Of a DNA stretch of 64,000 bases, positions 1 to 64,000 are shown piece after piece. Source of the DNA: Novibacillus thermophilus (lineage in GTDB: Bacteria > Bacillota > Bacilli > Thermoactinomycetales > Novibacillaceae). Below the pieces are notes generated by a model that had not been told where the DNA came from, did no database searches, and worked only from the letters and a program-made list of their open reading frames with translations. Numbering within the stretch: position 1 is the first letter of the stretch; the number at the start of each line of letters is the position of its first letter. Where the stretch lies: assembly GCF_002005165.1 (NCBI RefSeq), contig NZ_CP019699.1:1550001-1614000 (forward strand), given 5' to 3'. The position numbers were made by a program, and so were the translations under genes.

Positions 1-370
1 TACAAAAAAGTTGGAACTCTTTGGGATGATGGACCAGGTTACGATAAATGGAAAGAAATTTGACCCAGAAAGAATTGATTTCACACAACAGCAAGGGGAA
101 ACTGAAGTATGGGAAATATACAATAAACCGGACGAGATGGGCGGAATGATACATCCGTTCCACATTCACGGCGCTCAATTTAAAATACTTTCCAGAAATG
201 GAGAAGAACCACCGGAAAATGAACGGGGCTGGAAAGACAGTATTTCTATTCACCCAGATGAGACAGTTAAAATAGCTATACAATTTAAGCATAAGGGTGT
301 GTATATGTTCCATTGTCATATTCTTGAACACGAAGACAATGGCATGATGGGACAGGTAAAAGTGGAATAA
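1..370 (+). CDS. Multicopper oxidase, C-terminal part (5' end outside window)
   Basis: The reading frame is already open at the window edge and ends at TAA 368-370, so only the last domain of a larger exported copper protein is seen. It carries the two C-terminal copper motifs of the family: HPFHIHG about 70 residues before the end, and [13 protein letters not shown] close to the stop. The latter is the HCHxxxHxxxxM signature supplying type 1, 2 and 3 copper ligands. Family members oxidise Cu(I) or other substrates and reduce oxygen to water outside the membrane. The copper genes that follow support a copper-detoxifying role. A terminator follows about 80 bases downstream. The TTG at 11 is only an internal codon. 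A decayed relative of the same segment lies at 2022-2205. Confidence 0.88.
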
Positions 371-448
371 TATTGAATCTAATCATGTGGTGAAGTCAAT
401 AAAAATTACGATTGAAGCAAATGGAAAAATGACGTAAATCATTATTAA

Positions 449-483
449 AACAGCCAGTATCGTAACCTACACTGGCTGTTTTT
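449..483 (+). terminator. Rho-independent terminator after the multicopper oxidase
   Basis: A perfect 10-bp stem (AACAGCCAGT at 449-458, ACTGGCTGTT at 471-480) with a 12-nt loop is followed by further T residues. It lies about 80 bases after the oxidase stop codon. Confidence 0.85.
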
Positions 484-774
484 AAAATTTAGCTTAGAGA
501 ACAACTCCGAAGCATTGAGTATCCGATTTTTTACGTTGCGGATTCCGAAGAAGGAGGGCTGTAATACATTTGGTAAAGCTTGTTCACATTCACATGTAGT
601 TTTAATTTAGAATACATTTAGATATTAGGTAATGCTTCCTCAATCAATTTGCCTTGCTAAGCAAAACCGGATCAGGATCTGTATGGGATATTTTTGGTGT
701 TCTTACTTGAATTAATTTATATAAAGCCTAATTTTTAAAAGGTTTTATCTGTATTTCTTTGCTAGTGGTGTTAA
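484..774. other. Intergenic stretch, nothing recognised
   Basis: About 290 bases separate the oxidase terminator from the 3' end of the convergent spoIIP gene. I see no convincing reading frame, RNA gene or repeat. It is AT-rich like its surroundings. Confidence 0.5.
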
Positions 775-1878
775 TTAGATTTCAGAGTTTCCCCAATAGT
801 AACCACTAAATATATCTGCAAAGGCTTCAATGGAATTATATAACTCCGTGAGATCATTATCCACTCCACCAAATTCTAGAAGCAAAGCTCGTTCAGTTAG
901 ATCCTGGTTATATACTCCATTACCTTCGCTTTTCCCTTTAATGAAAACTCCTCTGCTTATACCAGGATATTTTTTCTCGAGTTCGGAGTTCAATTTTTTG
1001 GCAAATTCAAGATTCTTTTCAAAATTTTTGTGTTCCTTTCCCACAACGAAAAATAATCTAGCATATTTCTTTTGATTAATAGTAATAGTTGTTATGTTTT
1101 TAGGCTGGGAATCCCTGTGTATATCAATTAGGAACTTAAGGTTATTATTACTAGTCATTGCCTCTTGGACAGTCTCTCTTGAGAGAATATATGATTGATT
1201 GTAGTTCCAATTTCGGGATTTTAATGCCTTCGTTACATTCTGTTTTGAATGCACTACACCGATTCCCTTATCCTCTAAGTCTTGCTTTAATTTATCTCCT
1301 ACTGTAATTACATTTGCTTTTTCATTCATACTTGAGCTTGAATTAGCACTCTTTTGATCCTGTAACAAGGGCTTAAAGGCTTCCCAACTATGGGAATGAT
1401 AAATATACACAGCCATATTTTTATTATTAGTTTTTGGGGTTGGTTTATCGTATTCTTCTTCGTAATCATCGATTTCTTCTATAAACTCAATCGGGGGTGG
1501 GGATTCTATAGGCAGATTTGTAATATTTGTTCCTTGTCCCGCTACTGCAATTTCCGTATGATAAAGTGATAAGCCCGGAATTTCATTGCCTAAGTATGTT
1601 CTTACATCCTTTGGTTTAATATTTAATAAAAGGTCCAATGAAAGTTCGGTAATGGAAGGTAAATTATCTATAGCAGGTAGGGCATGGACTTCCGATCTAA
1701 TCATTTGAACTAAAATGCTTTGTATATTAACTTCTTTTAGTAATGATTTTACGGAGGTGGATGAAAAGATAGAATTGAATGAGAAAGAGACAGCAACAAA
1801 AAATGTAAGTATAGTTATCAGAGTCATGCGGACGAATAGTTTAAACAAAGACATGGTTGGGTTGCTAGATCTAAACAA
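775..1878 (-). CDS. spoIIP: Stage II sporulation protein P (SpoIIP-type autolysin)
   Basis: SpoIIP is a membrane-anchored amidase/endopeptidase that works with SpoIID and SpoIIM to degrade septal peptidoglycan during forespore engulfment. The 367-aa product has one N-terminal membrane segment (about residues 14-35), a variable linker with an acidic stretch (EEIDDYEEEYD), and the catalytic domain. That domain shows the family motifs YIYHSHSWEAF, DIHRDS and LLLEFGGVDN; the His and Glu residues are the expected zinc ligands. The start is TTG at 1878, with AGGGGG seven bases upstream; the first in-frame ATG (1854) lacks such a site. The gene stands alone, without gpr or other sporulation partners, so it is probably an accessory paralogue. 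The ribosome binding site lies inside an inverted repeat (1886-1932). Confidence 0.85.
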   Translation of the reverse strand: MFRSSNPTMSLFKLFVRMTLITILTFFVAVSFSFNSIFSSTSVKSLLKEVNIQSILVQMIRSEVHALPAIDNLPSITELSLDLLLNIKPKDVRTYLGNEIPGLSLYHTEIAVAGQGTNITNLPIESPPPIEFIEEIDDYEEEYDKPTPKTNNKNMAVYIYHSHSWEAFKPLLQDQKSANSSSSMNEKANVITVGDKLKQDLEDKGIGVVHSKQNVTKALKSRNWNYNQSYILSRETVQEAMTSNNNLKFLIDIHRDSQPKNITTITINQKKYARLFFVVGKEHKNFEKNLEFAKKLNSELEKKYPGISRGVFIKGKSEGNGVYNQDLTERALLLEFGGVDNDLTELYNSIEAFADIFSGYYWGNSEI

Positions 1879-1885
1879 TAGAAAA

Positions 1886-1932
1886 CCCCCTGATTACTCA
1901 TAGTTACATAAAAGATATGAATGAATCAGGGG
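1886..1932 (-). promoter_or_regulatory. Inverted repeat containing the spoIIP ribosome binding site
   Basis: On the minus strand CCCCTGATT (1932-1924) is followed, after a 28-nt loop, by AATCAGGGG (1895-1887), one base short of the full AGGGGG site. In the spoIIP transcript the second arm contains the Shine-Dalgarno sequence, so the hairpin would mask it. The second arm is followed by TTTTC, so it could instead be a weak terminator just ahead of the TTG start. Read-through mRNA from upstream would thus not be translated efficiently. Confidence 0.5.
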
Positions 1933-2021
1933 AGATAGACTAATTTTATTGAATTGGTAGATAGAATCCATCTAACTGAAATCTATACACTTTTTAAATT
2001 AACTTTATTGAAGTCGTTATT

Positions 2022-2205
2022 CTAATTAACCCTAAATTGCCCCATCATGCCATTGTCTTCGTGTTCAGTGGTACATGAACAATCCATCTTTTTTAAAGTG
2101 GCAATCGTTTTTATTTTTTACCCGGCGCTACCAGAATGGTCTCTATCCAACCCCGTTCATTTTCCGATGGCTTCTTCCCGTTTACAATTTTGTTTGTAAG
2201 AATAT
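2022..2205 (-). pseudogene. Decayed C-terminus of a multicopper oxidase
   Basis: Conceptual minus-strand translation gives, in order, ILTNKIVNGKKPSENERGW, then IETILVAPGKK, and, after frame breaks, [11 protein letters not shown] before a TAG at 2024-2022. These match the segments of the intact domain at the window start ([15 protein letters not shown]). About nine bases of the HCH copper motif are deleted, and further indels and stops interrupt the middle. Only the last 60 or so codons remain. It sits between spoIIP and the beta-propeller lipoprotein gene and lies opposite in orientation to the intact gene, so it reflects an old inverted duplication. Confidence 0.7.
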
Positions 2206-2214
2206 AAAGAGATA

Positions 2215-2240
2215 CAAAAAGCCCCCTAGCGTTAGAGGGC
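2215..2240 (-). terminator. Terminator of the kinase-regulator-lipoprotein operon
   Basis: On the minus strand GCCCTCTA and TAGGGGGC form an eight-pair stem (one G-T pair) around a four-base loop, followed by TTTTTG. It lies 24 bases past the lipoprotein stop codon. Confidence 0.85.
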
Positions 2241-2263
2241 CAATTGTTGGTTTTTATATTGGT

Positions 2264-3172
2264 TTATTGTAGTTTTCCTTCCTTGGCAATCTTTGTCCAG
2301 TTTTCACCTTTATCTTTAGTGATAAATATATCATTGGCATAAGTGATGATTGCTATTTGTTCGGGGTTTTCATGGTTTGCTGTAACAAACAAAATAGGAT
2401 TATTTGCTGAAACATCTGGAATAGATATCTCGGTCGCAGTTCCATCGTTCAAGGTTTGGCTAAACAGGTGAACGCCTTTGTCATCTAAGGTGGAGTAAAT
2501 TATGCTATCATCAAGCATTAATACAGCAGGTACCATGAAAGGATCTGTGATAAGTTCAAAATTGTTTCCGTAATCTTTTGAAAGGTAGAGTCCATCCTTA
2601 GTAGAAACTGCAATTATTTCATCCTTTTTGGGATGAGCGGAAATGTTGCCGATAGAGTCGGATTCTATCCCAGAAAATTTGCTGGATTCCCATGTTTTTC
2701 CTTCATCCAATGTGTAATACATTCCGGTTTTAAGCTCCGAATTTGGTTCTTGATTAATGACATAGATGGCGTTGGAGTCGAATCCGGCAGTTAAGTAATG
2801 AAAATCGGATTCACCATAAAAAGCAAGTTTATCTAGCGTCTTGCCGTTATCGGTACTTTTGATCAGCCCAAGGGGATTTTTTAAATTTGAACCTTCTATT
2901 GGATGACCACTTGAGTAAAAGCCCTCTTTCGTCATGCTGAAGCCCATATAATCATGGTTGTTTGCAGATGTCGCATACCAGTTTTTGCCCTCATGTTTCA
3001 TAAGTCCGGTATGAGTAGCGATATACAAATTGCTATCTTTAATCCCAAGACCATGGATATGGTCTACGGTTTTATTTGTCTTTTCGTAAGTGAATTCTTT
3101 TTTTTGTTGTGAGCAGCCGGCAATAAGAATCAATGATGTCATTGCAAGCACGATTAGTTTTGTTAATTTCAT
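2264..3172 (-). CDS. Beta-propeller lipoprotein of the F510_1955 family
   Basis: The 302-aa product starts with a lipoprotein signal (lipobox LIAGC, Cys about residue 20) and continues as a BNR/sialidase-like repeat protein. Asp-box-like turns are visible (STDNGKT, TLDEGKTWE, SKDYGNNFE, TKDKGENWT), as expected of a propeller. It is therefore exported and anchored on the outer face of the membrane. Its substrate is unknown; the family name includes glycosylhydrolase, but I see no catalytic evidence. It is the third gene of an operon with a sensor kinase and response regulator and may act as a periplasmic-side partner of that system. A paralogue lies at 30957-31901, sharing HDYMGFSM and EGFYSSGHP. 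RBS GGAGG precedes the ATG. Confidence 0.8.
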   Translation of the reverse strand: MKLTKLIVLAMTSLILIAGCSQQKKEFTYEKTNKTVDHIHGLGIKDSNLYIATHTGLMKHEGKNWYATSANNHDYMGFSMTKEGFYSSGHPIEGSNLKNPLGLIKSTDNGKTLDKLAFYGESDFHYLTAGFDSNAIYVINQEPNSELKTGMYYTLDEGKTWESSKFSGIESDSIGNISAHPKKDEIIAVSTKDGLYLSKDYGNNFELITDPFMVPAVLMLDDSIIYSTLDDKGVHLFSQTLNDGTATEISIPDVSANNPILFVTANHENPEQIAIITYANDIFITKDKGENWTKIAKEGKLQ

Positions 3173-3200
3173 AGTATTTCCTCCTAGATTTTACAACATG

Positions 3201-3878
3201 TTATTCGTTTTCCCATTTATACCCTACACCCCAAACGGTTATAAGGTGGTCGTCAATAGGAAAACCTGCATTTCTTAATTTGTCCCGGATGTTACGGATA
3301 TGGGAATCGATCGTTCTGTCCTCCGTTCCCGCTTCAAGACCCCAAATGATGGTGAGAAGCTGCTCCCTTGTGAATACACGGTTCGGATATTTTAATAATA
3401 AGCCAATAAGAGAAAACTCTTTTGGAGTTACTTGAATGGGTTTATCGGTATAGCTTAAAGAGTAAGAATCCGGATTCCAACTAAGGCCATTGAAGTTAAG
3501 CGTTGTATCTTCATTCATTTTTGTTCGTCTAAAAACGGCTTCTATCCGGGCAAGAAGCTCACCCGAATCAAAGGGCTTTGTAATATAATCGTCTGCCCCT
3601 GTACTTAACCCTTTAACTACATCGGTTTTATCTGTCCTGGCTGTCAGCATAATGATTGGGACATCAGAGAATTCCCTGATCTTCCTACATGTTTCCCAAC
3701 CGTCCAAGTCAGGCATCATCACATCAAGAATGACCAATTCGCATGACTTTTTCGATAGGTATTCTAAAGCCTCGGCACCTGAAGAGACAGGAACACAGTC
3801 AAACCCGGCTGGAGATAAATAAAGTGAAATCAGGTTCCGCATCCGTTCTTCGTCATCTACAATTAAAATTTTTCGCAT
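3201..3878 (-). CDS. OmpR-family response regulator
   Basis: The 225-aa protein has an N-terminal receiver domain (acidic pair DDE near residue 8, phosphoacceptor Asp in VILDVMMPD, LTAR, and Lys in YITKPF) and a C-terminal winged helix typical of OmpR/PhoB (TPKEFSLIGLLL, RTIDSHIRNIRDKLR, VWGVGYKWE). It would bind direct-repeat DNA when phosphorylated by the kinase encoded just upstream; only three bases separate the genes. The kinase-first order is the reverse of the usual one. The lipoprotein gene follows 28 bases downstream. Copper or another metal is the likely stimulus, inferred only from the neighbours. Confidence 0.9.
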   Translation of the reverse strand: MRKILIVDDEERMRNLISLYLSPAGFDCVPVSSGAEALEYLSKKSCELVILDVMMPDLDGWETCRKIREFSDVPIIMLTARTDKTDVVKGLSTGADDYITKPFDSGELLARIEAVFRRTKMNEDTTLNFNGLSWNPDSYSLSYTDKPIQVTPKEFSLIGLLLKYPNRVFTREQLLTIIWGLEAGTEDRTIDSHIRNIRDKLRNAGFPIDDHLITVWGVGYKWENE

Positions 3879-3881
3879 GGT

Positions 3882-5261
3882 CTACTCACCTCGGGCTATT
3901 ATCGTAATAGTAGTACCTTTATTCACCTCACTGGAAACTTCAATCTCCCAGTGATGGGCTTTGATTAACTCTTTCACAATAGCTAACCCCAGTCCGGTAC
4001 CACCTAAGTCCCTTGAGCGGGATTTATCAACTCGATAAAACCGTTCAAAAATAAATGGAAGATCTTTACTTGGAATGCCTTTTCCACTATCACGGATAAA
4101 AATCCTTAAGTCTGAGTTTTCTTGTTCAACTTCTACGGTAGTAACAGTTCCTCGTGGGGAATATTTTCGGGCATTATCTAACAAGTTCAATAAGATTTGC
4201 TCAAAGCGGATCGGATCTGCTGAAATTTTATAGTTCTTAGGACAAATAAAAACTAATTTAATACCGGCTTCCTGGAAAGAAGGCATTATTGTTTTTGAAA
4301 TCTTTTTCAAAGAGTCACATATTGGAAACCATTCTTTGTGAATAGTAAAGGTATTGTTATCCAACTGGGCAAGATTCATTAATTCAGTTACTAACGTGGT
4401 TAACTTTGTTGCTTCTTCGATGATGATGTTTAAGTAATTGACTCGGTCTGAGACGCTAAGATGATCTCTTTTAGCAACATCCGCATATCCCTGGATATAG
4501 GTTAAGGGTGTTCTTAGTTCATGGGATATACTAGCTAAAAACTCATTCCGTTCGGTTTTGAGATGATTTAGTTCGTTTGCAAGCCGTTGAATGGAGTCTG
4601 AAAGTTCCCCTAACTCGTCATTGCTTTTATTTTCTAACTGAATGGAAAAATTCCCTTTACTTAGCTTCTTTGTGGCTTCCTTCATTTTAATCAGAGGCCT
4701 TGCGACAATTCTTGAAAGAATTAGAATAATAATGGCTGTAACAATGGCAGTGGCGATTCCTGCAATAAGAAAGTGTCTATTTAGCTGTTTAATTAATTGT
4801 TTTACTTGACTTGTGTCTTTAAACATATAAACATAGCCGGTATCTAACCCTGTTTCAAAAGGTGTAACGGATGCAATATATGGCTTAGATTTCCAATCAT
4901 TTTCAATTACTTGCCCGTTTCGGTGGATTTCCTTTTTATCTGTATTTATTAACCGACGGATTTCATTCGTTATGTCTGTCGAGGAAATGATAATCTCCCC
5001 TTGATAGTTTGTGATCACTACCTCCGTGTCCGATTTTACCTCCATTAAGGCGATATGTTGGATTGTCTCTGCATTGTAGTATGTTTCCAAAACATCACGG
5101 TGATTATTTCCTCTGGTGACCAATGCGGACAATTCCTCATCTATTCTTGTGTGAGCAATTTTTTGGTGCAACAGGAAAAATAAGCACACTTCCATCGTAA
5201 AAATTAAACAAAAAAAGAGCAGGCCAATTTTTATAGATATTTTCCTCAAACACGACACCAC
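3882..5261 (-). CDS. HAMP-domain sensor histidine kinase
   Basis: About 459 aa: membrane segment near residues 10-31, an outside sensor region of about 130 residues, a second membrane segment near 163-187, HAMP, phosphoacceptor motif SISHELRTP (about residue 250), then the ATPase with N box (LLNLLDNARKYSP), DSGKGIP, FERFYR and GTGLGLAIV. It is the partner of the regulator at 3201-3878. The longest frame begins at GTG 5261, but AAAGGTGG overlaps that codon; TTG 5249 lies eight bases after the same site and is the better start (455 aa). The sensor region resembles no domain I can name. Confidence 0.9.
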   Translation of the reverse strand: MVSCLRKISIKIGLLFFCLIFTMEVCLFFLLHQKIAHTRIDEELSALVTRGNNHRDVLETYYNAETIQHIALMEVKSDTEVVITNYQGEIIISSTDITNEIRRLINTDKKEIHRNGQVIENDWKSKPYIASVTPFETGLDTGYVYMFKDTSQVKQLIKQLNRHFLIAGIATAIVTAIIILILSRIVARPLIKMKEATKKLSKGNFSIQLENKSNDELGELSDSIQRLANELNHLKTERNEFLASISHELRTPLTYIQGYADVAKRDHLSVSDRVNYLNIIIEEATKLTTLVTELMNLAQLDNNTFTIHKEWFPICDSLKKISKTIMPSFQEAGIKLVFICPKNYKISADPIRFEQILLNLLDNARKYSPRGTVTTVEVEQENSDLRIFIRDSGKGIPSKDLPFIFERFYRVDKSRSRDLGGTGLGLAIVKELIKAHHWEIEVSSEVNKGTTITIIARGE

Positions 5262-5372
5262 CTTTAGATATTTTACAAATGAGATATCGAGAATTTATGC
5301 AGAAAAAAAGAAGATTGTTGGTACTCAATTCTAATATGTAGAAATTAGCATAACATATTCTAAAAAAAACAT

Positions 5373-5401
5373 TTGTATACTACACAGGGGTATGGTAACT
5401 T
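5373..5401 (+). promoter_or_regulatory. CsoR-type operator and promoter ahead of csoR
   Basis: ACAGGGGTATGGTAA (5384-5398) within TATACTACACAGGGGTATGG matches the Cu(I)-sensing CsoR operator of Bacillus copZA (GGGGTATGGTA core). Flanking TTGTAT (5373) and TAACTT (5396) at 17 bp could be the -35 and -10. The same 15 bases recur at 5918-5932. Binding by CsoR here would give autoregulation. Confidence 0.7.
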
Positions 5402-5563
5402 AAATGTAAAGAATGATAAATAAAGTGTTTCATGAAGATTTAATAATTGCACTATGTCAAACAGACTGATGAATTCTTTAATAAGCTTTGTAACTGTTAT
5501 GCATTCTTAGAACCCCGGTTACGTATAATAAAATTAAAGCAAAGTAATGAAGGTGATATTTAC

Positions 5564-5866
5564 ATGCACATACCTGAGGAAATAAAGGTCACACACAGGT
5601 CAACAAATGAAAAAGAACAATTAATTAATCGTTTAAAACGGATCGAAGGCCAAGTTCGTGGTATTCAAGGCATGATCGAAAACGACCGATATTGTGTTGA
5701 TATTCTTACTCAAATTTCTGCAATCACTGCTGCATTAAATAAAGTAGGAATTCATTTATTGGAAAAGCATACACAGCACTGTGTAACTGATGCGATAAAG
5801 GATGGGAATGGGGAAGAGGCCATTCAAGAACTGATGGAGGTATTTAAAAGGTTTTCTAAGTCATAG
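5564..5866 (+). CDS. csoR: Copper-sensing repressor CsoR
   Basis: This is a 100-aa all-helical repressor of the CsoR/RcnR family. The Cu(I) ligands are visible as the Cys-His-Cys set: Cys in DRYCVDIL, His in EKHTQH and Cys in QHCVTD. The basic RLKRIEGQVRG stretch is the DNA-binding face. Apo-CsoR represses copper export genes and releases on Cu(I) binding. The ATG at 5564 is preferred because AAGGTGAT lies at the right distance; a longer in-frame extension from 5447 has no ribosome site and an unlikely sequence. CsoR operators lie upstream (5376-5398) and downstream (5911-5933), so it should control itself and copZ-copA. A paralogue is encoded at 44374-44694. Confidence 0.93.
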   Translation: MHIPEEIKVTHRSTNEKEQLINRLKRIEGQVRGIQGMIENDRYCVDILTQISAITAALNKVGIHLLEKHTQHCVTDAIKDGNGEEAIQELMEVFKRFSKS

Positions 5867-5873
5867 ATTTAAA

Positions 5874-5901
5874 GCCAGTAAAACTGGCGCTATATTTTTT
5901 T
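5874..5901 (+). terminator. Terminator after csoR
   Basis: GCCAGT (5874-5879) pairs with ACTGGC (5883-5888) around an AAA loop, followed by GCTATATTTTTTTG. The stem is short but the T run is good. Confidence 0.55.
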
Positions 5902-5905
5902 GTTA

Positions 5906-5935
5906 TTGACATACCTAACAGGGGTATGGTAAATT
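5906..5935 (+). promoter_or_regulatory. CsoR-regulated promoter of copZ-copA
   Basis: A consensus -35 TTGACA (5906-5911) and a -10-like TAAATT (5930-5935) flank ATACCTAACAGGGGTATGG (5911-5929). The operator fills the spacer, so a bound repressor would block RNA polymerase. It shares ACAGGGGTATGGTAA exactly with the site upstream of csoR. Confidence 0.8.
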
Positions 5936-5985
5936 AATATTGAAAGTTGTTATTGGTAGTTAATTCCTAATGAAATGGAGGGGGA

Positions 5986-6084
5986 ATGGATGAAGGGATT
6001 ATGAATTATACCTTGCATCAGACATATACGTACAGAGGTCATATAAAGGGAATAAAAAATATGATAACGAGAGAAACTTTATGA
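5986..6084 (+). CDS. Possible 32-aa small protein or leader peptide
   Basis: ATG 5986 follows a strong GGAGGGGG (5976-5983 area) and opens a 32-codon frame ending with TGA at 6082-6084. The product begins MDEGIMNYTLHQ and is rich in Thr, Tyr and Ile, with no Cys and no membrane segment. It lies directly after the CsoR-regulated promoter and before copZ, so it would be the first gene of the transcript. I do not recognise it. It may be a real small protein, a translational leader, or chance. Confidence 0.4.
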   Translation: MDEGIMNYTLHQTYTYRGHIKGIKNMITRETL

Positions 6085-6212
6085 AGCTTCAATATTCCAT
6101 TTCACACCAAACAGATAAAGGTTACTATCTTTACTAAAGGGTTTAACCTTTTACCCTACCAAGGTAATTTAAATATAGAAATTTGAAAAATATTTTTAGG
6201 AGGAACTTATTT

Positions 6213-6419
6213 ATGCAACATATAACACTAAATGTACAAGGAATGTCTTGTGGGCATTGCGTGAATTCCATTGAACAAAATGTAGGTCAAATAAACGGCG
6301 TTCAATCTGTTAAGGTAAATCTTGAGGAAGGAAAAGTTGATGTTACATTTAATTCAGATGAAGTAAGCCTGAAGGATATAAAAGATGTTATTGAAGATCA
6401 GGGATACGATGTAGCATAA
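6213..6419 (+). CDS. copZ: Copper chaperone CopZ
   Basis: A 68-aa heavy-metal-associated domain with the Cu(I) motif GMSCGHC near the start. CopZ binds Cu(I) through the two Cys and passes it to the metal-binding domains of CopA and to CsoR. ATG 6213 has AGGAGGAA eight bases upstream; the longer frame from 6183 would add basic residues that other CopZ proteins lack. A terminator separates it from copA, so the ratio of chaperone to pump may be set by partial read-through. A close paralogue is at 44725-44931. Confidence 0.93.
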   Translation: MQHITLNVQGMSCGHCVNSIEQNVGQINGVQSVKVNLEEGKVDVTFNSDEVSLKDIKDVIEDQGYDVA

Positions 6420-6441
6420 CCGAATAAGAAATCAAAAAAAT

Positions 6442-6474
6442 AAATCGTGCAATTGTTTAGCACGATTTATTTTT
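6442..6474 (+). terminator. Terminator between copZ and copA
   Basis: AAATCGTGC (6442-6450) and GCACGATTT (6460-6468) form a perfect nine-pair stem, followed by ATTTTTTG. No separate strong promoter is obvious before copA, so read-through probably supplies its transcript. Confidence 0.85.
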
Positions 6475-6521
6475 TGAAATAAAAATACCCCACTACAGTA
6501 TGTGAGTTTGGAGTGATAAAC

Positions 6522-8939
6522 ATGAGCCAAAAGGAAGTAACCCTGCAAATTTCCGGAATGACCTGCGCAGCATGTGCGACCAAAATCGAAAAAGGGTTGA
6601 AAAAAATCGAAGGGGTCGAAGAGGCAAATGTGAATTTAGCACTCGAAAGAACGAAAATAACATATGATCCCGGAAAAACAGATGTAAAGAAATTTAAAGA
6701 AAAAGTTGAGTCATTAGGATATAAAGTTGTGAATGACAAGGTAGAGTTCGATATATCCGGTATGACGTGTGCTGCTTGTGCGACGAAGATTGAAAAAAGA
6801 ATTAGTAAGATGGATGGTGTAACTAAAGCGAACGTCAACTTTGCTTTAGAAACGATTGCGGTTGAATATGACGAAAAACAAGTTCAAACATCAGATATGA
6901 TTACTGCTGTTAAAAAATTGGGATATGACTTGATTCCAAAGCAAGATGGTAAAGAAAAGATAGATCATAAAGAACAAGAAATAAAAAAGCAATATAGGAA
7001 GTTTATTTTCTCGGCCATCTTAACGTTCCCATTGTTATGGACGATGGTTGCGCATTTTGAATTCCTGTCCTTTATCTATATGCCCGAAATTCTGATGAAT
7101 CCTTGGGTACAGCTCGCGCTTGCAACACCAGTTCAATTTATCGTCGGTGCATCATTTTATAAAGGAGCCTATAATTCACTTCGTAATAAAAGTGCAAACA
7201 TGGATGTATTGGTTGCCCTTGGAACGAGTGCTGCCTATTTCTACAGCCTCTATCTAACATTTGAATGGATGAATGCAGGTAGTATAGGACATCCCGAACT
7301 GTATTTTGAGGCTGCTGCTGTAATTATCACGCTCATTGTACTTGGCAAGTTGTTTGAAGTACGTGCGAAAGGAAAGACGAGTCAGGCTATCCAAAAGCTA
7401 CTTGGTTTGCAAGCTAAAACAGCCCGAGTTCTAAGAGAAGGTGTTGAAAAAGAAATTCCTGTTGAGGAAGTCGTTACAGGGGATACAATCTTAGTCAGAC
7501 CAGGTGAAAAGATCCCAGTGGACGGTGAAATCATGGAAGGGCGCTCCGCAATCGATGAATCGATGATTACTGGTGAAAGTATCCCGGTTGATAAAGTCGT
7601 TGGCGATGCGGTGATTGGCGCTACGATCAATAAGAATGGATCTTTAACAATAAAAGCCACAAAAGTAGGGAAAGACTCTGCGTTGGCGCAAATTGTAAAA
7701 GTTGTTGAGGAAGCTCAAGGTTCGAAGGCGGATATCCAGCGTTTGGCTGATAAGATTTCTGGAGTTTTTGTACCGATAGTAGTTGCAATTGCAGTAGTAA
7801 CATTCTTTATTTGGTATTTCTTCGTTTCACCAGGAGATTTCCGTTCAGCTCTCATTCCCACAATTTCCATTTTGGTGATTGCGTGCCCATGTGCACTCGG
7901 TTTAGCTACACCGACTTCGATTATGGCAGGTTCGGGCAGAGCTGCTGAAATGGGACTTCTTTTTAAGGGCGGAGAACATTTGGAGAATACACAGTCAATC
8001 GATACTGTTGTTTTAGATAAAACAGGAACTGTTACAAAAGGTGAACCTACATTGACTGATATTTTTGTGACTGACGGCTTTAAGGAAGAAGAAGTACTCC
8101 AATTGATTGGAACAGCTGAAAATCAATCCGAGCATCCATTAGCTCAGGCAATCGTTAATGGCGTAAAAGAAAAAGGGATTACCCTCCTTGAAACAACTGA
8201 CTTTGAAGCGTTGCCGGGCTATGGAATTAGGGCTAAAGTAAACACCCAGGACGTGTTAGTAGGAACAAGAAAATTGATGAGAAAGCATAATATCTCGATC
8301 TTAGATTCTGAAGCATCGATGGAAAAACTAGAGGGCGACGGAAAAACGGCGATGCTGATAGCTGTGGATAACAAACTTGCGGGTATTGTCGCAGTAGCCG
8401 ACACAGTGAAGGAGACGTCTAAAGAAGCGATTTCTAGAATGCTGGATTTGGGCCTAGAAGTTATCATGCTAACTGGTGATAACCAACGAACTGCAGAAGC
8501 GATTGCTCGACAAGTCAATGTATCTAAAGTGATTGCGGAAGTTATACCTGAACAGAAAAGCGAAGAAATTAAAAAGCTTCAGGAACAGGGCAAGAAAGTA
8601 GCGATGGTCGGAGATGGGATCAACGATGCACCTGCCCTTGCGATGGCGAATATCGGTATGGCAGTTGGGACTGGAACAGACATCGCTATAGAAGCAGCTG
8701 ACATTACACTGATGCGGGGAGACTTAAATAGTGTTGCGGATGCGATGATTATGAGCCGGAAAACAATGCGGAATATTAAACAGAATCTGTTCTTTGCTTT
8801 TATTTACAATACGATCGGAATTCCGATTGCAGCAATTGGCTTATTAGCCCCATGGGTTGCAGGTGCTGCGATGGCGTTCAGTTCGGTATCCGTAGTTCTT
8901 AACGCACTAAGACTACAAAGGATTAAGTTAAAGGCTTAA
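6522..8939 (+). CDS. copA: Copper-exporting P1B-type ATPase CopA
   Basis: An 805-aa Cu(I) export pump of the cytoplasmic membrane. There are two N-terminal metal-binding domains, each with GMTCAAC (about residues 12-18 and 81-87), then the eight-helix transporter core: TGES actuator loop, membrane CPC in [12 protein letters not shown], phosphorylated Asp in [16 protein letters not shown] of the ATP-binding domain, and [10 protein letters not shown]. It exports Cu(I) received from CopZ. ATG 6522 is preferred to the in-frame GTG at 6513 because GGAG (6510-6513) sits at the correct distance. A second, single-domain CopA is encoded at 42112, and a CPH-type pump at 16583-18706. Confidence 0.95.
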
Positions 8940-9086
8940 ATCTAGAGAGGATGCACATTTAGATATTTATAAAACCAAAAATGGATAAATATATTCCCCA
9001 AAAAGCTAATGATCAAGAGGAAGAAGGAAGGCCATGTAGGTTACTGCATGGCTGTTCATTTACTTTAGTCGGGAAGGTGGTTATTA

Positions 9087-9353
9087 ATGAAAAAATATCA
9101 ATTAGTGATCTATACCCGTCCTACTTGCTCAGACTGTCAAGCAGGAAAAGAGTTTCTTGCTAGGAATAACATATCTTATATTGACTATGATTTAACAAAA
9201 CAACCGTCTAAGGAAGAAGAATTAATACAGATTTCAGGTACAAGGATTGTCCCGGCGTTTGTTTTTAAAAATAAATCAATCCTTAGGTTGAGTAAAAAAC
9301 CAAAAGTAATTATTGGATTTGAATGGAATGTAGATGAAATAAAAAATTGTTAA
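9087..9353 (+). CDS. Glutaredoxin-like protein
   Basis: An 88-aa thioredoxin-fold protein with the redox motif CSDC (RPTCSDCQAGKEFL) and a conserved cis-Pro region (RIVPAFVF). Glutaredoxin-like proteins of this size reduce disulfides or protein-thiol adducts in the cytoplasm. The C-terminus is slightly unusual and lacks the typical GGxDD; it ends with an isolated Cys. It lies between copA and the sirohaem-protein gene and may help protect thiols under copper stress, which is inference only. AAGGTGG precedes the ATG. Confidence 0.75.
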   Translation: MKKYQLVIYTRPTCSDCQAGKEFLARNNISYIDYDLTKQPSKEEELIQISGTRIVPAFVFKNKSILRLSKKPKVIIGFEWNVDEIKNC

Positions 9354-9443
9354 ATATTAACGGCTGACATTACCTGCATTCTATATAGTGAGTAGCAGTA
9401 CATGGTCGTTTTCAAATGCTTTTTAGTACACTGGGGAATGGAT

Positions 9444-10097
9444 GTGAGAATTAGAATGAACCAAAAAGACAAAATGGTAAAACTCGCTATTAGTGGAGGA
9501 ATATCGTTCGGTGCCAAATTAAATGCCAAACAATTGACTGTGATTGCTGAATACATGAATGAAAGTGATGAGCTGGAGTTAACAACGTTCCAGCAACTTT
9601 ACATTGAGGTACCCGAAAGTAAAGTAGAACAAGTTAAAGAAAAATTTCAAGAGGTGGGTTTATCCTGTTACCCCGTGGGGAATTTCGTAAAAAGTCTAAG
9701 AACCTGCAATTTTTGTAAAGGGGCCGAACAAGAAGGGATGCCGGTTGCCATTGAATTAAACAAACGAATTGCAGGAAAACCAGTTCCCTTTACACTTCGG
9801 CCAGCATATACCGGATGTCCGATTGGCTGTGGTGAACCTATGGTTAATGATATCGGTGTCATGAAGGTAAGAAACGGATATAATTTATATGTTGGGGGAA
9901 AGGCAAAAGGTATGGACGCCCAAACAGGTATCTTATTGATGGAGCAACTGCTACCTAAAAAACTCTATGAGGTTATCGAAAAAATTATTGATATCTATTC
10001 TGAACACGGCAAAAAGAGAGAACCATTCTTTAAGTTTATTAATCGATATGGTCTAGATAACATAAAAAATCAAGCAACCGGACAAAAGCTTTTGTAA
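9444..10097 (+). CDS. Small nitrite/sulfite reductase-like Fe4S4-sirohaem protein
   Basis: About 217 aa with the ferredoxin-like half domain of nitrite/sulfite reductases (residues about 10-75) followed by the cluster-binding part. The motif RTCNFCKG and, about 40 residues on, TGCPIGCGE give the paired Cys of a Fe4S4-sirohaem site. The first pair is spaced CxxC rather than the usual Cx5C, so cofactor binding is uncertain. It is much shorter than full reductases (over 500 aa) and resembles the small NirBD-like proteins of Bacillales with unknown role. Start choice is uncertain: GTG 9444 follows GGGGA at six bases; ATG 9438 and 9456 are alternatives. A terminator follows. Confidence 0.7.
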   Translation: MRIRMNQKDKMVKLAISGGISFGAKLNAKQLTVIAEYMNESDELELTTFQQLYIEVPESKVEQVKEKFQEVGLSCYPVGNFVKSLRTCNFCKGAEQEGMPVAIELNKRIAGKPVPFTLRPAYTGCPIGCGEPMVNDIGVMKVRNGYNLYVGGKAKGMDAQTGILLMEQLLPKKLYEVIEKIIDIYSEHGKKREPFFKFINRYGLDNIKNQATGQKLL

Positions 10098-10116
10098 AAG
10101 TATAATATTATACTCT

Positions 10117-10151
10117 CGGTTTCAAATCACAAGATTTGAGACCGGTTTTTT
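10117..10151 (+). terminator. Terminator after the reductase-like gene
   Basis: CGGTTTCAAATC and GATTTGAGACCG pair (one G-T) around a short loop and are followed by GTTTTTTT. From here to the IS256 end at 10378 I see no gene. Confidence 0.85.
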
Positions 10152-10377
10152 TAACCGACCCTTCCTTATATAGTGCCAATTTAATGCGATTAATTTCACA
10201 CCTAGGGCATTCTCCGTTAGAAAACAATTAAAGGTAAAGGCTTAGTTTTATAATTATTTCTCTTAACTTCGACCCTTTCATTCATAAACTTTATTTATTG
10301 AACATTTTGCGTACATCTTCCGTACGAAATTTTATAATATCCCAGATACAATATTAATGTAGGCAACCCTTTCCATA

Positions 10378-11781
10378 GTTAAGTCCTTATAATTGTGTAA
10401 AATAATTGTGTAAAATGGATTCCTTAAAAATAAAGGAGCCAATTTCAAAATCCTCGGTTAGAATGGAGTTGTCGGAAATACCATTCTGGAGAGGAGAATT
10501 TTGAAATGGCTCAATACCAGATTACCGTAGATCAAGAACTTTTGCAGCAACTTTTTTTAGGACATTCAAAAGACGCTGGTGTAGCGAAATTACTGGAATC
10601 GGTATTAAACCAAATTCTCCAAGCGCAGGTGACCGAACAGCTGGCAGCTGAACGCTATGAACGCACGGATTCCCGTCAAGGCTATCGCAATGGATCCTAT
10701 CCTCATCAATTAACCACTCGGGTGGGGACCATTACGTTACGTGTTCCACGGATTCGAAACGGTCAGTTCTCCACTGAACTGTTTGCCCGTTACCAACGGA
10801 GCGAGCAAGCTTTGGTGTTGGCTTTGATGGAAATGGTCGTGAATGGGGTTTCCACACGTAAAGTGACTCAGATTACCGAAGAGCTTTGCGGCACTCATTT
10901 TTCCAAGTCCACCGTTTCAGACCTGTGCAAAAGGCTTGATCCTATTGTGGAGGCTTGGAATTATCGTCCGCTTTCAGACCGCCGGTTCCCGTTTGTGCTG
11001 GTGGATGCCTTGTACCTCAAAGTCCGTGAGGATGGCCGGGTACGGTCCAGAGGAGTGATGATAGGAATCGGTGTCAACACAGACGGTTACCGGGAAGTCT
11101 TGGGGATCATGACCGGTGACACGGAATCGGAAGCCAGCTGGAGCGAATTTTTCAGTTGGTTAAAACAACGTGGTCTTGGTGGTGTCGATTTGATCACCTC
11201 TGATGACCATGGCGGTTTAGTCCGTGCCATTCGTCACCATTTCCAAGGGGTCACCTGGCAACGCTGTCAAACCCATTTGATGCGTAATATTCTGGATGCC
11301 ACACCAAAAGCGCTGAGAGACGAAGTTCATCGCCATGTCCGTGGCATCCTGGATGCAGCGGATATCGAAACAGCCAGAATGCTTTTGAACGAAACGCTGA
11401 AAGTCTTTGAAGAGAAAGCGCCTAAAGCCATGCGTATTTTGGAAAACGGGTTTGATGATGCCACCGCCGTTTTGGCTTTCCCTGAGAAGTACCGTAAGCG
11501 ACTGCGTACCACCAACAGCGTCGAGCGGTTGAACGAAGAAATCCGCAGACGGGAACGTGTGATTCGCATTTTTCCCAACCGCCAATCGGTGATTCGTCTG
11601 TTGGGGGCCTTACTCATGGAACAGGATGAGAAGTGGGCCAGTGGTCGGAAATACCTCGATATGGAAGATTACTTCACCTGGCGCAAAAGCCATTCAGCAA
11701 AAACACATAGTAAGGTGACACGCATCATGTAGGCAGCTTATCTAACCGAGGAGCTTTTTACACACAATTTTGGACTTGATC
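10378..11781 (+). mobile_element. IS256-family insertion sequence, copy 1
   Basis: The ends were fixed by comparison with the inverted second copy (38013-39403). The left end reads GTTAAGTCCTTATAATTGTG, and the right end, read inward, GATCAAGTCCAAAATTGTGT. These share AAGTCC and AAAATTGTGT, the imperfect terminal repeats. This copy is 1404 bases, 13 longer than copy 2, because AATTGTGTAAAAT is duplicated in its left end. I see no 8-9 bp target duplication at either flank, so the flanks may have been rearranged after insertion. Confidence 0.88.
10506..11732 (+). CDS. IS256-family (mutator-type) transposase
   Basis: A 408-aa DDE transposase of the IS256/MULE class. Family features include the early Q-rich helix and the RNGSYPHQL region, catalytic Asp contexts in VLVDALYLKVRED and LITSDDHGG, the CQTHLMRN motif, and the C-terminal Glu in NSVERLNEEIRRRERVIRIFPN. 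The length is normal and the frame intact, so it should be active. ATG 10506 has GAGAGGAG upstream. The protein is identical to that encoded at 38062-39288 in the opposite orientation. Confidence 0.95.
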   Translation: MAQYQITVDQELLQQLFLGHSKDAGVAKLLESVLNQILQAQVTEQLAAERYERTDSRQGYRNGSYPHQLTTRVGTITLRVPRIRNGQFSTELFARYQRSEQALVLALMEMVVNGVSTRKVTQITEELCGTHFSKSTVSDLCKRLDPIVEAWNYRPLSDRRFPFVLVDALYLKVREDGRVRSRGVMIGIGVNTDGYREVLGIMTGDTESEASWSEFFSWLKQRGLGGVDLITSDDHGGLVRAIRHHFQGVTWQRCQTHLMRNILDATPKALRDEVHRHVRGILDAADIETARMLLNETLKVFEEKAPKAMRILENGFDDATAVLAFPEKYRKRLRTTNSVERLNEEIRRRERVIRIFPNRQSVIRLLGALLMEQDEKWASGRKYLDMEDYFTWRKSHSAKTHSKVTRIM

Positions 11782-11864
11782 TTAGGATAATCAATAGTAT
11801 TATATAAAAGTATCAATCACATACGAGTGATACGTTGGGAAAAAAATAAAATAGTCGAATTTAC

Positions 11865-11896
11865 TTGACCGTGTACTATGGTACACGGTTTATAAT
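11865..11896 (+). promoter_or_regulatory. mer operator-promoter with 20-bp spacer
   Basis: TTGACC (11865-11870) and TATAAT (11891-11896) are 20 bp apart, the over-long spacing typical of MerR-activated promoters. The spacer holds the perfect palindrome CCGTGTAC-TATG-GTACACGG (11869-11888). MerR would bind here, repress without Hg(II) and untwist the spacer when Hg(II) binds. The promoter reads into merR itself, so this operon is autoregulated. Confidence 0.88.
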
Positions 11897-11915
11897 ATTC
11901 ATGGGGTGAAATAAG

Positions 11916-12307
11916 ATGATTTATCGCATTAGTGAGTTTGCAGATAAATGTCGAGTTAATAAAGAAACGATCAGATATTACGAGCGAAAAAATTTATTAC
12001 AAGAACCTCACCGAACGGAAGCTGGTTATCGGATATATTCATATGATGACGTTAAGCGTGTTGGGTTTATTAAACGAATACAGGAACTTGGTTTTTCTTT
12101 AAGCGAGATTTATAAATTACTTGGTGTTGTAGATAAAGATGAAGTTCGTTGTCAAGATATGTTCGAATTTGTTTCTAAAAACAAAAGGAAGTGCAAACAC
12201 AAATAGAGGATTTAAAACGAATTGAAACTATGTTAGACGACTTAAAACAACGATGTCCAGATGAAAAGCAATTACATTCGTGTCCAATAATAGAAACGTT
12301 AACATGA
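11916..12307 (+). pseudogene. merR: Mercury regulator MerR, frameshifted
   Basis: The first frame (96 codons, to 12206) encodes the winged-helix half: [28 protein letters not shown] and [15 protein letters not shown], including the first Hg ligand Cys in VRCQDM. At an A-rich run near 12178-12190 the frame shifts. The rest of a normal MerR ([30 protein letters not shown]) is encoded in another frame, ending TGA 12305-12307. The other two Hg-binding Cys lie in that second part. If the shift is real, the short product could bind DNA but not mercury. A one-base assembly error in the A run is the alternative. The intact protein would be about 130 aa. Confidence 0.85.
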
Positions 12308-12334
12308 GAGATTAATTAAGAAAGGAGCTTTTTT

Positions 12335-13975
12335 ATGAATAAATTTAAGGTAAACATTCAAGGAATGACTTGTACGGGTTGTGAAAAACACGTAGAATCA
12401 GCACTTGAAAAGATAGGTGCTAAAAATATTGAGTCTAGTTTTCGTCGTGGTGAAGCAGTATTTGAGCTGCCCGATAATATTGAGGTTGAAAGTGCAATAA
12501 AGGCGATTGGTGAAGCAAATTACCAAGCCGGAGAAATTGAAGAAGTATCTTCACTAGAAAACGTGGCGTTAATTAATGAAGACAATTATGACCTTCTTAT
12601 TATTGGTTCTGGTGCTGCTGCCTTTTCTTCGGCAATTAAAGCTATAGAATACGGTGCAAAAGTTGGAATGATTGAGCGTGGAACGGTTGGGGGAACCTGT
12701 GTGAATATTGGCTGTGTTCCGTCAAAAACTCTTCTTAGGGCAGGGGAAATTAATTATTTATCAAAAGACAATCCGTTTATAGGTTTACAAACATCCGCTG
12801 GAGAAGTGGATTTAGCTAGTTTAATCACGCAAAAGGATAAATTGGTGAGCGAACTTCGGAATCAAAAATATATGGATTTAATTGATGAATATAATTTTGA
12901 TTTAATTAAAGGTGAAGCAAAATTCGTTGATGCTAGTACGGTTGAGGTCAATGGGGCAAAGTTATCTGCAAAACGCTTTTTAATTGCAACAGGTGCATCG
13001 CCTTCGTTGCCCCAAATTTCAGGACTTGAAAAAATGGACTATTTAACTAGTACAACACTTCTTGAGTTAAAGAAAATACCAAAACGATTAACTGTAATTG
13101 GTTCAGGATACATTGGAATGGAGCTTGGACAACTATTTCATCATTTAGGTTCAGAAATAACGCTTATGCAAAGAAGTGAGCGACTTTTAAAGGAGTATGA
13201 CCCTGAGATTTCAGAGTCAGTTGAAAAAGCGTTAATTGAACAGGGTATAAACCTTGTCAAAGGGGCAACTTTTGAGCGTGTTGAACAAAGTGGAGAGATA
13301 AAAAAGGTTTACGTAACAGTAAATGGCAGTAGAGAAGTCATTGAATCAGATCAGTTACTTGTTGCCACTGGAAGAAAACCAAATACGGATTCGTTAAATT
13401 TAAGTGCAGCAGGTGTTGAAACTGGAAAAAATAATGAAATCCTGATCAATGATTTTGGTCAAACAAGTAATGAAAAGATTTATGCAGCAGGAGATGTGAC
13501 TTTAGGACCGCAATTTGTATATGTAGCTGCCTATGAAGGTGGAATTATTACTGATAATGCTATAGGTGGGTTAAACAAAAAAATAGATTTATCGGTAGTT
13601 CCTGCTGTTACGTTTACGAATCCAACGGTTGCAACGGTTGGTTTAACAGAAGAACAAGCAAAAGAGAAAGGGTATGATGTGAAGACATCTGTATTACCTT
13701 TAGATGCTGTTCCAAGAGCAATTGTAAACCGTGAAACAACCGGTGTATTTAAACTAGTAGCAGATGCAGAAACACTAAAAGTATTAGGGGTTCATATTGT
13801 ATCTGAGAATGCAGGAGATGTCATCTATGCAGCATCATTAGCTGTTAAATTTGGCTTAACGATAGAAGATTTAACAGAAACCCTAGCACCATATTTAACA
13901 ATGGCTGAAGGGCTAAAATTAGCTGCACTTACGTTCGATAAAGATGTTTCGAAATTATCTTGTTGTGCAGGCTAA
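12335..13975 (+). CDS. merA: Mercuric reductase MerA
   Basis: A 546-aa FAD flavoprotein that reduces Hg(II) to volatile Hg(0) with NADPH in the cytoplasm. It has one N-terminal metal-binding domain (GMTCTGC near residue 13), the FAD-binding [13 protein letters not shown], the redox pair in [13 protein letters not shown], the NAD(P)-binding [10 protein letters not shown], the FAD motif YAAGDVT, and the C-terminal vicinal Cys pair (SCCAG) that delivers Hg(II) to the active site. AGAAAGGAG precedes the ATG. It lies 27 bases after merR. No merT, merP or merB is present, so mercury uptake must use another route or this is a trimmed operon. Confidence 0.95.
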
Positions 13976-14019
13976 GGGAACTTTTTTTACAACTCCCTAT
14001 TCAAGTGAACCAGCTAATA

Positions 14020-14050
14020 CTTTACTAAAGTGTGCAGTAGTTTAGCAAAG
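14020..14050. repeat. Short inverted repeat downstream of merA
   Basis: CTTTACTAAA (14020-14029) and TTTAGCAAAG (14041-14050) pair with one mismatch around an 11-nt loop. There is no clear T run, so it is a weak terminator at best. It could instead be an old IS end. Confidence 0.35.
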
Positions 14051-14098
14051 TCTACAAAAAATTTCATACACTATTTTGCGATTATATAAATGCTTTAA

Positions 14099-15560
14099 GG
14101 GATTTTCTAAGTGCATTTGTGGTCACAAAAATAATTTAACACTGATGATTTCGACATCAAATCTATAATTGATACCTTAACACCGCAGAGTAATAAAGGA
14201 TGAACAATATGTCAGACTTATTATCCCTACCAGACATTAAAACAATAGAACCACCACAAGAAAATGAAACCGATATGATGTTTAAAGTTGAAGCAGTCGG
14301 ACCACCTGAACGTTGTCCTGAATGTGGTTTTGACAAGTTGTACAAACACGGTTCAAGAAATCAACTAATTATGGATTTGCCCATTCGTTTAAAGCGAGTG
14401 GGTTTACAATTGAACCGTAGACGATACAAGTGTCGTGAATGCGGATCTACCTTCTGGGAACGCCTAATATCTGTAGATGAAAAGCGTAGTATGACCAAAA
14501 GGCTTTTAAAGTCCATTCAAGAGCAATCCATGTCTAAGACCTTTGTAGAAGTCGCAGAAAGCGTTGGTGTTGACGAGAAAACCATTAGGAACGTTTTTAA
14601 GGACTATGTGGCACTCAAAGAACGTGAATACCAGTTTGAAACTCCTAAGTGGCTTGGGATAGACGAGATACATATTATCCGTAGACCTCGGCTTGTATTG
14701 ACTAATATTGAACGCAGGACTATTTATGACATCAAGCCTAACCGTAACAAGGAAACAGTCATCCAACGTCTTTCAGAAATCAGTGACAGGACTTACATTG
14801 AGTACGTCACAATGGACATGTGGAAGCCCTACAAAGACGCAGTGAACACTATCCTTCCACACGCTAAAGTTGTCGTAGATAAGTTTCATGTAGTTAGAAT
14901 GGCTAATCAAGCCTTAGATAACGTCAGAAAGTCTTTGAAAGCCAATATGAGCCAAAAAGAAAGACGTACCCTTATGCGTGAAAGGTTTATCCTTCTAAAG
15001 CGTAAACACGATCTAAATGAACGTGAATCATTCCTCTTAGATACTTGGTTAGGTAATCTTCCTGCTTTAAAAGAAGCCTATGAACTCAAAGAAGAGTTTT
15101 ACTGGATATGGGATACTCCTGATCCAGATGAAGGTCGTCTTCGTTATAGTCAATGGAGACACCGTTGTATGTCCAGTAACTCTAAAGACGCATATAAAGA
15201 CCTCGTGAGAGCCGTAGACAACTGGCATGTCGAAATATTCAACTACTTTGATAAAAGGCTCACTAACGCTTATACAGAGTCAATTAACAGCATTATTAGG
15301 CAGGTAGAGCGAATGGGTAGAGGTTACTCGTTTGATGCCTTACGAGCCAAAATCCTTTTCAATGAGAAGCTCCATAAAAAGCGTAAGCCACGATTTAATT
15401 CAAGTGCTTTCAATAAAGCTATGTTATACGATACTTTCAATTGGTATGAAGTGAATGATCACGACATTACAGACAACTTTGGTGTCGATTTTTCCACACT
15501 TATTAAGAATTTGGAGAAGGGTGATTTATAAGCCCTTTTCCACCATAAAATCCGAATACC
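14099..15560 (+). mobile_element. ISL3-family element (ends approximate)
   Basis: The element is defined by its intact transposase (14200-15531). The right boundary must lie near 15553-15562, because kinase coding sequence (KKFLSDISHEL) resumes there. The left boundary is a guess: GGGATTTTC at 14099 loosely resembles the inverted right end GGGTATTC. No perfect terminal repeats or 8-bp target duplication could be seen. Confidence 0.5.
14200..15531 (+). CDS. ISL3-family transposase
   Basis: A 443-aa transposase with an N-terminal zinc finger (CPECGFDKLYKHG and YKCRECGSTFWERL), a helix-turn-helix region (VGVDEKTIRNVFKDY), and the DDE catalytic core typical of ISL3: LGIDEIHI, MDMWKPYKDA with DKFHVVRMAN, and Glu in NAYTESINSIIR. 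The length is normal and the frame intact. A GATGAAC context precedes the start; ATG 14200 or 14209 could be used. Its arrival removed the 5' part of the adjacent kinase gene. Confidence 0.93.
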   Translation: MNNMSDLLSLPDIKTIEPPQENETDMMFKVEAVGPPERCPECGFDKLYKHGSRNQLIMDLPIRLKRVGLQLNRRRYKCRECGSTFWERLISVDEKRSMTKRLLKSIQEQSMSKTFVEVAESVGVDEKTIRNVFKDYVALKEREYQFETPKWLGIDEIHIIRRPRLVLTNIERRTIYDIKPNRNKETVIQRLSEISDRTYIEYVTMDMWKPYKDAVNTILPHAKVVVDKFHVVRMANQALDNVRKSLKANMSQKERRTLMRERFILLKRKHDLNERESFLLDTWLGNLPALKEAYELKEEFYWIWDTPDPDEGRLRYSQWRHRCMSSNSKDAYKDLVRAVDNWHVEIFNYFDKRLTNAYTESINSIIRQVERMGRGYSFDALRAKILFNEKLHKKRKPRFNSSAFNKAMLYDTFNWYEVNDHDITDNFGVDFSTLIKNLEKGDL

Positions 15561-15561
15561 C

Positions 15562-16221
15562 AAAAAATTCTTGTCTGATATATCACACGAACTGCGCACC
15601 CCGATTACGTACATTAAGGGCTACGCCTCCCTATTGATGGATAAAAAGGTTAAACCTTTCAAGCAACAGCAATTATTTGAGATCATTTCGAGTGAGGCGG
15701 AACGGTTGGAACATTTAGTAGAAGATTTAGTGACTCTTAGCCGACTGGATGAAGGGCGCGTCCAACTTCAACTGGAGGAAGTGGACCTCAAATCCTTATT
15801 GGAAAAGGTGGCAAACCGGATTCAATCTTATGCTGAACGGGAAGGCTATCACCTTTCCCTTGAATTAGAACACGTGAGAATCAAGGGAGATCCCCGAAGA
15901 TTGACTCAAGTGCTCATGAATTTAATGGAGAATGCTATTCGTTATTCAGGAAGAGAAAAACGAATTGAACTCCGCTTGTATCGTCATGGTTGGCAAGCAG
16001 TCATCGAAGTGGAGGACCACGGTCACGGTATTTCTGGAAAGGAGTTGCCTTATATATGGGAGCGGTTTTACCGTGTGGAAAAATCCCGTTCACGACAGTT
16101 TGGGGGCAGTGGTCTTGGATTACCTATTTCTCGTGAACTTGTGGAACTTCACGGGGGAGCATTGATGTACAAAGTCATGCAGGTAAGGGAACGGTATTTC
16201 GTATTTATTTACCCTTATTAG
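15562..16221 (+). pseudogene. Sensor histidine kinase, 5' part lost at the ISL3 junction
   Basis: Only the cytoplasmic catalytic half remains: phosphoacceptor SDISHELRTPITYIKGYA at the very start, N box NLMENAIRYS, VEDHGHGIS, WERFYRVEKSRSR and GLGLPISREL. No membrane segments, sensor region or HAMP survive, and no start codon with a ribosome site precedes it. The retained part is very like the kinase at 47789-49207 (ISHELRTPVTYLEGYA, FERFYRVEKSRSR). By that parallel, a response regulator gene would be expected upstream, but it is gone. The gene should be inactive as a sensor. It is followed by a small membrane protein gene, as in the 49-kb locus. Confidence 0.85.
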
Positions 16222-16237
16222 AAGGGGGTCATCAAAA

Positions 16238-16537
16238 ATGACAAAGCGTGAGATTGTTTTAGCAGTTGCCCTCCTAAGTGTAGGTTTGGGATGTTTGTTT
16301 CTGTCCGTACAAGCCCCGATTCCGCTCGCGATGGATTGGATGATGGGCCTCATGCATATGATTCCGGTCTTATTCGTTTGTCTATTAGTGGTTGGAGCAG
16401 TGTTGTTGATCTGGCGTGCTTTAAACAGGCCTTTTGGAACGTGTGATCGATGTGACCAGTCATTAAAAAAGGACTGGCATTATTGCCCAAACTGCGGAAA
16501 AGAAGTCAATAGAACGATCATGCAGGAAGAAAAATAG
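16238..16537 (+). CDS. Small membrane protein with C-terminal zinc ribbon
   Basis: A 99-aa protein with two membrane segments (about residues 6-25 and 38-60) and a cytoplasmic zinc ribbon, CDRCDQSLKKDWHYCPNCGKE. AAGGGGG precedes the ATG. It follows the truncated kinase by 16 bases and corresponds in position to the small two-segment protein that follows the kinase at 49204-49410, though that one lacks the ribbon. This suggests an accessory membrane partner of the two-component system. Function unknown. Confidence 0.65.
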   Translation: MTKREIVLAVALLSVGLGCLFLSVQAPIPLAMDWMMGLMHMIPVLFVCLLVVGAVLLIWRALNRPFGTCDRCDQSLKKDWHYCPNCGKEVNRTIMQEEK

Positions 16538-16548
16538 GAAAAAATGCA

Positions 16549-16577
16549 CAGGGATCTGGTACCATTTCAGATCCCTG
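16549..16577 (-). terminator. Terminator of copB
   Basis: CAGGGATCTG (16549-16558) and CAGATCCCTG (16568-16577) form a perfect ten-pair stem. On the minus strand it is followed by TGCATTTTTT, on the plus strand by no T run, so it mainly ends copB transcription. Confidence 0.8.
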
Positions 16578-16582
16578 TAATA

Positions 16583-18706
16583 TCAACTGTTCAGCTTCAA
16601 AAGCCGTGCATTGATCGCGACAATGATCGTACTCAGTGACATAAGGACGGCACCGAGTGCAGGGCTAAGTAAAATGCCGATACCGAATAACACACCGGCA
16701 GCGAGCGGTATGGCAACAGCGTTGTAACCTGTTGCCCAAAACAGGTTTTGGATCATTTTGCGGTAGGTGGATTTGGCTAATTCGAGAATGGACAATACAT
16801 CGTTCGGATTGTTGCGTACGAGGACGATGTCCGCTGTTTCCACTGCGACATCCGTACCAGCACCGATGGCGATGCCGACGTCGGCTTGAGCAAGTGCTGG
16901 CGCGTCGTTTACACCGTCACCGACCATGGCGGTAATCAGACCGCGCTGTTGAACTTCCTTGATTTTTTCCGCTTTTCCGTCCGGCAGGACCTCAGCGAAG
17001 TAATCGTCTAGTTCCAACTGTTTCGCAACCCACTGGGCCACTTGTTTATTGTCACCGGTCAGCATCATACACTGTACACCCTGTTCCTTTAACGCCTGAA
17101 TCGCCCTTTTCGAATCTTCACGGATGATATCGGCGAGAGCAATGCTTCCGGCGGGTTCTTCACCGACCAGAACAAAGACAACCGTCTTACCCTCGGCAGA
17201 GAGTTCAGATAAAGTATCCTCATTAAATGGGATATCGTGTTCGCGCAAATACCCGGGGCTAACGACTTTGATGTCCCGTCCGTCTACGGTTCCTTCCAGC
17301 CCCTTGCCGGTTAACGAAGAAAAGGAATCGACCTCCAGTAGTTTCGTCTTTCGTTGCTCGGCCTCACGCACAATCCCCTGTGCAATGGGATGTCCGGATT
17401 GAGCTTCCAGCGACGCTGCCCATTGAAACACTTCATCTTCGTCAAAGTCACCGAAAATGTCCAAATTCGTGACACCAAACTGTCCTTCCGTTAACGTTCC
17501 AGTTTTGTCAAACACGACTGCCTCAAGATTGCGCGCACGTTCGAAAGCAGCCCGATCCCGGATAAGGAGGCCGTTTTTGGCCGAGAGGGCGGTGGAAGTG
17601 GAGACGACGAGCGGCACGGCCAAACCAAGGGCGTGGGGGCAGGTAATCACCATGACCGTGACCATCCGTTCCACGGAAAACGCAAAATCGTAGCCGAGTA
17701 CCAGCCAGATGAATAGTGTACCGAACCCCCCAACTAATGCCACCATGGTCAGCCAAAACCCGGCCCGGTTGGACAAGTCCTGGGTTTTGGAACGGCTTTT
17801 TTGCGCTTCCTCTACCAGACTGACCACTTGGGACAGATAGCTGTCTTCACCGGTTTTATCAATCTCAATCGTGAGCGCTCCTTCCCCGTTAATTGATCCC
17901 CCGATGGCGGTATCGCCCTGTTGCTTTTCGATTGGAGTCGATTCGCCGGTTAACATCGATTCATCGATGGTCGTGTGACCTTTGATGATTGTCCCGTCTG
18001 CCGGTACTTTTTCGCCCGGTTTAATTAGAACCCGATCCCCTTGTTGCAGTTGTTGGATGGGGACGTCCGTGACTATGCCGTCATCCTGCAGCAGATGAGC
18101 TTCTGTTGGCATGAGTTCAACTAGCTCTTCCAGCGCACGGGACGCGCCCATGACCGAGCGCATTTCCAGCCAGTGTCCTACCAGCATAATGTCAATCAAC
18201 GTGGCGAGCTCCCAGAAAAACATTTCCCCTTTCAGGCCAAAGACAACAAGGCTGCTGTAACCGTAAGCGACGGTAATCGCCAGTGCGATCAAAGTCATCA
18301 TGCCGGGTTGTTTTGTTTTCAACTCATCGGCCATTCCGCTTAAAAACGGCCAACCGCCATAAAAGAAGATAACCGTAGATAAAGCGAATAAAAGATACAA
18401 ATCTCCGCTGAATCGCCAAGCATTTCCCACGCCGAGGAACGATTGAATCATCGGTGATAAAGCGAGGATGGGAATTGTCAAAACGAGCGATATCCAAAAC
18501 CGCTTTTTAAAGTCGGCGATCATGTGTTCATGATGATCGCCATGTCCATGACCTCCGTGATCGCCATGATGGTGTCCACTGTGATCATGATGGTCTTCGT
18601 GGTGTTGTTCGTGATTCGCATGGTTCGTATGATGCCCTTCTTGGTGATGGGTGTGGCTACCGGAGTGATGGCTTCGGTGTTGTTGGTTGGATGGATGATT
18701 GTCCAC
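16583..18706 (-). CDS. copB: Copper P-type ATPase of the CopB (CPH) class
   Basis: A 707-aa P1B ATPase. The N-terminus has no CxxC domain but is extremely His-rich over the first 65 residues (repeats such as [20 protein letters not shown]), a likely metal-binding sink. The membrane metal site is CPH ([13 protein letters not shown]), which marks the CopB or P1B-3 class, generally linked to Cu(II)/Cu(I) or silver export. Also visible are [26 protein letters not shown] and [10 protein letters not shown]. The start is GTG 18706 with AAGGAGAC upstream. It is divergent from the tlpA-ccdA operon, and the shared 165-bp gap holds the direct-repeat regulator site at 18803-18824, which could control both. 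Confidence 0.92.
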
Positions 18707-18802
18707 GGAATTCGTCTCCTTCGTCTATCAGTGTTCCTATCGTATTATTTTCCCACTTATAATTGTTATCAAACAACATCAGCGGACGCAAATATGTGCA
18801 AA

Positions 18803-18838
18803 TTTCTTCACACTTTCTACATAAATCTTTACTATACT
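18803..18838 (+). promoter_or_regulatory. 11-bp direct repeat operator and promoter, tlpA-ccdA operon
   Basis: TTTCTTCACAC (18803-18813) is followed without gap by TTTCTACATAA (18814-18824), and TATACT (18833-18838) is the -10. No good -35 hexamer is present, as expected for a promoter needing an OmpR-type activator. It belongs to a family of sites in this window (see findings). The distance from TCACA to TATACT is 20 bp, identical at 20950-20985. Confidence 0.7.
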
Positions 18839-18871
18839 CAGTCCATATAGTTGTACAAGAGGGGTGAGGGT

Positions 18872-19423
18872 ATGCGTGGGAAAAATGTTTGGGTCGGGAT
18901 CGTGATTATTTTGCTTATCGTTGGTGCAGTCTTCATGAATCAATCAAGGGAGGGTCAGCAACAGACAGCGAAAGTGGTTGAACCTGACCGCGATGTGAAA
19001 CCACAAGAAGGATTTGCTGCCCCTGATTTCACGTTACAATCTTTATCAGGTGAGACGGTTCAGCTATATGAAAACAATGGGAAGCCTTCTTTAATCAACT
19101 TTTGGGCTTCTTGGTGCCCACCTTGTAAAGTGGAAATGCCCGATTTACAAGAGGCATATGATACGTATGGGGATCAGGTTAATTTTCTGATGGTCGATTT
19201 GACGTTTAATGATGATCTGGATGAGATGACACAGTATATTGAAAGTAACAGCTTCACCTTTCCAGTTTTGCTAGACGAGACAGGGGATACGGCAAGCCAA
19301 TACCAAGTTGTCGCAATTCCTTCAACATATATCGTAGATAAAAATGGCATTATTGTATCGAAAGTTCAGGGAGCGATGTCTCGTGAACAAATTCAAGACA
19401 CGATGAAGCGACTCACAAAGTAA
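18872..19423 (+). CDS. TlpA/ResA-type membrane-anchored thiol-disulfide oxidoreductase
   Basis: About 183 aa from ATG 18872, with a single N-terminal membrane anchor (about residues 5-24) and an extracytoplasmic thioredoxin fold: APDFTLQSLSG, active site WASWCPPCKVEMP, and the cis-Pro loop VAIPSTYIVDKNG. ResA-like proteins keep the haem-binding Cys of apocytochrome c reduced, using electrons from CcdA. That partner is encoded 21 bases downstream, supporting this role. GAGGGGTGAGGG precedes the ATG; a TTG at 18851 is in frame but has no ribosome site. Regulated by the direct-repeat site upstream. A second such protein (29907) is more CcmG-like. Confidence 0.88.
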   Translation: MRGKNVWVGIVIILLIVGAVFMNQSREGQQQTAKVVEPDRDVKPQEGFAAPDFTLQSLSGETVQLYENNGKPSLINFWASWCPPCKVEMPDLQEAYDTYGDQVNFLMVDLTFNDDLDEMTQYIESNSFTFPVLLDETGDTASQYQVVAIPSTYIVDKNGIIVSKVQGAMSREQIQDTMKRLTK

Positions 19424-19444
19424 GCATAAGGGGTGGAAGTTTTC

Positions 19445-20161
19445 ATGGGAGCAGATCTGACATTATGGTTAGCGTTCGGTGCGGGGTTTTTGTCGTTCAT
19501 TTCCCCTTGTTGTCTTCCGTTGTACCCGTCATACATTTCATATATTACGGGCATTTCAGTCAATCAATTAAAGGGTAACAAGCAGTCGTTTGCCATGCGT
19601 AAACTGACGATGATCCACACGTTGTTTTTTATTTTGGGTTTTTCCATCATTTTTTTCGCACTTGGATTGTCGGCATCCTGGATCGGGCAGTTCTTTACCG
19701 GCAACCAAGATATTATCCGCATGCTCGGTGGGATTTTAATTATCGCTATGGGGCTTTTTGTGATGGGTGTTTTTAAACCTGCTTTCTTAATGCGTGAAAA
19801 GAAAGTGTCTATTAATAAAAAGCCGACCGGGTATTTAGGTTCTACACTCGTGGGCATTGGTTATGCGGCGGGGTGGACACCGTGTGTGGGGCCGATACTG
19901 ACATCGGTTTTGCTGCTCTCTGCTACTAACCCCACACAAGGAATTGCCTATATTACGGCTTACACTCTCGGTTTCGCCATTCCATTTTTTATCATGGCGT
20001 TTTTCCTCGGGCGTACCAAATGGATCTTAAAGTATTCCTCAAAATTGATGAAAATTGGTGGCGCCCTGATGATTGTGACGGGAATCCTGTTATACACAGA
20101 TCAAATGACACGGATCACCACCTCGTTAATTCGTCTCTACGGAGGGTTTACTGGGTTTTAA
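19445..20161 (+). CDS. ccdA: Cytochrome c biogenesis membrane protein CcdA
   Basis: A 238-aa polytopic membrane protein of the DsbD transmembrane family that carries electrons from thioredoxin across the membrane. The two redox Cys appear in FISPCCLPLYPS (first helix) and GWTPCVGPIL (fourth helix), each next to Pro as is typical. About six helices are seen and the size matches Bacillus CcdA. It follows tlpA in an operon and should reduce the TlpA and CcmG proteins. ATG 19445 is preferred to GTG 19433, which overlaps the AAGGGG ribosome site. Confidence 0.92.
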   Translation: MGADLTLWLAFGAGFLSFISPCCLPLYPSYISYITGISVNQLKGNKQSFAMRKLTMIHTLFFILGFSIIFFALGLSASWIGQFFTGNQDIIRMLGGILIIAMGLFVMGVFKPAFLMREKKVSINKKPTGYLGSTLVGIGYAAGWTPCVGPILTSVLLLSATNPTQGIAYITAYTLGFAIPFFIMAFFLGRTKWILKYSSKLMKIGGALMIVTGILLYTDQMTRITTSLIRLYGGFTGF

Positions 20162-20198
20162 TTTTTGTCACGGTTCAAGACAGAAGAGGGGATAAGCG

Positions 20199-20911
20199 GT
20201 GTTCGAACCACGGGTGATTAGCGTTGGCAGTTTCTTGCTTCCATTATCGCTATTAGTCATTGTCTTACTAGCTTTTCTATCAGTTAAGGCAAGTGAACGG
20301 TTTTCACCGCAAAGGGAGAAAATCGGCAAAACAGTGAGTGACGAGCTTCCGACGTTGCTACTCATCTATGTACTGGTATACAAGTTTGGACCTGCCGTTT
20401 TTGACTTAGGACGGGTCTTTCAAAACCCGTTTTTATTGTTATACAGTTCGGGGTCCTTTAAATCCGGAGTCATGGCAATATTGGTTATGATCGTTTGGCT
20501 ATGGTACAAGCTTAGAAAATCCCCCACGTTTGGCAGATGGTGGATGTACTTGCAGTGGCGGGATTGCTCATTATCGTGGGATATAACGTGATCATTCGTG
20601 ATCTCGGGGAGACAACCTCGCTTTGGTGGGGTTGGGACGGGGGAGAATACCGTTACCATCCGCTCAATGTTTACCGGCTTGTCATGTTGGTTCCGTTTTC
20701 TATCTGGCTGTTACGAAGATGGAGGCAGTTGACACCTGGGCATGTCTCTGGTTGGGTCTTCATTTCGGTCGGTATGGCTTATACATTAAGTTCATTTTTA
20801 GATTTTAGCACGAATGATTTAGTCGCCGGCTTAACAACCGAACAGTGGTTAGGTCTAGCGTTAATTGTTGCCGGATGGGGTTTGCAACTGTTGTTGCCAA
20901 AAAAATTATAG
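20199..20911 (+). pseudogene. Polytopic membrane protein, one frameshift
   Basis: Two overlapping frames (GTG 20199 to about 20535, and about 20530 to 20911) make one protein of about 237 aa with six or seven membrane segments. The first half has ELPTLLLIYVLVYKFGP and the second DVLAVAGLLIIVGYNVI, with ETTSLWWGWDGGEYR after it. The break is at TTTGGCAGATGG near 20531, consistent with one missing base. I do not recognise the family; position after ccdA suggests a role in membrane redox or lipoprotein processing, which is only inference. It may be intact in the organism if the shift is an assembly error. Confidence 0.6.
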
Positions 20912-20949
20912 ATATTTAGCGAACAAGAGACCTCATAAAACCTCCAACT

Positions 20950-20985
20950 TTTCCTCACAGTTTTAACACAATTTTTGTCTATACT
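20950..20985 (+). promoter_or_regulatory. 11-bp direct repeat operator and promoter
   Basis: TTTCCTCACAG (20950-20960), TTTTAACACAA (20961-20971) and TTTTTGTCTAT (20972-20982) are phased at 11 bp. The -10 TATACT is at 20980-20985. Spacing from TCACA to the -10 matches the 18.8-kb site exactly. Confidence 0.65.
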
Positions 20986-21029
20986 AAAGGCATAAGATGA
21001 TCCCATCCAAAAGCGAGGTGAAACAGTTT

Positions 21030-21323
21030 GTGGAATGGTTAACCCTCTTAATCCTTTTGGCTTGTCCGCTTATGATGCTGTTTTGTATGAGAGGTATGCA
21101 CGGCGGAAAAAAAGGACACGCTCACCATCACAGTAACGGGGATGAAAAACAAACCCTCACGGCAAAAGGGGAGGTTTCCCAACAGCAATGGGAGACCCTT
21201 CAAACACAAATGGCTGCATTAACAGAAGAGAATCGCCACCTAAGGCAAGAGGTCGAATCGATGAAGGTCTCCCAATCCACTCCGAATAAAATGAGATCTC
21301 CCTTTAAAAAGGACGTATCATGA
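21030..21323 (+). CDS. Small His-rich membrane protein with coiled coil
   Basis: About 97 aa with one membrane segment (LLILLACPLMMLFCMRGM), a His/Gly/Lys-rich turn (HGGKKGHAHHHSNGDEK) that could bind metal, and a C-terminal coiled coil (QQWETLQTQMAALTEENRHLRQEVES). The fold plan recalls small DUF2933-like proteins of copper loci, but I cannot assign it firmly. GTG 21030 has GAGGTG nine bases upstream. The ATG at 20997 would sit only about 12 bases after the -10 and lacks a ribosome site. The gene opens a three-gene unit with the Met-rich peptide and a methyltransferase. Confidence 0.6.
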   Translation: MEWLTLLILLACPLMMLFCMRGMHGGKKGHAHHHSNGDEKQTLTAKGEVSQQQWETLQTQMAALTEENRHLRQEVESMKVSQSTPNKMRSPFKKDVS

Positions 21324-21402
21324 TCGGGAACGGCAAGGGAGTATGTATAACAGTATCTTTCTAGTTGCTTAAAATAAACTTGATCGAAAGGAGTAAGACA
21401 AG

Positions 21403-21654
21403 ATGAAAAAGAAAACAGCATTGTTGATGTCATTTGCTTTAGCCATCGTGCTGGTAGTGGGGCAAATTGCCTTTGCTCACGGAGAAGACGATAATGGTGG
21501 CATGGGGATAATGGATGGCAATGGCATATCTGGAATGATGAACAATGCGAACATGGGGCAAATGATGGAAGCGATGAATTCCCCGGAAGGACAAGAAATG
21601 ATGAATGCTTGCATGAATTTCATGCAATCCCAAAATAATGACACGAGTTCGTGA
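21403..21654 (+). CDS. Small exported Met-rich protein, probable copper binder
   Basis: An 83-aa precursor with a clear signal peptide (KKKTALLMSFALAIVLVVGQIAFAHG, cleavage after AFA). The mature part is mostly Gly, Asn, Asp and Met: about 13 Met with motifs such as GMGIMDG, GMMNNANMGQMMEAMN and EMMNACMNFM, plus one Cys. Met clusters of this type bind Cu(I) outside the membrane. AAAGGAG precedes the ATG. No named family is claimed. The neighbourhood (CopB, multicopper oxidases, CuA protein) supports a copper role. Confidence 0.65.
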   Translation: MKKKTALLMSFALAIVLVVGQIAFAHGEDDNGGMGIMDGNGISGMMNNANMGQMMEAMNSPEGQEMMNACMNFMQSQNNDTSS

Positions 21655-21686
21655 ACCAAGGAACAGCCGAATGGAGCTGAGTATTA

Positions 21687-22295
21687 GTGGGCAAGTGGTT
21701 CCCCAGATGGTATGATGCATTGATGGAACCTTTGGAACGGCGGGGTATTCGGAACATTCGCATTAGATTGCTTCAAAAGGCATGGGGAAATGTGCTGGAA
21801 ATCGGTTCGGGAACAGGATTGAACTTCCCTTATTACGAACAAGTAGAGCAAGTGACTGCTATCGACCCAGAACCACTCATGGTGAAACAATCGATGCAAC
21901 GTGCGGAACAGGCCCACGTTCCGATTAGAGTTAGGAGGGCCGAGGCAGAAGCGCTCCCCTTCGCTGACAACCTCTTTGACACCGCCGTGGGAACGTTGGT
22001 ACTATGTACGGTTCCAGATCCGAACAAGGCATTGGCGGAAATTCGTCGTGTCTGTAAACCAGGTGCCCCGGTTCTTTTCTTCGAGCATGTTCGCTTGGAA
22101 CACCCATTGCTTGGGCGGTTGCAGGACGGGTTAACTCCCGTGTGGAAACGCCTTTGTGACGGCTGTCACTTAAACCGCAACACATTAGAGCAAATCCAAC
22201 GAGCAGGATTCAAAACGACCGTTGTCGAACCGCATTATAAAGGAATCTTTCTCGTTATAGAAGCGGTCAATGAAAAAGATATCGGAAAACAGTGA
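21687..22295 (+). CDS. Class I SAM-dependent methyltransferase
   Basis: A 202-aa protein of the UbiE/COQ5-like fold: motif I VLEIGSGTGLNFPYY, acidic end of strand 2 in TAIDPEP, RRAEAEALPFADNLFD and the motif GTLVLCTVPDP. The sequence LEIRRVCKPGAPVLFFEHV is typical of small methyltransferases acting on lipids or small molecules. The substrate is unknown. GTG 21687 follows GGAGCTGAG. It is last in a unit with two small copper-type proteins and is followed by a strong terminator. Confidence 0.85.
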   Translation: MGKWFPRWYDALMEPLERRGIRNIRIRLLQKAWGNVLEIGSGTGLNFPYYEQVEQVTAIDPEPLMVKQSMQRAEQAHVPIRVRRAEAEALPFADNLFDTAVGTLVLCTVPDPNKALAEIRRVCKPGAPVLFFEHVRLEHPLLGRLQDGLTPVWKRLCDGCHLNRNTLEQIQRAGFKTTVVEPHYKGIFLVIEAVNEKDIGKQ

Positions 22296-22315
22296 TTAGA
22301 CTATAAAAACCGGGC

Positions 22316-22354
22316 AGATCAAGAACGGGCGTTTTCGGTTCTTGATCTTTTTTT
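22316..22354 (+). terminator. Strong terminator after the methyltransferase
   Basis: AGATCAAGAAC (22316-22326) and GTTCTTGATCT (22338-22348) form a perfect 11-pair stem with an 11-nt loop, followed by TTTTTT. Confidence 0.92.
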
Positions 22355-22387
22355 ATGGATTCAACTGGTTCCCTATTTTGTCAACGC

Positions 22388-22422
22388 TTCCCCATAAATT
22401 CTTCACAAGTTCGTGTTATAAA
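22388..22422 (+). promoter_or_regulatory. 11-bp direct repeat site ahead of the DsbD-like gene
   Basis: TTCCCCATAAA (22388-22398), TTCTTCACAAG (22399-22409) and TTCGTGTTATA (22410-22420) are in 11-bp phase. The -10 may be TATAAA (22417-22422). Less regular than the 18.8-kb site. Confidence 0.5.
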
Positions 22423-22432
22423 AGTGGAATAG

Positions 22433-22513
22433 ATGAAAAAATACAGCCTGTTGTTTGTAGTCGATCAAAACAAGATGCGGCGAATAACGAAAACTAATGG
22501 GGGGCTCAAGTAA
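22433..22513 (+). CDS. Possible 26-aa leader peptide
   Basis: ATG 22433 opens a 26-codon frame (MKKYSLLFVVDQNK start, basic middle) whose TAA at 22511-22513 touches the ATG of the next gene at 22514. The ribosome site (AAAGTGG) is weak. The stop-start contact would couple translation of the DsbD-like gene to this short frame. It may also be coincidence. Confidence 0.3.
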   Translation: MKKYSLLFVVDQNKMRRITKTNGGLK

Positions 22514-23254
22514 ATGTATGACTGGATCAGTCGCATGAGTGCTATTATAAGCGAGCCGTTTTTCAATCTGTTTTTTGGGGTGGAATGGCCGGTATTGGGT
22601 GCATTATTGCTCGGTATTGTCGGCTCACTCGCCCCTTGTCAACTAACTAGCAATGCAGCGGCACTAGCATATACGACGAAACGTTTTCAGTACAAAAAGA
22701 GTGTTATGGTTGAACTTATGGCATTCATTAGCGGCAAGATGATCGTTTACTTCGGTATTGGGCTCATTGCCATGATCCTTGGTGCCCAGCTACAACAGCA
22801 ACTTATCCCCATCTTTGTCTGGGCCCGCAAGCTGATTGGGCCTATTCTTTTACTAACTGGCTTAGTTCTGGTCGGCTGGCTGCGCTTTCGAACGCTAAAC
22901 GCATCATTATCTTCGCGTATCCAGAACTGGGCGGAACGTTACGGGGGAGGGAAAGCAGCCTTCGGGATGGGAGCGGGATTTTCCCTCGTGTTCTGCCCAA
23001 CCATGGCGACACTTTTCTTTGCCTGGCTTTTGCCAATGGTGATCAGTACTTCCTTCGGATGGGTGTTGCCCCTGATATTTGCGATCGGGACCTCCGTGCC
23101 GCTAGTGGTGTTGGTTCTTATAGCCGGTGTTACTGGAATGGACCGGCCGTTACTTCGTCAATCACGAAAGGTGGGAAGATGGGTGACGGTAGGGATTGGC
23201 GCTGTCCTAATCGTCATCGGTGTTTTTGACACAATAACGTATTGGACATTTTAG
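22514..23254 (+). CDS. DsbD/CcdA-like transmembrane redox protein
   Basis: A 246-aa membrane protein with six predicted helices. The first helix ends in GSLAPCQLTSNAAALAY and the fourth contains LVFCPTMATLFF: two Cys in the places used by CcdA and DsbD for passing electrons across the membrane. It differs from the true CcdA encoded at 19445 and probably serves another exported thiol partner or metal. It heads the region just before the cytochrome c maturation operon. A close paralogue with the same APCQ and FCPTM motifs lies at 49457-50211 (frameshifted). GGGGGG precedes the ATG. Confidence 0.75.
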   Translation: MYDWISRMSAIISEPFFNLFFGVEWPVLGALLLGIVGSLAPCQLTSNAAALAYTTKRFQYKKSVMVELMAFISGKMIVYFGIGLIAMILGAQLQQQLIPIFVWARKLIGPILLLTGLVLVGWLRFRTLNASLSSRIQNWAERYGGGKAAFGMGAGFSLVFCPTMATLFFAWLLPMVISTSFGWVLPLIFAIGTSVPLVVLVLIAGVTGMDRPLLRQSRKVGRWVTVGIGAVLIVIGVFDTITYWTF

Positions 23255-23300
23255 TACGAAGAAGCAACTGAAATCTGTTTCCTTCAAACATCAGCCACAG

Positions 23301-23336
23301 TTTCATCATAAAAACTTCACACTTGTTTGTTAGTGT
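23301..23336 (+). promoter_or_regulatory. 11-bp direct repeat site ahead of the ccm operon
   Basis: TTTCATCATAA (23301-23311), AAACTTCACAC (23312-23322) and TTGTTTGTTAG (23323-23333) are in 11-bp phase. TAGTGT (23331-23336) is a possible -10. The start of the first operon gene is about 95 bases on. Confidence 0.5.
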
Positions 23337-23431
23337 TGAAAATGGAAGGCCGCATGGGAGAGGAAAGTCGTTATTACACACCCCACAAATATATTGTTTA
23401 ATATGGAAAAAATGAGGAAGGCGGTGCGGTG

Positions 23432-23848
23432 ATGAGTGTAAAAACAAAGTTGACAATTGTGGTCAGCCTGATCGTTGTCGTAATCGCAACACTTGTCGTC
23501 ACAAATCTGGGGGAGGCTGCGACATTTTACATGACCGTTGATGAGTTTGATGAAAAAAGCGTTTCAGCTTCGGCGAAGCCTGTCCAGATAAGTGGAGAAA
23601 TTGTCGGCGATTCAATTGAATGGGATCCAGAGAATACGCTACTTACGTTTGACCTTCGAGGTGCGCAACAAACGGACAAAACAGTTTCGATTCGTTATGA
23701 AGGTGTGAAGCCTGACATGTTAAACGATGGTTGGGAAGCCATTGTCGAAGGCAATTTAAATGATGACGGCGTCTTTGTTGCAACCGAATTGCTCGTCAAG
23801 TGCCCTTCGAAATATGAAGCAATGGAAGAGGAGGAAGGCGGAACGTGA
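23432..23848 (+). CDS. ccmE: Cytochrome c maturation haem chaperone CcmE (Cys variant)
   Basis: A 138-aa protein with one N-terminal membrane anchor and an outside OB-fold. CcmE binds haem covalently and hands it to the CcmF ligase. The classical haem-binding motif is HxxxY. Here the matching place, near the C-terminus after VATELLVK, reads CPSKYE, that is CxxxY, a variant known from some bacteria and archaea. The core (KPVQISGEIV, LLTFDLRG, VRYEG-like VSIRYEGVKPDML) agrees with the family. ATG 23432 or GTG 23429 may start it. Its TGA overlaps the ccmF ATG. Confidence 0.88.
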   Translation: MSVKTKLTIVVSLIVVVIATLVVTNLGEAATFYMTVDEFDEKSVSASAKPVQISGEIVGDSIEWDPENTLLTFDLRGAQQTDKTVSIRYEGVKPDMLNDGWEAIVEGNLNDDGVFVATELLVKCPSKYEAMEEEEGGT

Positions 23849-25839
23849 TGGGTGAAATAGGGCGCTGGGCACTTATTTTTGCCTTGATTATCGTTGTCTA
23901 TGCGGGGGTGGCGCATCTCATAGCTATCAAAAGTGGAAATAAGCGTCTGTTACATAGTGCTAAAAATGCCGTGCTCGTCGTAACAGGTTTAACGACAATA
24001 GCGTCAAGTGCCCTCATTTATTTACTAGTGACCGATGACTTTAGATACCAGTACGTCGCACAATATACGAGCACGGATACATCACTACTCTACAAAGTAG
24101 CAGCGTTCTGGGGAGGCAATGCCGGCTCGCTTCTTTTTTGGCTCTGGATTTTAACCATATATACAGCGCTTGTCACTTGGTCAAAACATAAAGACAGTCA
24201 CCAGTATTTACCGTGGGTCTCCACTGTCATGCTCACAATCAGTTTGTTTTTTGTGTTTTTGGTTAACTTCGTTGCGCAGCCTTTTGCTTTGGCAAACGAA
24301 GTCGTGACAGAGGGAAGCGGATTAAATCCGTTGCTGCAAAATCCAGGAATGGCCGTACACCCTGTCATGCTTTATCTCGGCTATATCGGTTTTACGATTC
24401 CGTTTGCTTACGGGATTGCCGCGTTAATTTTGAAAAAGGCGGACGCGACTTGGCTGAAGGTCACGCGGCGCTGGACACTTGTGACGTGGCTTTTTTTAAG
24501 TATGGGGATCATTTACGGGGCACAGTGGGCGTACGTTGAACTGGGCTGGGGTGGCTACTGGACTTGGGATCCGGTCGAGAACGCCTCTTTCTTACCGTGG
24601 TTGACAGGAACGGCCTTTTTACATTCCGCAATGATTCAAGAGAAAAAAGGCAAGTTAAAAGGCTGGAACATTTCATTAATTGTGTTGACGTTCATGCTGG
24701 TGATATTCGGAACCTTTCTAACACGTAGCGGATTACTGTGGTCGGTACATGCGTTTGCCAACGGCCCGATCGGTGCTTATTTCCTTGGTTTAATCGGGGT
24801 TGTTCTCATTGTTTCGCTTAGTTTGATTTGGTCGCGGTGGTCACTTTTGAAGGCTGATCAAGTGCAATATGAGGCTGTTGTCTCAAAGGAAAACAGCTTT
24901 TTAATTAACAATCTGTTGCTTGTCGGGATCATGTTTACTACATTTTTTGGCACCATTTATCCCATCATTTCTGAGACATTGACAGGAACGAAGGTCATGG
25001 TTGGCGCCCCGTATTTTAATCGGGTGAACGTCCCCATCTTTATCGCCTTAATCTTGCTCATGGGGATTTGCCCGCTGATTGCATGGAAGAAATCAAGTTT
25101 ACGGACGGTGCGCAAAAACTTATTTCTCCCTTTAATCGTAGCGCTCCTGACTGCATTCGTACTGTTTGCAATGGGCGTAAGCGAATGGAGAGTCTTCCTG
25201 TCGTTGACCGTTGCTGCTTTCGTTTTGGCAACCATTTTTCTCGAATTTGCTTTGGCTGTTCAGGCAAGAGTAAAATCGACAGGGGAGAATCCGTTTCTTT
25301 CATTGTATATGCTTTTTGTAAAAAACCGCAGAAGATACGGCGGCTATATTGTTCACTTCGCCATTATTATGATTGTCATCGGCTTGACAGGTGCGGGTTT
25401 CTACTCTCTCGATCTGCAGAGCAGTATTGCCCCGGGCGAGACAATGCGGGCGGGGAACTACACGTTACAATACCGCAACATCGATGAAGTAACAACACCG
25501 GCAAGGAATACGGTTTATGCGGAGTTCCTCGTGAGTAAAGGCGATAAGCTCCTAGGTGCCGTCCGTCCGAAAAAAGTTTTCTACACAAATGGAAATCAGC
25601 CGTCAACGGACGTATCGGTTGTGAGTTCATTTACGGATGATTTATACGTTGTTTTAAACGGTTGGATTGAAGACTCGGAAAAAGCGGTCATACAGGTTAA
25701 AGTCTTTCCGCTCATTTCCTGGGCATGGTTTGGTGGTTATGTGCTCATTTTCGGCTCATTAATCTCGCTTTGGCCAGGCAAGAAAAAGCGGCGTTCATTC
25801 CGAACGCCAAAAGCAATGGAGTCGGTTCTCGATGGTTAA
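23848..25839 (+). CDS. ccmF: Cytochrome c haem lyase subunit CcmF
   Basis: A 663-aa polytopic membrane protein with about 14-15 segments, the haem ligase of System I. The tryptophan-rich haem-handling signature is present: WGGYWTWDPVENASFLPWL near residue 230. Further family motifs are NPLLQNPGMAVHPVMLYLGY and SGLLWSVHAFA. A C-terminal outside loop (GPG-like region, FYSLDLQSSIAPGE) precedes the last helix. The ATG overlaps the ccmE stop (TGATG), and the C-terminus overlaps the next gene by eight bases, so translation is coupled. Confidence 0.94.
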   Translation: MGEIGRWALIFALIIVVYAGVAHLIAIKSGNKRLLHSAKNAVLVVTGLTTIASSALIYLLVTDDFRYQYVAQYTSTDTSLLYKVAAFWGGNAGSLLFWLWILTIYTALVTWSKHKDSHQYLPWVSTVMLTISLFFVFLVNFVAQPFALANEVVTEGSGLNPLLQNPGMAVHPVMLYLGYIGFTIPFAYGIAALILKKADATWLKVTRRWTLVTWLFLSMGIIYGAQWAYVELGWGGYWTWDPVENASFLPWLTGTAFLHSAMIQEKKGKLKGWNISLIVLTFMLVIFGTFLTRSGLLWSVHAFANGPIGAYFLGLIGVVLIVSLSLIWSRWSLLKADQVQYEAVVSKENSFLINNLLLVGIMFTTFFGTIYPIISETLTGTKVMVGAPYFNRVNVPIFIALILLMGICPLIAWKKSSLRTVRKNLFLPLIVALLTAFVLFAMGVSEWRVFLSLTVAAFVLATIFLEFALAVQARVKSTGENPFLSLYMLFVKNRRRYGGYIVHFAIIMIVIGLTGAGFYSLDLQSSIAPGETMRAGNYTLQYRNIDEVTTPARNTVYAEFLVSKGDKLLGAVRPKKVFYTNGNQPSTDVSVVSSFTDDLYVVLNGWIEDSEKAVIQVKVFPLISWAWFGGYVLIFGSLISLWPGKKKRRSFRTPKAMESVLDG

Positions 25840-26338
25840 AGTGAAGCACCTGATGGCTTTGGTCATTTTGGCTTTTTTGATGATGGGTGGGCACGATGCA
25901 TGGGCAGCAGGGAATGCCCCATCACAAAAAGTGCCTGTTTCAAGGGCAGACGTGCTGGACGTCGCCAAGGAGATTCACCCACCCGGCTGTACGCACTCGA
26001 TGACAGCCGACTACTGTACACTGACCACCGCCTATGAGACGAGAGCCGAAATTGCCGAGTTGCTCGGTCAGGGCATGAATAAACAGGAAGTACTGGATAC
26101 GCTAATTGCCAAATACGGGGAACGGATACTAGCATCGCCACCGGCGAGGGGTTTTAACCTACTCCCCTGGGTTTTACCCGGGGTTAGTATAGTGATCGGT
26201 GCGGCTGCCGTTACTTTTTTCGTTCGCAGCTGGGCGAATGGAGAGGAGGACAGCGGCAACAGTTCGGAAAGGAATAACTACACGGTTTCTCCGGCGGATG
26301 AGCGAGATGTACAGGAAGAGCTTAAACATTGGATTTAA
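25832..26338 (+). CDS. CcmH-like apocytochrome thiol-handling protein (non-canonical Cys motif)
   Basis: A 168-aa exported protein: signal segment at residues 1-25, an outside three-helix region and a C-terminal membrane helix (LLPWVLPGVSIVIGAAAVTFFV). The region AEIAELLGQGMNKQEVLDTLIAKYGERILASPP agrees with the CcmH/CycL helix bundle. The usual LRCxxC motif is replaced by PPGCTHSMTADYC, two Cys eight residues apart. This may be a different way of handling the CxxCH of apocytochrome. Part of the ccm operon, overlapping ccmF. Assignment rests on the helix region and position. Confidence 0.75.
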   Translation: MVKVKHLMALVILAFLMMGGHDAWAAGNAPSQKVPVSRADVLDVAKEIHPPGCTHSMTADYCTLTTAYETRAEIAELLGQGMNKQEVLDTLIAKYGERILASPPARGFNLLPWVLPGVSIVIGAAAVTFFVRSWANGEEDSGNSSERNNYTVSPADERDVQEELKHWI

Positions 26339-26377
26339 GGATTGAACCAGAGTGTTGCCAAGAAAGGAGAATGGACC

Positions 26378-26722
26378 ATGTCGACATCAATGCTTATTAT
26401 CGTAGGGATGGCTATCTGTGTATTGGCAGTTATTTTATATCCACTCTTTATAGACACCGGGCGACAAAAGGGCGATTTCATCGAAAAGTCTGATTGGGAA
26501 CAGCGGAAAGAAGAGGTCTTCTTACAGTTGTCAGATTTAGAATATGATTACCAGATGGGAAAGCTGTCCCAACACGACTATGAAACTACAAAAGCGGAAT
26601 TAACCGCGGTTGCGGTACGCTATACGCGCGAAGAAGAAACAGATCTGGATAACGTCTCCCAATCGGTCGATCAGGAGATTGAGCACTACTTATCTGCGAG
26701 GGGAGTGCAGAATGAACATTAG
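26378..26722 (+). CDS. CcmI-like small membrane protein
   Basis: A 114-aa protein with one N-terminal membrane helix (MLIIVGMAICVLAVILYPLF) followed by a cytoplasmic helical region. Its core, EEVFLQLSDLEYDYQMGKLS, then HDYETTKAELTAVA, resembles the N-terminal domain of CcmI, in which a helix pair follows the motif DLExDxxxGKL. There is no TPR domain. ATG 26378 follows AAAGGAGA; a longer frame from 26342 is unsupported. It overlaps the next gene by 11 bases. The same motif recurs at the end of the next protein. Confidence 0.65.
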   Translation: MSTSMLIIVGMAICVLAVILYPLFIDTGRQKGDFIEKSDWEQRKEEVFLQLSDLEYDYQMGKLSQHDYETTKAELTAVAVRYTREEETDLDNVSQSVDQEIEHYLSARGVQNEH

Positions 26723-27677
26723 AAGATGGTCAACTGTCGTCTTCCTGTTTGCCTTATTTTTTTCGTTTTCACCGTACGCTTATGCGGACGGAACGTACCC
26801 CGTAAGGATAACGAGCCAAAAAATGATCGTGTACCCGAGTGACGTGAACACAGTCAATATCGTGCAAAGTATGGATTTTAAGAACACCGGTACGGAAAAG
26901 GAAACAGAATTGCCGATCTACTTACCCGAAGGGTATAGCAACTTGGAATTAAGGGGCGGCTTAGCGGAAGCGGACATGGAGAAGACGGAGAATGGAATTG
27001 TTGATACGTCCGGATTGGATGCGGGCGAGGGTAAGCTGATTATCGTTTCTTACCAAATGCCGATGGAGCAAAACGTTTCCCAATGGACAATCACACAATC
27101 TTATGTGACAGAAGATGTGCAAGTGATGATACAGCCCGGGATTTTATCGTTTCAGGCGACTGATCTTGTCACGCAATCGCAGCTGATTGAAATAGACGGA
27201 CAAGAGTATCGCAGATTCACCCGTCTGGATCTGCATCCGGATGTTCCGTGGACGCTTTCCTTTCGTTTAATCGACACCGTGGAAGGTAATGAATCGGAGA
27301 CGACCCCATCTAAGCCGTCCGCAGGGAGTGCTGTTATTGATCCGAGTGGGGAAAAGTTCACCGAGGACGGCATCCCGATTATTGGGGCCGAGCATGAACG
27401 TGTCTTTTTTAAAACGGCTTTTACTTTTGGAACGATTGCTGTCGCTTTATCCGCTGCGTTGATCGGTTTACGGCGGGACCGGCAGTCCACAATCGTCGAT
27501 GTGAAGAAAAGGAGCAGACCTTGGCTGCATACACAAAAAGAACAGCTGCTTAAGCAAATGTTCGATTTGGAAAAGGACTACCACAACGAATTAATCAGTG
27601 AACAAACATATGAGTCGGTAAGGGCCAAAATTCGCAGCCAAATAATCAAAATTACCGCAGAACTGCAGCAAAGGTAA
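26712..27677 (+). CDS. Exported membrane-anchored protein of the ccm operon, unknown family
   Basis: A 321-aa protein: signal peptide (VVFLFALFFSFSPYAYA), an outside beta-rich domain of about 200 residues (VNTVNIVQSMDFKNTG, ELPIYLPEGY), a low-complexity linker, one membrane helix near residue 240 (FFKTAFTFGTIAVALSAALIG), and a cytoplasmic tail. The tail holds QMFDLEKDYHNELISEQTYE, clearly related to the helix-pair motif of the preceding protein. I do not recognise the outside domain. Position between the CcmI-like gene and ccmA, with an overlapping stop-start on both sides, argues for a role in haem or apocytochrome delivery. ATG 26712 follows GAGGGGAG. Confidence 0.6.
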   Translation: MNIRRWSTVVFLFALFFSFSPYAYADGTYPVRITSQKMIVYPSDVNTVNIVQSMDFKNTGTEKETELPIYLPEGYSNLELRGGLAEADMEKTENGIVDTSGLDAGEGKLIIVSYQMPMEQNVSQWTITQSYVTEDVQVMIQPGILSFQATDLVTQSQLIEIDGQEYRRFTRLDLHPDVPWTLSFRLIDTVEGNESETTPSKPSAGSAVIDPSGEKFTEDGIPIIGAEHERVFFKTAFTFGTIAVALSAALIGLRRDRQSTIVDVKKRSRPWLHTQKEQLLKQMFDLEKDYHNELISEQTYESVRAKIRSQIIKITAELQQR

Positions 27678-28372
27678 TGACCATGATCGAGCTACAAAAC
27701 CTTGCGGTCATTTTAAATGACAAAGTTATTCTACGTGCGCTCAATTTTTCTTGGCACAAGGGAGAGACAGTCGCCCTTGTCGGGGCAAACGGTGCTGGGA
27801 AAACAACATTGTTGAAAGTACTCAGCACGTTAATCAAACCGACATCCGGCAAGTTGAAGTTGGCAGACGGTGTCACGTCGCAACAGTGGAGACGTCTGTT
27901 CGGTGCGGTATTTCAAGAATCGTTTTTGTACGATGAGCTTTCTGCACAGGAAAATTTGCTTTTTTATCAACAATTGTATGGTGACGCTGACCGAAGAAAA
28001 ACGGAGTACCTGTTGCAACTGGTAAACCTGCTTAATGTGAAAGATGAGAGAACAACGGCGTTCTCCAAGGGCATGAAGCAGCGACTGTCGATTGCACGAG
28101 CTTTAATTCACGAACCGATGTGTCTGCTGCTGGACGAGCCGTTTGAGGGACTTGATCTCGCATCAAAAAAAACGATTGAAGCCGTATTGCATGAAAGGAA
28201 AAGAGCCGGAGCAGGCTGGATTCTCGTCAGTCACGATATAGATGATGCGTGGCGATTATGTGATCGGGTTGTGTTTCTCCATGATGGAACGGTTCTGCTC
28301 GAGCAGCCATGTCATGAACAACAATTTGCGTCCTTTCTTACGTATTACAAAAAGGTACTGGAACGAGGATGA
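27677..28372 (+). CDS. ccmA: ABC transporter ATPase CcmA
   Basis: A 231-aa ATPase that with CcmB powers release of haem-loaded CcmE from CcmC. Walker A is GANGAGKTT, the Q loop is in VFQESFLYD, the signature is FSKGMKQRLSIARAL (a relaxed LSGGQ as in other CcmA proteins), Walker B is CLLLDEPFEGLD, and the switch His is in LVSHDID. ATG 27677 overlaps the previous stop (TAATG); ATG 27683 has slightly better distance to AAAGGT. It overlaps ccmB by four bases. Confidence 0.88.
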   Translation: MTMIELQNLAVILNDKVILRALNFSWHKGETVALVGANGAGKTTLLKVLSTLIKPTSGKLKLADGVTSQQWRRLFGAVFQESFLYDELSAQENLLFYQQLYGDADRRKTEYLLQLVNLLNVKDERTTAFSKGMKQRLSIARALIHEPMCLLLDEPFEGLDLASKKTIEAVLHERKRAGAGWILVSHDIDDAWRLCDRVVFLHDGTVLLEQPCHEQQFASFLTYYKKVLERG

Positions 28373-29051
28373 CGATGCAATTTCTTAGACAGGCAGCCTT
28401 AGTTCTGCAACGGGATATCACGATTGAACTGCGGCAAAAATCACTGCTCGTTTCGATGATTGTTTTCTCAATTCTCATCCAAGTTGTATTGTTCATTTCT
28501 TTTGATGTGCAAAAAGAGGCGATGCAAACGTTGGCAGCAGGGATACTATGGCTGCCGATTATACTCTCGGCAATGATCAGTTTTAGCAAATATGCAAAAG
28601 CGGAAAAAGAAAATGGGGCGATGCACGGCATGCTCGTTTCCCCGATCAACCGCGGTGCGATGTTCCTCGGCAAGCTAATGGGAAATTTAATTTTCGTATC
28701 GATGGTGGGCGTTGTTTCCGTCCCGGCCTTTTTCCTGTTCCTGAAGCAGCCCCCCCTTCTTCCACAGCACTTTTACTGCTCACCCTTTTTTTGGGTAGCT
28801 GGGGCTTTACGGCTATCGGCGTTTTTCTCGCCAACTTGGCTGAAGCAAGCAGTTTGAAAGAATTGCTCGTTCCGATTATGTTGTTTCCAATGTCAGTACC
28901 GCTCTTAATTGCGATTATACGTTTAACAGAAATGGCACTTTATCCGACAGTTGAACTCGGGATGTCTCTGTGGATCGTCCTTTTAATCGCGTATAATGTC
29001 CTTTTTACGGTTGTTCCTTTGTTGTTATTCGATGTGTTACTGGAGGTATAA
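28369..29051 (+). pseudogene. ccmB: CcmB membrane subunit, frameshifted in a C run
   Basis: The frame from ATG 28369 encodes four membrane segments (SLLVSMIVFSILIQVVLFISF, LAAGILWLPIILSAMISF and others), then breaks in CAG followed by seven C (28748-28756 region). The rest, SSTALLLLTLFLGSWGFTAIG and on to LLLFDVLLEV, is in another frame ending TAA 29051. Adding one C restores a CcmB-like protein of about 227 aa. If the shift is real the CcmAB exporter is broken. A homopolymer assembly error is at least as likely, given the good state of the surrounding operon. Confidence 0.82.
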
Positions 29052-29053
29052 GC

Positions 29054-29752
29054 ATGGCGAGGAAATTAATTGTACCCTTTAAGTGGGGACTGTTCGCAGT
29101 GACCACTGTTGCCGTTCTGATTCAGTTGTACATGGTCTTCTTATATGCGCCAACTGAAAAATTTATGGGGGATGTGCAGCGACTCATGTATTTTCACATC
29201 CCAAGTGCATTTTCGGCCTTTGCAGCATTTGCTCTCGTTTTTGTGATGGGGATTGTTTATTTGGTTACGAAAAAGAGGACATGGGATTTGATCGCCGTTT
29301 CTTCAGCTGAAATCGGTGTTCTATTTACAACACTGACACTAATAACAGGATCCATATGGGCGCGCCCTGTGTGGAACGCTTGGTGGGTATGGGATGACCC
29401 AAGACTTGTCACGACACTTATTCTTTGGTTTATGTACATCGCCTATTTGTTGATTCGTTCGTCCATCGCAGAGGACACACGCCGGCGCAAGTTTGCATCT
29501 GTTTTTGGTATCATTGCGTTTATTGATGTTCCGATTGTCTACTTTTCGGTGCTGTGGTGGCGGACGATCCATCCGAAAGTCATTGATGAGACCGGGATCC
29601 ATATGCCGCCCGAGATGACGCAAACGTTGTTCGTCGGCATAATTGCTTTTCTTTTATTGTATGCCATGCTTTTACTTTATCGGACGACCTTTGAGTATCA
29701 ACGCGAAGCATTTATCAGTATAAAACAGGAAAAATTAAGGGAAGGAAGATGA
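29054..29752 (+). CDS. ccmC: Haem-handling membrane protein CcmC
   Basis: A 232-aa protein with six membrane helices. CcmC attaches haem to CcmE. The tryptophan-rich signature is present as PVWNAWWVWDDPRL, flanked by family motifs MYFHIPSAFSAFAAF and VYFSVLWWRTIHPK; His residues before and after the signature are the expected haem ligands. It follows ccmB by two bases. Its stop overlaps the following small gene. Confidence 0.93.
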   Translation: MARKLIVPFKWGLFAVTTVAVLIQLYMVFLYAPTEKFMGDVQRLMYFHIPSAFSAFAAFALVFVMGIVYLVTKKRTWDLIAVSSAEIGVLFTTLTLITGSIWARPVWNAWWVWDDPRLVTTLILWFMYIAYLLIRSSIAEDTRRRKFASVFGIIAFIDVPIVYFSVLWWRTIHPKVIDETGIHMPPEMTQTLFVGIIAFLLLYAMLLLYRTTFEYQREAFISIKQEKLREGR

Positions 29753-29758
29753 TGTCGG

Positions 29759-29881
29759 GTGGGTTATTTGTTCGCAGGAACAGCGATTGTCTGGATTGGT
29801 ATATTGGCGTACGTTATTTCGATATCGGTTAGACAGCGGAAAGTATTTCGCCTAATGCAAAAGTTGAAAAGAAATAGCTAG
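29759..29881 (+). CDS. ccmD: CcmD-like small membrane protein
   Basis: A 40-codon frame from GTG 29759 to TAG 29879-29881. It has one membrane helix (GTAIVWIGILAYVISISV) followed by a basic tail (RQRKVFRLMQKLKRN). Size, topology and position directly after ccmC match CcmD, the small protein that keeps CcmC and CcmE together. GGAAGGA lies about 12 bases before the GTG. An overlapping ATG frame at 29749 gives no membrane segment. It is short enough to be missed by routine gene finding. Confidence 0.65.
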   Translation: MGYLFAGTAIVWIGILAYVISISVRQRKVFRLMQKLKRNS

Positions 29882-29906
29882 TATTTAATTAAGAGGAGGA
29901 TGGAAT

Positions 29907-30434
29907 GTGAGGGGGAGGGTTATACGAATTGTTGTGTTAATCCTTCTTGCCGCTGGGTTTGGCTATGCTGCTATTACGCTTGGTATTAATTCGACAGCAG
30001 CGGAGATAGGGGATCCGGCTCCCGATTTCACGCTTGAAGATATGGACGGAAACAAGGTGACCCTGGCCGAGTATAAAGGGCAATTTGTCATTTTGAACTT
30101 TTTTGCCTCATGGTGTCCACCTTGCCGGAAAGAGGCACCAGAATTACAGAAATTCCAAGAGCAATACGGGGATCAGGCAAAGCTGTTGATCCTTAGTCGT
30201 GCTGAGCCGAAAGCAACAGTTCAGGAGTTTATTAATGAATTTGGATCAACATCGACCTATCTACTCGATTACAATGATTCGATGGCAAGGCCTTATGGTG
30301 TCGTCGGTCAACCGGAAACCTTTTTTATTGATGAAGAGGGGATCATTCGCTATCACCATATCGGGGAGATGGACATGGCGTTTATGGTCCAGACTACCAA
30401 TCAGTTTATAGAAACACCGTTGAAAGGACGATGA
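29907..30434 (+). CDS. CcmG/DsbE-type thioredoxin-like protein
   Basis: A 175-aa membrane-anchored thiol reductase: N-terminal helix (VLILLAAGFGYAAITLGI), APDFTLEDMDG, active site FFASWCPPCRKEAPEL, and the cis-Pro loop VVGQPETFFIDEEG, closer to CcmG (GxPETF) than to ResA. It would reduce apocytochrome CxxCH thiols before haem attachment. GTG 29907 follows GAGGAGG. It closes the ccm gene set, 26 bases after the CcmD-like gene. Confidence 0.85.
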   Translation: MRGRVIRIVVLILLAAGFGYAAITLGINSTAAEIGDPAPDFTLEDMDGNKVTLAEYKGQFVILNFFASWCPPCRKEAPELQKFQEQYGDQAKLLILSRAEPKATVQEFINEFGSTSTYLLDYNDSMARPYGVVGQPETFFIDEEGIIRYHHIGEMDMAFMVQTTNQFIETPLKGR

Positions 30435-30564
30435 AGGTGAACGGGTCTTAGGATATGAGATGACTGTTCCGACGCCTAGCCGGGTTTAGGAGATGTTAAT
30501 GTAAAACAGGCATATACTCGTGATGATGAATGCAAAATAAGAACAGGAATAGGAGTGATATCCA

Positions 30565-30786
30565 ATGATGATGATGGGTGGTATGGGAATTCTTAATATG
30601 ATCTTTTGGATCCTCATCCTGGGTTTGTTAATCTACGGTGTCTATTTGCTAATTGAAAAAGCAACAGGTAAATCAGGAAAGGAGTCTTCGGATTCTCCCG
30701 CTAACATTTTGAAGGGAAGACTGGCACGGGGCGACATCAGTGAAGAGGAGTACGAGAGATTGAAATCTGTTTTAAACAAAGATTAA
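30565..30786 (+). CDS. SHOCT-domain small membrane protein
   Basis: A 73-aa protein: a Met/Gly-rich start (MMMMGGMG), one membrane helix (ILNMIFWILILGLLIYGVYLLI), and a C-terminal SHOCT motif, ILKGRLARGDISEEEYERLK. SHOCT motifs occur at the end of many membrane proteins with unknown role. GGAGTG precedes the ATG. It resembles the helix-pair motif of the two unknown ccm-operon proteins. Confidence 0.75.
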   Translation: MMMMGGMGILNMIFWILILGLLIYGVYLLIEKATGKSGKESSDSPANILKGRLARGDISEEEYERLKSVLNKD

Positions 30787-30794
30787 TTTCCCAA

Positions 30795-30827
30795 CCTCAT
30801 CACAGTTTCATACGTTTTTTGGTTATC
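30795..30827 (+). promoter_or_regulatory. 11-bp direct repeat site ahead of the propeller gene
   Basis: CCTCATCACAG (30795-30805), TTTCATACGTT (30806-30816) and TTTTGGTTATC (30817-30827) keep the 11-bp phase. Another isolated TTTCACA is at 30905-30911. The gene starts about 130 bases on, so the assignment is weaker than for the other sites. Confidence 0.4.
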
Positions 30828-30956
30828 GTTTTACGGCAAAGAAATTTATAAATGGCATTTTTGATATAAAACCTATTGGATGGTCAGAGAAGGATTTTTT
30901 GAAGTTTCACAATTGGATAATTTAACAGTTATGACCGTGAGGTAAAATCGTAAGAA

Positions 30957-31901
30957 ATGACATTCAAAGGGAGTCGAAAAATATTGCAAGGCAAAAGTAA
31001 AATCATTCTTGCTGTTATTGTGGTAGGGCTTGTCGTCATTGGCGCAGTGCTTTTCTTAAATCGGACAAGCGAACCAGAGATTGTTATGGAGCATGTGCAC
31101 GGATTGGGGTACACAGCGGACGGAAAACTTGTTACGCCAGCGCATGATGGCTTGCGAGTGTACGCGGACGGGGAGTGGTCCATCCCCGAAGGCGAAAAAC
31201 ATGACTACATGGGCTTTTCCATGGTGGATGAAGGGTTTTATAGCAGTGGACATCCAGCACCAGGCTCTGATCGGATCAATCCGTTCGGCGTCGTTAAAAG
31301 CACTGACCTTGGTCAAACACTGGAGACGTTGGACTTGGAGGGGGAAGCCGATTTTCACGGTATGAGTGTTGGTTATAAAACGCACACGATTTACGTGATA
31401 AATCCGGAACCGAACTCGCAGATGGATGCTGTAGGAATGTATTATACGCAAGATGAGACGAAAACTTGGAAGAAAAGTGACATGCAAGGCTTGACGGAGG
31501 AACTGACGACTCTTGCCGCTCATCCGACAGAAGATGCTGTTATCGCCGTTGGAACTAATACCGGTGTGTTTTTATCCGAAGACTACGGTCATACCTTTAA
31601 GAAAATCAATGATACTGTGCAGGTCACTTCCTTGTACTTCAGTCCACAAGGGGAACTGTTTGTTGGGGGAGTCAATCAGGGGCCGAAGTTCTTTCAGCTT
31701 GACCTACAAAGTGGGGAGACGACACCGGTTAATCTTCCACCGTTAAACGATGACGCTGTTATGTATATTGCCCAAAGTACTGAAGGGGAAGAACTAGCCT
31801 TCGTTTCATTCAATTTGCATATGTATGTGACAAATGACCAAGGAGAAAATTGGAAACAAATTGTGAACGACGGAAAAGGAATTTCCGGAGAATCAGGGTA
31901 A
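30957..31901 (+). CDS. Beta-propeller protein of the F510_1955 family, paralogue
   Basis: A 314-aa protein with an N-terminal membrane anchor (IILAVIVVGLVVIGAVLFL) instead of the lipobox of its paralogue at 2264-3172. The two share HVHGLGY/HIHGLGI, HDYMGFSM, GFYSSGHP and INPEPNSQ/INQEPNSE, and the repeated Asp-box-like turns (STDLGQT, YTQDETKTWK, SEDYGHTF, TNDQGENW). It is thus a membrane-anchored outside propeller of unknown ligand. Presence in both copper modules supports a metal-related role. ATG 30957 is used; TTG 30984 after AAGGGAG is an alternative. Confidence 0.78.
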   Translation: MTFKGSRKILQGKSKIILAVIVVGLVVIGAVLFLNRTSEPEIVMEHVHGLGYTADGKLVTPAHDGLRVYADGEWSIPEGEKHDYMGFSMVDEGFYSSGHPAPGSDRINPFGVVKSTDLGQTLETLDLEGEADFHGMSVGYKTHTIYVINPEPNSQMDAVGMYYTQDETKTWKKSDMQGLTEELTTLAAHPTEDAVIAVGTNTGVFLSEDYGHTFKKINDTVQVTSLYFSPQGELFVGGVNQGPKFFQLDLQSGETTPVNLPPLNDDAVMYIAQSTEGEELAFVSFNLHMYVTNDQGENWKQIVNDGKGISGESG

Positions 31902-32002
31902 AGAGTGTTGCCTTCCTCATATAGAGATAGGTTAGTAACCAATCTTGTTGCTTTTGCATACATAGATGGATGAATGATCTTTTTTATGGGGGAGGTAATT
32001 TA

Positions 32003-32527
32003 ATGAGGTTGCCGGCGGTAGACCTCGGGTTGATGGCTGAACATTTGCCTACCCATGAGGGGATACTCAATAAACTTAAGCACTACCTTGCTAAGGTAAC
32101 AAATGCTGATCTTAAAGACATTATTAGTTTACAAATTAGTGTGATGCGTGCACACGTTAAAGTTATGTTACTACTCATTAACCCATATCAAAACGGATAT
32201 GTGGCAGTCCCGCCTCTCGAAGCCTATTCGGGAAACCATTACTTTAAAGAAGAAGCATGGGGCCAAAATCCATTAAAAAATAAATCGATTACATTAGAAG
32301 CACGTGCCACAGCAAAATGCATGGCAAACGATAACTTTATCTCTGCTTTAATGATGAAAAATCCTAATGTTAAACACGCGCATATCGAAATGGCATTGCA
32401 GCAAGCCTTTTTACAGGAAAGGTATAGTCAGTTCATTCAAAGAATGGGTTGGGAATTTGTTCCGCATGTATCTGTCCAAGATCAAATAAATACGTACCAG
32501 CATTTTCAACATATTTTAAACAACTAA
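32003..32527 (+). CDS. CotF-type spore coat protein
   Basis: A 174-aa all-helical protein resembling the CotF/YhcQ family, whose members share a ferritin-like helical arrangement and are found in or around the spore coat. Features: LKHYLAKVTNADLKDIISLQ, HVKVMLLLINP and QAFLQERYSQFIQRMGW. ATG 32003 has GGGAGG upstream. It stands alone between the propeller gene and the convergent CuA protein and does not belong to the direct-repeat group. Confidence 0.7.
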   Translation: MRLPAVDLGLMAEHLPTHEGILNKLKHYLAKVTNADLKDIISLQISVMRAHVKVMLLLINPYQNGYVAVPPLEAYSGNHYFKEEAWGQNPLKNKSITLEARATAKCMANDNFISALMMKNPNVKHAHIEMALQQAFLQERYSQFIQRMGWEFVPHVSVQDQINTYQHFQHILNN

Positions 32528-32674
32528 CAGGAAGCGACGCCCATATACGGATTTCAATAATGTGGCCATACCGAATGGAATAAGAAAATCGCTTAATTTC
32601 AGAAATTAAGAATAGTGGCTGATGTTAATCTCAAAATTGTTGTGATGTTGGGAAACAACAAGTTAAAAAAAGCG

Positions 32675-32713
32675 AGCCGATTATTCCTTAGGTGAAGGAA
32701 AATCGGCTTTTTG
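32675..32713. terminator. Bidirectional terminator
   Basis: AGCCGATT (32675-32682) and AATCGGCT (32701-32708) form the outer stem, with an inner TCCTT/AAGGA pair, preceded by an A run and followed by a T run. It serves cotF on one side and the convergent CuA gene on the other. Confidence 0.85.
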
Positions 32714-32771
32714 CATCCAAAATGGTTTAGAAGAACCTTTCGCGTTTGTTAAACGATGACCATTACTTTAT

Positions 32772-33155
32772 TCATTTCACGACAATTTTTGCTTGCATAT
32801 CCGCGTGCCCTTGTCCACAAGCGATGTTACAAGAAAACGGATATTCACCAGGTTCCAAATCGACCGTGGCGGATTCCCCATCGGTTAAATCCACCCCTAA
32901 ATCTGGAATACTAATTCCGTGTACTCCCTCTTTAGACGTAAAACTAATTGTTGTTTCACCGGCAGGGACTTCAAAAGTTTCTTGATTAAAGCTCCAATTC
33001 GTGGCGGAAATTTCTAGTGTGTCTCCCCCGGCACCACTACTTGAATCACTGGCCACGCTGTCAGTTTCATTCTCCCCACTCCCGGCTCCACAGGCTGAAA
33101 GCAAGAGCGTAAGTGAGACAGCGAGGAAAAAAAGAACCATCCATTTTTTCTGCAT
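32772..33155 (-). CDS. CuA-domain cupredoxin lipoprotein
   Basis: A 127-aa lipoprotein (lipobox LLSAC, Cys 22) with a Ser/Gly/Asp linker and one cupredoxin domain. The C-terminal copper motif CNIACGQGHADM gives C-x3-C-x3-H-x2-M, and the upstream His is in EGVHGISIP: the full ligand set of the binuclear CuA site of cytochrome oxidase subunit II. No membrane helices or oxidase subunit I gene are nearby, so it is a stand-alone CuA protein, possibly an electron carrier or copper donor. GGAAAGGAG precedes the ATG. A direct-repeat site on the minus strand (33193-33214) lies 38 bases upstream. Confidence 0.85.
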   Translation of the reverse strand: MQKKWMVLFFLAVSLTLLLSACGAGSGENETDSVASDSSSGAGGDTLEISATNWSFNQETFEVPAGETTISFTSKEGVHGISIPDLGVDLTDGESATVDLEPGEYPFSCNIACGQGHADMQAKIVVK

Positions 33156-33192
33156 GGTTTTCCACTCCTTTCCCCATAATCATAATCCAACT

Positions 33193-33214
33193 TTGTCAAG
33201 AAACTGTGTGATTT
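33193..33214 (-). promoter_or_regulatory. 11-bp direct repeat site ahead of the CuA lipoprotein
   Basis: On the minus strand AAATCACACAG (33214-33204) is followed by TTTCTTGACAA (33203-33193). GATTAT further on may be the -10. The divergent oxidase gene has its own site at 33292-33335. Confidence 0.5.
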
Positions 33215-33291
33215 GTTTGGCGAATTTATGATAAACAGCAAGCATGACAAAACATCGGTTAATTGAACGAAGCTTTATCCTTCACTTCATA

Positions 33292-33338
33292 TTTCTACAC
33301 ACTTTCTTTAAATTTTCATCACATTTGTACACTATACT
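33292..33338 (+). promoter_or_regulatory. 11-bp direct repeat array and promoter, multicopper oxidase
   Basis: TTTCTACACAC (33292), TTTCTTTAAAT (33303), TTTCATCACAT (33314) and TTGTACACTAT (33325) are four consecutive 11-bp units. The -10 TATACT (33333-33338) overlaps the last. This is the longest and clearest array of the group. Confidence 0.75.
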
Positions 33339-33394
33339 TAATTAGTAGTTGCAGATCTCAGTCGAAAGTACTTCATCAAGGAGGAAACGCAGCG

Positions 33395-34978
33395 ATGAGA
33401 AAGCAGCTGATGACGTTAATAGGTATCGCATTAATTGGTTTGTTAGCGGCGTGCTCACAACAGACCGACACGGGGCAAGCTGATAAACAAGCATCTACAA
33501 ATGTGGAAAAGAAAGTGGATCAAGCGATTTCAACCGCTCGTTCTGCGGATATCGCTGGAAAGAGAGTGAAGGCATTTAATTTAACGGCGCAGCAGGTCGA
33601 TTGGACATTAAGCCCAGAAAAACAAATTAAAGCATGGACGTTTAATGGGAGTGTTCCAGGTGAACAGCTTCGTGTCAAGGAAGGTGAGGTTGTAAAGGCA
33701 ACCCTAACAAACAAATTGGACGAACCTGTGACGATTCACTGGCACGGAGTACCCGTTCCCAACACGCAAGACGGTATTCCGGGAGTGACCCAAGATGCTG
33801 TATTGCCGGGGGAAACGTATACGTACGAATTTGTTGCGGATGATCCGGGGACGTATTGGTACCATACGCACCAAAACGGTGTTGAGCAACTGGATAGAGG
33901 CCTATACGGTACGCTTATCGTTGAACCGAAGGAAGGTATACTGGCAGACCGCGATTATACACTTGTTCTCGACGAATGGGAGTCAGGAGCAGGTCGTGAT
34001 AACGGTGACAAGGGAATGGGGAACATGGGCGACGGTGGCATGAAGAACGGCATGCACGAAGGAAACGTGAAAGAGAACATGTCCAGTATGAACAACATGA
34101 TGATGCACGACATGTCTTCTTACGATATTTTTACGGTTAACGGTAAAACGTACGAAGAAAACGAACCATTAATGGTTAAAAAAGGAGAAACGGTCAAGCT
34201 TCGTTTCGTGAATGCTGGTTATATGGTCCATCAAATGCACATCCCCGTTGACTTTAGAGTAACCCACGTCGATGGTCAGATAGTGAATAGACCGGGGATC
34301 GAAAAGTCAGGTATCATCGAAATCGCTCCTGGAGAACGGTATGATATCGAGTTTACGGCGGATACGGAAAAAGACTTTATGATTGACAACCATGATGGTA
34401 TGCCAGCATCAAAAGACATGCAAATCGACGTCGCTTATAAGAACGGAAATAGCAAAAAAATGAAACATCCGTCTTCGTCCGACGTTGTTGATGTGACCAA
34501 ATTGGGTAAGAGCAAAGAATCGTTTTTTAGCCTAGATGATTCCTTCGATGTAGCGTATACGATGGACCTTGGAGTTGCAATGGACCATCAAAACATGGGC
34601 ATGGTATATACCATCAATGGTAAGACGTTTCCAGATGTACCGCCGGTTAATGTTAATGAAGGCGATAAAGTGAAGGTTACCCTTAAGAACAACAGTATGG
34701 ACAATTCCACACATCCCATGCATCTGCATGGACATTTCTTTCAGGTATTAAGCAAAGATGGTAAGCCATTAAAGGACTCTCCGATTATAAAGGATACGTT
34801 AAACGTTAAACCGGGAGAAGAGTACGAGGTCGCATTTCTTGCTGACAATCCTGGGAATTGGCTGTTTCATTGTCACGATTTGCACCACGCATCAACTGGT
34901 ATGGTGGCGATGGTCGAATACAATCATTTTGCACCGTTTTACAAAGACACAGGAAAGGTGGAGAATATTCCAGAGTAA
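33395..34978 (+). CDS. Multicopper oxidase lipoprotein with Met-rich insert
   Basis: A 527-aa exported oxidase of the CueO/CopA-oxidase type. The lipobox is LLAAC (Cys about 18). Copper motifs: HWHGVPVP, WYHTHQNG, THPMHLHGHFF and HCHDLHHASTGMVAM, giving all type 1, 2 and 3 ligands. A Met/Gly/Asn-rich insert around residues 215-245 (MGNMGDGGMKNGMHEG, SSMNNMMMHDMSS) probably binds Cu(I) near the type 1 site. ATG 33395 follows AAGGAGGAAA. A close paralogue is at 40313-41899, and both have the direct-repeat promoter. A hairpin follows. Confidence 0.93.
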   Translation: MRKQLMTLIGIALIGLLAACSQQTDTGQADKQASTNVEKKVDQAISTARSADIAGKRVKAFNLTAQQVDWTLSPEKQIKAWTFNGSVPGEQLRVKEGEVVKATLTNKLDEPVTIHWHGVPVPNTQDGIPGVTQDAVLPGETYTYEFVADDPGTYWYHTHQNGVEQLDRGLYGTLIVEPKEGILADRDYTLVLDEWESGAGRDNGDKGMGNMGDGGMKNGMHEGNVKENMSSMNNMMMHDMSSYDIFTVNGKTYEENEPLMVKKGETVKLRFVNAGYMVHQMHIPVDFRVTHVDGQIVNRPGIEKSGIIEIAPGERYDIEFTADTEKDFMIDNHDGMPASKDMQIDVAYKNGNSKKMKHPSSSDVVDVTKLGKSKESFFSLDDSFDVAYTMDLGVAMDHQNMGMVYTINGKTFPDVPPVNVNEGDKVKVTLKNNSMDNSTHPMHLHGHFFQVLSKDGKPLKDSPIIKDTLNVKPGEEYEVAFLADNPGNWLFHCHDLHHASTGMVAMVEYNHFAPFYKDTGKVENIPE

Positions 34979-35015
34979 CTAAATAACCACCGGTTTAAAT
35001 CCGCTGGTTATTTAG
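34979..35015 (+). terminator. Hairpin after the multicopper oxidase
   Basis: CTAAATAACCA (34979-34989) and TGGTTATTTAG (35005-35015) pair perfectly over 11 bp. No T run follows, so termination may be inefficient. Confidence 0.6.
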
Positions 35016-35068
35016 GGAGGGTCGATATGAGCGTTGTCTACGTTAGGGCCATCGCACCTAAGTCGCCT

Positions 35069-35106
35069 TTATTGATGTAAAATTGATGTAAAAATTGATG
35101 TAAAAG
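35069..35106. repeat. Tandem repeat near a tRNA scar
   Basis: TTGATGTAAAA occurs three times in close tandem at about 35069-35106. Such arrays beside a tRNA end often are arm-type integrase sites of an integrated element; this is inference. Confidence 0.5.
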
Positions 35107-35217
35107 CGTGGTAAACCGAGGTAACAGAACACATGGCGAACACTGCAAACCTTTATTCTATGCGGTTTTACGGCAATATAAAATAAAGCATGATAACCCC
35201 AACCCTTCTTTGATACG

Positions 35218-35254
35218 GTAGAGGTCGGAAGTTCGATCCTTCTACCGCCCACCA
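35218..35254 (+). other. 3' end of a tRNA gene (attachment-site scar)
   Basis: The sequence from GTCGGAAG through TTCGATC and CTTCTACCGCCCACCA gives a T arm, acceptor strand and CCA end of a tRNA, but the 5' half is missing. The amino acid cannot be read safely. Downstream, CGTGGACAAAA, CGTGGACATTG and CGCGGACAG repeat at 11 bp, typical of DNA near the 3' end of integrase genes. This marks an old integration event at a tRNA 3' end. Confidence 0.6.
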
Positions 35255-35262
35255 CTTTGTAG

Positions 35263-35288
35263 AAAAGCCGTTAATGACACGGCTTTTT
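35263..35288 (+). terminator. Terminator-like hairpin after the tRNA scar
   Basis: AAAAGCCGT and ACGGCTTTT pair around a 7-nt loop, with a T run. It fits the normal terminator of a tRNA transcript. Confidence 0.7.
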
Positions 35289-35460
35289 GTCGTTTATGGC
35301 GTGGACAAAACGTGGACATTGCGCGGACAGAAACGCTACACGGTGTCGCATGTCTTATCCGTCTTCAGTATCGAACAGGAGGCGTTTTTTCATGATCGTA
35401 AATCCTGTTCGGATAACAGACGGCGGGGAGGTAAACGGGCACTTGAGGAAGAATTGAAAT

Positions 35461-35484
35461 AAACACACAGCCCGTGTGTTTTTT
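35461..35484. terminator. Terminator hairpin
   Basis: AAACACAC (35461-35468) and GTGTGTTT (35474-35481) with further T residues. It lies between the scar region and the hydrolase gene; the upstream gene it served is lost. Confidence 0.6.
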
Positions 35485-35625
35485 ATATGGAAACTGTTAA
35501 AAGCTGGTGGAACCCTCAGGGGAACCGTCGGCTTTTTGTGTTTTAAGGACAAAACGGGTTTCAAAAGATGTGTTTGCTTAAGGGTGAAGACGTCTTTTTT
35601 TATAAAAATCTCAAAGGGAGAGTGG

Positions 35626-36498
35626 ATGATGTCGTCTCGGAAAAAGTTCTTTATTCCGCTTCTGGTACTGGTACTTCTCATTTTAGTGTCTGCTGTATCA
35701 GGCTTTAAGTTCAATGTCAACTCCGGTGCGTGTATGTATACGGAGAATACGGTTTGCAGCTATGCGTCGGTGAATGGCCTTGACATGTATTATGAGATAC
35801 ATGGCCAAACAAAAGGCCAGCCACCACTTGTGTTGCTACACGGGCAGTTTGCTACAGGTGGAATGTTTTTCAATATTCTGCCCGAACTCGTCAAGAGGCG
35901 GCAGGTTATTATCATTGAGCAACAAGGTCATGGTCACACAGCGGATATTGACCGTCCGCTCAGATCCAGTCATATGGCCCATGACACCGCCGAATTGTTA
36001 CGTGAAATTGGAGTGGAACAGGCGGATATTTTTGGATATAGTGAAGGTGGTTCTATTGCCCTTCAGTTGGCCGTTCATCACCCTGAGATGGTACATTCGT
36101 TAGTACTTGCATCGGCTGTTTATGACATGGATGGTTATAAACCGGAAATCATCGATCAAGTGATAAATCCGTCCGTTCACTTCTTGCCACCGATCATTCG
36201 TGAATCATATATACGGGTTGCGCCCGATCCGAACGGTCTTGATAAACTGGTACAAAAGAGCGCAGAGATGGCAGAACATCCCGAAAACTTGCGGTCGGAA
36301 CAGCTTGAGGACATGAAGGTTTCGTCGCTTGTCATGATTGGTGATCGAGATATTATTCGTCATAATCATGCTGAAGAGATGGCTCGCTTGCTAGGTACAG
36401 AACTTATAGTAGTGTCCGGGGACCACGCCTCGTACATCGTCAATCACCCAGAGGAGCTTTTAAGCCATCTGACATCGTTTTTGATGAAAAATGACTGA
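35626..36498 (+). CDS. Alpha/beta hydrolase, membrane-anchored
   Basis: About 290 aa: one N-terminal membrane segment (FFIPLLVLVLLILVSAVSGF), then an alpha/beta hydrolase fold. The oxyanion region is VLLHGQFATGG, the nucleophile elbow is GYSEGGS (Ser), with Asp in IGDRDII and His in SGDHASYI as the other triad members. The substrate is unknown. ATG 35626 or 35629 follows AAAGGGAGAG. It is not linked to neighbouring copper genes by any regulatory site I can see, and it lies in a stretch rich in integration scars. Confidence 0.82.
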   Translation: MMSSRKKFFIPLLVLVLLILVSAVSGFKFNVNSGACMYTENTVCSYASVNGLDMYYEIHGQTKGQPPLVLLHGQFATGGMFFNILPELVKRRQVIIIEQQGHGHTADIDRPLRSSHMAHDTAELLREIGVEQADIFGYSEGGSIALQLAVHHPEMVHSLVLASAVYDMDGYKPEIIDQVINPSVHFLPPIIRESYIRVAPDPNGLDKLVQKSAEMAEHPENLRSEQLEDMKVSSLVMIGDRDIIRHNHAEEMARLLGTELIVVSGDHASYIVNHPEELLSHLTSFLMKND

Positions 36499-36589
36499 TG
36501 CATCGTTTGAAATCCATATTGAAATGTAATGATTCTATCTTTTCCACATTTTCCTTAAGTTCTAGTCCACTTTCTATTCGACGTGTTTC

Positions 36590-37135
36590 AAGACTCTAAG
36601 CATTATGTGCAGAAGGTAACGAGTCAGATGCTTGAAGCTGTTAGGAACTGTTTCCCGGGAGCTTCAATTCATGGGAGATTTACTGACCGACTTCTGTATC
36701 GGGATTTAAAGATCCCTGCTGGACAACATGCCATGTTTGCCTGACAACTGGATGATATCCTGCAACAAGTCGAGCCACTGTTTGAGCAAATTCCCGGCAC
36801 CAAAGAAATGCTAACCATTCCCGGAATGGGCGTGGTCACCTTAGCTGGATTCCTAGCAGAAGAAGTCGGCGATCTTAAGAGATACGACCATGGACAGCAA
36901 ATCATTCGGCTGGCGGGGTTAAATCTTAAAGAAAACAGCTCTGGCAAGAAGAAAGAGAAAGCCACCATCAGCAAAAGGGGACGTGCGCGATTACGGGCGT
37001 TACTCTTCCGGTGTGTCTCCCGATGGTTGCTAAAAATGCCGAATTCAAGGCGATGCATCGCTACGTAACCGTCAATAGTTTATTGGCTCTTTTTTCACCG
37101 TTCGGGAAGGTGCAGAACTGTTGGAACTTTCTACC
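36590..37135 (+). pseudogene. IS110-family transposase, C-terminal remnant
   Basis: The best-preserved part, 36808 to about 37020, encodes the Transposase_20 helix-hairpin-helix region: MLTIPGMGVVTLAGFLAEEVGD, QQIIRLAGLNLKENSSGK and ISKRGRARLRALLFR. Upstream (from about 36590) matching sequence is broken by stops (for example at 36742), and downstream the frame shifts into VAKNAEFKAMHRY. The catalytic N-terminal half is absent. It is a dead fragment, distinct from the IS110 copy at 50583. Confidence 0.8.
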
Positions 37136-37714
37136 TGACAGTTACTGCGTTTAAGGAAAAGATATCTTACGGAAGGAGTACAAGGGATTGCCCATAAGAA
37201 CCGGGGGCGCAAGCCATATAAAAGAAGAGAAATTAATACTAGGATCCATATCGATGGATCAATCGTTGATCAGTAACGGGGAGCAGATTTTTTCCTCTTT
37301 ACGGACGTTTTGAAGTCCCTTGGACATTTTAATCCCACGGTTGTTGGATGAAGTAAAGCCGTACTTGACAGCCAACAAAACTATGATGGGACGAGGCCTC
37401 TACTATGACGCGTATGTTAGGTAAAGACCCATCGCCCTTTGCCTTGACCAGCAAAGAAAAAGGGAAAAAGAAGTTTTATTTCGTAAGCGTCTTGCCTAGT
37501 CATGAACCGAAAGAGACAGTTGTGTTGTTTTCGATGTCTGCTAGGTGAAAGAGTATTTGAGATTTAAGCCAGGGAGGAAATTCCCCGGTTTAAGACTACA
37601 AACTTCCTTCCGATACTCCTTCACGTGCAATTGAGTATACGTATAGTAACCAAATCGTGGCGCATATTTATTCCACTCCTTTTTCTAGCGAATCCGTTTT
37701 AATAACTGTGGCCC
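37136..37714. other. Degenerate stretch without an intact gene
   Basis: About 580 bases with only broken reading frames. Pieces such as HKNRGRKPYKRREIN (near 37190) look like decayed protein-coding DNA, perhaps another transposase, but I cannot assign them. No RNA or repeat was seen. Confidence 0.4.
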
Positions 37715-38012
37715 TTATTTCCGTTTATAAAAGTAGTAGTAACCGCCACCGCCTATTGCCAGAATCAGACCAAAAATTAAAGCAATTACGAAAGCCTTAT
37801 TTCCAGGACTGGATTCTTCATTTTCTACTTCCTCATCTGCTGCTATTGTTGTTTCAATAATTTCCTCGTCTGTTTCTTCTTCTTCATCTTCCGTTTCATC
37901 AAATCCTAATTGTTCGGCTTCTTCTTCTGTTATTTTTTGCTTGATTTCCCTTCCATTATCATCTTTAACCACCGCAACCAATTTATTTCCATCTTTTTGA
38001 ACTTCCTGCTTG
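37715..38012 (-). pseudogene. C-terminal part of a membrane-anchored protein, cut by IS256
   Basis: The minus-strand frame is open from the IS256 border (about 38012) to the stop at 37715: VQKDGNKLVAVVKDDNG, an acidic linker (TEDEEEETDEEIIE) and a C-terminal membrane helix (KAFVIALIFGLILAIGGGG) with a short basic end. This is the tail of an exported protein whose N-terminal domain was separated by the insertion. The family cannot be told from the tail. The missing part is not on the other side of this IS copy nor beside copy 1. Confidence 0.6.
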
Positions 38013-39403
38013 GATCAAGTCCAAAATTGTGTGTAAAAAGCTCCTCGGTTAGATAAGCTGCCTACATGATGCGTGTCACCTTACTATGTGTTTTTGCTGA
38101 ATGGCTTTTGCGCCAGGTGAAGTAATCTTCCATATCGAGGTATTTCCGACCACTGGCCCACTTCTCATCCTGTTCCATGAGTAAGGCCCCCAACAGACGA
38201 ATCACCGATTGGCGGTTGGGAAAAATGCGAATCACACGTTCCCGTCTGCGGATTTCTTCGTTCAACCGCTCGACGCTGTTGGTGGTACGCAGTCGCTTAC
38301 GGTACTTCTCAGGGAAAGCCAAAACGGCGGTGGCATCATCAAACCCGTTTTCCAAAATACGCATGGCTTTAGGCGCTTTCTCTTCAAAGACTTTCAGCGT
38401 TTCGTTCAAAAGCATTCTGGCTGTTTCGATATCCGCTGCATCCAGGATGCCACGGACATGGCGATGAACTTCGTCTCTCAGCGCTTTTGGTGTGGCATCC
38501 AGAATATTACGCATCAAATGGGTTTGACAGCGTTGCCAGGTGACCCCTTGGAAATGGTGACGAATGGCACGGACTAAACCGCCATGGTCATCAGAGGTGA
38601 TCAAATCGACACCACCAAGACCACGTTGTTTTAACCAACTGAAAAATTCGCTCCAGCTGGCTTCCGATTCCGTGTCACCGGTCATGATCCCCAAGACTTC
38701 CCGGTAACCGTCTGTGTTGACACCGATTCCTATCATCACTCCTCTGGACCGTACCCGGCCATCCTCACGGACTTTGAGGTACAAGGCATCCACCAGCACA
38801 AACGGGAACCGGCGGTCTGAAAGCGGACGATAATTCCAAGCCTCCACAATAGGATCAAGCCTTTTGCACAGGTCTGAAACGGTGGACTTGGAAAAATGAG
38901 TGCCGCAAAGCTCTTCGGTAATCTGAGTCACTTTACGTGTGGAAACCCCATTCACGACCATTTCCATCAAAGCCAACACCAAAGCTTGCTCGCTCCGTTG
39001 GTAACGGGCAAACAGTTCAGTGGAGAACTGACCGTTTCGAATCCGTGGAACACGTAACGTAATGGTCCCCACCCGAGTGGTTAATTGATGAGGATAGGAT
39101 CCATTGCGATAGCCTTGACGGGAATCCGTGCGTTCATAGCGTTCAGCTGCCAGCTGTTCGGTCACCTGCGCTTGGAGAATTTGGTTTAATACCGATTCCA
39201 GTAATTTCGCTACACCAGCGTCTTTTGAATGTCCTAAAAAAAGTTGCTGCAAAAGTTCTTGATCTACGGTAATCTGGTATTGAGCCATTTCAAAATTCTC
39301 CTCTCCAGAATGGTATTTCCGACAACTCCATTCTAACCGAGGATTTTGAAATTGGCTCCTTTATTTTTAAGGAATCCATTTTACACAATTTTAAGGACTT
39401 AAC
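38013..39403 (-). mobile_element. IS256-family insertion sequence, copy 2 (inverted)
   Basis: The 1391-base copy runs opposite to the copy at 10378-11781. On the plus strand it begins GATCAAGTCC and ends GGACTTAAC. It lacks the 13-base duplication of copy 1. No target duplication was seen. It has split a membrane-anchored gene on its left side. Confidence 0.9.
38062..39288 (-). CDS. IS256-family (mutator-type) transposase
   Basis: A 408-aa DDE transposase, identical in every residue to the one at 10506-11732 and with the same GAGAGGAG ribosome site. Intact and presumably active. The pair in inverted orientation could move the 26 kb between them as a compound transposon or invert it by recombination. 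Confidence 0.95.
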   Translation of the reverse strand: MAQYQITVDQELLQQLFLGHSKDAGVAKLLESVLNQILQAQVTEQLAAERYERTDSRQGYRNGSYPHQLTTRVGTITLRVPRIRNGQFSTELFARYQRSEQALVLALMEMVVNGVSTRKVTQITEELCGTHFSKSTVSDLCKRLDPIVEAWNYRPLSDRRFPFVLVDALYLKVREDGRVRSRGVMIGIGVNTDGYREVLGIMTGDTESEASWSEFFSWLKQRGLGGVDLITSDDHGGLVRAIRHHFQGVTWQRCQTHLMRNILDATPKALRDEVHRHVRGILDAADIETARMLLNETLKVFEEKAPKAMRILENGFDDATAVLAFPEKYRKRLRTTNSVERLNEEIRRRERVIRIFPNRQSVIRLLGALLMEQDEKWASGRKYLDMEDYFTWRKSHSAKTHSKVTRIM

Positions 39404-39749
39404 TCATTTTTTCCAGAAATACATGATAAAGAACCTTCAAAACAGCAAAGAGACATTACTCCTACATTTAAAGAATACAACAATAAGCAAGTTATGGTTA
39501 TTTATGATATTGAGGGGTTATTCCCATACCGACATCAAAAGCAATGACGCTTTGCATATACATTCCTCCTGATTTTTATGTAGAAGTCTTCACTTCACCT
39601 TATCGATTCCCTTTTCTTATACACGATCTCAAGGATCCAACATACTGAAACTGATTCTTATAAGGGCAGTGAAGTAGGCCAGTTTTTTCATTACGAACTC
39701 AAGGTTCTGGGGCTGTCACGACCTATTCTCCACTTCTACTATAAAAAAA
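39404..39749. other. Intergenic stretch, no intact gene
   Basis: Between IS256 and the palindrome I see only short broken frames. A minus-strand start MQSVIAFDVGMG with a good ribosome site (about 39570-39520) stops after about 20 codons. Confidence 0.4.
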
Positions 39750-39785
39750 TAGTAGCACAGACCATGGCCATGGTCTGTGCTACTA
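39750..39785 (-). terminator. Perfect 36-bp palindrome, probable CRISPR transcript terminator
   Basis: TAGTAGCACAGACCATGG (39750-39767) is followed at once by its exact reverse complement (39768-39785). On the minus strand the palindrome is followed by seven T, a strong terminator for leftward transcripts. It lies 22 bases beyond the last (degenerate) CRISPR repeat. Confidence 0.75.
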
Positions 39786-39807
39786 ATCTTAGTATGTTTT
39801 TTTGGTT

Positions 39808-39973
39808 AAAATTTTTCTTCATAGTTAAGATAAAAACCCAGTGGGTTCAAAGGTTTATCCTATGTCATTGACAAGTTTCAATTCCTTATAGTTAAGATAA
39901 AAACGAAAATTCTCGCATTGCAGGTGGAGCTTGGGGAACTTTGGTTTCAATTCCTTATAGTCAAGATAAAAAC
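39808..39973 (-). CRISPR. Remnant CRISPR array, three repeats, two spacers
   Basis: The 30-base repeat GTTTCAATTCCTTATAGTTA + AGATAAAAAC occurs at 39875-39904 and 39944-39973 (one T-to-C difference). A third copy at 39808-39837 keeps only the right-hand part. Spacers are 37 bases (39838-39874) and 39 bases (39905-39943). The opposite strand ends in ATTGAAAC, the usual crRNA 5' handle of type I-B/III systems, so transcription should be leftward. The decayed repeat is then at the leader-distal end, as normal. No cas gene is in the window. The AT-rich leader would lie right of 39973. Confidence 0.85.
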
Positions 39974-40249
39974 ACTGCACCGACTTTTATATATTTTATT
40001 TTTTAAGACAGTAAGACGAGAAAACAGAATTTATCGGTCTACTTTGATGTTCTGAGGGTGGTACACAACAGCGGATGAGGATTTATCAACGAAAAAGCGA
40101 TTGACCATGTATTCATGGGACACTGTGGGCAATGCATTAAAAATGAGTCGCGGTCAACGCATGGGAATTTCTAGTTGAGAATTGGAATATCAAGAAAATA
40201 TGTGAAAATACGCCCCTAACCTAATAACAACTTCATAATATAGCTATTT

Positions 40250-40290
40250 TTTTCCCATACTTTCTTCACATCTTTCTTGTATCCTATAGT
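40250..40290 (+). promoter_or_regulatory. 11-bp direct repeat operator and promoter, multicopper oxidase 3
   Basis: TTTTCCCATAC (40250-40260), TTTCTTCACAT (40261-40271) and CTTTCTTGTAT (40272-40282), with TATAGT (40285-40290) as -10. Eighteen bases (CCATACTTTCTTCACAT plus T-rich end) are shared with the site at 46280. Confidence 0.75.
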
Positions 40291-40312
40291 CGTAAAAGGA
40301 GGTTAGGGGAGC

Positions 40313-41899
40313 ATGAAAAGAATCATTATGTTTTTTATTACCGTTTTAATCATTGCTATTTTATCAGCTTGTTCTCAGTCACTATCTGAAACTGCAGATC
40401 AAGAGGAGCATGATGAAGATTCCCAAGGACAAGAAAGGGTGGAGGTTATACATGAATCGACGAAGGGTAAAAAAGTTAACGAAATTAATCTGACTGCTCG
40501 GAAAACGGAGTGGATAATCAGTCCTGATAACACCATTACAGCTTGGACTTATAATGGAACGGTTCCAGGTGAAACTATCCGTGTGAAGCAAGGTGAAGTG
40601 GTTAGAGTTAACTTAAAAAATGAACTGGATGAGCCTGTCTCTATTCATTGGCATGGTGTTCCAGTTCCTAATACAGAAGATGGTATCCCAGGTGTGACTC
40701 AGGATGCTGTGCTACCTGGAAACACGTACATGTATCAGTTTATTGCCAATGATCCGGGAACATATTGGTATCATTCCCATCAGAACGGCGTTGAACAACT
40801 GGACAAAGGGTTATATGGGACTCTTATAGTAGAGCCGAGTGAAGTAATCGATGTTGACCGTGACTATACTCTTGTACTGGATGAATGGGAGTCAGGCAAC
40901 AGTGATGGTGGCATGAATATGGGAGATATGCATGGAAATAATCATGGCGAAATGCATATGAAAGGAATGGGCATGGATGGAATGGATGGTCATATGGAAT
41001 CCAATGGTAGCCCCATGATGGGTCATGATATGTCTTCCTATGATATTTTTACGATTAACGGAAAAACATACGAAGCAAACGAATCGTTAAAAGTCAAAGA
41101 AGGAGACAGGGTTAAACTCCGGTTCATCAATGCAGGTTATGTGGCCCACCAAATTCATATTCCTGTTGAGTATCAAGTCACCCATGTAGATGGTCAAGCA
41201 GTAAATAACCCTCAAGTTGAAAAGGGATCAATTCTTGAGATTGCTCCGGGAGAGCGTTATGATATCGAGTTTGTCGCTGATGGACAGGGAGATTTCACTA
41301 TTGATTGTCATGGTGAGATGGAAGCGGCGAAAGATATGAGGATCGATGTAGTTTACGAAGACGGAAATAATCAAAAACTGGACCATAAGGCACCTTCTGG
41401 TGAGATAAATCTGGCCACTCTTGGTGAACCATCTCAAGCATTGTTTACGTTAGATGATAAATTCGATATAGAATATACTATGGAACTTGGAGCTAAAATG
41501 GACATGAACGCAGAGATGGGAATGATCTGGACCATTAATGGTGAAACTTACCCAAATGTGCCACCTTTTAAAGTAAATAAAGGGGATAAGGTGAAAGTGA
41601 CGCTGACTAACAATAGTATGGATGATTCAGTACATCCCATGCATTTGCACGGTCATTTCTTCCAAGTACTCAGTAAAAACGGTCAGCCTCTTGAAGGGTC
41701 ACCGATTATTAAAGATACTCTTAATGTCAAGCCAGGTGAAACCTATGAAGTTGCCTTCCTTGCAAATAATCCTGGGAATTGGCTGTTCCACTGCCACGAT
41801 CTACACCATGCATCAAGCGGTATGGTGGCTATGGTGAAATACAATCACTTTGACGAATTTTATAAAGATACCGGGAAAGTAGATAATCGGCCTGAATAA
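40313..41899 (+). CDS. Multicopper oxidase lipoprotein with Met-rich insert, paralogue
   Basis: A 528-aa oxidase, close relative of the one at 33395-34978. Lipobox ILSAC; copper motifs HWHGVPVP, WYHSHQNG, VHPMHLHGHFF and HCHDLHHASSGMVAM. The Met/His-rich insert (residues about 200-240: MNMGDMHGNNHGEMHMKGMG, MDGMDGHMES) is longer and more His-rich than in the paralogue. It probably oxidises Cu(I) outside the membrane. AAAGGAGG precedes the ATG. The codon choice is more AT-rich than in the paralogue, suggesting separate histories. A hairpin follows at 41911. Confidence 0.93.
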   Translation: MKRIIMFFITVLIIAILSACSQSLSETADQEEHDEDSQGQERVEVIHESTKGKKVNEINLTARKTEWIISPDNTITAWTYNGTVPGETIRVKQGEVVRVNLKNELDEPVSIHWHGVPVPNTEDGIPGVTQDAVLPGNTYMYQFIANDPGTYWYHSHQNGVEQLDKGLYGTLIVEPSEVIDVDRDYTLVLDEWESGNSDGGMNMGDMHGNNHGEMHMKGMGMDGMDGHMESNGSPMMGHDMSSYDIFTINGKTYEANESLKVKEGDRVKLRFINAGYVAHQIHIPVEYQVTHVDGQAVNNPQVEKGSILEIAPGERYDIEFVADGQGDFTIDCHGEMEAAKDMRIDVVYEDGNNQKLDHKAPSGEINLATLGEPSQALFTLDDKFDIEYTMELGAKMDMNAEMGMIWTINGETYPNVPPFKVNKGDKVKVTLTNNSMDDSVHPMHLHGHFFQVLSKNGQPLEGSPIIKDTLNVKPGETYEVAFLANNPGNWLFHCHDLHHASSGMVAMVKYNHFDEFYKDTGKVDNRPE

Positions 41900-41910
41900 T
41901 ATTTGTATGA

Positions 41911-41936
41911 TGCGGGATATCCCCGCATTTATTATT
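41911..41936 (+). terminator. Terminator after the multicopper oxidase
   Basis: TGCGGG and CCCGCA (41911-41927) pair around a short loop, followed by TTTATTATT. Confidence 0.65.
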
Positions 41937-42027
41937 CAATAATTTGCTGTCTCAGCAGCAAGGCTTATGCTATTTTATATACTTAATTGGTACATAATAA
42001 ATTTAGTTTTTATTAGGTAAATAACTA

Positions 42028-42056
42028 TTTACTACCCTACTGGGGTATAGTATAAT
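42028..42056 (+). promoter_or_regulatory. CsoR-type operator in the copA promoter
   Basis: TACCCTACTGGGGTATAGTA (42033-42052) lies between TTTACT (-35, 42028-42033) and TATAAT (-10, 42051-42056), spaced 17 bp. It agrees with the CsoR operators at 5376 and 5911. CsoR binding would block the promoter. Confidence 0.82.
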
Positions 42057-42111
42057 CAATACCAACAGAAGGAAAACATTGGTGACATTCCGTTAAAGGA
42101 GTGAACGGAAA

Positions 42112-44304
42112 ATGAGTGCATATAAAAAAACAACTTTAAACATTACGGGGATGACCTGTGCCGCCTGCGCCAACCGGGTGGAAAAAAGTCTTTCCAGATT
42201 GGAAGGGGTATCAGAAGCCAACGTCAATCTGGCCAATGAAAAAGCCACTGTTATCTATGATGAATCGAAAGTGGATATTCAGACATTGATTGAGCGGGTG
42301 GAGAAAATCGGCTACGGGGCCAAGGAAGCCACTGAAGACCGGGTGGAAGAAGAAAAAAAGGAAAAAGAGCGGCGCTACATAAAACAACGAAATGCCTTTC
42401 TGTTTGGGGCGGTCATTTCCATTCCTTTTCTGGTGCAAATGATTGGGGATCTTACGGGGTATCACGGGTTGATGATGCCTGCCTCCCTCCAGTTTATACT
42501 GGCCACCCTCGTCCAGTTTACCATTGGATGGCGGTTTATCCGGGGAGCATATAACGCCTTAAGGGGCGGCAGTGCCAACATGGATGTTCTGGTGGCCATG
42601 GGCACTTTGGCCGCTTATCTGTACAGCACAGTTCTCTATTTCTCGGGTCAGAGGGAAGGGTTTTATTTTGAAGCCTCCGTCATCATTATCACTTTGATCA
42701 TTCTGGGAAAACTGTTGGAAGCCCGGGCCAAAGGGCGCACATCGGAAGCATTGAAGAAACTGATGGGTCTTCAAGCCAAAACGGCCCATGTGATCCGGGA
42801 TGGCCAAATCGTGGATGTTCCCATTGAAGCGGTGCAGGTGGGAGATCTGCTTCTGGTCAAATCAGGAGAGAAAATACCGGTTGATGGGGAGATTGTGGAA
42901 GGAAGAACCGCCGTTGATGAGTCCATGTTAACGGGAGAAAGCATGCCGGTGGAAAAGGAAACGGGTGATGCGGTGATTGGGGCCACGCTCAATACCCATG
43001 GTTCCATCAAAATCAGGGCCACAAAAGTTGGAAAAGATACTGCGTTGTCTCAAATTATCCGGTTGGTGGAAGAAGCTCAAGGCACCAAAGCGCCGATCCA
43101 AAGTCTGGCCGATAAAGTGTCCGGTATTTTTGTACCCATTGTGATGGGAATAGCGGTGTTAACCTTTATCATCACTTATTTTGTCTCCGGTTTTACCCCG
43201 GCGTTGGTCAGTGCAGTGGCCGTGCTGGTCATTGCCTGTCCTTGCGCATTGGGTTTGGCCACCCCCACCGCCATTATGGTGGGAACCGGTAAGGGAGCGG
43301 AACATGGCGTATTAATCAAAGGGGCGGAACACCTGCAAATGATGCAGGACGTGGGTGCCATTATTTTGGACAAAACGGGAACGATCACCAAGGGAGAACC
43401 TGAAGTGACGGATGTGAAAGCCTTCGGGATGAATGACAATGAGCTGCTCCGTTTGGTGGCTAGCGCTGAACAGGCTTCCGAACATCCATTGGGAAAAGCG
43501 ATTATCAATGGGGCCAAAGCAAAAGATCTTCCCTTATCGGACCCCAAAGCATATAAGGCCATTCCAGGTAAAGGGATTCAAGCCACGGTTGATGGAAAAC
43601 TCATTTTTGTGGGCAATAAAACACTTATGAAAGAGCAGGGGATAGAACTTTCTCCTTACCTGCCAGAAATTGAAAAGTTGGAGCAAGAGGGTAAAACGGT
43701 GATGTTGGTAGCGGAAAATGAAGCGGAGGGGAGTGTGCTGTTAGGCTATGTGGCCGTGGCCGATACAGTCAAAGAGACCTCCCGACAAGCAATAAGTGAG
43801 CTTAAGCAACTTGGCATCGAAGTGATTATGATGACGGGTGACAATGAACGTACGGCCCGGGCCATTGCCCAGCAGGTGGGGATCAGCCGGGTGTTGGCCG
43901 AAGTGCTGCCTGAACATAAAGCAGAAGGCGTAAAAAAATTAAAGCAGGAAGGGAAAAAAGTGGCTATGGTGGGAGACGGGATCAATGACGCTCCTGCCCT
44001 TGCTGAAGCAGATGTAGGCATTGCCATGGGAACGGGCACCGATGTAGCCATGGAAGCAGCCGACATAACCCTGATGCGGGGCGATCTTCTTTCCATTGTG
44101 GATTGCATTCAGCTATCAAAGGCGACCATGAGAAAAATTAAACAAAATTTGGGCTGGGCGTTTGGCTATAATGTGCTCTTGATCCCTGTGGCCGCTGTTG
44201 GGCTGTTAAACCCCATCTTGGCCGGTGCTGCTATGGCTTTGAGTTCCGTATCAGTGGTGACCAATACTTTGTTTCTTAACCGTTGGAAACCTCATCATTC
44301 ATAA
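42112..44304 (+). CDS. copA: Copper-exporting P1B-type ATPase CopA, second copy
   Basis: A 730-aa Cu(I) pump with a single N-terminal metal-binding domain ([15 protein letters not shown]), while the copy at 6522 has two. Core motifs: [43 protein letters not shown] and [14 protein letters not shown]. It opens the order copA-csoR-copZ, the reverse of the first module. AAAGGAGTG precedes the ATG. Base composition is higher in G+C than in its flanking genes, suggesting a separate origin. Confidence 0.95.
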
Positions 44305-44373
44305 GCTTTAAAACAGTGGTTTTCACCGATCTAACAAATGGGTACTTGTGAGTAAAGGAGGGAGAGAGGAGTC

Positions 44374-44694
44374 ATGAGCCATGAACATGATTTGCCCATG
44401 CAACCGGACAAAAAACCGGTCGTACCTCGTTCAGAAAACGAGAAAGAGAAGATCAAAAACCGCCTGAAAAAAATCGAAGGCCAAATCCGGGGACTAGAAA
44501 AAATGGTGGATGAAGACCGATACTGTGTTGACATTTTAATCCAAATTGCTGCTGTTCAGGCTGCTTTAAAAAAAGTTGGCTTTAGTTTGCTTGAGCGTCA
44601 TACCAAAATGTGTGTGCTCCACTCCATGGAATCAGGCAATGAAGATGAAATGATTGAAGAATTGATGAAAGTGATCCAACACTATGCCAAGTAG
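44374..44694 (+). CDS. csoR: Copper-sensing repressor CsoR, second copy
   Basis: A 106-aa CsoR with Cys-His-Cys ligands (DRYCVDIL, ERHTKMC) and basic RLKKIEGQIRGLEK. The N-terminus (MSHEHDLPMQP) is longer than in the copy at 5564. The gene follows copA by 69 bases and should be in the same transcript, under the CsoR site at 42033. GGAGGGAGAGGAG precedes the ATG. The two CsoR proteins could read the same operators, which share the GGGGTAT core. Confidence 0.93.
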   Translation: MSHEHDLPMQPDKKPVVPRSENEKEKIKNRLKKIEGQIRGLEKMVDEDRYCVDILIQIAAVQAALKKVGFSLLERHTKMCVLHSMESGNEDEMIEELMKVIQHYAK

Positions 44695-44724
44695 TCGTTA
44701 AGTCAATTGAAAGGAGGTGAAAGC

Positions 44725-44931
44725 ATGGAGCAGATCACCTTAAATATTAAAGGCATGTCTTGCAGCCATTGCCAGCAAGCGGTGACTAATGCTTTAAAAG
44801 AGCTGAATGGCGTAGAAAAAGTGGAGGTTCATCTTGATCAAGGCACAGCCGATGTGACCTATGACGGTTCTAAAGTGACCATTGAAAAGATGAAAGAAGC
44901 TGTGGAAGAACAAGGGTATGATGTTGTGTAG
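44725..44931 (+). CDS. copZ: Copper chaperone CopZ, second copy
   Basis: A 68-aa metal-binding domain with GMSCSHC. It follows csoR by 30 bases and completes a copA-csoR-copZ operon. ATG 44725 is preferred since AAAGGAGGTGAAAGC precedes it. It resembles the copy at 6213 over its whole length. Confidence 0.93.
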   Translation: MEQITLNIKGMSCSHCQQAVTNALKELNGVEKVEVHLDQGTADVTYDGSKVTIEKMKEAVEEQGYDVV

Positions 44932-44934
44932 TAA

Positions 44935-44959
44935 AAAACCGGCTTTTTGGCCGGTTTTT
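44935..44959 (+). terminator. Terminator of the second copA operon
   Basis: AAAACCGGC and GCCGGTTTT form a nine-pair stem around a T-rich loop, directly after the copZ stop. Confidence 0.9.
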
Positions 44960-45061
44960 AAAGTAATTTAATTTTTTCCATTACAGCAAAGTAATTATCT
45001 TCATTATCTGCAAAGTTAAATACTCTTCCAGAAGGCATATTTACAATTTCACCGACTTTAA
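44958..45061 (-). other. Short open stretch, possible gene tail
   Basis: The minus strand is open for about 34 codons (FKVGEIVNMPSGRVFNFADN and on) up to a TAA at 44960-44958, without a start codon. It looks coding-like but is not recognised. It may be the last part of a decayed gene, cut by the hairpin at 45061. Confidence 0.3.
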
Positions 45062-45092
45062 AAGGCAGGTGATGTCATTGATCACCTGCCTT
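45061..45092 (-). terminator. Terminator hairpin of the copper storage gene
   Basis: AAGGCAGGTGAT and ATCACCTGCCTT pair perfectly over 12 bp with a 7-nt loop. It lies 25 bases past the stop of the minus-strand gene; the T run on that side is short (TTTT). Confidence 0.7.
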
Positions 45093-45116
45093 GTCTGCCC
45101 ACTATTGGCCTGCTAT

Positions 45117-45464
45117 TTATGCAGCCATTTTACGGCATTCTTCAGCACACTCACGGCAAAAATCGGCACATTGTTGGCAGTGATTATCTTGATATTTAGC
45201 ACATTCAGTTGCACAGGCCTCGCAAATTGTAGCACAAAGCTGGCAAAACTGCTTTACATACATGCTTCCACGTGAAATCCATTGAGAAGCCATGGCACAG
45301 ATGTCCGCACAGTCCCTTAACATGTTGATACAGTGGGATCTGGATTGAACATCAGGTTCCTTTAAACAAGATGTTAAACATTCTTCACATGCTTGCATAC
45401 ATTTAATACACGCATCGATACACATTTGATATTGTTGTACAGTGGAATTAACAACAGTTGGCAT
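45117..45464 (-). CDS. Four-helix bundle copper storage protein (Csp3-like)
   Basis: A 115-aa protein with about 19 Cys, mostly in CxxxC or CxxC spacing (MCIDACIKCMQACEECLTSC, FCQLCATICEACATEC, HCQQCADFCRECAEEC). This is the Csp/DUF326 family: four-helix bundles whose inward-facing Cys bind many Cu(I) ions. No signal peptide or Tat motif is present, so it acts in the cytoplasm like Bacillus Csp3. It lies convergent to copA-csoR-copZ and would buffer excess Cu(I). AAGGGGGG precedes the ATG. Confidence 0.9.
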   Translation of the reverse strand: MPTVVNSTVQQYQMCIDACIKCMQACEECLTSCLKEPDVQSRSHCINMLRDCADICAMASQWISRGSMYVKQFCQLCATICEACATECAKYQDNHCQQCADFCRECAEECRKMAA

Positions 45465-45546
45465 CTGTAACCCCCCTTAGCATTGAGATACAACCTTATT
45501 TTTTTATATATTTGAATGAGTAATCGTGGAAAATATGCCCACAATA

Positions 45547-46104
45547 TTAGAGATGAAGAGGTTTTACTGATGGAGGGTTCTGTTCAAGCACATCTGGGAA
45601 CATCCATAATGTAATAATAAACACGCAACATGTGGCGATCAGTAGCAGGAGATCATATTTGCGTATAACATGTTCACAGGACCGGTACAAAATATGCCGG
45701 ACACTGAACATGGATGTGCCGGTTAAAAGAAATGAGCTCACTAAAAATATAATGATTGTCTCCCTCATGGAAAGCATCCCTACAAGCATGGACCCCATCA
45801 TGCCTGCCATAATGGCAGTAAAAAAACCTTCTATTCCAGCCAATCCATGAAGTCTAAGACCCAGGTTGGCTCCAGCTAAACCAGATATGCCCATGCTCAT
45901 TAAGATTGACAGTAACAGGTTGTCGTGATAAATAATTCCCATCAAAACTCCAATGACTAACCCAAAAGACATGCTTAAGGTCATGGTGATCATCATTTGT
46001 TCCATAAGTGCAGCTTTATATTTGCAAAACAAGTAAATCCCCATTATCACAAGAAAATGAGTCCCAATAAATATAAAAATATACATATACCCCCAAGTCA
46101 TCAA
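45547..46104 (-). CDS. Polytopic Met-rich membrane protein, unknown
   Basis: A 185-aa protein with five or six membrane segments (GYMYIFIFIGTHFLVIMGIYL, MITMTLSMSFGLVIGVLMGI, LLIATCCVFIITLWMF). Many Met and Gly residues lie inside the helices (MAGMMGSMLVGMLSM), suggesting metal contact, although this is inference. I do not recognise the family. It is transcribed towards the copper storage gene. Upstream, TACCTAGGTA (46156-46165) is a palindrome that might bind a CsoR-type regulator. Confidence 0.55.
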   Translation of the reverse strand: MMTWGYMYIFIFIGTHFLVIMGIYLFCKYKAALMEQMMITMTLSMSFGLVIGVLMGIIYHDNLLLSILMSMGISGLAGANLGLRLHGLAGIEGFFTAIMAGMMGSMLVGMLSMRETIIIFLVSSFLLTGTSMFSVRHILYRSCEHVIRKYDLLLLIATCCVFIITLWMFPDVLEQNPPSVKPLHL

Positions 46105-46279
46105 ATCCCTAAAATTATGTTTGTAATAGCAAATAATGAATACTAATTACTACGATACCTAGGTAAAGTATATATACACGTTTAAATTTTCTCCTGAAAA
46201 ATAATGGACATTAAACACACTTACTAATTAATGAATCATTATACATGCGAACAGAGTATTTAATCTTAAATTCAATCAT

Positions 46280-46318
46280 TATTTCCATACTTTCTTCACA
46301 TTTTTTGTGTACCATGTA
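46280..46318 (+). promoter_or_regulatory. 11-bp direct repeat operator ahead of the DUF1541 lipoprotein
   Basis: TATTTCCATAC (46280-46290), TTTCTTCACAT (46291-46301) and TTTTTGTGTAC (46302-46312), with CATGTA as a poor -10. The middle unit is identical to that at 40261. Confidence 0.7.
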
Positions 46319-46399
46319 AGTGTTTGCTCAACCACAAATAAATTGAATATGTGTTGGGCAGTGTACTAATGATACTTATAAAATGAAAGGAGTTTGAAA

Positions 46400-47035
46400 A
46401 TGAAATTTAAAAACATCTTGATTGTACTTATTTGAATGGTTGTAATAATGACCTTGTCTGCGTGTGCAGGTGATACTGAAGAAGCACCGGCTCCATCTGA
46501 GTCAAACGAAAATCAGCAAGACGATGCGGATACACATACAGGCGGTATGAATTCAGGAACTGAAGAAAATAACGAGACAGATTCAAAGTCTCCTTCCCAC
46601 GCAGAGATGAACCACTCTGGCTCAGGTGAAGTGCCTGAAGGCTTAAAAGAGGCAGAAAATCCCACATATCCAGTGGGGAGCCAAGCGATCATCCATGCTG
46701 ATCATATGCCAGGGATGAATGGTGCCAAAGCAACAATTGTAGGAGCCTATGATACGACTGTTTATTCTGTCACTTATACAACGCCAGAGGGAGAAAAAGT
46801 GGAAAATCATAAATGGGTGATCCACGAAGAAATTAAAGAAGCAGGTGAAGAGCCTTTTAAACCTGGAGACCAAGTCACCCTAAATGCCGATCACATGGAA
46901 GGAATGGATGGCGCAACCGCTACGATTGATTCCGCTGAAAAAACAACCGTATATATGGTTGACTACATTTCGACTGATGGTGAGAAGGTTACCAATCACA
47001 AATGGGTAACAGAAAGCGAACTCAAAGCCGAATAA
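46400..47035 (+). pseudogene. DUF1541 (YdhK-like) lipoprotein with a stop in the signal peptide
   Basis: ATG 46400, with AAAGGAG upstream, opens a lipoprotein signal (KFKNILIVLI), but codon 12 is TGA (46433-46435). The frame then runs on unbroken from ATG 46436: VVIMTLSACAGD (lipobox) and two DUF1541 repeats, VGSQAIIHADHMPGMNGAKA and PGDQVTLNADHMEGMDGATA, each ending in HKWV. DUF1541 proteins occur in copper loci of Gram-positives. Restart at 46436 would leave a signal too short and without positive charges. Either the TGA is a real inactivating mutation or a sequence error. Confidence 0.8.
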
Positions 47036-47075
47036 GGTTAAAGAATTGCCCTTATTTAGAAGGGAATTTGAGCCT

Positions 47076-47792
47076 ATGGCATGGCAAATAAACCAAGCCC
47101 ATATTCTTGTTGTTGATGATGAATGGAAGATGAGAAACCTCCTGCGTATCTATCTGACCAGGGAAGGATTTCGTGTAACCGAAGCCAAAGATGGAAATGA
47201 TGCACTGGAAAAAATGAAAAAAAACACTTTTGATTTGGTTATCTTAGACATTATGATGCCGGGGATGGACGGATGGGAGCTTTGTACAAAAATACGTCAG
47301 ATCACCATGCAAATGCCCATTCTGATGCTGACAGCTCGCTCTGAAACCAAAGAAAAGGTACAAGGATTAAATTTGGGAGCGGATGATTATCTGGTTAAAC
47401 CGTTTGATCCTGAGGAACTGGTTGCACGTGTACGCGCCCTGCTTAGAAGATCCCGTATGTCAGAGATAGATACGGGGCATATGATTATGACCGGAGAGTT
47501 ACGTATTGATCCCGAACGAAGAGAAGTTTGGGTGCATGATCAAACAATTGATTTAACAAAGACGGAGTTTGATCTGTTATATTTATTGGCTGGACATCCT
47601 GGACGGGTATACAGCCGGGAAATGTTGTTGGATCATGTAGGGGGAAAAGATTATTTTGGGGATCTTAGAACGGTAGATACGCATGTAAAAAATATCCGTG
47701 AAAAATTCCGCAAAGCAGGTCTGTCTGAAAACCTTATTCAAACCGTTTGGGGGATTGGCTATAAATTTAAGGAGCCTGATCCAAGGCAATGA
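47076..47792 (+). CDS. OmpR-family response regulator
   Basis: A 238-aa regulator: receiver (VDDEW, VILDIMMPG, LTARS, YLVKPFDP) and OmpR-type winged helix (LTKTEFDLLYLLAGHPGRVYSR, RTVDTHVKNIREKFR, VWGIGYKF). The ATG overlaps nothing; AGAAGGGA lies nine bases before 47076. It overlaps the kinase gene by four bases (ATGA). Tandem direct repeats with 11-bp phase are the usual targets of this class, and such sites precede the DUF1541 gene just upstream and several units in the 18-41 kb region, so it is the best candidate to bind them. Confidence 0.92.
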   Translation: MAWQINQAHILVVDDEWKMRNLLRIYLTREGFRVTEAKDGNDALEKMKKNTFDLVILDIMMPGMDGWELCTKIRQITMQMPILMLTARSETKEKVQGLNLGADDYLVKPFDPEELVARVRALLRRSRMSEIDTGHMIMTGELRIDPERREVWVHDQTIDLTKTEFDLLYLLAGHPGRVYSREMLLDHVGGKDYFGDLRTVDTHVKNIREKFRKAGLSENLIQTVWGIGYKFKEPDPRQ

Positions 47793-49207
47793 GATGGAAT
47801 CGGATTTCAGTTAAACTGGGCATGACCTTTCTTTTGCTCTTGCTCATTGTTTTATTCCCCTTAGGCTTTGTGATCCATCAAATCTTTCTGGGCTTTTATT
47901 TAGGGGAAGTACAGCAAGATCTGGATGATCTGTCATCAAGGTATGCCAAATTTATTGGAGAAACATTAGATGAAGGGATCACCCAAAACATTGAAATGAT
48001 GGGGGGATTCTCTCAGGTCCCGTTTTACATTGTTGACGCTGAAGGTCGACTCATCGCCAATTTTGGTGTGCCTGGTCTGACAGATGATACGCGGATACCT
48101 GCTGATGAATTGGAAATTTTAACAGAAGGGAAATCCATTAGAGGAGAATATAGCGATCGTTCAGGAAATCGTTTTCTTGTTTCGGGAGCGCCTATCTATG
48201 ATGGTGGTCATTTTTTGGGCGGCGTTTACGTCTTATCCTCCATTGAGGACATTTACCAATCCATTGAAAAAGTGAGGTACATGCTGGTTCTGTCAGGGAT
48301 AGGCGCTTTATTTCTTGCTCTTGGGGTAATTGTGGTCTTATCAAGGACATTGTCCAATCCTTTGCTACAAATGGAAAAAGCCACACGTAAGATTGCTAGG
48401 GGAGATCTGAATACTCGAGTAAAGGTTAAAACAGCAGATGAAATCGGCACATTGGGACAAGCCATCAATGATCTTGCACGAGAGCTGAAAAGATATCAGG
48501 AGACCAGAAGTGAGCTATTTGCCAATATATCCCATGAATTAAGAACACCCGTCACCTATCTGGAAGGGTATGCCAATATATTAAAGGAAGGTCTGTATCA
48601 ATCTGAAGAGGAGAAGGAGCAATATTTAGAGATTATTAAACAGGAATCAACCCGTTTGAGTCGACTGATCAATGATCTGTTTGAGCTTTCCAAAATGGAA
48701 GAGGGGAAAATGACACTTAACCAAGAATGGATAGACATGCGTGAAATGATAGAAACGATTCTTCCCCGAGTAGAATTACAGGCAAAAAAGAAAGGCTTGC
48801 AGTTAAAGGTCGATATACAGGATAACCTGCCCCTTATTAATGTGGATGGTTTGCGCATGGAACAAATCGTCACGAATTTACTGGATAATGCCCTTCGCTA
48901 TACTGATCACGGATGGGTCGGCATAAGGATTGAACGTGCAAGATCTGGAGATCTGATGATTAGCATAGAGGATTCGGGTAAAGGCATTCCGGAAGACGAG
49001 TTGCCCTATATTTTTGAACGTTTTTACCGAGTGGAGAAATCTCGTTCCAGAGACTTTGGAGGGACAGGATTAGGACTGGCCATTGTCAAGCAGTTGGTCG
49101 ATATGCAAGGGGGAACGATATCCGTGTTCAGTGAAGTAGGGAAAGGGACTCGCTTCCAGATTTTGTTTCCCGCCAACCAGAACAGGGACGGAAGAGAAGA
49201 ACAATGA
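47789..49207 (+). CDS. HAMP-domain sensor histidine kinase
   Basis: A 472-aa kinase: membrane segment at about 10-32, an outside sensor of about 130 residues (with FYIVDAEGRLIANFG), a second segment near 168-190, HAMP, SHELRTPVTYLEGYA (His near 245), N box LLDNALRYTD, DSGKGIPEDELP, FERFYRVEKSRSR and GTGLGLAIV. Partner of the regulator at 47076. The catalytic half is close to the truncated kinase at 15562-16221. The ligand may be extracytoplasmic copper, inferred from the genes around it. Confidence 0.92.
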   Translation: MRWNRISVKLGMTFLLLLLIVLFPLGFVIHQIFLGFYLGEVQQDLDDLSSRYAKFIGETLDEGITQNIEMMGGFSQVPFYIVDAEGRLIANFGVPGLTDDTRIPADELEILTEGKSIRGEYSDRSGNRFLVSGAPIYDGGHFLGGVYVLSSIEDIYQSIEKVRYMLVLSGIGALFLALGVIVVLSRTLSNPLLQMEKATRKIARGDLNTRVKVKTADEIGTLGQAINDLARELKRYQETRSELFANISHELRTPVTYLEGYANILKEGLYQSEEEKEQYLEIIKQESTRLSRLINDLFELSKMEEGKMTLNQEWIDMREMIETILPRVELQAKKKGLQLKVDIQDNLPLINVDGLRMEQIVTNLLDNALRYTDHGWVGIRIERARSGDLMISIEDSGKGIPEDELPYIFERFYRVEKSRSRDFGGTGLGLAIVKQLVDMQGGTISVFSEVGKGTRFQILFPANQNRDGREEQ

Positions 49208-49410
49208 GATGGATTGAATGGGTTATTGCCATTGTCCTTGTCATCATTGGTCTATGCTGCTTAACGATGTCCGCAACCTGGTTATTGACTCCAAATACTT
49301 TAGGGCATTATCTTCATACGTTATTTATGATTTGTATGTGGGCAGGATTGCCGCTTATTGGGGCTGCGGTCATCTATTTCATATATAGAATAATAAAACG
49401 CCAATCTTAG
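49204..49410 (+). CDS. Small two-segment membrane protein of the kinase operon
   Basis: A 68-aa protein with two membrane helices (WVIAIVLVIIGLCCLTMSATW and LHTLFMICMWAGLPLIGAAVIYF). It overlaps the kinase stop (ATGA). Position and first-helix pattern match the 99-aa zinc-ribbon protein behind the truncated kinase at 16238 (VLAVALLSVGLGCLFLSV). A conserved accessory to this two-component type is likely; the function is unknown. Confidence 0.65.
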   Translation: MRWIEWVIAIVLVIIGLCCLTMSATWLLTPNTLGHYLHTLFMICMWAGLPLIGAAVIYFIYRIIKRQS

Positions 49411-49456
49411 CCGATAGATGAAAGCCAGTGAGATCTAGATTTAAAGAGGTGTTGTC

Positions 49457-50211
49457 ATGGCAGATTGGTATATTCAATTTTCTCAATTACTAACTTTTAT
49501 CAGTGAACCATTACGGATCCTGTATTATTCACAGCAAACACCAGTTCTTGGAGCATTATTGTTAGGTGTACTCGGAGCGGTCGCCCCATGTCAAATTTCG
49601 GCTAATATGGGGGCCATTTCATATACAACGAATCGAATGGTACAAGGCAAGAAGTGGCAAACGGAAGTCATCAGTTTTTTATTGGCAAGACATTGGTTTA
49701 TTTTTTATTAGGAATGTTGATCATTGGGATTGGGAATGAGCTAGAAGCGTTAACTATACCGGTTTTTCAAGTCGTGCGGAAGATAACAGGTCCTGTATTA
49801 TTGGTTACTGGTCTTTATTTTATCGGATGGATTAAGGTACGTGGACTATTTACCGAACGATTACTAAATTATAGAAGTTATATAGATCATTTATCGGGAA
49901 ACACCAAGGCCTTTGCTTTAGGCGTTCTGTTGTCACTCGCTTTTTGTCCAACCATGTTTTTCGTATTTTTTGGTTTACTCACCCCTTTAATGTTAAATAC
50001 AGCCGGTTATGGACTTGCTCTTCCTTTTCTGTTTTCCATCGGTACGATTATCCCGGTGTTACTATTTCTTGGATTGGCCTTTGGAATGGGGTTGGATCAG
50101 AAGGTTTTAAAAAGATCAAAGAAAATAGGGCGGGTTATCCAGGTGATAGCGGGGATTGTACTAGTTATCATAGGTGTTAATGATATTATTTTGTATTGGA
50201 CATTATCTTAA
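49457..50211 (+). pseudogene. DsbD/CcdA-like membrane protein, frameshifted in a T run
   Basis: The first frame (to 49711) has GAVAPCQISANMGAISYTTNR. At CAG followed by six T (about 49673-49681) the frame shifts, and the remainder (FIGKTLVYFLLGMLIIG, LAFCPTMFFVFFGLL, to ILYWTLS) is in another frame ending 50211. One added T would give EVISFFIGKTLVYF and an intact protein of about 250 aa. Paralogue of 22514-23254, with both redox Cys kept. A sequencing error in the homopolymer is a fair alternative to real decay. AAAGAGGTG precedes the ATG. Confidence 0.82.
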
Positions 50212-50392
50212 ACTGATAAAAATTTTCACCGCCAATCTACTTGTCATAGTATCCTCTGAATAATGAACGATGTTCAATAAAGCTTTGCATTACAGCCAGA
50301 TTTTTTCGGAACCAAAAATCAGGATCGAATTAGCAGTCTCTTGTTGTCCCAAACTAACATGGCCTGACGGCCACCACAATGAATGAAAATGT
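50212..50392. other. Intergenic, possible orphan direct-repeat site
   Basis: TTTTCACCGCC (50223) followed by AATCTACTTGT and a TAGTAT box resembles the 11-bp sites, but no gene follows. A gene once controlled from here may have been lost. Confidence 0.3.
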
Positions 50393-50456
50393 GTATCGGC
50401 CTGTTCACCAGCTAATTTATTATTAAATTAGCAGGTCACAGGCCGATACTTTTTTG
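50393..50456 (+). terminator. Long two-part terminator hairpin
   Basis: Outer arms GTATCGGCCTG (50393-50403) and CAGGCCGATAC (50439-50449), inner arms GCTAATTTA (50411) and TAAATTAGC (50424-50432), followed by TTTTTT. Confidence 0.88.
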
Positions 50457-50582
50457 GTGGTCAAAACCCCGAGTCCCAAACCGACCGACTGCACCTACGA
50501 GTACCGAGATTGTTACCATGAGTACGTGTATAAAAATACTTTGCTCAAGGGTGCATGGCCCGCATGATTTCTTTAAGGAGGA

Positions 50583-51712
50583 ATGAGTGGGATGGATGCA
50601 TTATTAGAACGATGTGCCGGACTGGATGTTCATCAAGAGACGGTGGTAGCATGTATCATGTATGGTCCTTTGGACCGAAAACCAAAGCAAGAAATCAAGA
50701 CGTTTTCTACCACTACTAAAGGACTGCTTGAACTTCATGATTGGCTCCATCAATACAAGTGTACACATGTCGCCATGGAAAGCACAGGGGTATACTGGAA
50801 ACCGGTATGGAATGTTCTTGAAGGAGTTTTACGTTGGTATTGGCCAACGCTAAACGAATCAAGAATGTTCCAGGTCGAAAGACGGACGTACATGATGCGG
50901 CTTGGATTGCTCAATTACTCCGTTGCGGGCTTATCACTCCTAGTTTTGTTCCGCCAGAAGAGATACGGGATCTGCGCGATTACACTCGTTATCGCAGAAA
51001 GTTGCTGGGTGACGCTACGGCGGAAAAAAACCGAATACACAAGATTTTACAGGATGCCAACATCAAGTTGGCCACATATGTGAGTGACTTATTCGGCGTA
51101 TCCGGAAGAGCTTTGCTGGAATCAATCGTGTACGGTGAAGTGCTAAGTTCAGACCAGGTAAAAGATCTAGTCAAGACATCGCTAAAAAGAAAAGTTCCGC
51201 AACTTGTAGAGGCTTTAAATGGTCGAGTTCGAGCTCATCATCGAAAACTAATTGGAATGCACTTGGATCATTTGAGGTATCTTGAAGAACAAATGGCGGT
51301 TATAGAGGCGGAGATCGATAGGCTACTCACTCCATATCAAAATGTAGTTGAACAACTTAGCACTATTCCCGGAATTCAAAAGGATGCAGCGGCGGTCATC
51401 CTGGCAGAAATCGGGTACGACATGCAGGAGCTTGAAAGCCGTGCTTTGCCAAGCAGCTTGGGCCGCGAGTAAATCCAAAGGCACTCGTCTTGCTTCGTTT
51501 TTTTTTATCGTGTCCAGAAACAGAAAAAAGCTACAATGGCTACGGCTCATCTCATACTACGTATTATATACCACATGCTGAAAAATAACATCACCTACCA
51601 AGAGTTTGGATGGGATTACTTACAAGATCAATCACGAGTAGTGGATTATTGGATCAAGAGAATTGAATCCCAAGGCTTCAAAGTAACGATTGAACCCAAT
51701 GAAGTCGCCTAA
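50583..51712 (+). pseudogene. IS110-family transposase, several frame breaks and a deletion
   Basis: Starts as a normal IS110/IS1111 transposase: ERCAGLDVHQETVVACIM (first catalytic Asp) and HVAMESTGVYWKPVW. The frame breaks near 50830, resumes as LVLANAKRIKNVPGRKTDVHDA, continues to LSTIPGIQKDAAAVILAEIG, then loses about 60 codons near 51430-51445. Further on, KAVLCQAAWAASKSKGTRL, ATAHLILRIIYHMLKNNITY and QGFKVTIEPNEVA occur in changing frames, ending TAA 51710-51712. No DNA ends were defined. The element is dead. Confidence 0.88.
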
Positions 51713-51808
51713 GTAAATTCCATATTTTGGTTATTGTTTCAACTAACCGAAGTCCGTCCTTTTTTTGCTTTTTAGGGGGGACATTTTCGTATAAAAGCAA
51801 AATAAAAA

Positions 51809-51843
51809 ACCTCACCTTTCGTTTTCGAAAAAGTGAGGTTTAT
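51809..51843 (-). terminator. Terminator of the PCYCGC lipoprotein gene
   Basis: AAACCTCACCTTT and AAAGTGAGGTTT pair around TCG-rich loop bases; on the minus strand TTTTTTATTTT follows. Confidence 0.88.
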
Positions 51844-51846
51844 TTA

Positions 51847-52320
51847 TTATAAAGGCATTGGAGTATTAGTTGGTTTTGCGTATCCTACTTTGTACTTTTC
51901 ATCAATGTAATGGCGAATTTCCTTTATAGATTTGCCTTCCTGTTTCATTTTAATGGATTCCGCTGCGATTTGTAAGCAAACACCACAACGAGTTCCATGG
52001 TCATCCCAGACTACAGAACCATCTTCATTAATTTTTTTCACAAAACAATTCATACTACTTTTATGCCCTGCGCTATCTGCGCAACCGCAATAACAAGGAA
52101 TCCATTGTAACAATTCTGTTGATTTACCAGCAGCTTGATACACCAAGCCGATCTCTTCACTATGACCTTTCAAAAAGGCTGGTAAAACATCAGTAGAAGT
52201 AGTTTTTTCTTGCAAATCCCCATTAAAAGAATGCGATTGATGTGATTGTTCTGTATTGGAACTGCAAGCCGAAATGAACAAAGTGAGTATAAATAAAACA
52301 ATCAGACCCTTATATTTCAT
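51847..52320 (-). CDS. PCYCGC-motif lipoprotein
   Basis: A 157-aa lipoprotein (lipobox FISAC). It has the family motif WIPCYCGCADSAGHKSSMNC, and a second Cys pair in GTRCGVCLQIA. The Cys-rich motif may bind metal or haem; the biochemical role of the family is unknown, but members are often found near copper or cytochrome genes. AGAGGTAGCAAGG precedes the ATG. Its promoter region was changed by the IS1380 debris that begins 44 bases upstream. Confidence 0.85.
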   Translation of the reverse strand: MKYKGLIVLFILTLFISACSSNTEQSHQSHSFNGDLQEKTTSTDVLPAFLKGHSEEIGLVYQAAGKSTELLQWIPCYCGCADSAGHKSSMNCFVKKINEDGSVVWDDHGTRCGVCLQIAAESIKMKQEGKSIKEIRHYIDEKYKVGYAKPTNTPMPL

Positions 52321-52363
52321 CCTTGCTACCTCTTATAACATTAGATATGATCTATTATATCAT

Positions 52364-52516
52364 CCTGAATTTCGAAAGTAAAGTTGCTTGATCCAGTAAT
52401 AAAGGTGCTCCAATCCTTGGTATAATGGTGTTTGAACGAACAACAAAACCCAAAGAGAGGGGCACCCGTTAGGTGAAGTCTACCACAAACATCGCCAAAA
52501 TGAAAACAGAATTCAC
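52364..52516 (+). repeat. 153-bp inverted duplication of the IS1380 5' end
   Basis: This stretch equals the reverse complement of 53944-54096 over 153 bases. It contains the IS1380 end (CCTGAATTTCGAAAG) and the first 14 codons of its transposase (KSTTNIAKMKTEFT) on the plus strand, then stops at the left end of the complete element. It is therefore the stump of another IS1380 copy. Confidence 0.88.
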
Positions 52517-54096
52517 CCCGAATTTCGAATGTGGATAACATCAGCTATTTCTAGCATTACCCACATGGAAACAGTAAAAGTGGAAACTAAACTTGTCCTT
52601 TCGATGGGGTTTCTTGTTCTTGGGATACACTTTCCCCCTCCCCACACAAGCGGGCTCGGTTATTTCCATGTAAAAGTTTGGATAGGCATTATTGTAGGAG
52701 AACCACCCGTTCTTCCATGCGCCGCCAACTGTACTCATTTTGGAAGGCTGCCGCGATTTTTAGAATGACTTGGCGACTGCGATAGATGATCGTACCAGGG
52801 ACATGGAAAAACTCCTTACGAAATCGTGCAATGGTATAGCGGCGATGAACCGGTTCACAGCAGTCCATCTTAAAACGCTCGAATACATTGTAGGCCAACA
52901 GCTTCAGCAACAGATCGATTTCATTGGCTTTAAACGAATCTGTCGGAATACGGTGAATCGAAAAGCCGTGCTTCACTTCTTTGATGTAGTTCTCCATGCA
53001 CGCGCGCTGATTGTAAAAACGCCAAATGTCGATGGGCTCCCAATCCAAATTGGTCACGATTGCTTCGTAATCCCAAAGAAAGTCGAATTGGAGTTGATCA
53101 CCATCGTAGCGTTCGGCTTTCCTGATGACGACCACCATTCGAGCCTTTTTCCAAGAAGTGGCTTTGTACACTAAACAAAGGCCTTCGATGATGACGTCTC
53201 CGTCCACATAGCGTTTCCAATGAGGACATTTGGCGACTTCTTTGGCTAACCGATGCGTCCATTTGAGTTTGCCAACGTAGCCGATCTGTTTGCCTTCCCA
53301 AAAACTATAGAAGGTTTCGCCGCCGAATCCTTTGTCGAATCGGGCATACTTGACTTTACACGATTTAGGAAGACGTTGAAGGGTTTCCTTCGCGAAAGTA
53401 TGGGCATTGCGGGAACAATGCGTATTGCCTGAACGCAGTTCGGCATTAAGGTAAAGACGGGACTTTCCTTCAAAGGCGATGAGTGGTTGGAAGCTTTTAC
53501 GTCCGGGCTTTTGAGCGTTTGTCCCAACTTCGGCCCCTTCCTGATTCCCGTACACCGTCTCAACGGTGGAATCGAGGTCGAGAATGCATTCGTCGGATAG
53601 GCAGGGAGTGATGAGATCAAGGTTTAATGCCTTCAAGTCCCGACGGATCGTGGGCATGGAGACAGCAGCGCGGCACAGTTCTTTATACAAAAGAGTGTGA
53701 TGGGGACAACGTCCACCTAAAAATCGACGTACCAGCGAATCGTCTCGCAATGAGCGGAAATGGAATATACGTTCGCAACCCAGTAGCCATCCGACTAAAA
53801 GGTACATCAAGATCTTGAAGAACGGAAAAAGCGTATTCCGGCCTTTCCCGCAACCTATCTGACGAAAAGCGTCTTCCAGTTTGATTTTTTCAAGGTACGC
53901 AAGCAAGGGTTTACTCCCTGCGTGTGAGGTTGCATTCTTTAGCGTGAATTCTGTTTTCATTTTGGCGATGTTTGTGGTAGACTTCACCTAACGGGTGCCC
54001 CTCTCTTTGGGTTTTGTTGTTCGTTCAAACACCATTATACCAAGGATTGGAGCACCTTTATTACTGGATCAAGCAACTTTACTTTCGAAATTCAGG
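52517..54096 (-). mobile_element. IS1380-family insertion sequence
   Basis: Ends are CCCGAATTTCGAA at 52517 and, inverted, CCTGAATTTCGAAAG at 54096, a shared inverted repeat of about 12 bp. It holds one intact transposase gene. The left side abuts a stump of a second copy; the right side cuts into a restriction-endonuclease-like gene. Confidence 0.82.
52689..53987 (-). CDS. IS1380-family transposase
   Basis: A 432-aa DDE transposase: LYKELCRAAVSMPTIRRDL, catalytic Asp in CILDLDSTVETVYGNQEGA, Asp in VKYARFDKGFGGE, YNQRACMENYIKEVKHG (Glu) and LLKLLAYNVFERFK, as normal for IS1380 (DDE_Tnp_1 group). The start is most likely GTG 53987 in AGGTGAAGTC; ATG 53960 is another option. Intact. Confidence 0.93.
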   Translation of the reverse strand: MKSTTNIAKMKTEFTLKNATSHAGSKPLLAYLEKIKLEDAFRQIGCGKGRNTLFPFFKILMYLLVGWLLGCERIFHFRSLRDDSLVRRFLGGRCPHHTLLYKELCRAAVSMPTIRRDLKALNLDLITPCLSDECILDLDSTVETVYGNQEGAEVGTNAQKPGRKSFQPLIAFEGKSRLYLNAELRSGNTHCSRNAHTFAKETLQRLPKSCKVKYARFDKGFGGETFYSFWEGKQIGYVGKLKWTHRLAKEVAKCPHWKRYVDGDVIIEGLCLVYKATSWKKARMVVVIRKAERYDGDQLQFDFLWDYEAIVTNLDWEPIDIWRFYNQRACMENYIKEVKHGFSIHRIPTDSFKANEIDLLLKLLAYNVFERFKMDCCEPVHRRYTIARFRKEFFHVPGTIIYRSRQVILKIAAAFQNEYSWRRMEERVVLLQ

Positions 54097-54476
54097 TTAA
54101 TATTCCTTCTACTCATGCACCAGAACATTTTCAAGCCGACATTGAAGTGGATAAATGGGTGCGTGCTAAAGATGGCTGGTTGATTGGCATCAGTTGTAAG
54201 CGCACACTACGGGAGCGCTGGAAACAAGTGTCCAGCGCCGACCGTGGTGTGTTAAGTCGTTATAAAATCAAACAATTATGGCATTTGATGACGTATGATG
54301 AGGATTTAAGCGATGATAAAATCACCACCTTGGGGAGTCAAGGGCATATTTTTTATTTACGAGATGAAAGCCGACGTTTGCGTGCAACCTCCAGTCACAT
54401 TGGCATGAAAGACTATGTTCGCCCAATGTCCAAATTCATTGACGATTTAAAGGAAGTCATCAATTTAAAAAGTTAA
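54097..54476 (+). pseudogene. C-terminal part of a restriction-endonuclease-like protein
   Basis: The frame is open across the IS1380 border (NIPSTHAPEHFQADIEVDKW) and continues to TAA 54474-54476. DIEVDKWV followed by LIGISCKRTLRERWKQ fits the PD-(D/E)xK nuclease pattern of type II restriction enzymes (Asp, then S-C-K), with a conserved basic RERW. Later VLSRYKIKQLWHLMTYDED and FIDDLKEVINLK. The N-terminal part was lost when IS1380 inserted. No methyltransferase gene is recognisable; the debris that follows may include one. Confidence 0.5.
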
Positions 54477-54762
54477 AAGGGGAATCTCCTATGCCAAGTT
54501 AACGAAGGAACAAATTAAACCCCATGAATTATATGTTCCCCTCTGAGAACCTCGTTCCGCTTCATCCAAATAATCTTGCCAAAGATGGTGGTGTATTTGC
54601 AACACCGGACAATTCTGGCAGATGCGGATCGGATGCGTATTGACGGTATCCCTCTCGAGGCGTGGTCCGATAAGGTAGGGACTGCTGAACATATAAAGAC
54701 CGCACTAATCCACTTTCACTTCGTTTAGAAGTGGGAGATTTCTTTTGAACGGAGGTTAAATA
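54477..54762. other. Degenerate stretch
   Basis: Broken frames only (for example ENLVPLHPNNLAKDGGVFAT near 54547-54606). A hairpin CACTTC-GTTTA-GAAGTG at 54717-54733 recalls IS200/IS605 ends but cannot be assigned. Confidence 0.35.
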
Positions 54763-55560
54763 ATGAAGGATCTTAATAAAAGGCGATTTGAAGAGGACAG
54801 TAAGGATAGCCTTATTTTAGAAACGATTCATTATCATACCATTAACGAACCACAATACTTGAAAAACTTAGTCGAGTCGTTAAATGAAATGAACTTACCA
54901 ACAGGCACGGATGAAAAAAACGTTACTGGATGTCAAAGTCAAAAGAAGTTTTAAATAAACGGATGTATGAAAATACGGGACAATACATTATAACGAACCC
55001 GTTGAAGTGAGTGATGGTTATTATGATTCACTGGACAAGTACGGTGTAGATAACAAAAAAAGATATCATGATTTCTTATCTTTTCTCTTCTCAAGAATTA
55101 GATTATAAAGATCGTAAAGTATCAGGCGATGTGACGAAGACCCATCATGTTATCGTTGAATTCGATCAACGTTATGTCCATATAAAGTGAATGAACCGTA
55201 TTTCATTCTATCATTTTCAAAACTTGAAAAAAAAGATCCCTTTACTAAAATCGAGAGAACGATTTTTATATGAAAATTCGATTGGATGGATTTCAACCGC
55301 ACTTTATGTACATAAAAATGCCGATTTCATTGTATAAATCTTTTTGAACCTAAAGGAAGGGATATTTGAAGGAGAACAGTGGAAAGAGTATTTACTGCTC
55401 TATATTACGAACATGAAGATTATATTTAAAGATGAAACAGAAGATATAAAATTAAAGGGGTTAAATTCTACACTATGAATGACGGGAGAGGAAAAAAACA
55501 GCAAGGTTTAAATAGCATTGAAGTTAGGATTTAAAGGTTTAAGTATCGAGAAATAAGGGT
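54763..55560 (+). pseudogene. Decayed coding region of unknown type
   Basis: A 63-codon frame (54763-54954; KRRFEEDSKDSLILETIHYH) with GGAGG upstream, then fragments in other frames: YLFSSQELDYKDRKVSGDVT, HHVIVEFDQRYVHIKVNEPY, WKEYLLLYITNMKIIFKDET. They look like one protein of 200-250 aa broken by several indels. I do not recognise the family; a DUF3900-type protein is a weak guess. Confidence 0.45.
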
Positions 55561-55718
55561 GACCGTTAGAATAAAGTAAGTCAACTGCAAACATTTTTGC
55601 AAACGAACGAATAAAACAGATGAGGTTAGATACAAACACAAAGTATTGATAATGGCTGTAAATCTATGTTTGCAATTTGGTTATAAATCTGTATAATGCG
55701 TAATAAACATCCTGAATC

Positions 55719-55766
55719 TAACTCGTAATGAAGGGGTCGGGGGTTCGAATCCCTCCGTCAGCACCA
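55719..55766 (+). other. 3' half of a tRNA gene (Thr-like), attachment-site scar
   Basis: CTCGTAA (anticodon loop, anticodon CGT, Thr) is followed by GGGGTCGGGGG, TTCGAAT, CCCTCCGTCAGC and ACCA: variable loop, T arm, acceptor strand and CCA. The 5' half (D arm, acceptor 5' strand) does not match. This is what remains when an element inserts in a tRNA 3' end or when the 5' half is deleted. Confidence 0.6.
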
Positions 55767-55783
55767 CTAAAAACGTTGATACG

Positions 55784-55818
55784 GCGCGGTTCACCGATTT
55801 CAAGGAACCGCGCTTTTA
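55784..55818 (+). terminator. Terminator after the tRNA scar
   Basis: GCGCGGTTC (55784-55792) and GAACCGCGC (55805-55813) form a perfect stem, followed by TTTT. Confidence 0.85.
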
Positions 55819-55834
55819 TCATGCCAAAAACCGA

Positions 55835-55992
55835 TCTGGTACTCTATACCCTATCTTACACCACATGAAGGAGGATAGACTTTTAGGTAAGGGAAAAATA
55901 AGAAAGTATTATTCCATTACAGAAAAAGGCAATGCGGTGCTTGATGAGGCAAGAAAAAAGCATACGACCTGTTAAAAGAAATTGGAGCATAA
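55835..55992 (+). pseudogene. PadR-family regulator, C-terminal remnant
   Basis: SGTLYPILHHMKEDRLLGKG, then KIRKYYSITEKGNAVLDEAR, is the wing and last helix of a PadR regulator. The first 40 or so residues are missing. A one-base shift in AAAAAAG near 55962 moves the last codons (AYDLLKEIGA) into another frame, ending TAA 55992. PadR genes often stand before chrA, as here, so this is the former chrA regulator. Confidence 0.78.
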
Positions 55993-56012
55993 AAAATAGA
56001 AGGTGAAAATAA

Positions 56013-57205
56013 GTGAAACAGAGTTGTAAGAAAAGTTATTTTAAGTCTCTTTTTGAGATCCTTCTCGTTTCGACTAGGCTCGGGTTAACATCATTTGGGG
56101 GGCCTATAGCCCATCTAGGCTACTTCCATAATGAGTACATTCGAAGAAGAAAATGGATGGATGAAAAAAGATACGCTGATTTAGTCGCCTTATGCCAATT
56201 ACTACCAGGGCCAGCAAGTAGTCAAGTAGGAATTGGAATCGGTGTAATGCGAGCAGGAGTACTGGGGGGAATTGTATCTTTTCTTAGCTTTACATTGCCT
56301 TCTGTGATTGCTCTTATTATATTTGCCTTAATGGTACACGGACTCAAGATCGACGCAGGCTGGATTCACGGATTAAAAATAGTCGCCGTCGCTGTTGTTG
56401 CACATGCCATTTTAGGAATGGCGCAAAAACTAACCCCTGATTTAAAGCGAAAAGCACTCGCATTGTTTGCATTGATCGTTACGTTATTATGGCAAACAGC
56501 ATTCACTCAGGTCGGTGTCATAGTCATTTCAGCAATTATTGGATTTATTCTGTATAAACAACATACTGAACATCATGACGATAAAAGGGTATATTTTCCT
56601 ATATCACGAGGTCTTGCCGTTATTTGCTTATCTTTGTTTTTTGGTTTACTTATCCTTTTACCTATATTGAGAGAAGTAACGTCTTTAAGTTGGATCGCAA
56701 TGTTTGATAGCTTTTATCGTTCAGGTTCTTTAGTTTTTGGTGGTGGTCATGTCGTTTTACCTTTACTTGAACGTGAATTTGTACCGACTGGATGGTTAAG
56801 CGAAGAAGCATTCTTAGCTGGTTACGGCGCTGCACAAGCTGTTCCGGGGCCTTTATTTACTTTTGCTGCATATCTAGGTGCCGTTATGGATGGGTGGCAA
56901 GGCGGTTTATTAGCAACCGTCGCTATTTTCTTACCTGCTTTCCTGCTTATCTTAGGTACTTTACCCTTTTGGGATTTTTTACGTCGCAGCCCAAAAATAA
57001 AAGCAGCATTAATGGGAGTTAATGCAGCAGTTGTTGGGATTTTAATTTCTGCATTTTATCATCCTATTTGGACCAGTTCTATATTAGCTCCAACTGATTT
57101 TGCTTTTGCTGCCATTTTATTAGTATGTTAGTGTATTGGAAACTATCTCCTTGGATTATTGTGGTGACTGGGGCAATTGGCGGTTTACTCATGACACTAA
57201 TATAA
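56013..57205 (+). pseudogene. chrA: Chromate transporter ChrA, frameshift near the C-terminus
   Basis: A ChrA membrane protein: TRLGLTSFGGPIAHLGYF, DLVALCQLLPGPASSQVGIGIG and, in the second half, YRSGSLVFGGGHVVLPLLERE, GYGAAQAVPGPLFTFAAYLG, the paired motifs of the CHR superfamily. It exports chromate from the cytoplasm. The first frame stops at 57131 after FAAILLVC; the last 25 codons (MLVYWKLSPWIIVVTGAIGG) follow in another frame, ending TAA 57205. Only the last helix is affected, so partial function is possible. GTG 56013 has AAGGTG upstream. Confidence 0.85.
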
Positions 57206-57348
57206 ACGAGATCATCGAAGAGGCACGTCGCGTGATCAGTCAGTATAACGATTTTAAGAGCCTCGTTACCGATGACATGGAGGTGATGGAAACCTATATT
57301 GGGAAATTATGTCTACAGGTGGCACGCATGGTAGAAGTCGTTTCATGA
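57206..57348 (+). other. Unassigned coding fragment
   Basis: EIIEEARRVISQYNDFKSLV then MEVMETYIGKLCLQVARMVE reads in frame through to a TGA at 57346-57348. It looks like the helical end of a protein, without a start of its own. Not recognised. Confidence 0.35.
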
Positions 57349-57437
57349 TGAAGCGGTCAGACTTAAATGCCAAGAGTTCCTTTTGCGGGAGATTCTTGGC
57401 TTTTTTATTTTTAAATGATCTAGGGAGAGTGTTTGGA

Positions 57438-57660
57438 ATGGAAGCGAGCTTTGAAAAGTTATTGGAGATTAAAAATGCTCTAAATGCGAAGTTTTTGAGT
57501 GTGAGAAAGAAGTGGAGGCTCTTCTGGTTGCCCTGCTTGCCCGCCAATATCTGTTGCTCATTGGTCCAGCGGGAACGGCGAAGTCTGCTTTGTCGGCATA
57601 GACATGAAAGCGTCCGCAAAAAAGTATTTGGCCATGTGGTTATTATCCAGCCGATGTGAG
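57438..57660 (+). pseudogene. MoxR-type AAA ATPase, N-terminal remnant
   Basis: ATG 57438 opens EASFEKLLEIKNALNAKF. After a one-base shift near 57497, ECEKEVEALLVALLARQYLL and the Walker A LIGPAGTAKSALSA follow, ending in a stop. This is the first sixth of a MoxR/RavA ATPase. GGAGAGTG precedes the ATG. The rest is missing, though short pieces (FDELMP at 57679) may belong to it. Confidence 0.7.
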
Positions 57661-57745
57661 ACGGCAAAGAGGCATTGGCTTTGATGAATTGATGCCGATT
57701 CGGTTCAAATGCAGGGGTATTCACCAATAATTTGGCGCAAAAGAT

Positions 57746-57770
57746 GGAAGCCAGGCGGCTTCCTTTTTTA
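57746..57770 (+). terminator. Terminator
   Basis: GGAAGCC (57746-57752) and GGCTTCC (57757-57763) around AGGC, followed by TTTTTT. Confidence 0.88.
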
Positions 57771-57883
57771 TTTCTGAAGTGCACATATGTTAAGGTGTGA
57801 ATAGTTGCCGATTCGTTGTGGTAACGGCTTTCATATCAGGTGAATGCTCATAAACCTTACAATAAAAGTGAGAGGTGATCGAG

Positions 57884-59826
57884 GTGCTCAACCGACGGCA
57901 GCGCCATATCCTCAAATATTTAATTGATCATGAACGGTTTGTAACGGTACGCGATCTGGCCGAAAAGTACAAGGTCAGTGAACGGAGCATCCGATATGAC
58001 TTAGACGCAATCGCTTACGATGTCAAAAAGAACGGGCTCGCACTTGACCGCCATAAGCATCGCGGTGTGCGTTTCGTTCTCCCGAAGGAAGAGCGAGGCA
58101 GGTGGTTACATCGTTTGGCAGGTGAACCCGATTACAGTAATCGCCTGTCTGCAGAGGAGCGGCGTGACACGATCTTAGGTGTATTGTTTCACCAGCACCG
58201 TCCGGTGAGTTCCACGGATCTCGCGGATTTGCTTTACGTCTCAAGGCGAACGGTTGTGAAGGATTTGAAGCGGGTGGAAGCGTGGCTGAAGTCACACCGA
58301 TTGTCGCTTACGTACGTCCAAAACAAAGGGTTCCGCATAACTGGTGCAGAACGGGATGTGCGTAAGGCGCTAGCTTACCTTGTTTCTAACCGATCTCACG
58401 ACGATCGCGACCTCCCCTTTAAGCTGACGGGTCTGGCTGATGAGCATTTGGATTTGGTGCGTGAAGCTGTTTTTGAGCATGTTCGGACACTTCCTTACGA
58501 GTTAACCGATTCATCGCTAGACGGACTCATTTTTCACATTGCGGTCGCTCTACAGCGGTTGCGAAAAGGGCATGAAATTACGATGCCAGAGCGGGAATTG
58601 GCAGAGTTAAGGTCGACACAGGAATTCAAGGTGTCCCAATCGATCGCACATTCGATAGCCTCTAGATTAAGGGTGTCCATTCCGGAAGCGGAAGCGGGTT
58701 ATATGACCTTGCACCTTCTCGGGGCAAAACTGTTGCACAAGCAAGCCCCTGTCAGCATCTCTCTGGAAGGTCCTGTCAAACACTTTATTCGAGAGACGGG
58801 TGCCAGGTTAGGGACTGACTTAACAGAGGACCGTCAGCTGATGAGAGGCTTGATGGTGCACTTGCGTCCAACCCTTTACCGGTTAAAGTTCAATTTGCGC
58901 CTAAACAATCCGCTCAAAGACGACATCATGCAGGAATACACACCGATTGTAGAAGCGATTGCACACAGTGTCCCGATTCTTGAAGATGCTTTTCAGGTCT
59001 CCTTTAACGACGATGAGCGCGCTTATTTGGCTTTGCACATCGGAGCAGCGCTTGAAAGACAGTCCGGTGTTAAACGTAGGCCGCGCGTTCTTCTCGTTTG
59101 CGGGAGCGGTGTCGGAACAGCGCAACTGTTATTAGGACGTATCAAGAGGTACTTTCCGAATCTGGACATTGTCGACACATGTCCGCTCTATCACATGTCA
59201 CCGGAATGGTTACAACAGAAGGATGTCGACTGGATCATCTCGACGATTCCAATTGATGGGTTGCCTGTCCCCATATCATCGTAAACCCGTTTTTAACCGT
59301 TCAAGATCGACAAAAGATCGCCTCACGCATACAGCAAGAGCAAGAGAATCAGGCAGAAGAAAGGATGGCAGGCCCAGTGTTAGAAGACGTACTAGCGCCG
59401 GAATTAATCAAATTAGATGTTGAAGTAGAGAATTGGCAAGAAGCTGTACGGCAAGCCGGGCAACTGCTCATTGATCACAATCACGTGGAACCGCGTTACG
59501 TGGACGCGATGGTGCGCATGGTTGAGGAAAATGGGCCGTATATCGTCATTGATCAAGGTGTTGCGATGCCGCATGCCCGACCGGAAGACGGAGTTAAATC
59601 GCTCGGCCTCAGTTTATTGCGGTTGAGTAATCCGGTCAATTTCGGACATGATAAAAACGATCCGGTTAAACTTGTCATCTGTCTTAGTAGTGTGGACGCG
59701 GAAATGCATTTGAATGCCCTTCGCCAGCTGGCGAGTATTTTAAGCGATAACGAAAACAAACAAATATTGCTGACGGGTGGCAAGGAAGCCATTTTAGAGA
59801 AGGTGCAGGAAGTCAGTCAGATTTAA
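57884..59826 (+). pseudogene. PRD-containing transcriptional regulator (BglG/MtlR type), frameshifted
   Basis: The first frame (to 59284) has two N-terminal helix-turn-helix domains (VRDLAEKYKVSERSIRYDLD; SSTDLADLLYVSRRTVVKDL), two PRD modules with phosphorylatable His (LIFHIAVALQRL, TLHLLG, LALHIGAA), and an EIIB-like loop VLLVCGSGVGTAQLL. At a C run (GTCCCC, about 59267) the frame shifts; the rest, HIIVNPFLTVQDRQKIASRI and an EIIA domain (NGPYIVIDQGVAMPHARPED, His), runs to 59826. One added C restores a protein of about 647 aa. The PTS genes downstream are the likely target. GTG 57884 follows GAGAGGTGATC. Confidence 0.85.
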
Positions 59827-59863
59827 TCCTGTTCTAACATTGTATGGAGGGAGGTGAACTCAC

Positions 59864-60133
59864 GTGAAAATATTAGCCGTATGCGGATTAGGACAAGGGA
59901 CGAGTCTGTTGTTAAAAATGAACATTGAAGATGTGTTACGTGATCTCGGTGTTGAGGCTGACGTGGACTATATGGATGCCAGTGCTGCCAAGTCAGCAGC
60001 AGCGGACGTCATTATGGCCAGTCCGCAGTTGGCGCCGTTATTGGAAGGCCATTCTGCGAACGTCATTGTCCTGGACAGCTATTTGGACAAAGAGGAGATT
60101 AAGCAGAAACTCAGCGAGCACTTGGAATCGTAA
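59864..60133 (+). CDS. PTS EIIB component, ascorbate (SgaB/UlaB) type
   Basis: An 89-aa phosphocarrier with the active Cys loop AVCGLGQGTSLLLKM near residue 7, and DASAAKSAAADVIMASPQLAP as in the SgaB group. It passes phosphate from the EIIA domain to the sugar carried by the EIIC encoded next. GTG 59864 has GGAGGGAGGTGAA upstream. Confidence 0.88.
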   Translation: MKILAVCGLGQGTSLLLKMNIEDVLRDLGVEADVDYMDASAAKSAAADVIMASPQLAPLLEGHSANVIVLDSYLDKEEIKQKLSEHLES

Positions 60134-60160
60134 AATTGTGGAGGATTGGAGGGGAAATTC

Positions 60161-61486
60161 ATGAACACATTTGTGCAGGTAGCCGAGTGGCTGGCGAACA
60201 ACTTGTTTGGTCAGCCGGTCATTCTGATTGGGCTTATCGTGCTACTGGGCCTCGTGCTACAAAAAAAGAATACGAGTCAAACAATGTCGGGCACATTTAA
60301 AGCGATGATCGGATTTCTCATTATTAATATCGGAGCAGGCACCATTACAGCTGCACTGGAAGTATTTCAACCGATGTGGGCAGCCGTATTCGGATTAGAG
60401 CAGCAAAGCTTGGGGGAGTACCAAGGGTTTGAGGCATTCAGCAGCCGTTACGGCGGCGTCATCGCTTTGGCGATGACCTTAGGTTTCCTCATAAATGTAC
60501 TGCTTGCGCGCATTACACCGTTTAAGTACATTTATTTAACGGGACACATGATGTTTTGGACGACAGCGATTTTCGCCGGCATCATGGTGGATACACTCGG
60601 TGTGGATATCGAGATCAATAGATGGAGTCTCATTTTAATCTTAGCCGTAATTATGGGTGTTTATTGGACATTGCAACCAGCTATTACTCAGCCGTTTATG
60701 CGGAAAGTGATTGGCAGTAATGACCTTGCTCTCGGTCACACGTCAGGTTCAGTCGCACTACTCGGCGGACTGGCAGGTAAATGGTTCGGAAACAAGGAGA
60801 ACGACACCGAAAAACTCAAGGTTCCCAAAGGGATGGAATTCTTAAAGGATTCCAATGTCATTATTGCCTTAGTCATGGGGGCGCTTTACGTTGTTGGTGC
60901 AGCATTACTCATGCTAAGTGGGGCACCTGGAGCAGCGGAATTAATGGCATCAGCAGGGGATAACAACTTTATTGTCTTTTCGATCATAAAAGCGTTTGAA
61001 TTCGCGGCCGGTATTGCGGTTGTATTGTTCGGAGTACGCATGCTGATTGGTGAGTTGGTCCCTGCATTCCGCGGGATTGCGACCAAGATTGTTCCGAACG
61101 CTAAACCGGCGCTGGATGCCCCGGTGGTCTTCCCATATGCCCCGACCGCGACGATTGTCGGTTTTGTTAGTGCTTTCGCCGCATCGCTCATCTGGCTTGT
61201 CGTCCTCGGTGCTGCTGTTTCGTATGTGTTTGTGCCGACGATGATTGTCATTTTCTTCCACGCGGCCACGGCAGGTGTGTTCGGGAACGCGACGGGCGGA
61301 GTACGTGGCGCCATATTCGGTGGGGTCATTACCGCAACAGTTGTCGCCTGGGGTCAATATATTATGGTGACGGCGCTTTTGTCCAGTACGATCCCGGATA
61401 CTGCGATGTGGGCGGCGGATAGTGATATGTTCATCCTCGGTCCAGTCATTAAATTACTCGCCAACATCTTTCGTTTCCTACTTTAA
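60161..61486 (+). CDS. PTS EIIC permease, ascorbate (SgaT/UlaA) type
   Basis: A 441-aa polytopic permease. It has the SgaT/UlaA features: QTMSGTFKAMIGFLIINIGAG, TGHMMFWTTAIFAG, GLAGKWFGNKEND and FFHAATAGVFGNATGGVRGA. About ten helices. It imports and phosphorylates L-ascorbate or a related sugar acid; the actual substrate may differ, given the neighbours. ATG 60161 follows GGAGGGG. The ulaA name is avoided for that reason. Confidence 0.88.
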   Translation: MNTFVQVAEWLANNLFGQPVILIGLIVLLGLVLQKKNTSQTMSGTFKAMIGFLIINIGAGTITAALEVFQPMWAAVFGLEQQSLGEYQGFEAFSSRYGGVIALAMTLGFLINVLLARITPFKYIYLTGHMMFWTTAIFAGIMVDTLGVDIEINRWSLILILAVIMGVYWTLQPAITQPFMRKVIGSNDLALGHTSGSVALLGGLAGKWFGNKENDTEKLKVPKGMEFLKDSNVIIALVMGALYVVGAALLMLSGAPGAAELMASAGDNNFIVFSIIKAFEFAAGIAVVLFGVRMLIGELVPAFRGIATKIVPNAKPALDAPVVFPYAPTATIVGFVSAFAASLIWLVVLGAAVSYVFVPTMIVIFFHAATAGVFGNATGGVRGAIFGGVITATVVAWGQYIMVTALLSSTIPDTAMWAADSDMFILGPVIKLLANIFRFLL

Positions 61487-61505
61487 ATGACGGTTTAGGG
61501 AGGTT

Positions 61506-62201
61506 GTGCGATTGCTTCTCGAAATCATTGCCACTCATTTAACCGATGCGATTACGGCAGCAAAGTCTGGAGCCGATCGATTAGAACTCAGTCCGGGGAT
61601 GTCAGAGGAAGGTCTCACACCGAGCTACGGGTTGATTGACGAGGTTGTCCATGCCGTTGACATCCCGGTAAACGTCATCATCCGTCCGCACAGTCAATCG
61701 TTTTGCTACGATGCGAACGATATCAAAACGATGGTGAAGGATATTCACATCGCCAAAAAGCTGGGAGCCGCGGGGATTGTCATTGGAACCCTGAAGCCAA
61801 ACGGCGAAATCGATACAGAGGCCTTAAAGCATTTGCTGGAGGCGGCAGATGGTCTGGACGTTACGTTCCACAGGGCATTTGACTTTGCCCGCGATCAGTC
61901 GGAAGCGCTACACGTGCTGTCGCAATTTCCACAAGTGAGGCGTGTGCTAACATCAGGTGGGAAGCAGAAGGCGCCTCAGGGGGTTGACAATCTGAATGAG
62001 TTGCTTGCTCAAGCAAAACAGACACACGTGACGATTATGGCGGGGCACGGTTTAACACTGGAGACGTTTGCCGCATTTATCGAGAAAACAGCGGTGCGTG
62101 AGGTACATTTCGGTTCGGGTGTACGAGTGGGCAAAGCTTATCATCAACCGATCTCAAGGGACACAATCAAACAGATTAAAAAAATCATGGCGGACGTCTA
62201 A
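61506..62201 (+). CDS. cutC: CutC family TIM-barrel protein
   Basis: A 231-aa (beta/alpha)8 protein: GADRLELSPGMSEEGLTPSYG, VNVIIRPHSQSFCYD, LDVTFHRAFDFA, RRVLTSGGKQKAPQGVDN and VREVHFGSGVRV are the family motifs. CutC is named for copper homeostasis, but here it sits in a sugar-type cluster (PTS, phosphotriesterase-like, creatininase) and not with the copper genes. A role in carbohydrate metabolism is more likely in this setting. GTG 61506 follows AGGGAGG. Confidence 0.9.
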   Translation: MRLLLEIIATHLTDAITAAKSGADRLELSPGMSEEGLTPSYGLIDEVVHAVDIPVNVIIRPHSQSFCYDANDIKTMVKDIHIAKKLGAAGIVIGTLKPNGEIDTEALKHLLEAADGLDVTFHRAFDFARDQSEALHVLSQFPQVRRVLTSGGKQKAPQGVDNLNELLAQAKQTHVTIMAGHGLTLETFAAFIEKTAVREVHFGSGVRVGKAYHQPISRDTIKQIKKIMADV

Positions 62202-62272
62202 ACTAGCTTCTGATGTTCGCAGCCAATCAGTATCATGATACAGGGAACCCAGACAGGAGGCTTTCTCACACG

Positions 62273-63244
62273 ATGTCATTCATCCGCACCGTTCTCGGAG
62301 ACATTCCTCCGGAACAGATGGGGGTCACGTACTCCCATGAACATATTGTATGCCGTCCACCATACTGGGTAGAAAAAGGCGAAGATGACTTACTCCTAGA
62401 TGATCCGGAAAAAAGCAAACAAGACATCCAGCTGTTTCAACGAGTCGGCGGACAGACTATTGTCGATGCTACTGCAGTCGATTACGGCCGTGACATCGCA
62501 GCCGTCCGACACATCAGTGAAGAAACAGGGGTTCATATTATCGCCACAGCTGGATTTAATAAAGGGTTTCTCTGGTCAGCGAAACGACCAGGAACCGATG
62601 AAACGTTTGCAGCATGGATTGAACGTTCGAGTATTGAAGATTTGACTGAATTCGTTGTGCGCGAAGTGACAGAAGGCATGGAAGGGACCACTGTTCGCGG
62701 CGGGCAAGTGAAGTTCGGAACAGGCTACAATCGCATCTCTCCGTTAGAGGAGAAAGTACTAAGAGCTGTCGCCCGGGCACACCATGAAACGAAAGCTCCC
62801 GTCCATTCGCATACAGAAGTAGGCACGATGGCTCTGGAGCAGATCACGTTGCTCAAGGAAGAAGGTGTAAACCTCGAATACGTGAGTTTCGGACATATGG
62901 ATCGCAATCCGGATCCGTGGCTTCATCTGAAAATCGCCGATACCGGAGCTTTTCTTTGTTTTGACGGAATGGGGAAAATCAAGTATGGCCCGGAGAGTAC
63001 GAGGATTCAATGTATATTGGAATTGGTAAAACGCGGGTATGAACAACACATTCTCATTAGCGGTGACACTGCACGAAAGTCGTATTACCGACATTACGGA
63101 TACGGGCTTGGCCTCGGATACATTTTAGAGCAGTGGGTACCTCGATTTAAAGCGGAAGCGGAAGAGGCCGGGTTCAACGGGGATCGGCTGATTGAGGCCT
63201 TTTTTGTACACAACCCCGCAAGGTGTTTCGCTTTTAAACAATAG
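62273..63244 (+). CDS. Phosphotriesterase-family metal-dependent hydrolase
   Basis: A 323-aa amidohydrolase-superfamily protein. Metal ligands: TYSHEHIVC (His, His), GGQVKFGTGYN (Lys in place of the carboxylated Lys), VHSHTEVGT (His), SFGHMDRNPD (His) and LISGDTARKS (Asp). Homologues in PTS clusters act as lactonases or phospho-sugar hydrolases. Here it may open a lactone phosphate from ascorbate-like substrates. ATG 62273 has AGGAGG upstream; a longer frame from 62213 is not supported. Confidence 0.87.
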   Translation: MSFIRTVLGDIPPEQMGVTYSHEHIVCRPPYWVEKGEDDLLLDDPEKSKQDIQLFQRVGGQTIVDATAVDYGRDIAAVRHISEETGVHIIATAGFNKGFLWSAKRPGTDETFAAWIERSSIEDLTEFVVREVTEGMEGTTVRGGQVKFGTGYNRISPLEEKVLRAVARAHHETKAPVHSHTEVGTMALEQITLLKEEGVNLEYVSFGHMDRNPDPWLHLKIADTGAFLCFDGMGKIKYGPESTRIQCILELVKRGYEQHILISGDTARKSYYRHYGYGLGLGYILEQWVPRFKAEAEEAGFNGDRLIEAFFVHNPARCFAFKQ

Positions 63245-63305
63245 CGGGCGTGTTCCTACCACGAAAGTTACCCGACGATTGATTTCTCGAGTGGGAGAGA
63301 TAAGT

Positions 63306-64000
63306 ATGTTATTTGATCGATTAACATCTGACGAAGCGGAGGCAGTGTTAAAGGAAAGTCCGGTGGCGTTGATCGCACTTGGTGCTGTTGAAAATCACGG
63401 CAACCATCTACCTTTAAGCACCGATAACGACCTCTCGGAAGCAATTGTCCAAAAAGTAGCCGCGCAGCTGGAGAACGTCATCGTCATGCCGCCGATTTAT
63501 TACGGTCAAGTGTGGTCGACAAGCCATTATCCGGGAACGATCAGTGTATCGAGCGAAACGTTAAAAGGGATGCTTGTCGACATCGGAAGAAGTTTGTTTC
63601 ACCAAGGCGTTAAAATTTTTGCCATGATTAACGCTCATATGGGCAACCTTGACGTGATGAAAGATGCTGCCCGACAGCTACACGATGAGCTAGGGATGAA
63701 GGTATTGTATTTAACGTACCCTGGCATTGGAGAAATTTCGGCCAAGGTATTAGAATCAGAGCGGGTTCACCCTACTTATTTTCACGCGTGTGAGTTGGAA
63801 ACTTCCTATATGTTATACCTTGCTCCGGAGAAGGTCGATATGACAAAAGCCATAAGGAATTACCCAGAACTTCCGCTCGAATTTGACGTCACTCCGATTC
63901 CTTGGCACAATGTCACGGATTCTCCCGTGCTTGGTGACGCGACTTTGGCAACAAGGGAGAAGGGCGAAGCGATTATCGAAACAGCGGTTGGCAACATGGT
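63306..64000 (+). CDS. Creatininase-family amidohydrolase, 3' end outside window
   Basis: ATG 63306, with GGGAGAG upstream, opens a frame that stays open to the window end (231 codons). ALGAVENHGNHLPLSTDND has the Glu, His and Asp metal ligands of the creatininase family; INAHMGNLDVMKDA is the family's usual NGHGGN region in altered form; ACELETSYML carries a further Glu ligand. It is the fourth gene of the PTS cluster, and its substrate is probably a cyclic amide or a sugar derivative. Confidence 0.85.
   Translation, partial: MLFDRLTSDEAEAVLKESPVALIALGAVENHGNHLPLSTDNDLSEAIVQKVAAQLENVIVMPPIYYGQVWSTSHYPGTISVSSETLKGMLVDIGRSLFHQGVKIFAMINAHMGNLDVMKDAARQLHDELGMKVLYLTYPGIGEISAKVLESERVHPTYFHACELETSYMLYLAPEKVDMTKAIRNYPELPLEFDVTPIPWHNVTDSPVLGDATLATREKGEAIIETAVGNM

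Follow-up and report, generated by a model that had tools for sequence, protein, structure and literature searches.

The cytochrome c maturation operon of Novibacillus thermophilus raises the question of why a genome that already carries ResB-ResC should also hold a second set of genes for attaching haem to cytochromes. Within the window, the 64,000-nucleotide stretch of this genome analysed here, positions 23429-30434 hold ten genes in the order ccmE-F-H-I-X-A-B-C-D-G with a frameshifted ccmB, all on the + strand, head to tail and with ends that overlap or are closely spaced (Table 1). A first-pass annotation of the same DNA had described a near-complete System I series from ccmE to ccmG, and all ten genes were confirmed; its start at 23301 was too early, since the first gene, ccmE, begins at 23429. 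The shortest gene, ccmD, is also real. We propose, with a probability of about one half, that the operon is a System I* of a Bacilli lineage that now travels with copper- and mercury-resistance genes and has landed in a ResB-ResC genome.

Table 1 Features of the operon and its surroundings, in window coordinates
Feature	Position	Strand	Evidence
Insertion element copy A	10404..11781	+	1378 bases identical to copy B, inverted
TlpA-like thioredoxin and CcdA-like membrane protein	18851..20161	+	PF00578 2.4e-29; PF02683 3.5e-12
Methyltransferase and DsbD_2/TauE-like membrane protein, just upstream	21687..23254	+	PF08241 4.5e-22; PF13386 2.3e-19
ccmE, haem chaperone, Cys type (CPSKY)	23429..23848	+	Pfam PF03100 1.6e-23
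ccmF, haem lyase with WWD-type segment	23845..25839	+	CcmF_C PF16327 3.3e-59; Cytochrom_C_asm PF01578 8.4e-41
ccmH without LRCxxC (IHPPGC...DYC)	25832..26338	+	CcmH PF03918 1.9e-18; motif alignment
Short CcmI-like protein	26378..26722	+	TIGR03142 24.2 bits, below cut-off 29.3
unkX (gene X)	26712..27677	+	No Pfam family; AlphaFold2 model; kept in ccm operons
ccmA, ABC ATPase	27677..28372	+	ABC_tran PF00005 1.1e-32; TIGR01189 117.2 bits, below cut-off 131.6
ccmB, frameshifted	28369..29051	+	Two ORFs, 28369-28857 and 28791-29051
ccmC	29054..29752	+	PF01578 1.1e-31; TIGR01191 146.8 bits, below cut-off 186
ccmD, 40 aa, GTG start	29759..29881	+	By eye like annotated Metabacillus plasmid CcmD
ccmG / ResA-like thioredoxin, WCPPC	29907..30434	+	AhpC-TSA PF00578 6.3e-31
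SHOCT protein and F510_1955-type protein, just downstream	30565..31901	+	Same kinds near plasmid operons
Insertion element copy B	38013..39390	-	Identical inverted repeat of copy A

The operon had been described as System I. In CcmE the motif CPSKY has Cys where the canonical (E. coli type) form HxxxY has His, and Cys stands at this haem-binding site in all 59 aligned Bacillota loci, the window included. CcmH reads IHPPGC in place of the canonical LRCxxC; the CcmH of the two plasmid relatives described below has the same form, and in the CcmF group to which it belongs, all 13 genomes with an aligned CcmH lack the first Cys, nine of them lacking the second as well. The short CcmI-like protein consists of a hydrophobic N-terminal helix and a coil, with none of the TPR repeats of canonical CcmI detected by Pfam at E 0.1, and our profile xC finds counterparts of it in other ccm loci. 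CcmA, CcmC, CcmE and CcmF were matched by family models and the frameshifted ccmB was recognised by comparison; the operon lacks the ResB that a System II operon would contain. By its motifs and gene set, the window operon appears to be the known variant System I*.

We examined how this gene set is distributed relative to System II. ResB was found in 265 of 398 Bacilli genomes, in line with the first-pass statement that System II is usual in the group. CcmE was found in 33 of the 398, and excerpts of two papers already describe System I in Bacilli (PMC3601427, PMC3475470), so that its presence there is neither rare nor new, and the view of it as exceptional in itself is not supported. ResB-ResC was sought in the same genome and found: the sole ResB match lies at 2803113, far from the operon, and ResC was named from its gene place and translation. 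Only five of the 33 CcmE-positive genomes, this one included, have both CcmE and ResB. The other four all have NrfA, and all nine NrfA-positive genomes among the 398 are CcmE-positive, a pattern that would suit a maturation set dedicated to a multihaem or otherwise unusual cytochrome, as in the NrfA-linked branch. This genome, in contrast, gave no match to NrfA (PF02335), the expected partner of an NrfA-linked lyase (NrfEFG), and the CcmF of the window lies outside the NrfA-linked group in our tree. Each of the genome's four Cytochrome_CBB3 proteins carries a single CxxCH, and the CxxCH coding pattern of the genome is not above the control (340 matches against 380). Judged by the NrfA and CBB3 families searched and by this pattern, a dedicated set is unlikely, and the special cytochrome postulated at first pass fits the NrfA-linked branch but not, so far, this one. 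CBB3-type cytochromes c were present in all 12 tested CcmE-positive genomes without a ResB match (one of which, G109, is only 79% complete), so that ordinary cytochromes appear to be what the System I* branch matures in those genomes.

Neither the window, nor the flanks of the operon, nor 96 kb of each plasmid showed a cytochrome c gene accompanying it; the one CxxCH protein of the window is a methyltransferase, which agrees with the earlier statement that the window holds no cytochrome c gene. The substrate is therefore only assumed. The one multihaem candidate with a close in-frame CxxCH pair, picked by eye among the first 100 matches listed, proved to be DnaJ. On the C. firmus plasmid, one CxxCH again belongs to a methyltransferase, and a 61-aa hypothetical protein (L178:4830-5015) with two CxxCH and no Pfam match was taken for a putative small metal-binding protein. 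The CxxCH at the end of L172 is out of frame within a longer gene.

The operon stands apart from its order. CcmE occurs in one of the 42 genomes of the order; CcmE is absent from G018, a genome of the same family, whose eight DNA matches to positions 16800-36700 all lie outside the ccm genes. The G+C content of the operon is 0.458, against 0.497-0.575 at five other loci of the genome. Sequence comparison thus supports the view that the operon is foreign to its order, and the transfer put forward at first pass stands to that extent; a source outside Bacilli is not supported, CcmF being nearest to Bacilli copies. The low G+C would also suit a chimeric assembly with DNA of another phylum. We regard this as barely credible, as the whole genome assembles into a single contig (3,629,225 bases), which makes a join of contigs from two organisms unlikely, and as both the affinity of CcmF and the comparable surroundings of the operon on two Bacillaceae plasmids argue against it.

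These plasmids, of C. firmus and Metabacillus, carry the nearest relatives of the operon (CcmF clade 100/99, in a biased sample of at least 80 loci, many from metagenome bins). The CcmF of the window is 64-66% identical to the two plasmid copies, which are 88% identical to each other, and CcmG is 72-74% identical to both. Copper genes surround all three copies, and MerA is a further neighbour of two. The window has in common with both plasmids CopZ, a copper ATPase (on the C. firmus plasmid in pieces only, with no listed gene), a DsbD_2/TauE protein, F510_1955 and a response regulator-kinase pair; with the Metabacillus plasmid it shares MerR, MerA (84%) and a DUF1541 protein, and with that of C. 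firmus a CsoR-like protein, a SHOCT protein and a methyltransferase. Of the two genes just upstream, the methyltransferase matches at 55% (C. firmus) and the DsbD_2/TauE-like protein at 39-40% (both plasmids); downstream, SHOCT matches at 42% (C. firmus only, at the threshold used) and F510_1955 at 52-53% (both). A set of CcdA, redoxin and methyltransferase likewise lies upstream on the C. firmus plasmid, and in the window the TlpA-like and CcdA-like pair possibly supplies reductant. Insertion copies A and B enclose the operon together with some of the metal-resistance genes. At 20199-20911, two ORFs overlap in a way that suggests a further disrupted gene. The linked copies number just three, and the two on plasmids are close kin.

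Among 20 other ccm loci from 19 genomes, one gave a single weak CsoR-like match, and no locus was hit by any of the 17 remaining queries for metal genes or CtaG. The titles and abstract openings of the best-ranked literature matches report no ccm operon on copper plasmids. The copper-linked role suggested at first pass gains from copper genes lying beside the operon on two plasmids too, this support being one of linkage; since metal-resistance plasmids collect genes, the ccm-copper linkage may be hitch-hiking. The adjoining copper genes, together with the movement of haem by CcmABC in studied systems, could point to an operon that exports haem or takes part in copper redox chemistry and matures no cytochrome. 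However, the operon retains CcmE, CcmF, CcmH, unkX and the CcmI-like protein, which would be needless for an exporter, and such a function is very improbable.

In this sequence ccmB is truly frameshifted, and the break falls at a run of seven C (28750-28756), the sole 7-base C/G run in the window. Compared with the intact CcmB of the plasmids, its two halves are 51-53% and 59-60% matches, and CcmB is one open frame on both plasmids and in 61 of the 63 other loci where it was seen, the exceptions being L103, cut by a contig end, and L163, which is split. Homopolymer-type runs are a common place for sequencing and slippage errors. The gene may be truly broken, and with ccmB frameshifted the operon may be dead. 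It could then be a decaying passenger that came with metal-resistance DNA, was needless beside ResB-ResC and has already lost ccmB; the insertion elements around the island, the apparent second broken gene and the presence of ResB-ResC in the genome all agree with this. Yet the break falls at just the error-prone kind of site, the other nine genes show no break, and the metal linkage is shared with plasmid copies whose proteins are only 42-74% identical, a long time for a passenger to persist. We take decay seriously, although we doubt that it is the explanation.

We favour instead the mobile System I* proposed above, and we infer that its operon works despite the ccmB frameshift. By analogy with studied systems, CcmABC(D) would move haem out and load it onto the Cys of CcmE; CcmF, with CcmH, the short CcmI and unkX, would then take haem from CcmE and attach it to apocytochromes, with CcmG and CcdA/TlpA keeping the CxxCH thiols reduced. 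The benefit would be that cytochrome c assembly can go on under copper stress, and this is most likely what a second system on a metal-resistance island offers. Cytochrome c assembly is reportedly a target of copper in Rubrivivax. The loss of redox cysteines from CcmH would fit such a benefit but does not show it; CcmG, CcdA and TlpA keep their thiols, so the system is not thiol-free.

The least familiar part of the operon is unkX. Its AlphaFold2 model predicts a signal-like N-terminus, an extracytoplasmic beta-sandwich (27-195), a membrane helix (236-259) and a CcmI-like helical hairpin (269-320). The protein matches no Pfam family; its C-terminus gives a weak match to TIGR03142, through the coil part alone (17.4 bits against a cut-off of 29.3), and it has no TPR match, whereas the CcmI family combines an N-terminal segment with TPR. 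At E 1.2e-10 or better, unkX was found in 27 Bacilli genomes, all of them CcmE-positive. Its domain is fused to CcmF in one locus (L077) and to cytochrome c domains in six Chloroflexota (L095, L102, L105, L106, L122 and L159). We counted 78 ccm loci, related to one another, that extend at least 4 kb downstream of ccmF, shorter ones being left out: 52 have unkX downstream of ccmF, four have TPR, none has both and 22 have neither, although among these 22 L077 carries the CcmF fusion and L079, L083 and L084 have an upstream copy of unkX. With TPR in just four loci and neither part in 22 of 78, too few cases stand behind a replacement of TPR by unkX for a firm claim. A single-sequence scan of genome contigs confirmed no named relative, and a literature search joining ccmF and 'carboxypeptidase regulatory-like' found no paper. 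These comparisons mark unkX as a conserved part of the ccm operons of several phyla, one that has no name.

The beta-domain resembles in fold Ost1 (ribophorin I; Z 13.1, rmsd 3.3 over 165 residues) and the N-domains of M1 aminopeptidases (Z about 11), at about 11% identity and with no catalytic domain in unkX. A function drawn from this match was set aside, as fold alone shows none. CcmI is a member of the CcmFHI complex. The complex is named in an excerpt of PMC12285233; both the short CcmI and unkX have a coil motif with a weak match to the CcmI profile, and unkX has a beta-sandwich where CcmI has TPR repeats. Most likely unkX is a subunit of the lyase complex around CcmF, where it would hold the apocytochrome or present it, the part played elsewhere by the TPR domain of CcmI.

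As a tentative generalisation, which we think doubtful, mobile copper- and mercury-resistance islands of Bacillaceae-type hosts might bring a spare System I*, so that cytochrome c assembly, and with it respiration, continues where copper puts the System II of the host out of action. Its lyase would do without the LRCxxC chemistry of CcmH and would rely on unkX, a subunit not recognised before and common to ccm operons of several phyla, to present the apocytochrome instead of the CcmI TPR domain. If the proposal is true, cytochrome c assembly joins the functions protected by metal-resistance islands, and there is a natural test case for asking why certain bacteria keep two systems that attach haem. 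For its part, unkX would be a missing System I part outside the well-studied bacteria, a conserved protein with no family name in dozens of operons. How System I* would work without the LRCxxC of CcmH and the TPR of CcmI becomes a testable question in a laboratory Bacillus.

That metal-resistance DNA can carry ccm-like genes was hinted at before in Sulfobacillus thermotolerans Kr1. Its plasmid-like heavy-metal-resistance region encodes two hypothetical proteins, one with 28% identity to a cytochrome c-type biogenesis protein and the other with 26% identity to CcmF, according to an excerpt of the report (PMC6803676). Set beside the window by description alone, this similarity is distant and the excerpt describes no operon; the sole Sulfobacillus CcmF in our tree, L153, is far from that of the window. 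System I genes in a Bacillus are likewise known from B. azotoformans, where an excerpt places ccmEFHABC beside nrfAH (PMC3475470). That cluster goes with NrfA, whereas the window copy belongs to another branch and its genome has no NrfA match. System II (ResB-ResC-ResA-CcdA), present elsewhere in this genome, performs the same task by a different haem route, with neither CcmE nor CcmAB. System I* itself is the variant of Desulfovibrio, archaea and some Firmicutes, and the CPSKY form of CcmE has been noted before in Firmicutes (PMC3601427). The window operon shares with it this motif and the genes for CcmA, CcmC, CcmE and CcmF, has ccmB in frameshifted form, and differs in a CcmH without LRCxxC, a CcmI without TPR, unkX and a setting among metal-resistance genes.

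The ten-gene series of the first-pass annotation (ccmE, F, H, I, unkX, A, B, C, D and G, with unkX a gene whose product has no family name) was found in full on one strand, with ends that overlap or are closely spaced. The frameshift claimed for ccmB was also borne out, and sits in the window's only seven-base run of C or G. One 3,629,225-base contig contains the window. The strongest rival explanation is that the operon, with ccmB thrown out of frame, is dead. CcmB is one open frame in 61 of the 63 other loci in which it was seen (L163 is split, and a contig end truncates L103), ccmB is unbroken on both related plasmids, Cytobacillus firmus M7 p1 and Metabacillus sp. B2-18 pB218, and CcmG of the window retains WCPPC. 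The window operon is a real System I* of a known kind, complete except for ccmB.

The assignment to System I*, the Ccm variant with a Cys-type CcmE, follows from the CPSKY motif of the window CcmE, which has Cys at the position of the E. coli His. This Cys was present in 59/59 aligned Bacillota loci, which were those returned by the search and a subset of the positive genomes; L064 has Phe replacing Tyr. The available parts of two papers describe System I* from Desulfovibrio and archaea and mention it in Firmicutes (PMC3601427, PMC9084895). By analogy, the chemistry established in these relatives would apply to the window operon. Within the window's branch, the first Cys of the CcmH motif LRCxxC was gone in 13/13 genomes with CcmH aligned and both were gone in 9/13, and the window form HPPGC...DYC also occurs on both plasmids. 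A profile search of the L068, L069, L072, L073 and L077 stretches detected no CcmH.

Features of the window and of stretches fetched for comparison
Feature	Position	Strand	Remark
ccm operon	23429-30434	+	ten genes
ccmB frameshift	28750-28756
ccmD	29759-29881	+	part of ten-gene series
Insertion element pair	10404-11781 and 38013-39390	inverted pair	1378 bases, 100% identical
Response regulator-kinase pair	47046-49207
Two overlapping ORFs	20199-20911		different frames; resemble one broken membrane-protein gene; no Pfam match
CRISPR-DR2 match	39875-39904		single, 38.9 bits; one repeat, just outside the second insertion element
PCYCGC lipoprotein	51847-52320	-	PF13798, 3.2e-73; C-terminal helix region somewhat CcmH-like by eye
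Transposases flanking the window	L171:16182-17513 and L172:5728-7059	same strand	443 aa, near-identical, ~73 kb apart
Haem-copper oxidase-like frame, own genome	L003:1809-3209	-	adjoins a cytochrome c gene; appears broken by in-frame stop
aa3 quinol oxidase qoxABCD, C. firmus plasmid	L178:10388-14187		few kb upstream of the ccm operon

The two insertion elements enclose about 29 kb, including the ccm operon and metal genes, an arrangement that, judged from sequence, resembles a composite transposon. A plasmid DNA search matched 81 records; among the best 15, the two plasmids named span 31-38% of the query, against 1-2% for the other 13. The unkX protein matched 2 of 72,556 plasmid records (E 1e-5), the same two only. 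Protein identities between window and plasmids were 64-65% for CcmF, 72-74% for CcmG, 63% for CcmC, 60-61% for CcmE, 52% for CcmA, 51-52% for unkX, 45-54% for CcmH and 42-43% for the CcmI-like protein. CopC, CopZ, an F510_1955 glycosylhydrolase, a SHOCT protein and a two-component system are annotated by the operon on both plasmids, with MerR, MerF, MerA and a heavy-metal ATPase on that of Metabacillus and a four-helix copper-binding protein and the aa3 quinol oxidase on that of C. firmus. Since it has qoxABCD, the metal-resistance C. firmus plasmid also carries respiratory genes other than ccm. By sequence, CopZ, a copper ATPase (two pieces with no gene listed on the C. firmus plasmid), F510_1955, a DsbD_2/TauE protein and the response regulator-kinase pair are common to the window and both plasmids. 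The window has MerR, MerA (84%), a SpoIIP-like protein and a DUF1541 protein (72%) in common with the Metabacillus plasmid alone. With that of C. firmus alone it shares the methyltransferase encoded upstream of the operon (55%), a CsoR-like protein and, at the chosen threshold, the SHOCT protein. When 18 copper, mercury and CtaG queries were run against 20 further ccm loci from 19 genomes (15-20 kb per locus), a CsoR-like protein of L077 (35%) was the single match. This comparison somewhat favours the plasmids, whose stretches are longer (46 kb). The plasmid hosts presumably have System II (ResB-ResC-type maturation), as do Bacillaceae generally. An earlier hint of ccm-like genes on metal-resistance DNA comes from Sulfobacillus thermotolerans. 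For a plasmid-like heavy-metal region of this species, the available part of the source reports two proteins, one 28% identical to a protein of cytochrome c biogenesis and one 26% identical to CcmF (PMC6803676). As far as our literature search shows, the finding of a whole ccm operon linked to metal-resistance DNA, both on plasmids of Bacillaceae and in the window's genome, is new.

The unkX product matched no Pfam family. Split profiles resolved it into an N-terminal domain (xN) and a C-terminal coil (xC), the latter common to CcmI-like proteins. xN occurs in ccm operons across several phyla, among them Bacillota, Chloroflexota and Acidobacteriota, with an extra copy upstream of ccmE in several loci (for example L067, L083, L090 and L091), and is absent from four operons with a TPR-bearing CcmI. 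It is fused to CcmF in L077 (944 aa), and the end of CcmF bears the coil in L075, L076, L078, L080, L081 and L082. Two cytochrome c domains precede xN in L095, L102, L105, L106 and L122, and one in L159; these Chloroflexota proteins are predicted to be membrane-anchored and lie inside ccm operons, so that the assembly operon itself encodes a cytochrome. A Bacilli unkX profile, run on 338 genomes, had matches in 42 at E 1e-3. Of these, 27 reached E 1.2e-10 or better and were all CcmE-positive; the CcmE-positive G132, G275 and G299 matched only weakly, and 12 CcmE-negative genomes gave short matches at E 1.6e-4 or worse. CcmE-positive G360, G368 and G400 were not among the 42; two of them do carry unkX (L075, L081), and the three were therefore probably left out of the draw. 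In the AlphaFold2 model (mean pLDDT 79.6), residues 27-195 form a confidently predicted beta-sandwich, 236-259 a helix of membrane type and 269-320 a helical hairpin. The beta-domain of the model is similar in fold to Ost1/ribophorin I (Z 13.1) and, at Z about 11, to the N-domains of M1 aminopeptidases. That unkX represents a conserved family linked to Ccm is new as far as our literature search shows.

Operon place, co-occurrence and the fusions to CcmF and to cytochromes suggest that unkX probably belongs to the lyase, and it would present apocytochromes. One report, cited in PMC7558416, names the assembly of c-type cytochromes as a copper target. Together with the metal-gene linkage and the CcmH thiol loss, this suggests that the island ccm copy could serve under copper stress. 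As the first-pass annotation had noted, the window has no recognisable cytochrome c gene, and none was seen in its flanks (40 kb) or in the 96 kb examined of each plasmid; a 61-aa C. firmus plasmid protein has two CxxCH motifs and no Pfam match. A search of the own genome for CBB3 and NrfA families found four CBB3-type proteins, each with a single CxxCH; judged by eye, two are small and lipoprotein-like, one is fused to a bc-type subunit and one is CtaC.

In a 133-row tree, the window CcmF groups with Bacilli in a group of 22 (SH-aLRT 88), inside a 23-row set with a support of 99. In a 49-row tree, it forms a clade with the two plasmids (100/99), and the next nearest row by path is L066, from genome G063. 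This midpoint-rooted tree draws L066 and the window clade apart from the first group's other Bacilli, so that the deeper order is unsure. G063 has two System I* operons (L066, L067), one per branch, and no NrfA or ResB match. CBB3-type cytochromes c were present in all 12 genomes tested from the window's branch that have CcmE but no ResB match, and the branch thus appears to be a general maturation system there.

CcmE was found in 1/42 genomes of the own order, 33/398 of the class and 84/398 of the phylum. System I in Bacilli is therefore not novel in itself, the type being already known and an NrfA-linked case in B. azotoformans published, as the available part of that paper records (PMC3475470). 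ResB was found in 265/398 class genomes (E 1e-10 or better), together with CcmE in five of the 33: the window's genome, G054, G132, G275 and G299. NrfA was found by profile in nine of the 398, all CcmE-positive and including these other four dual genomes, and was not found in the window's genome. Given this small overlap, Systems I and II are mostly mutually exclusive in the sampled Bacilli, and the exceptions besides the window's genome have NrfA. None of the 22 genomes of the window's CcmF group is among the nine; a separate CcmF group holds eight of them (the ninth, G058, is absent from the tree), and the second G063 operon falls there, though G063 has no NrfA match. One recent review, in its available part, places NrfHA under System II (PMC12285233); five of the nine NrfA Bacilli (G049, G051, G058, G072 and G078; G051 is 84% complete) have CcmE with no ResB match.
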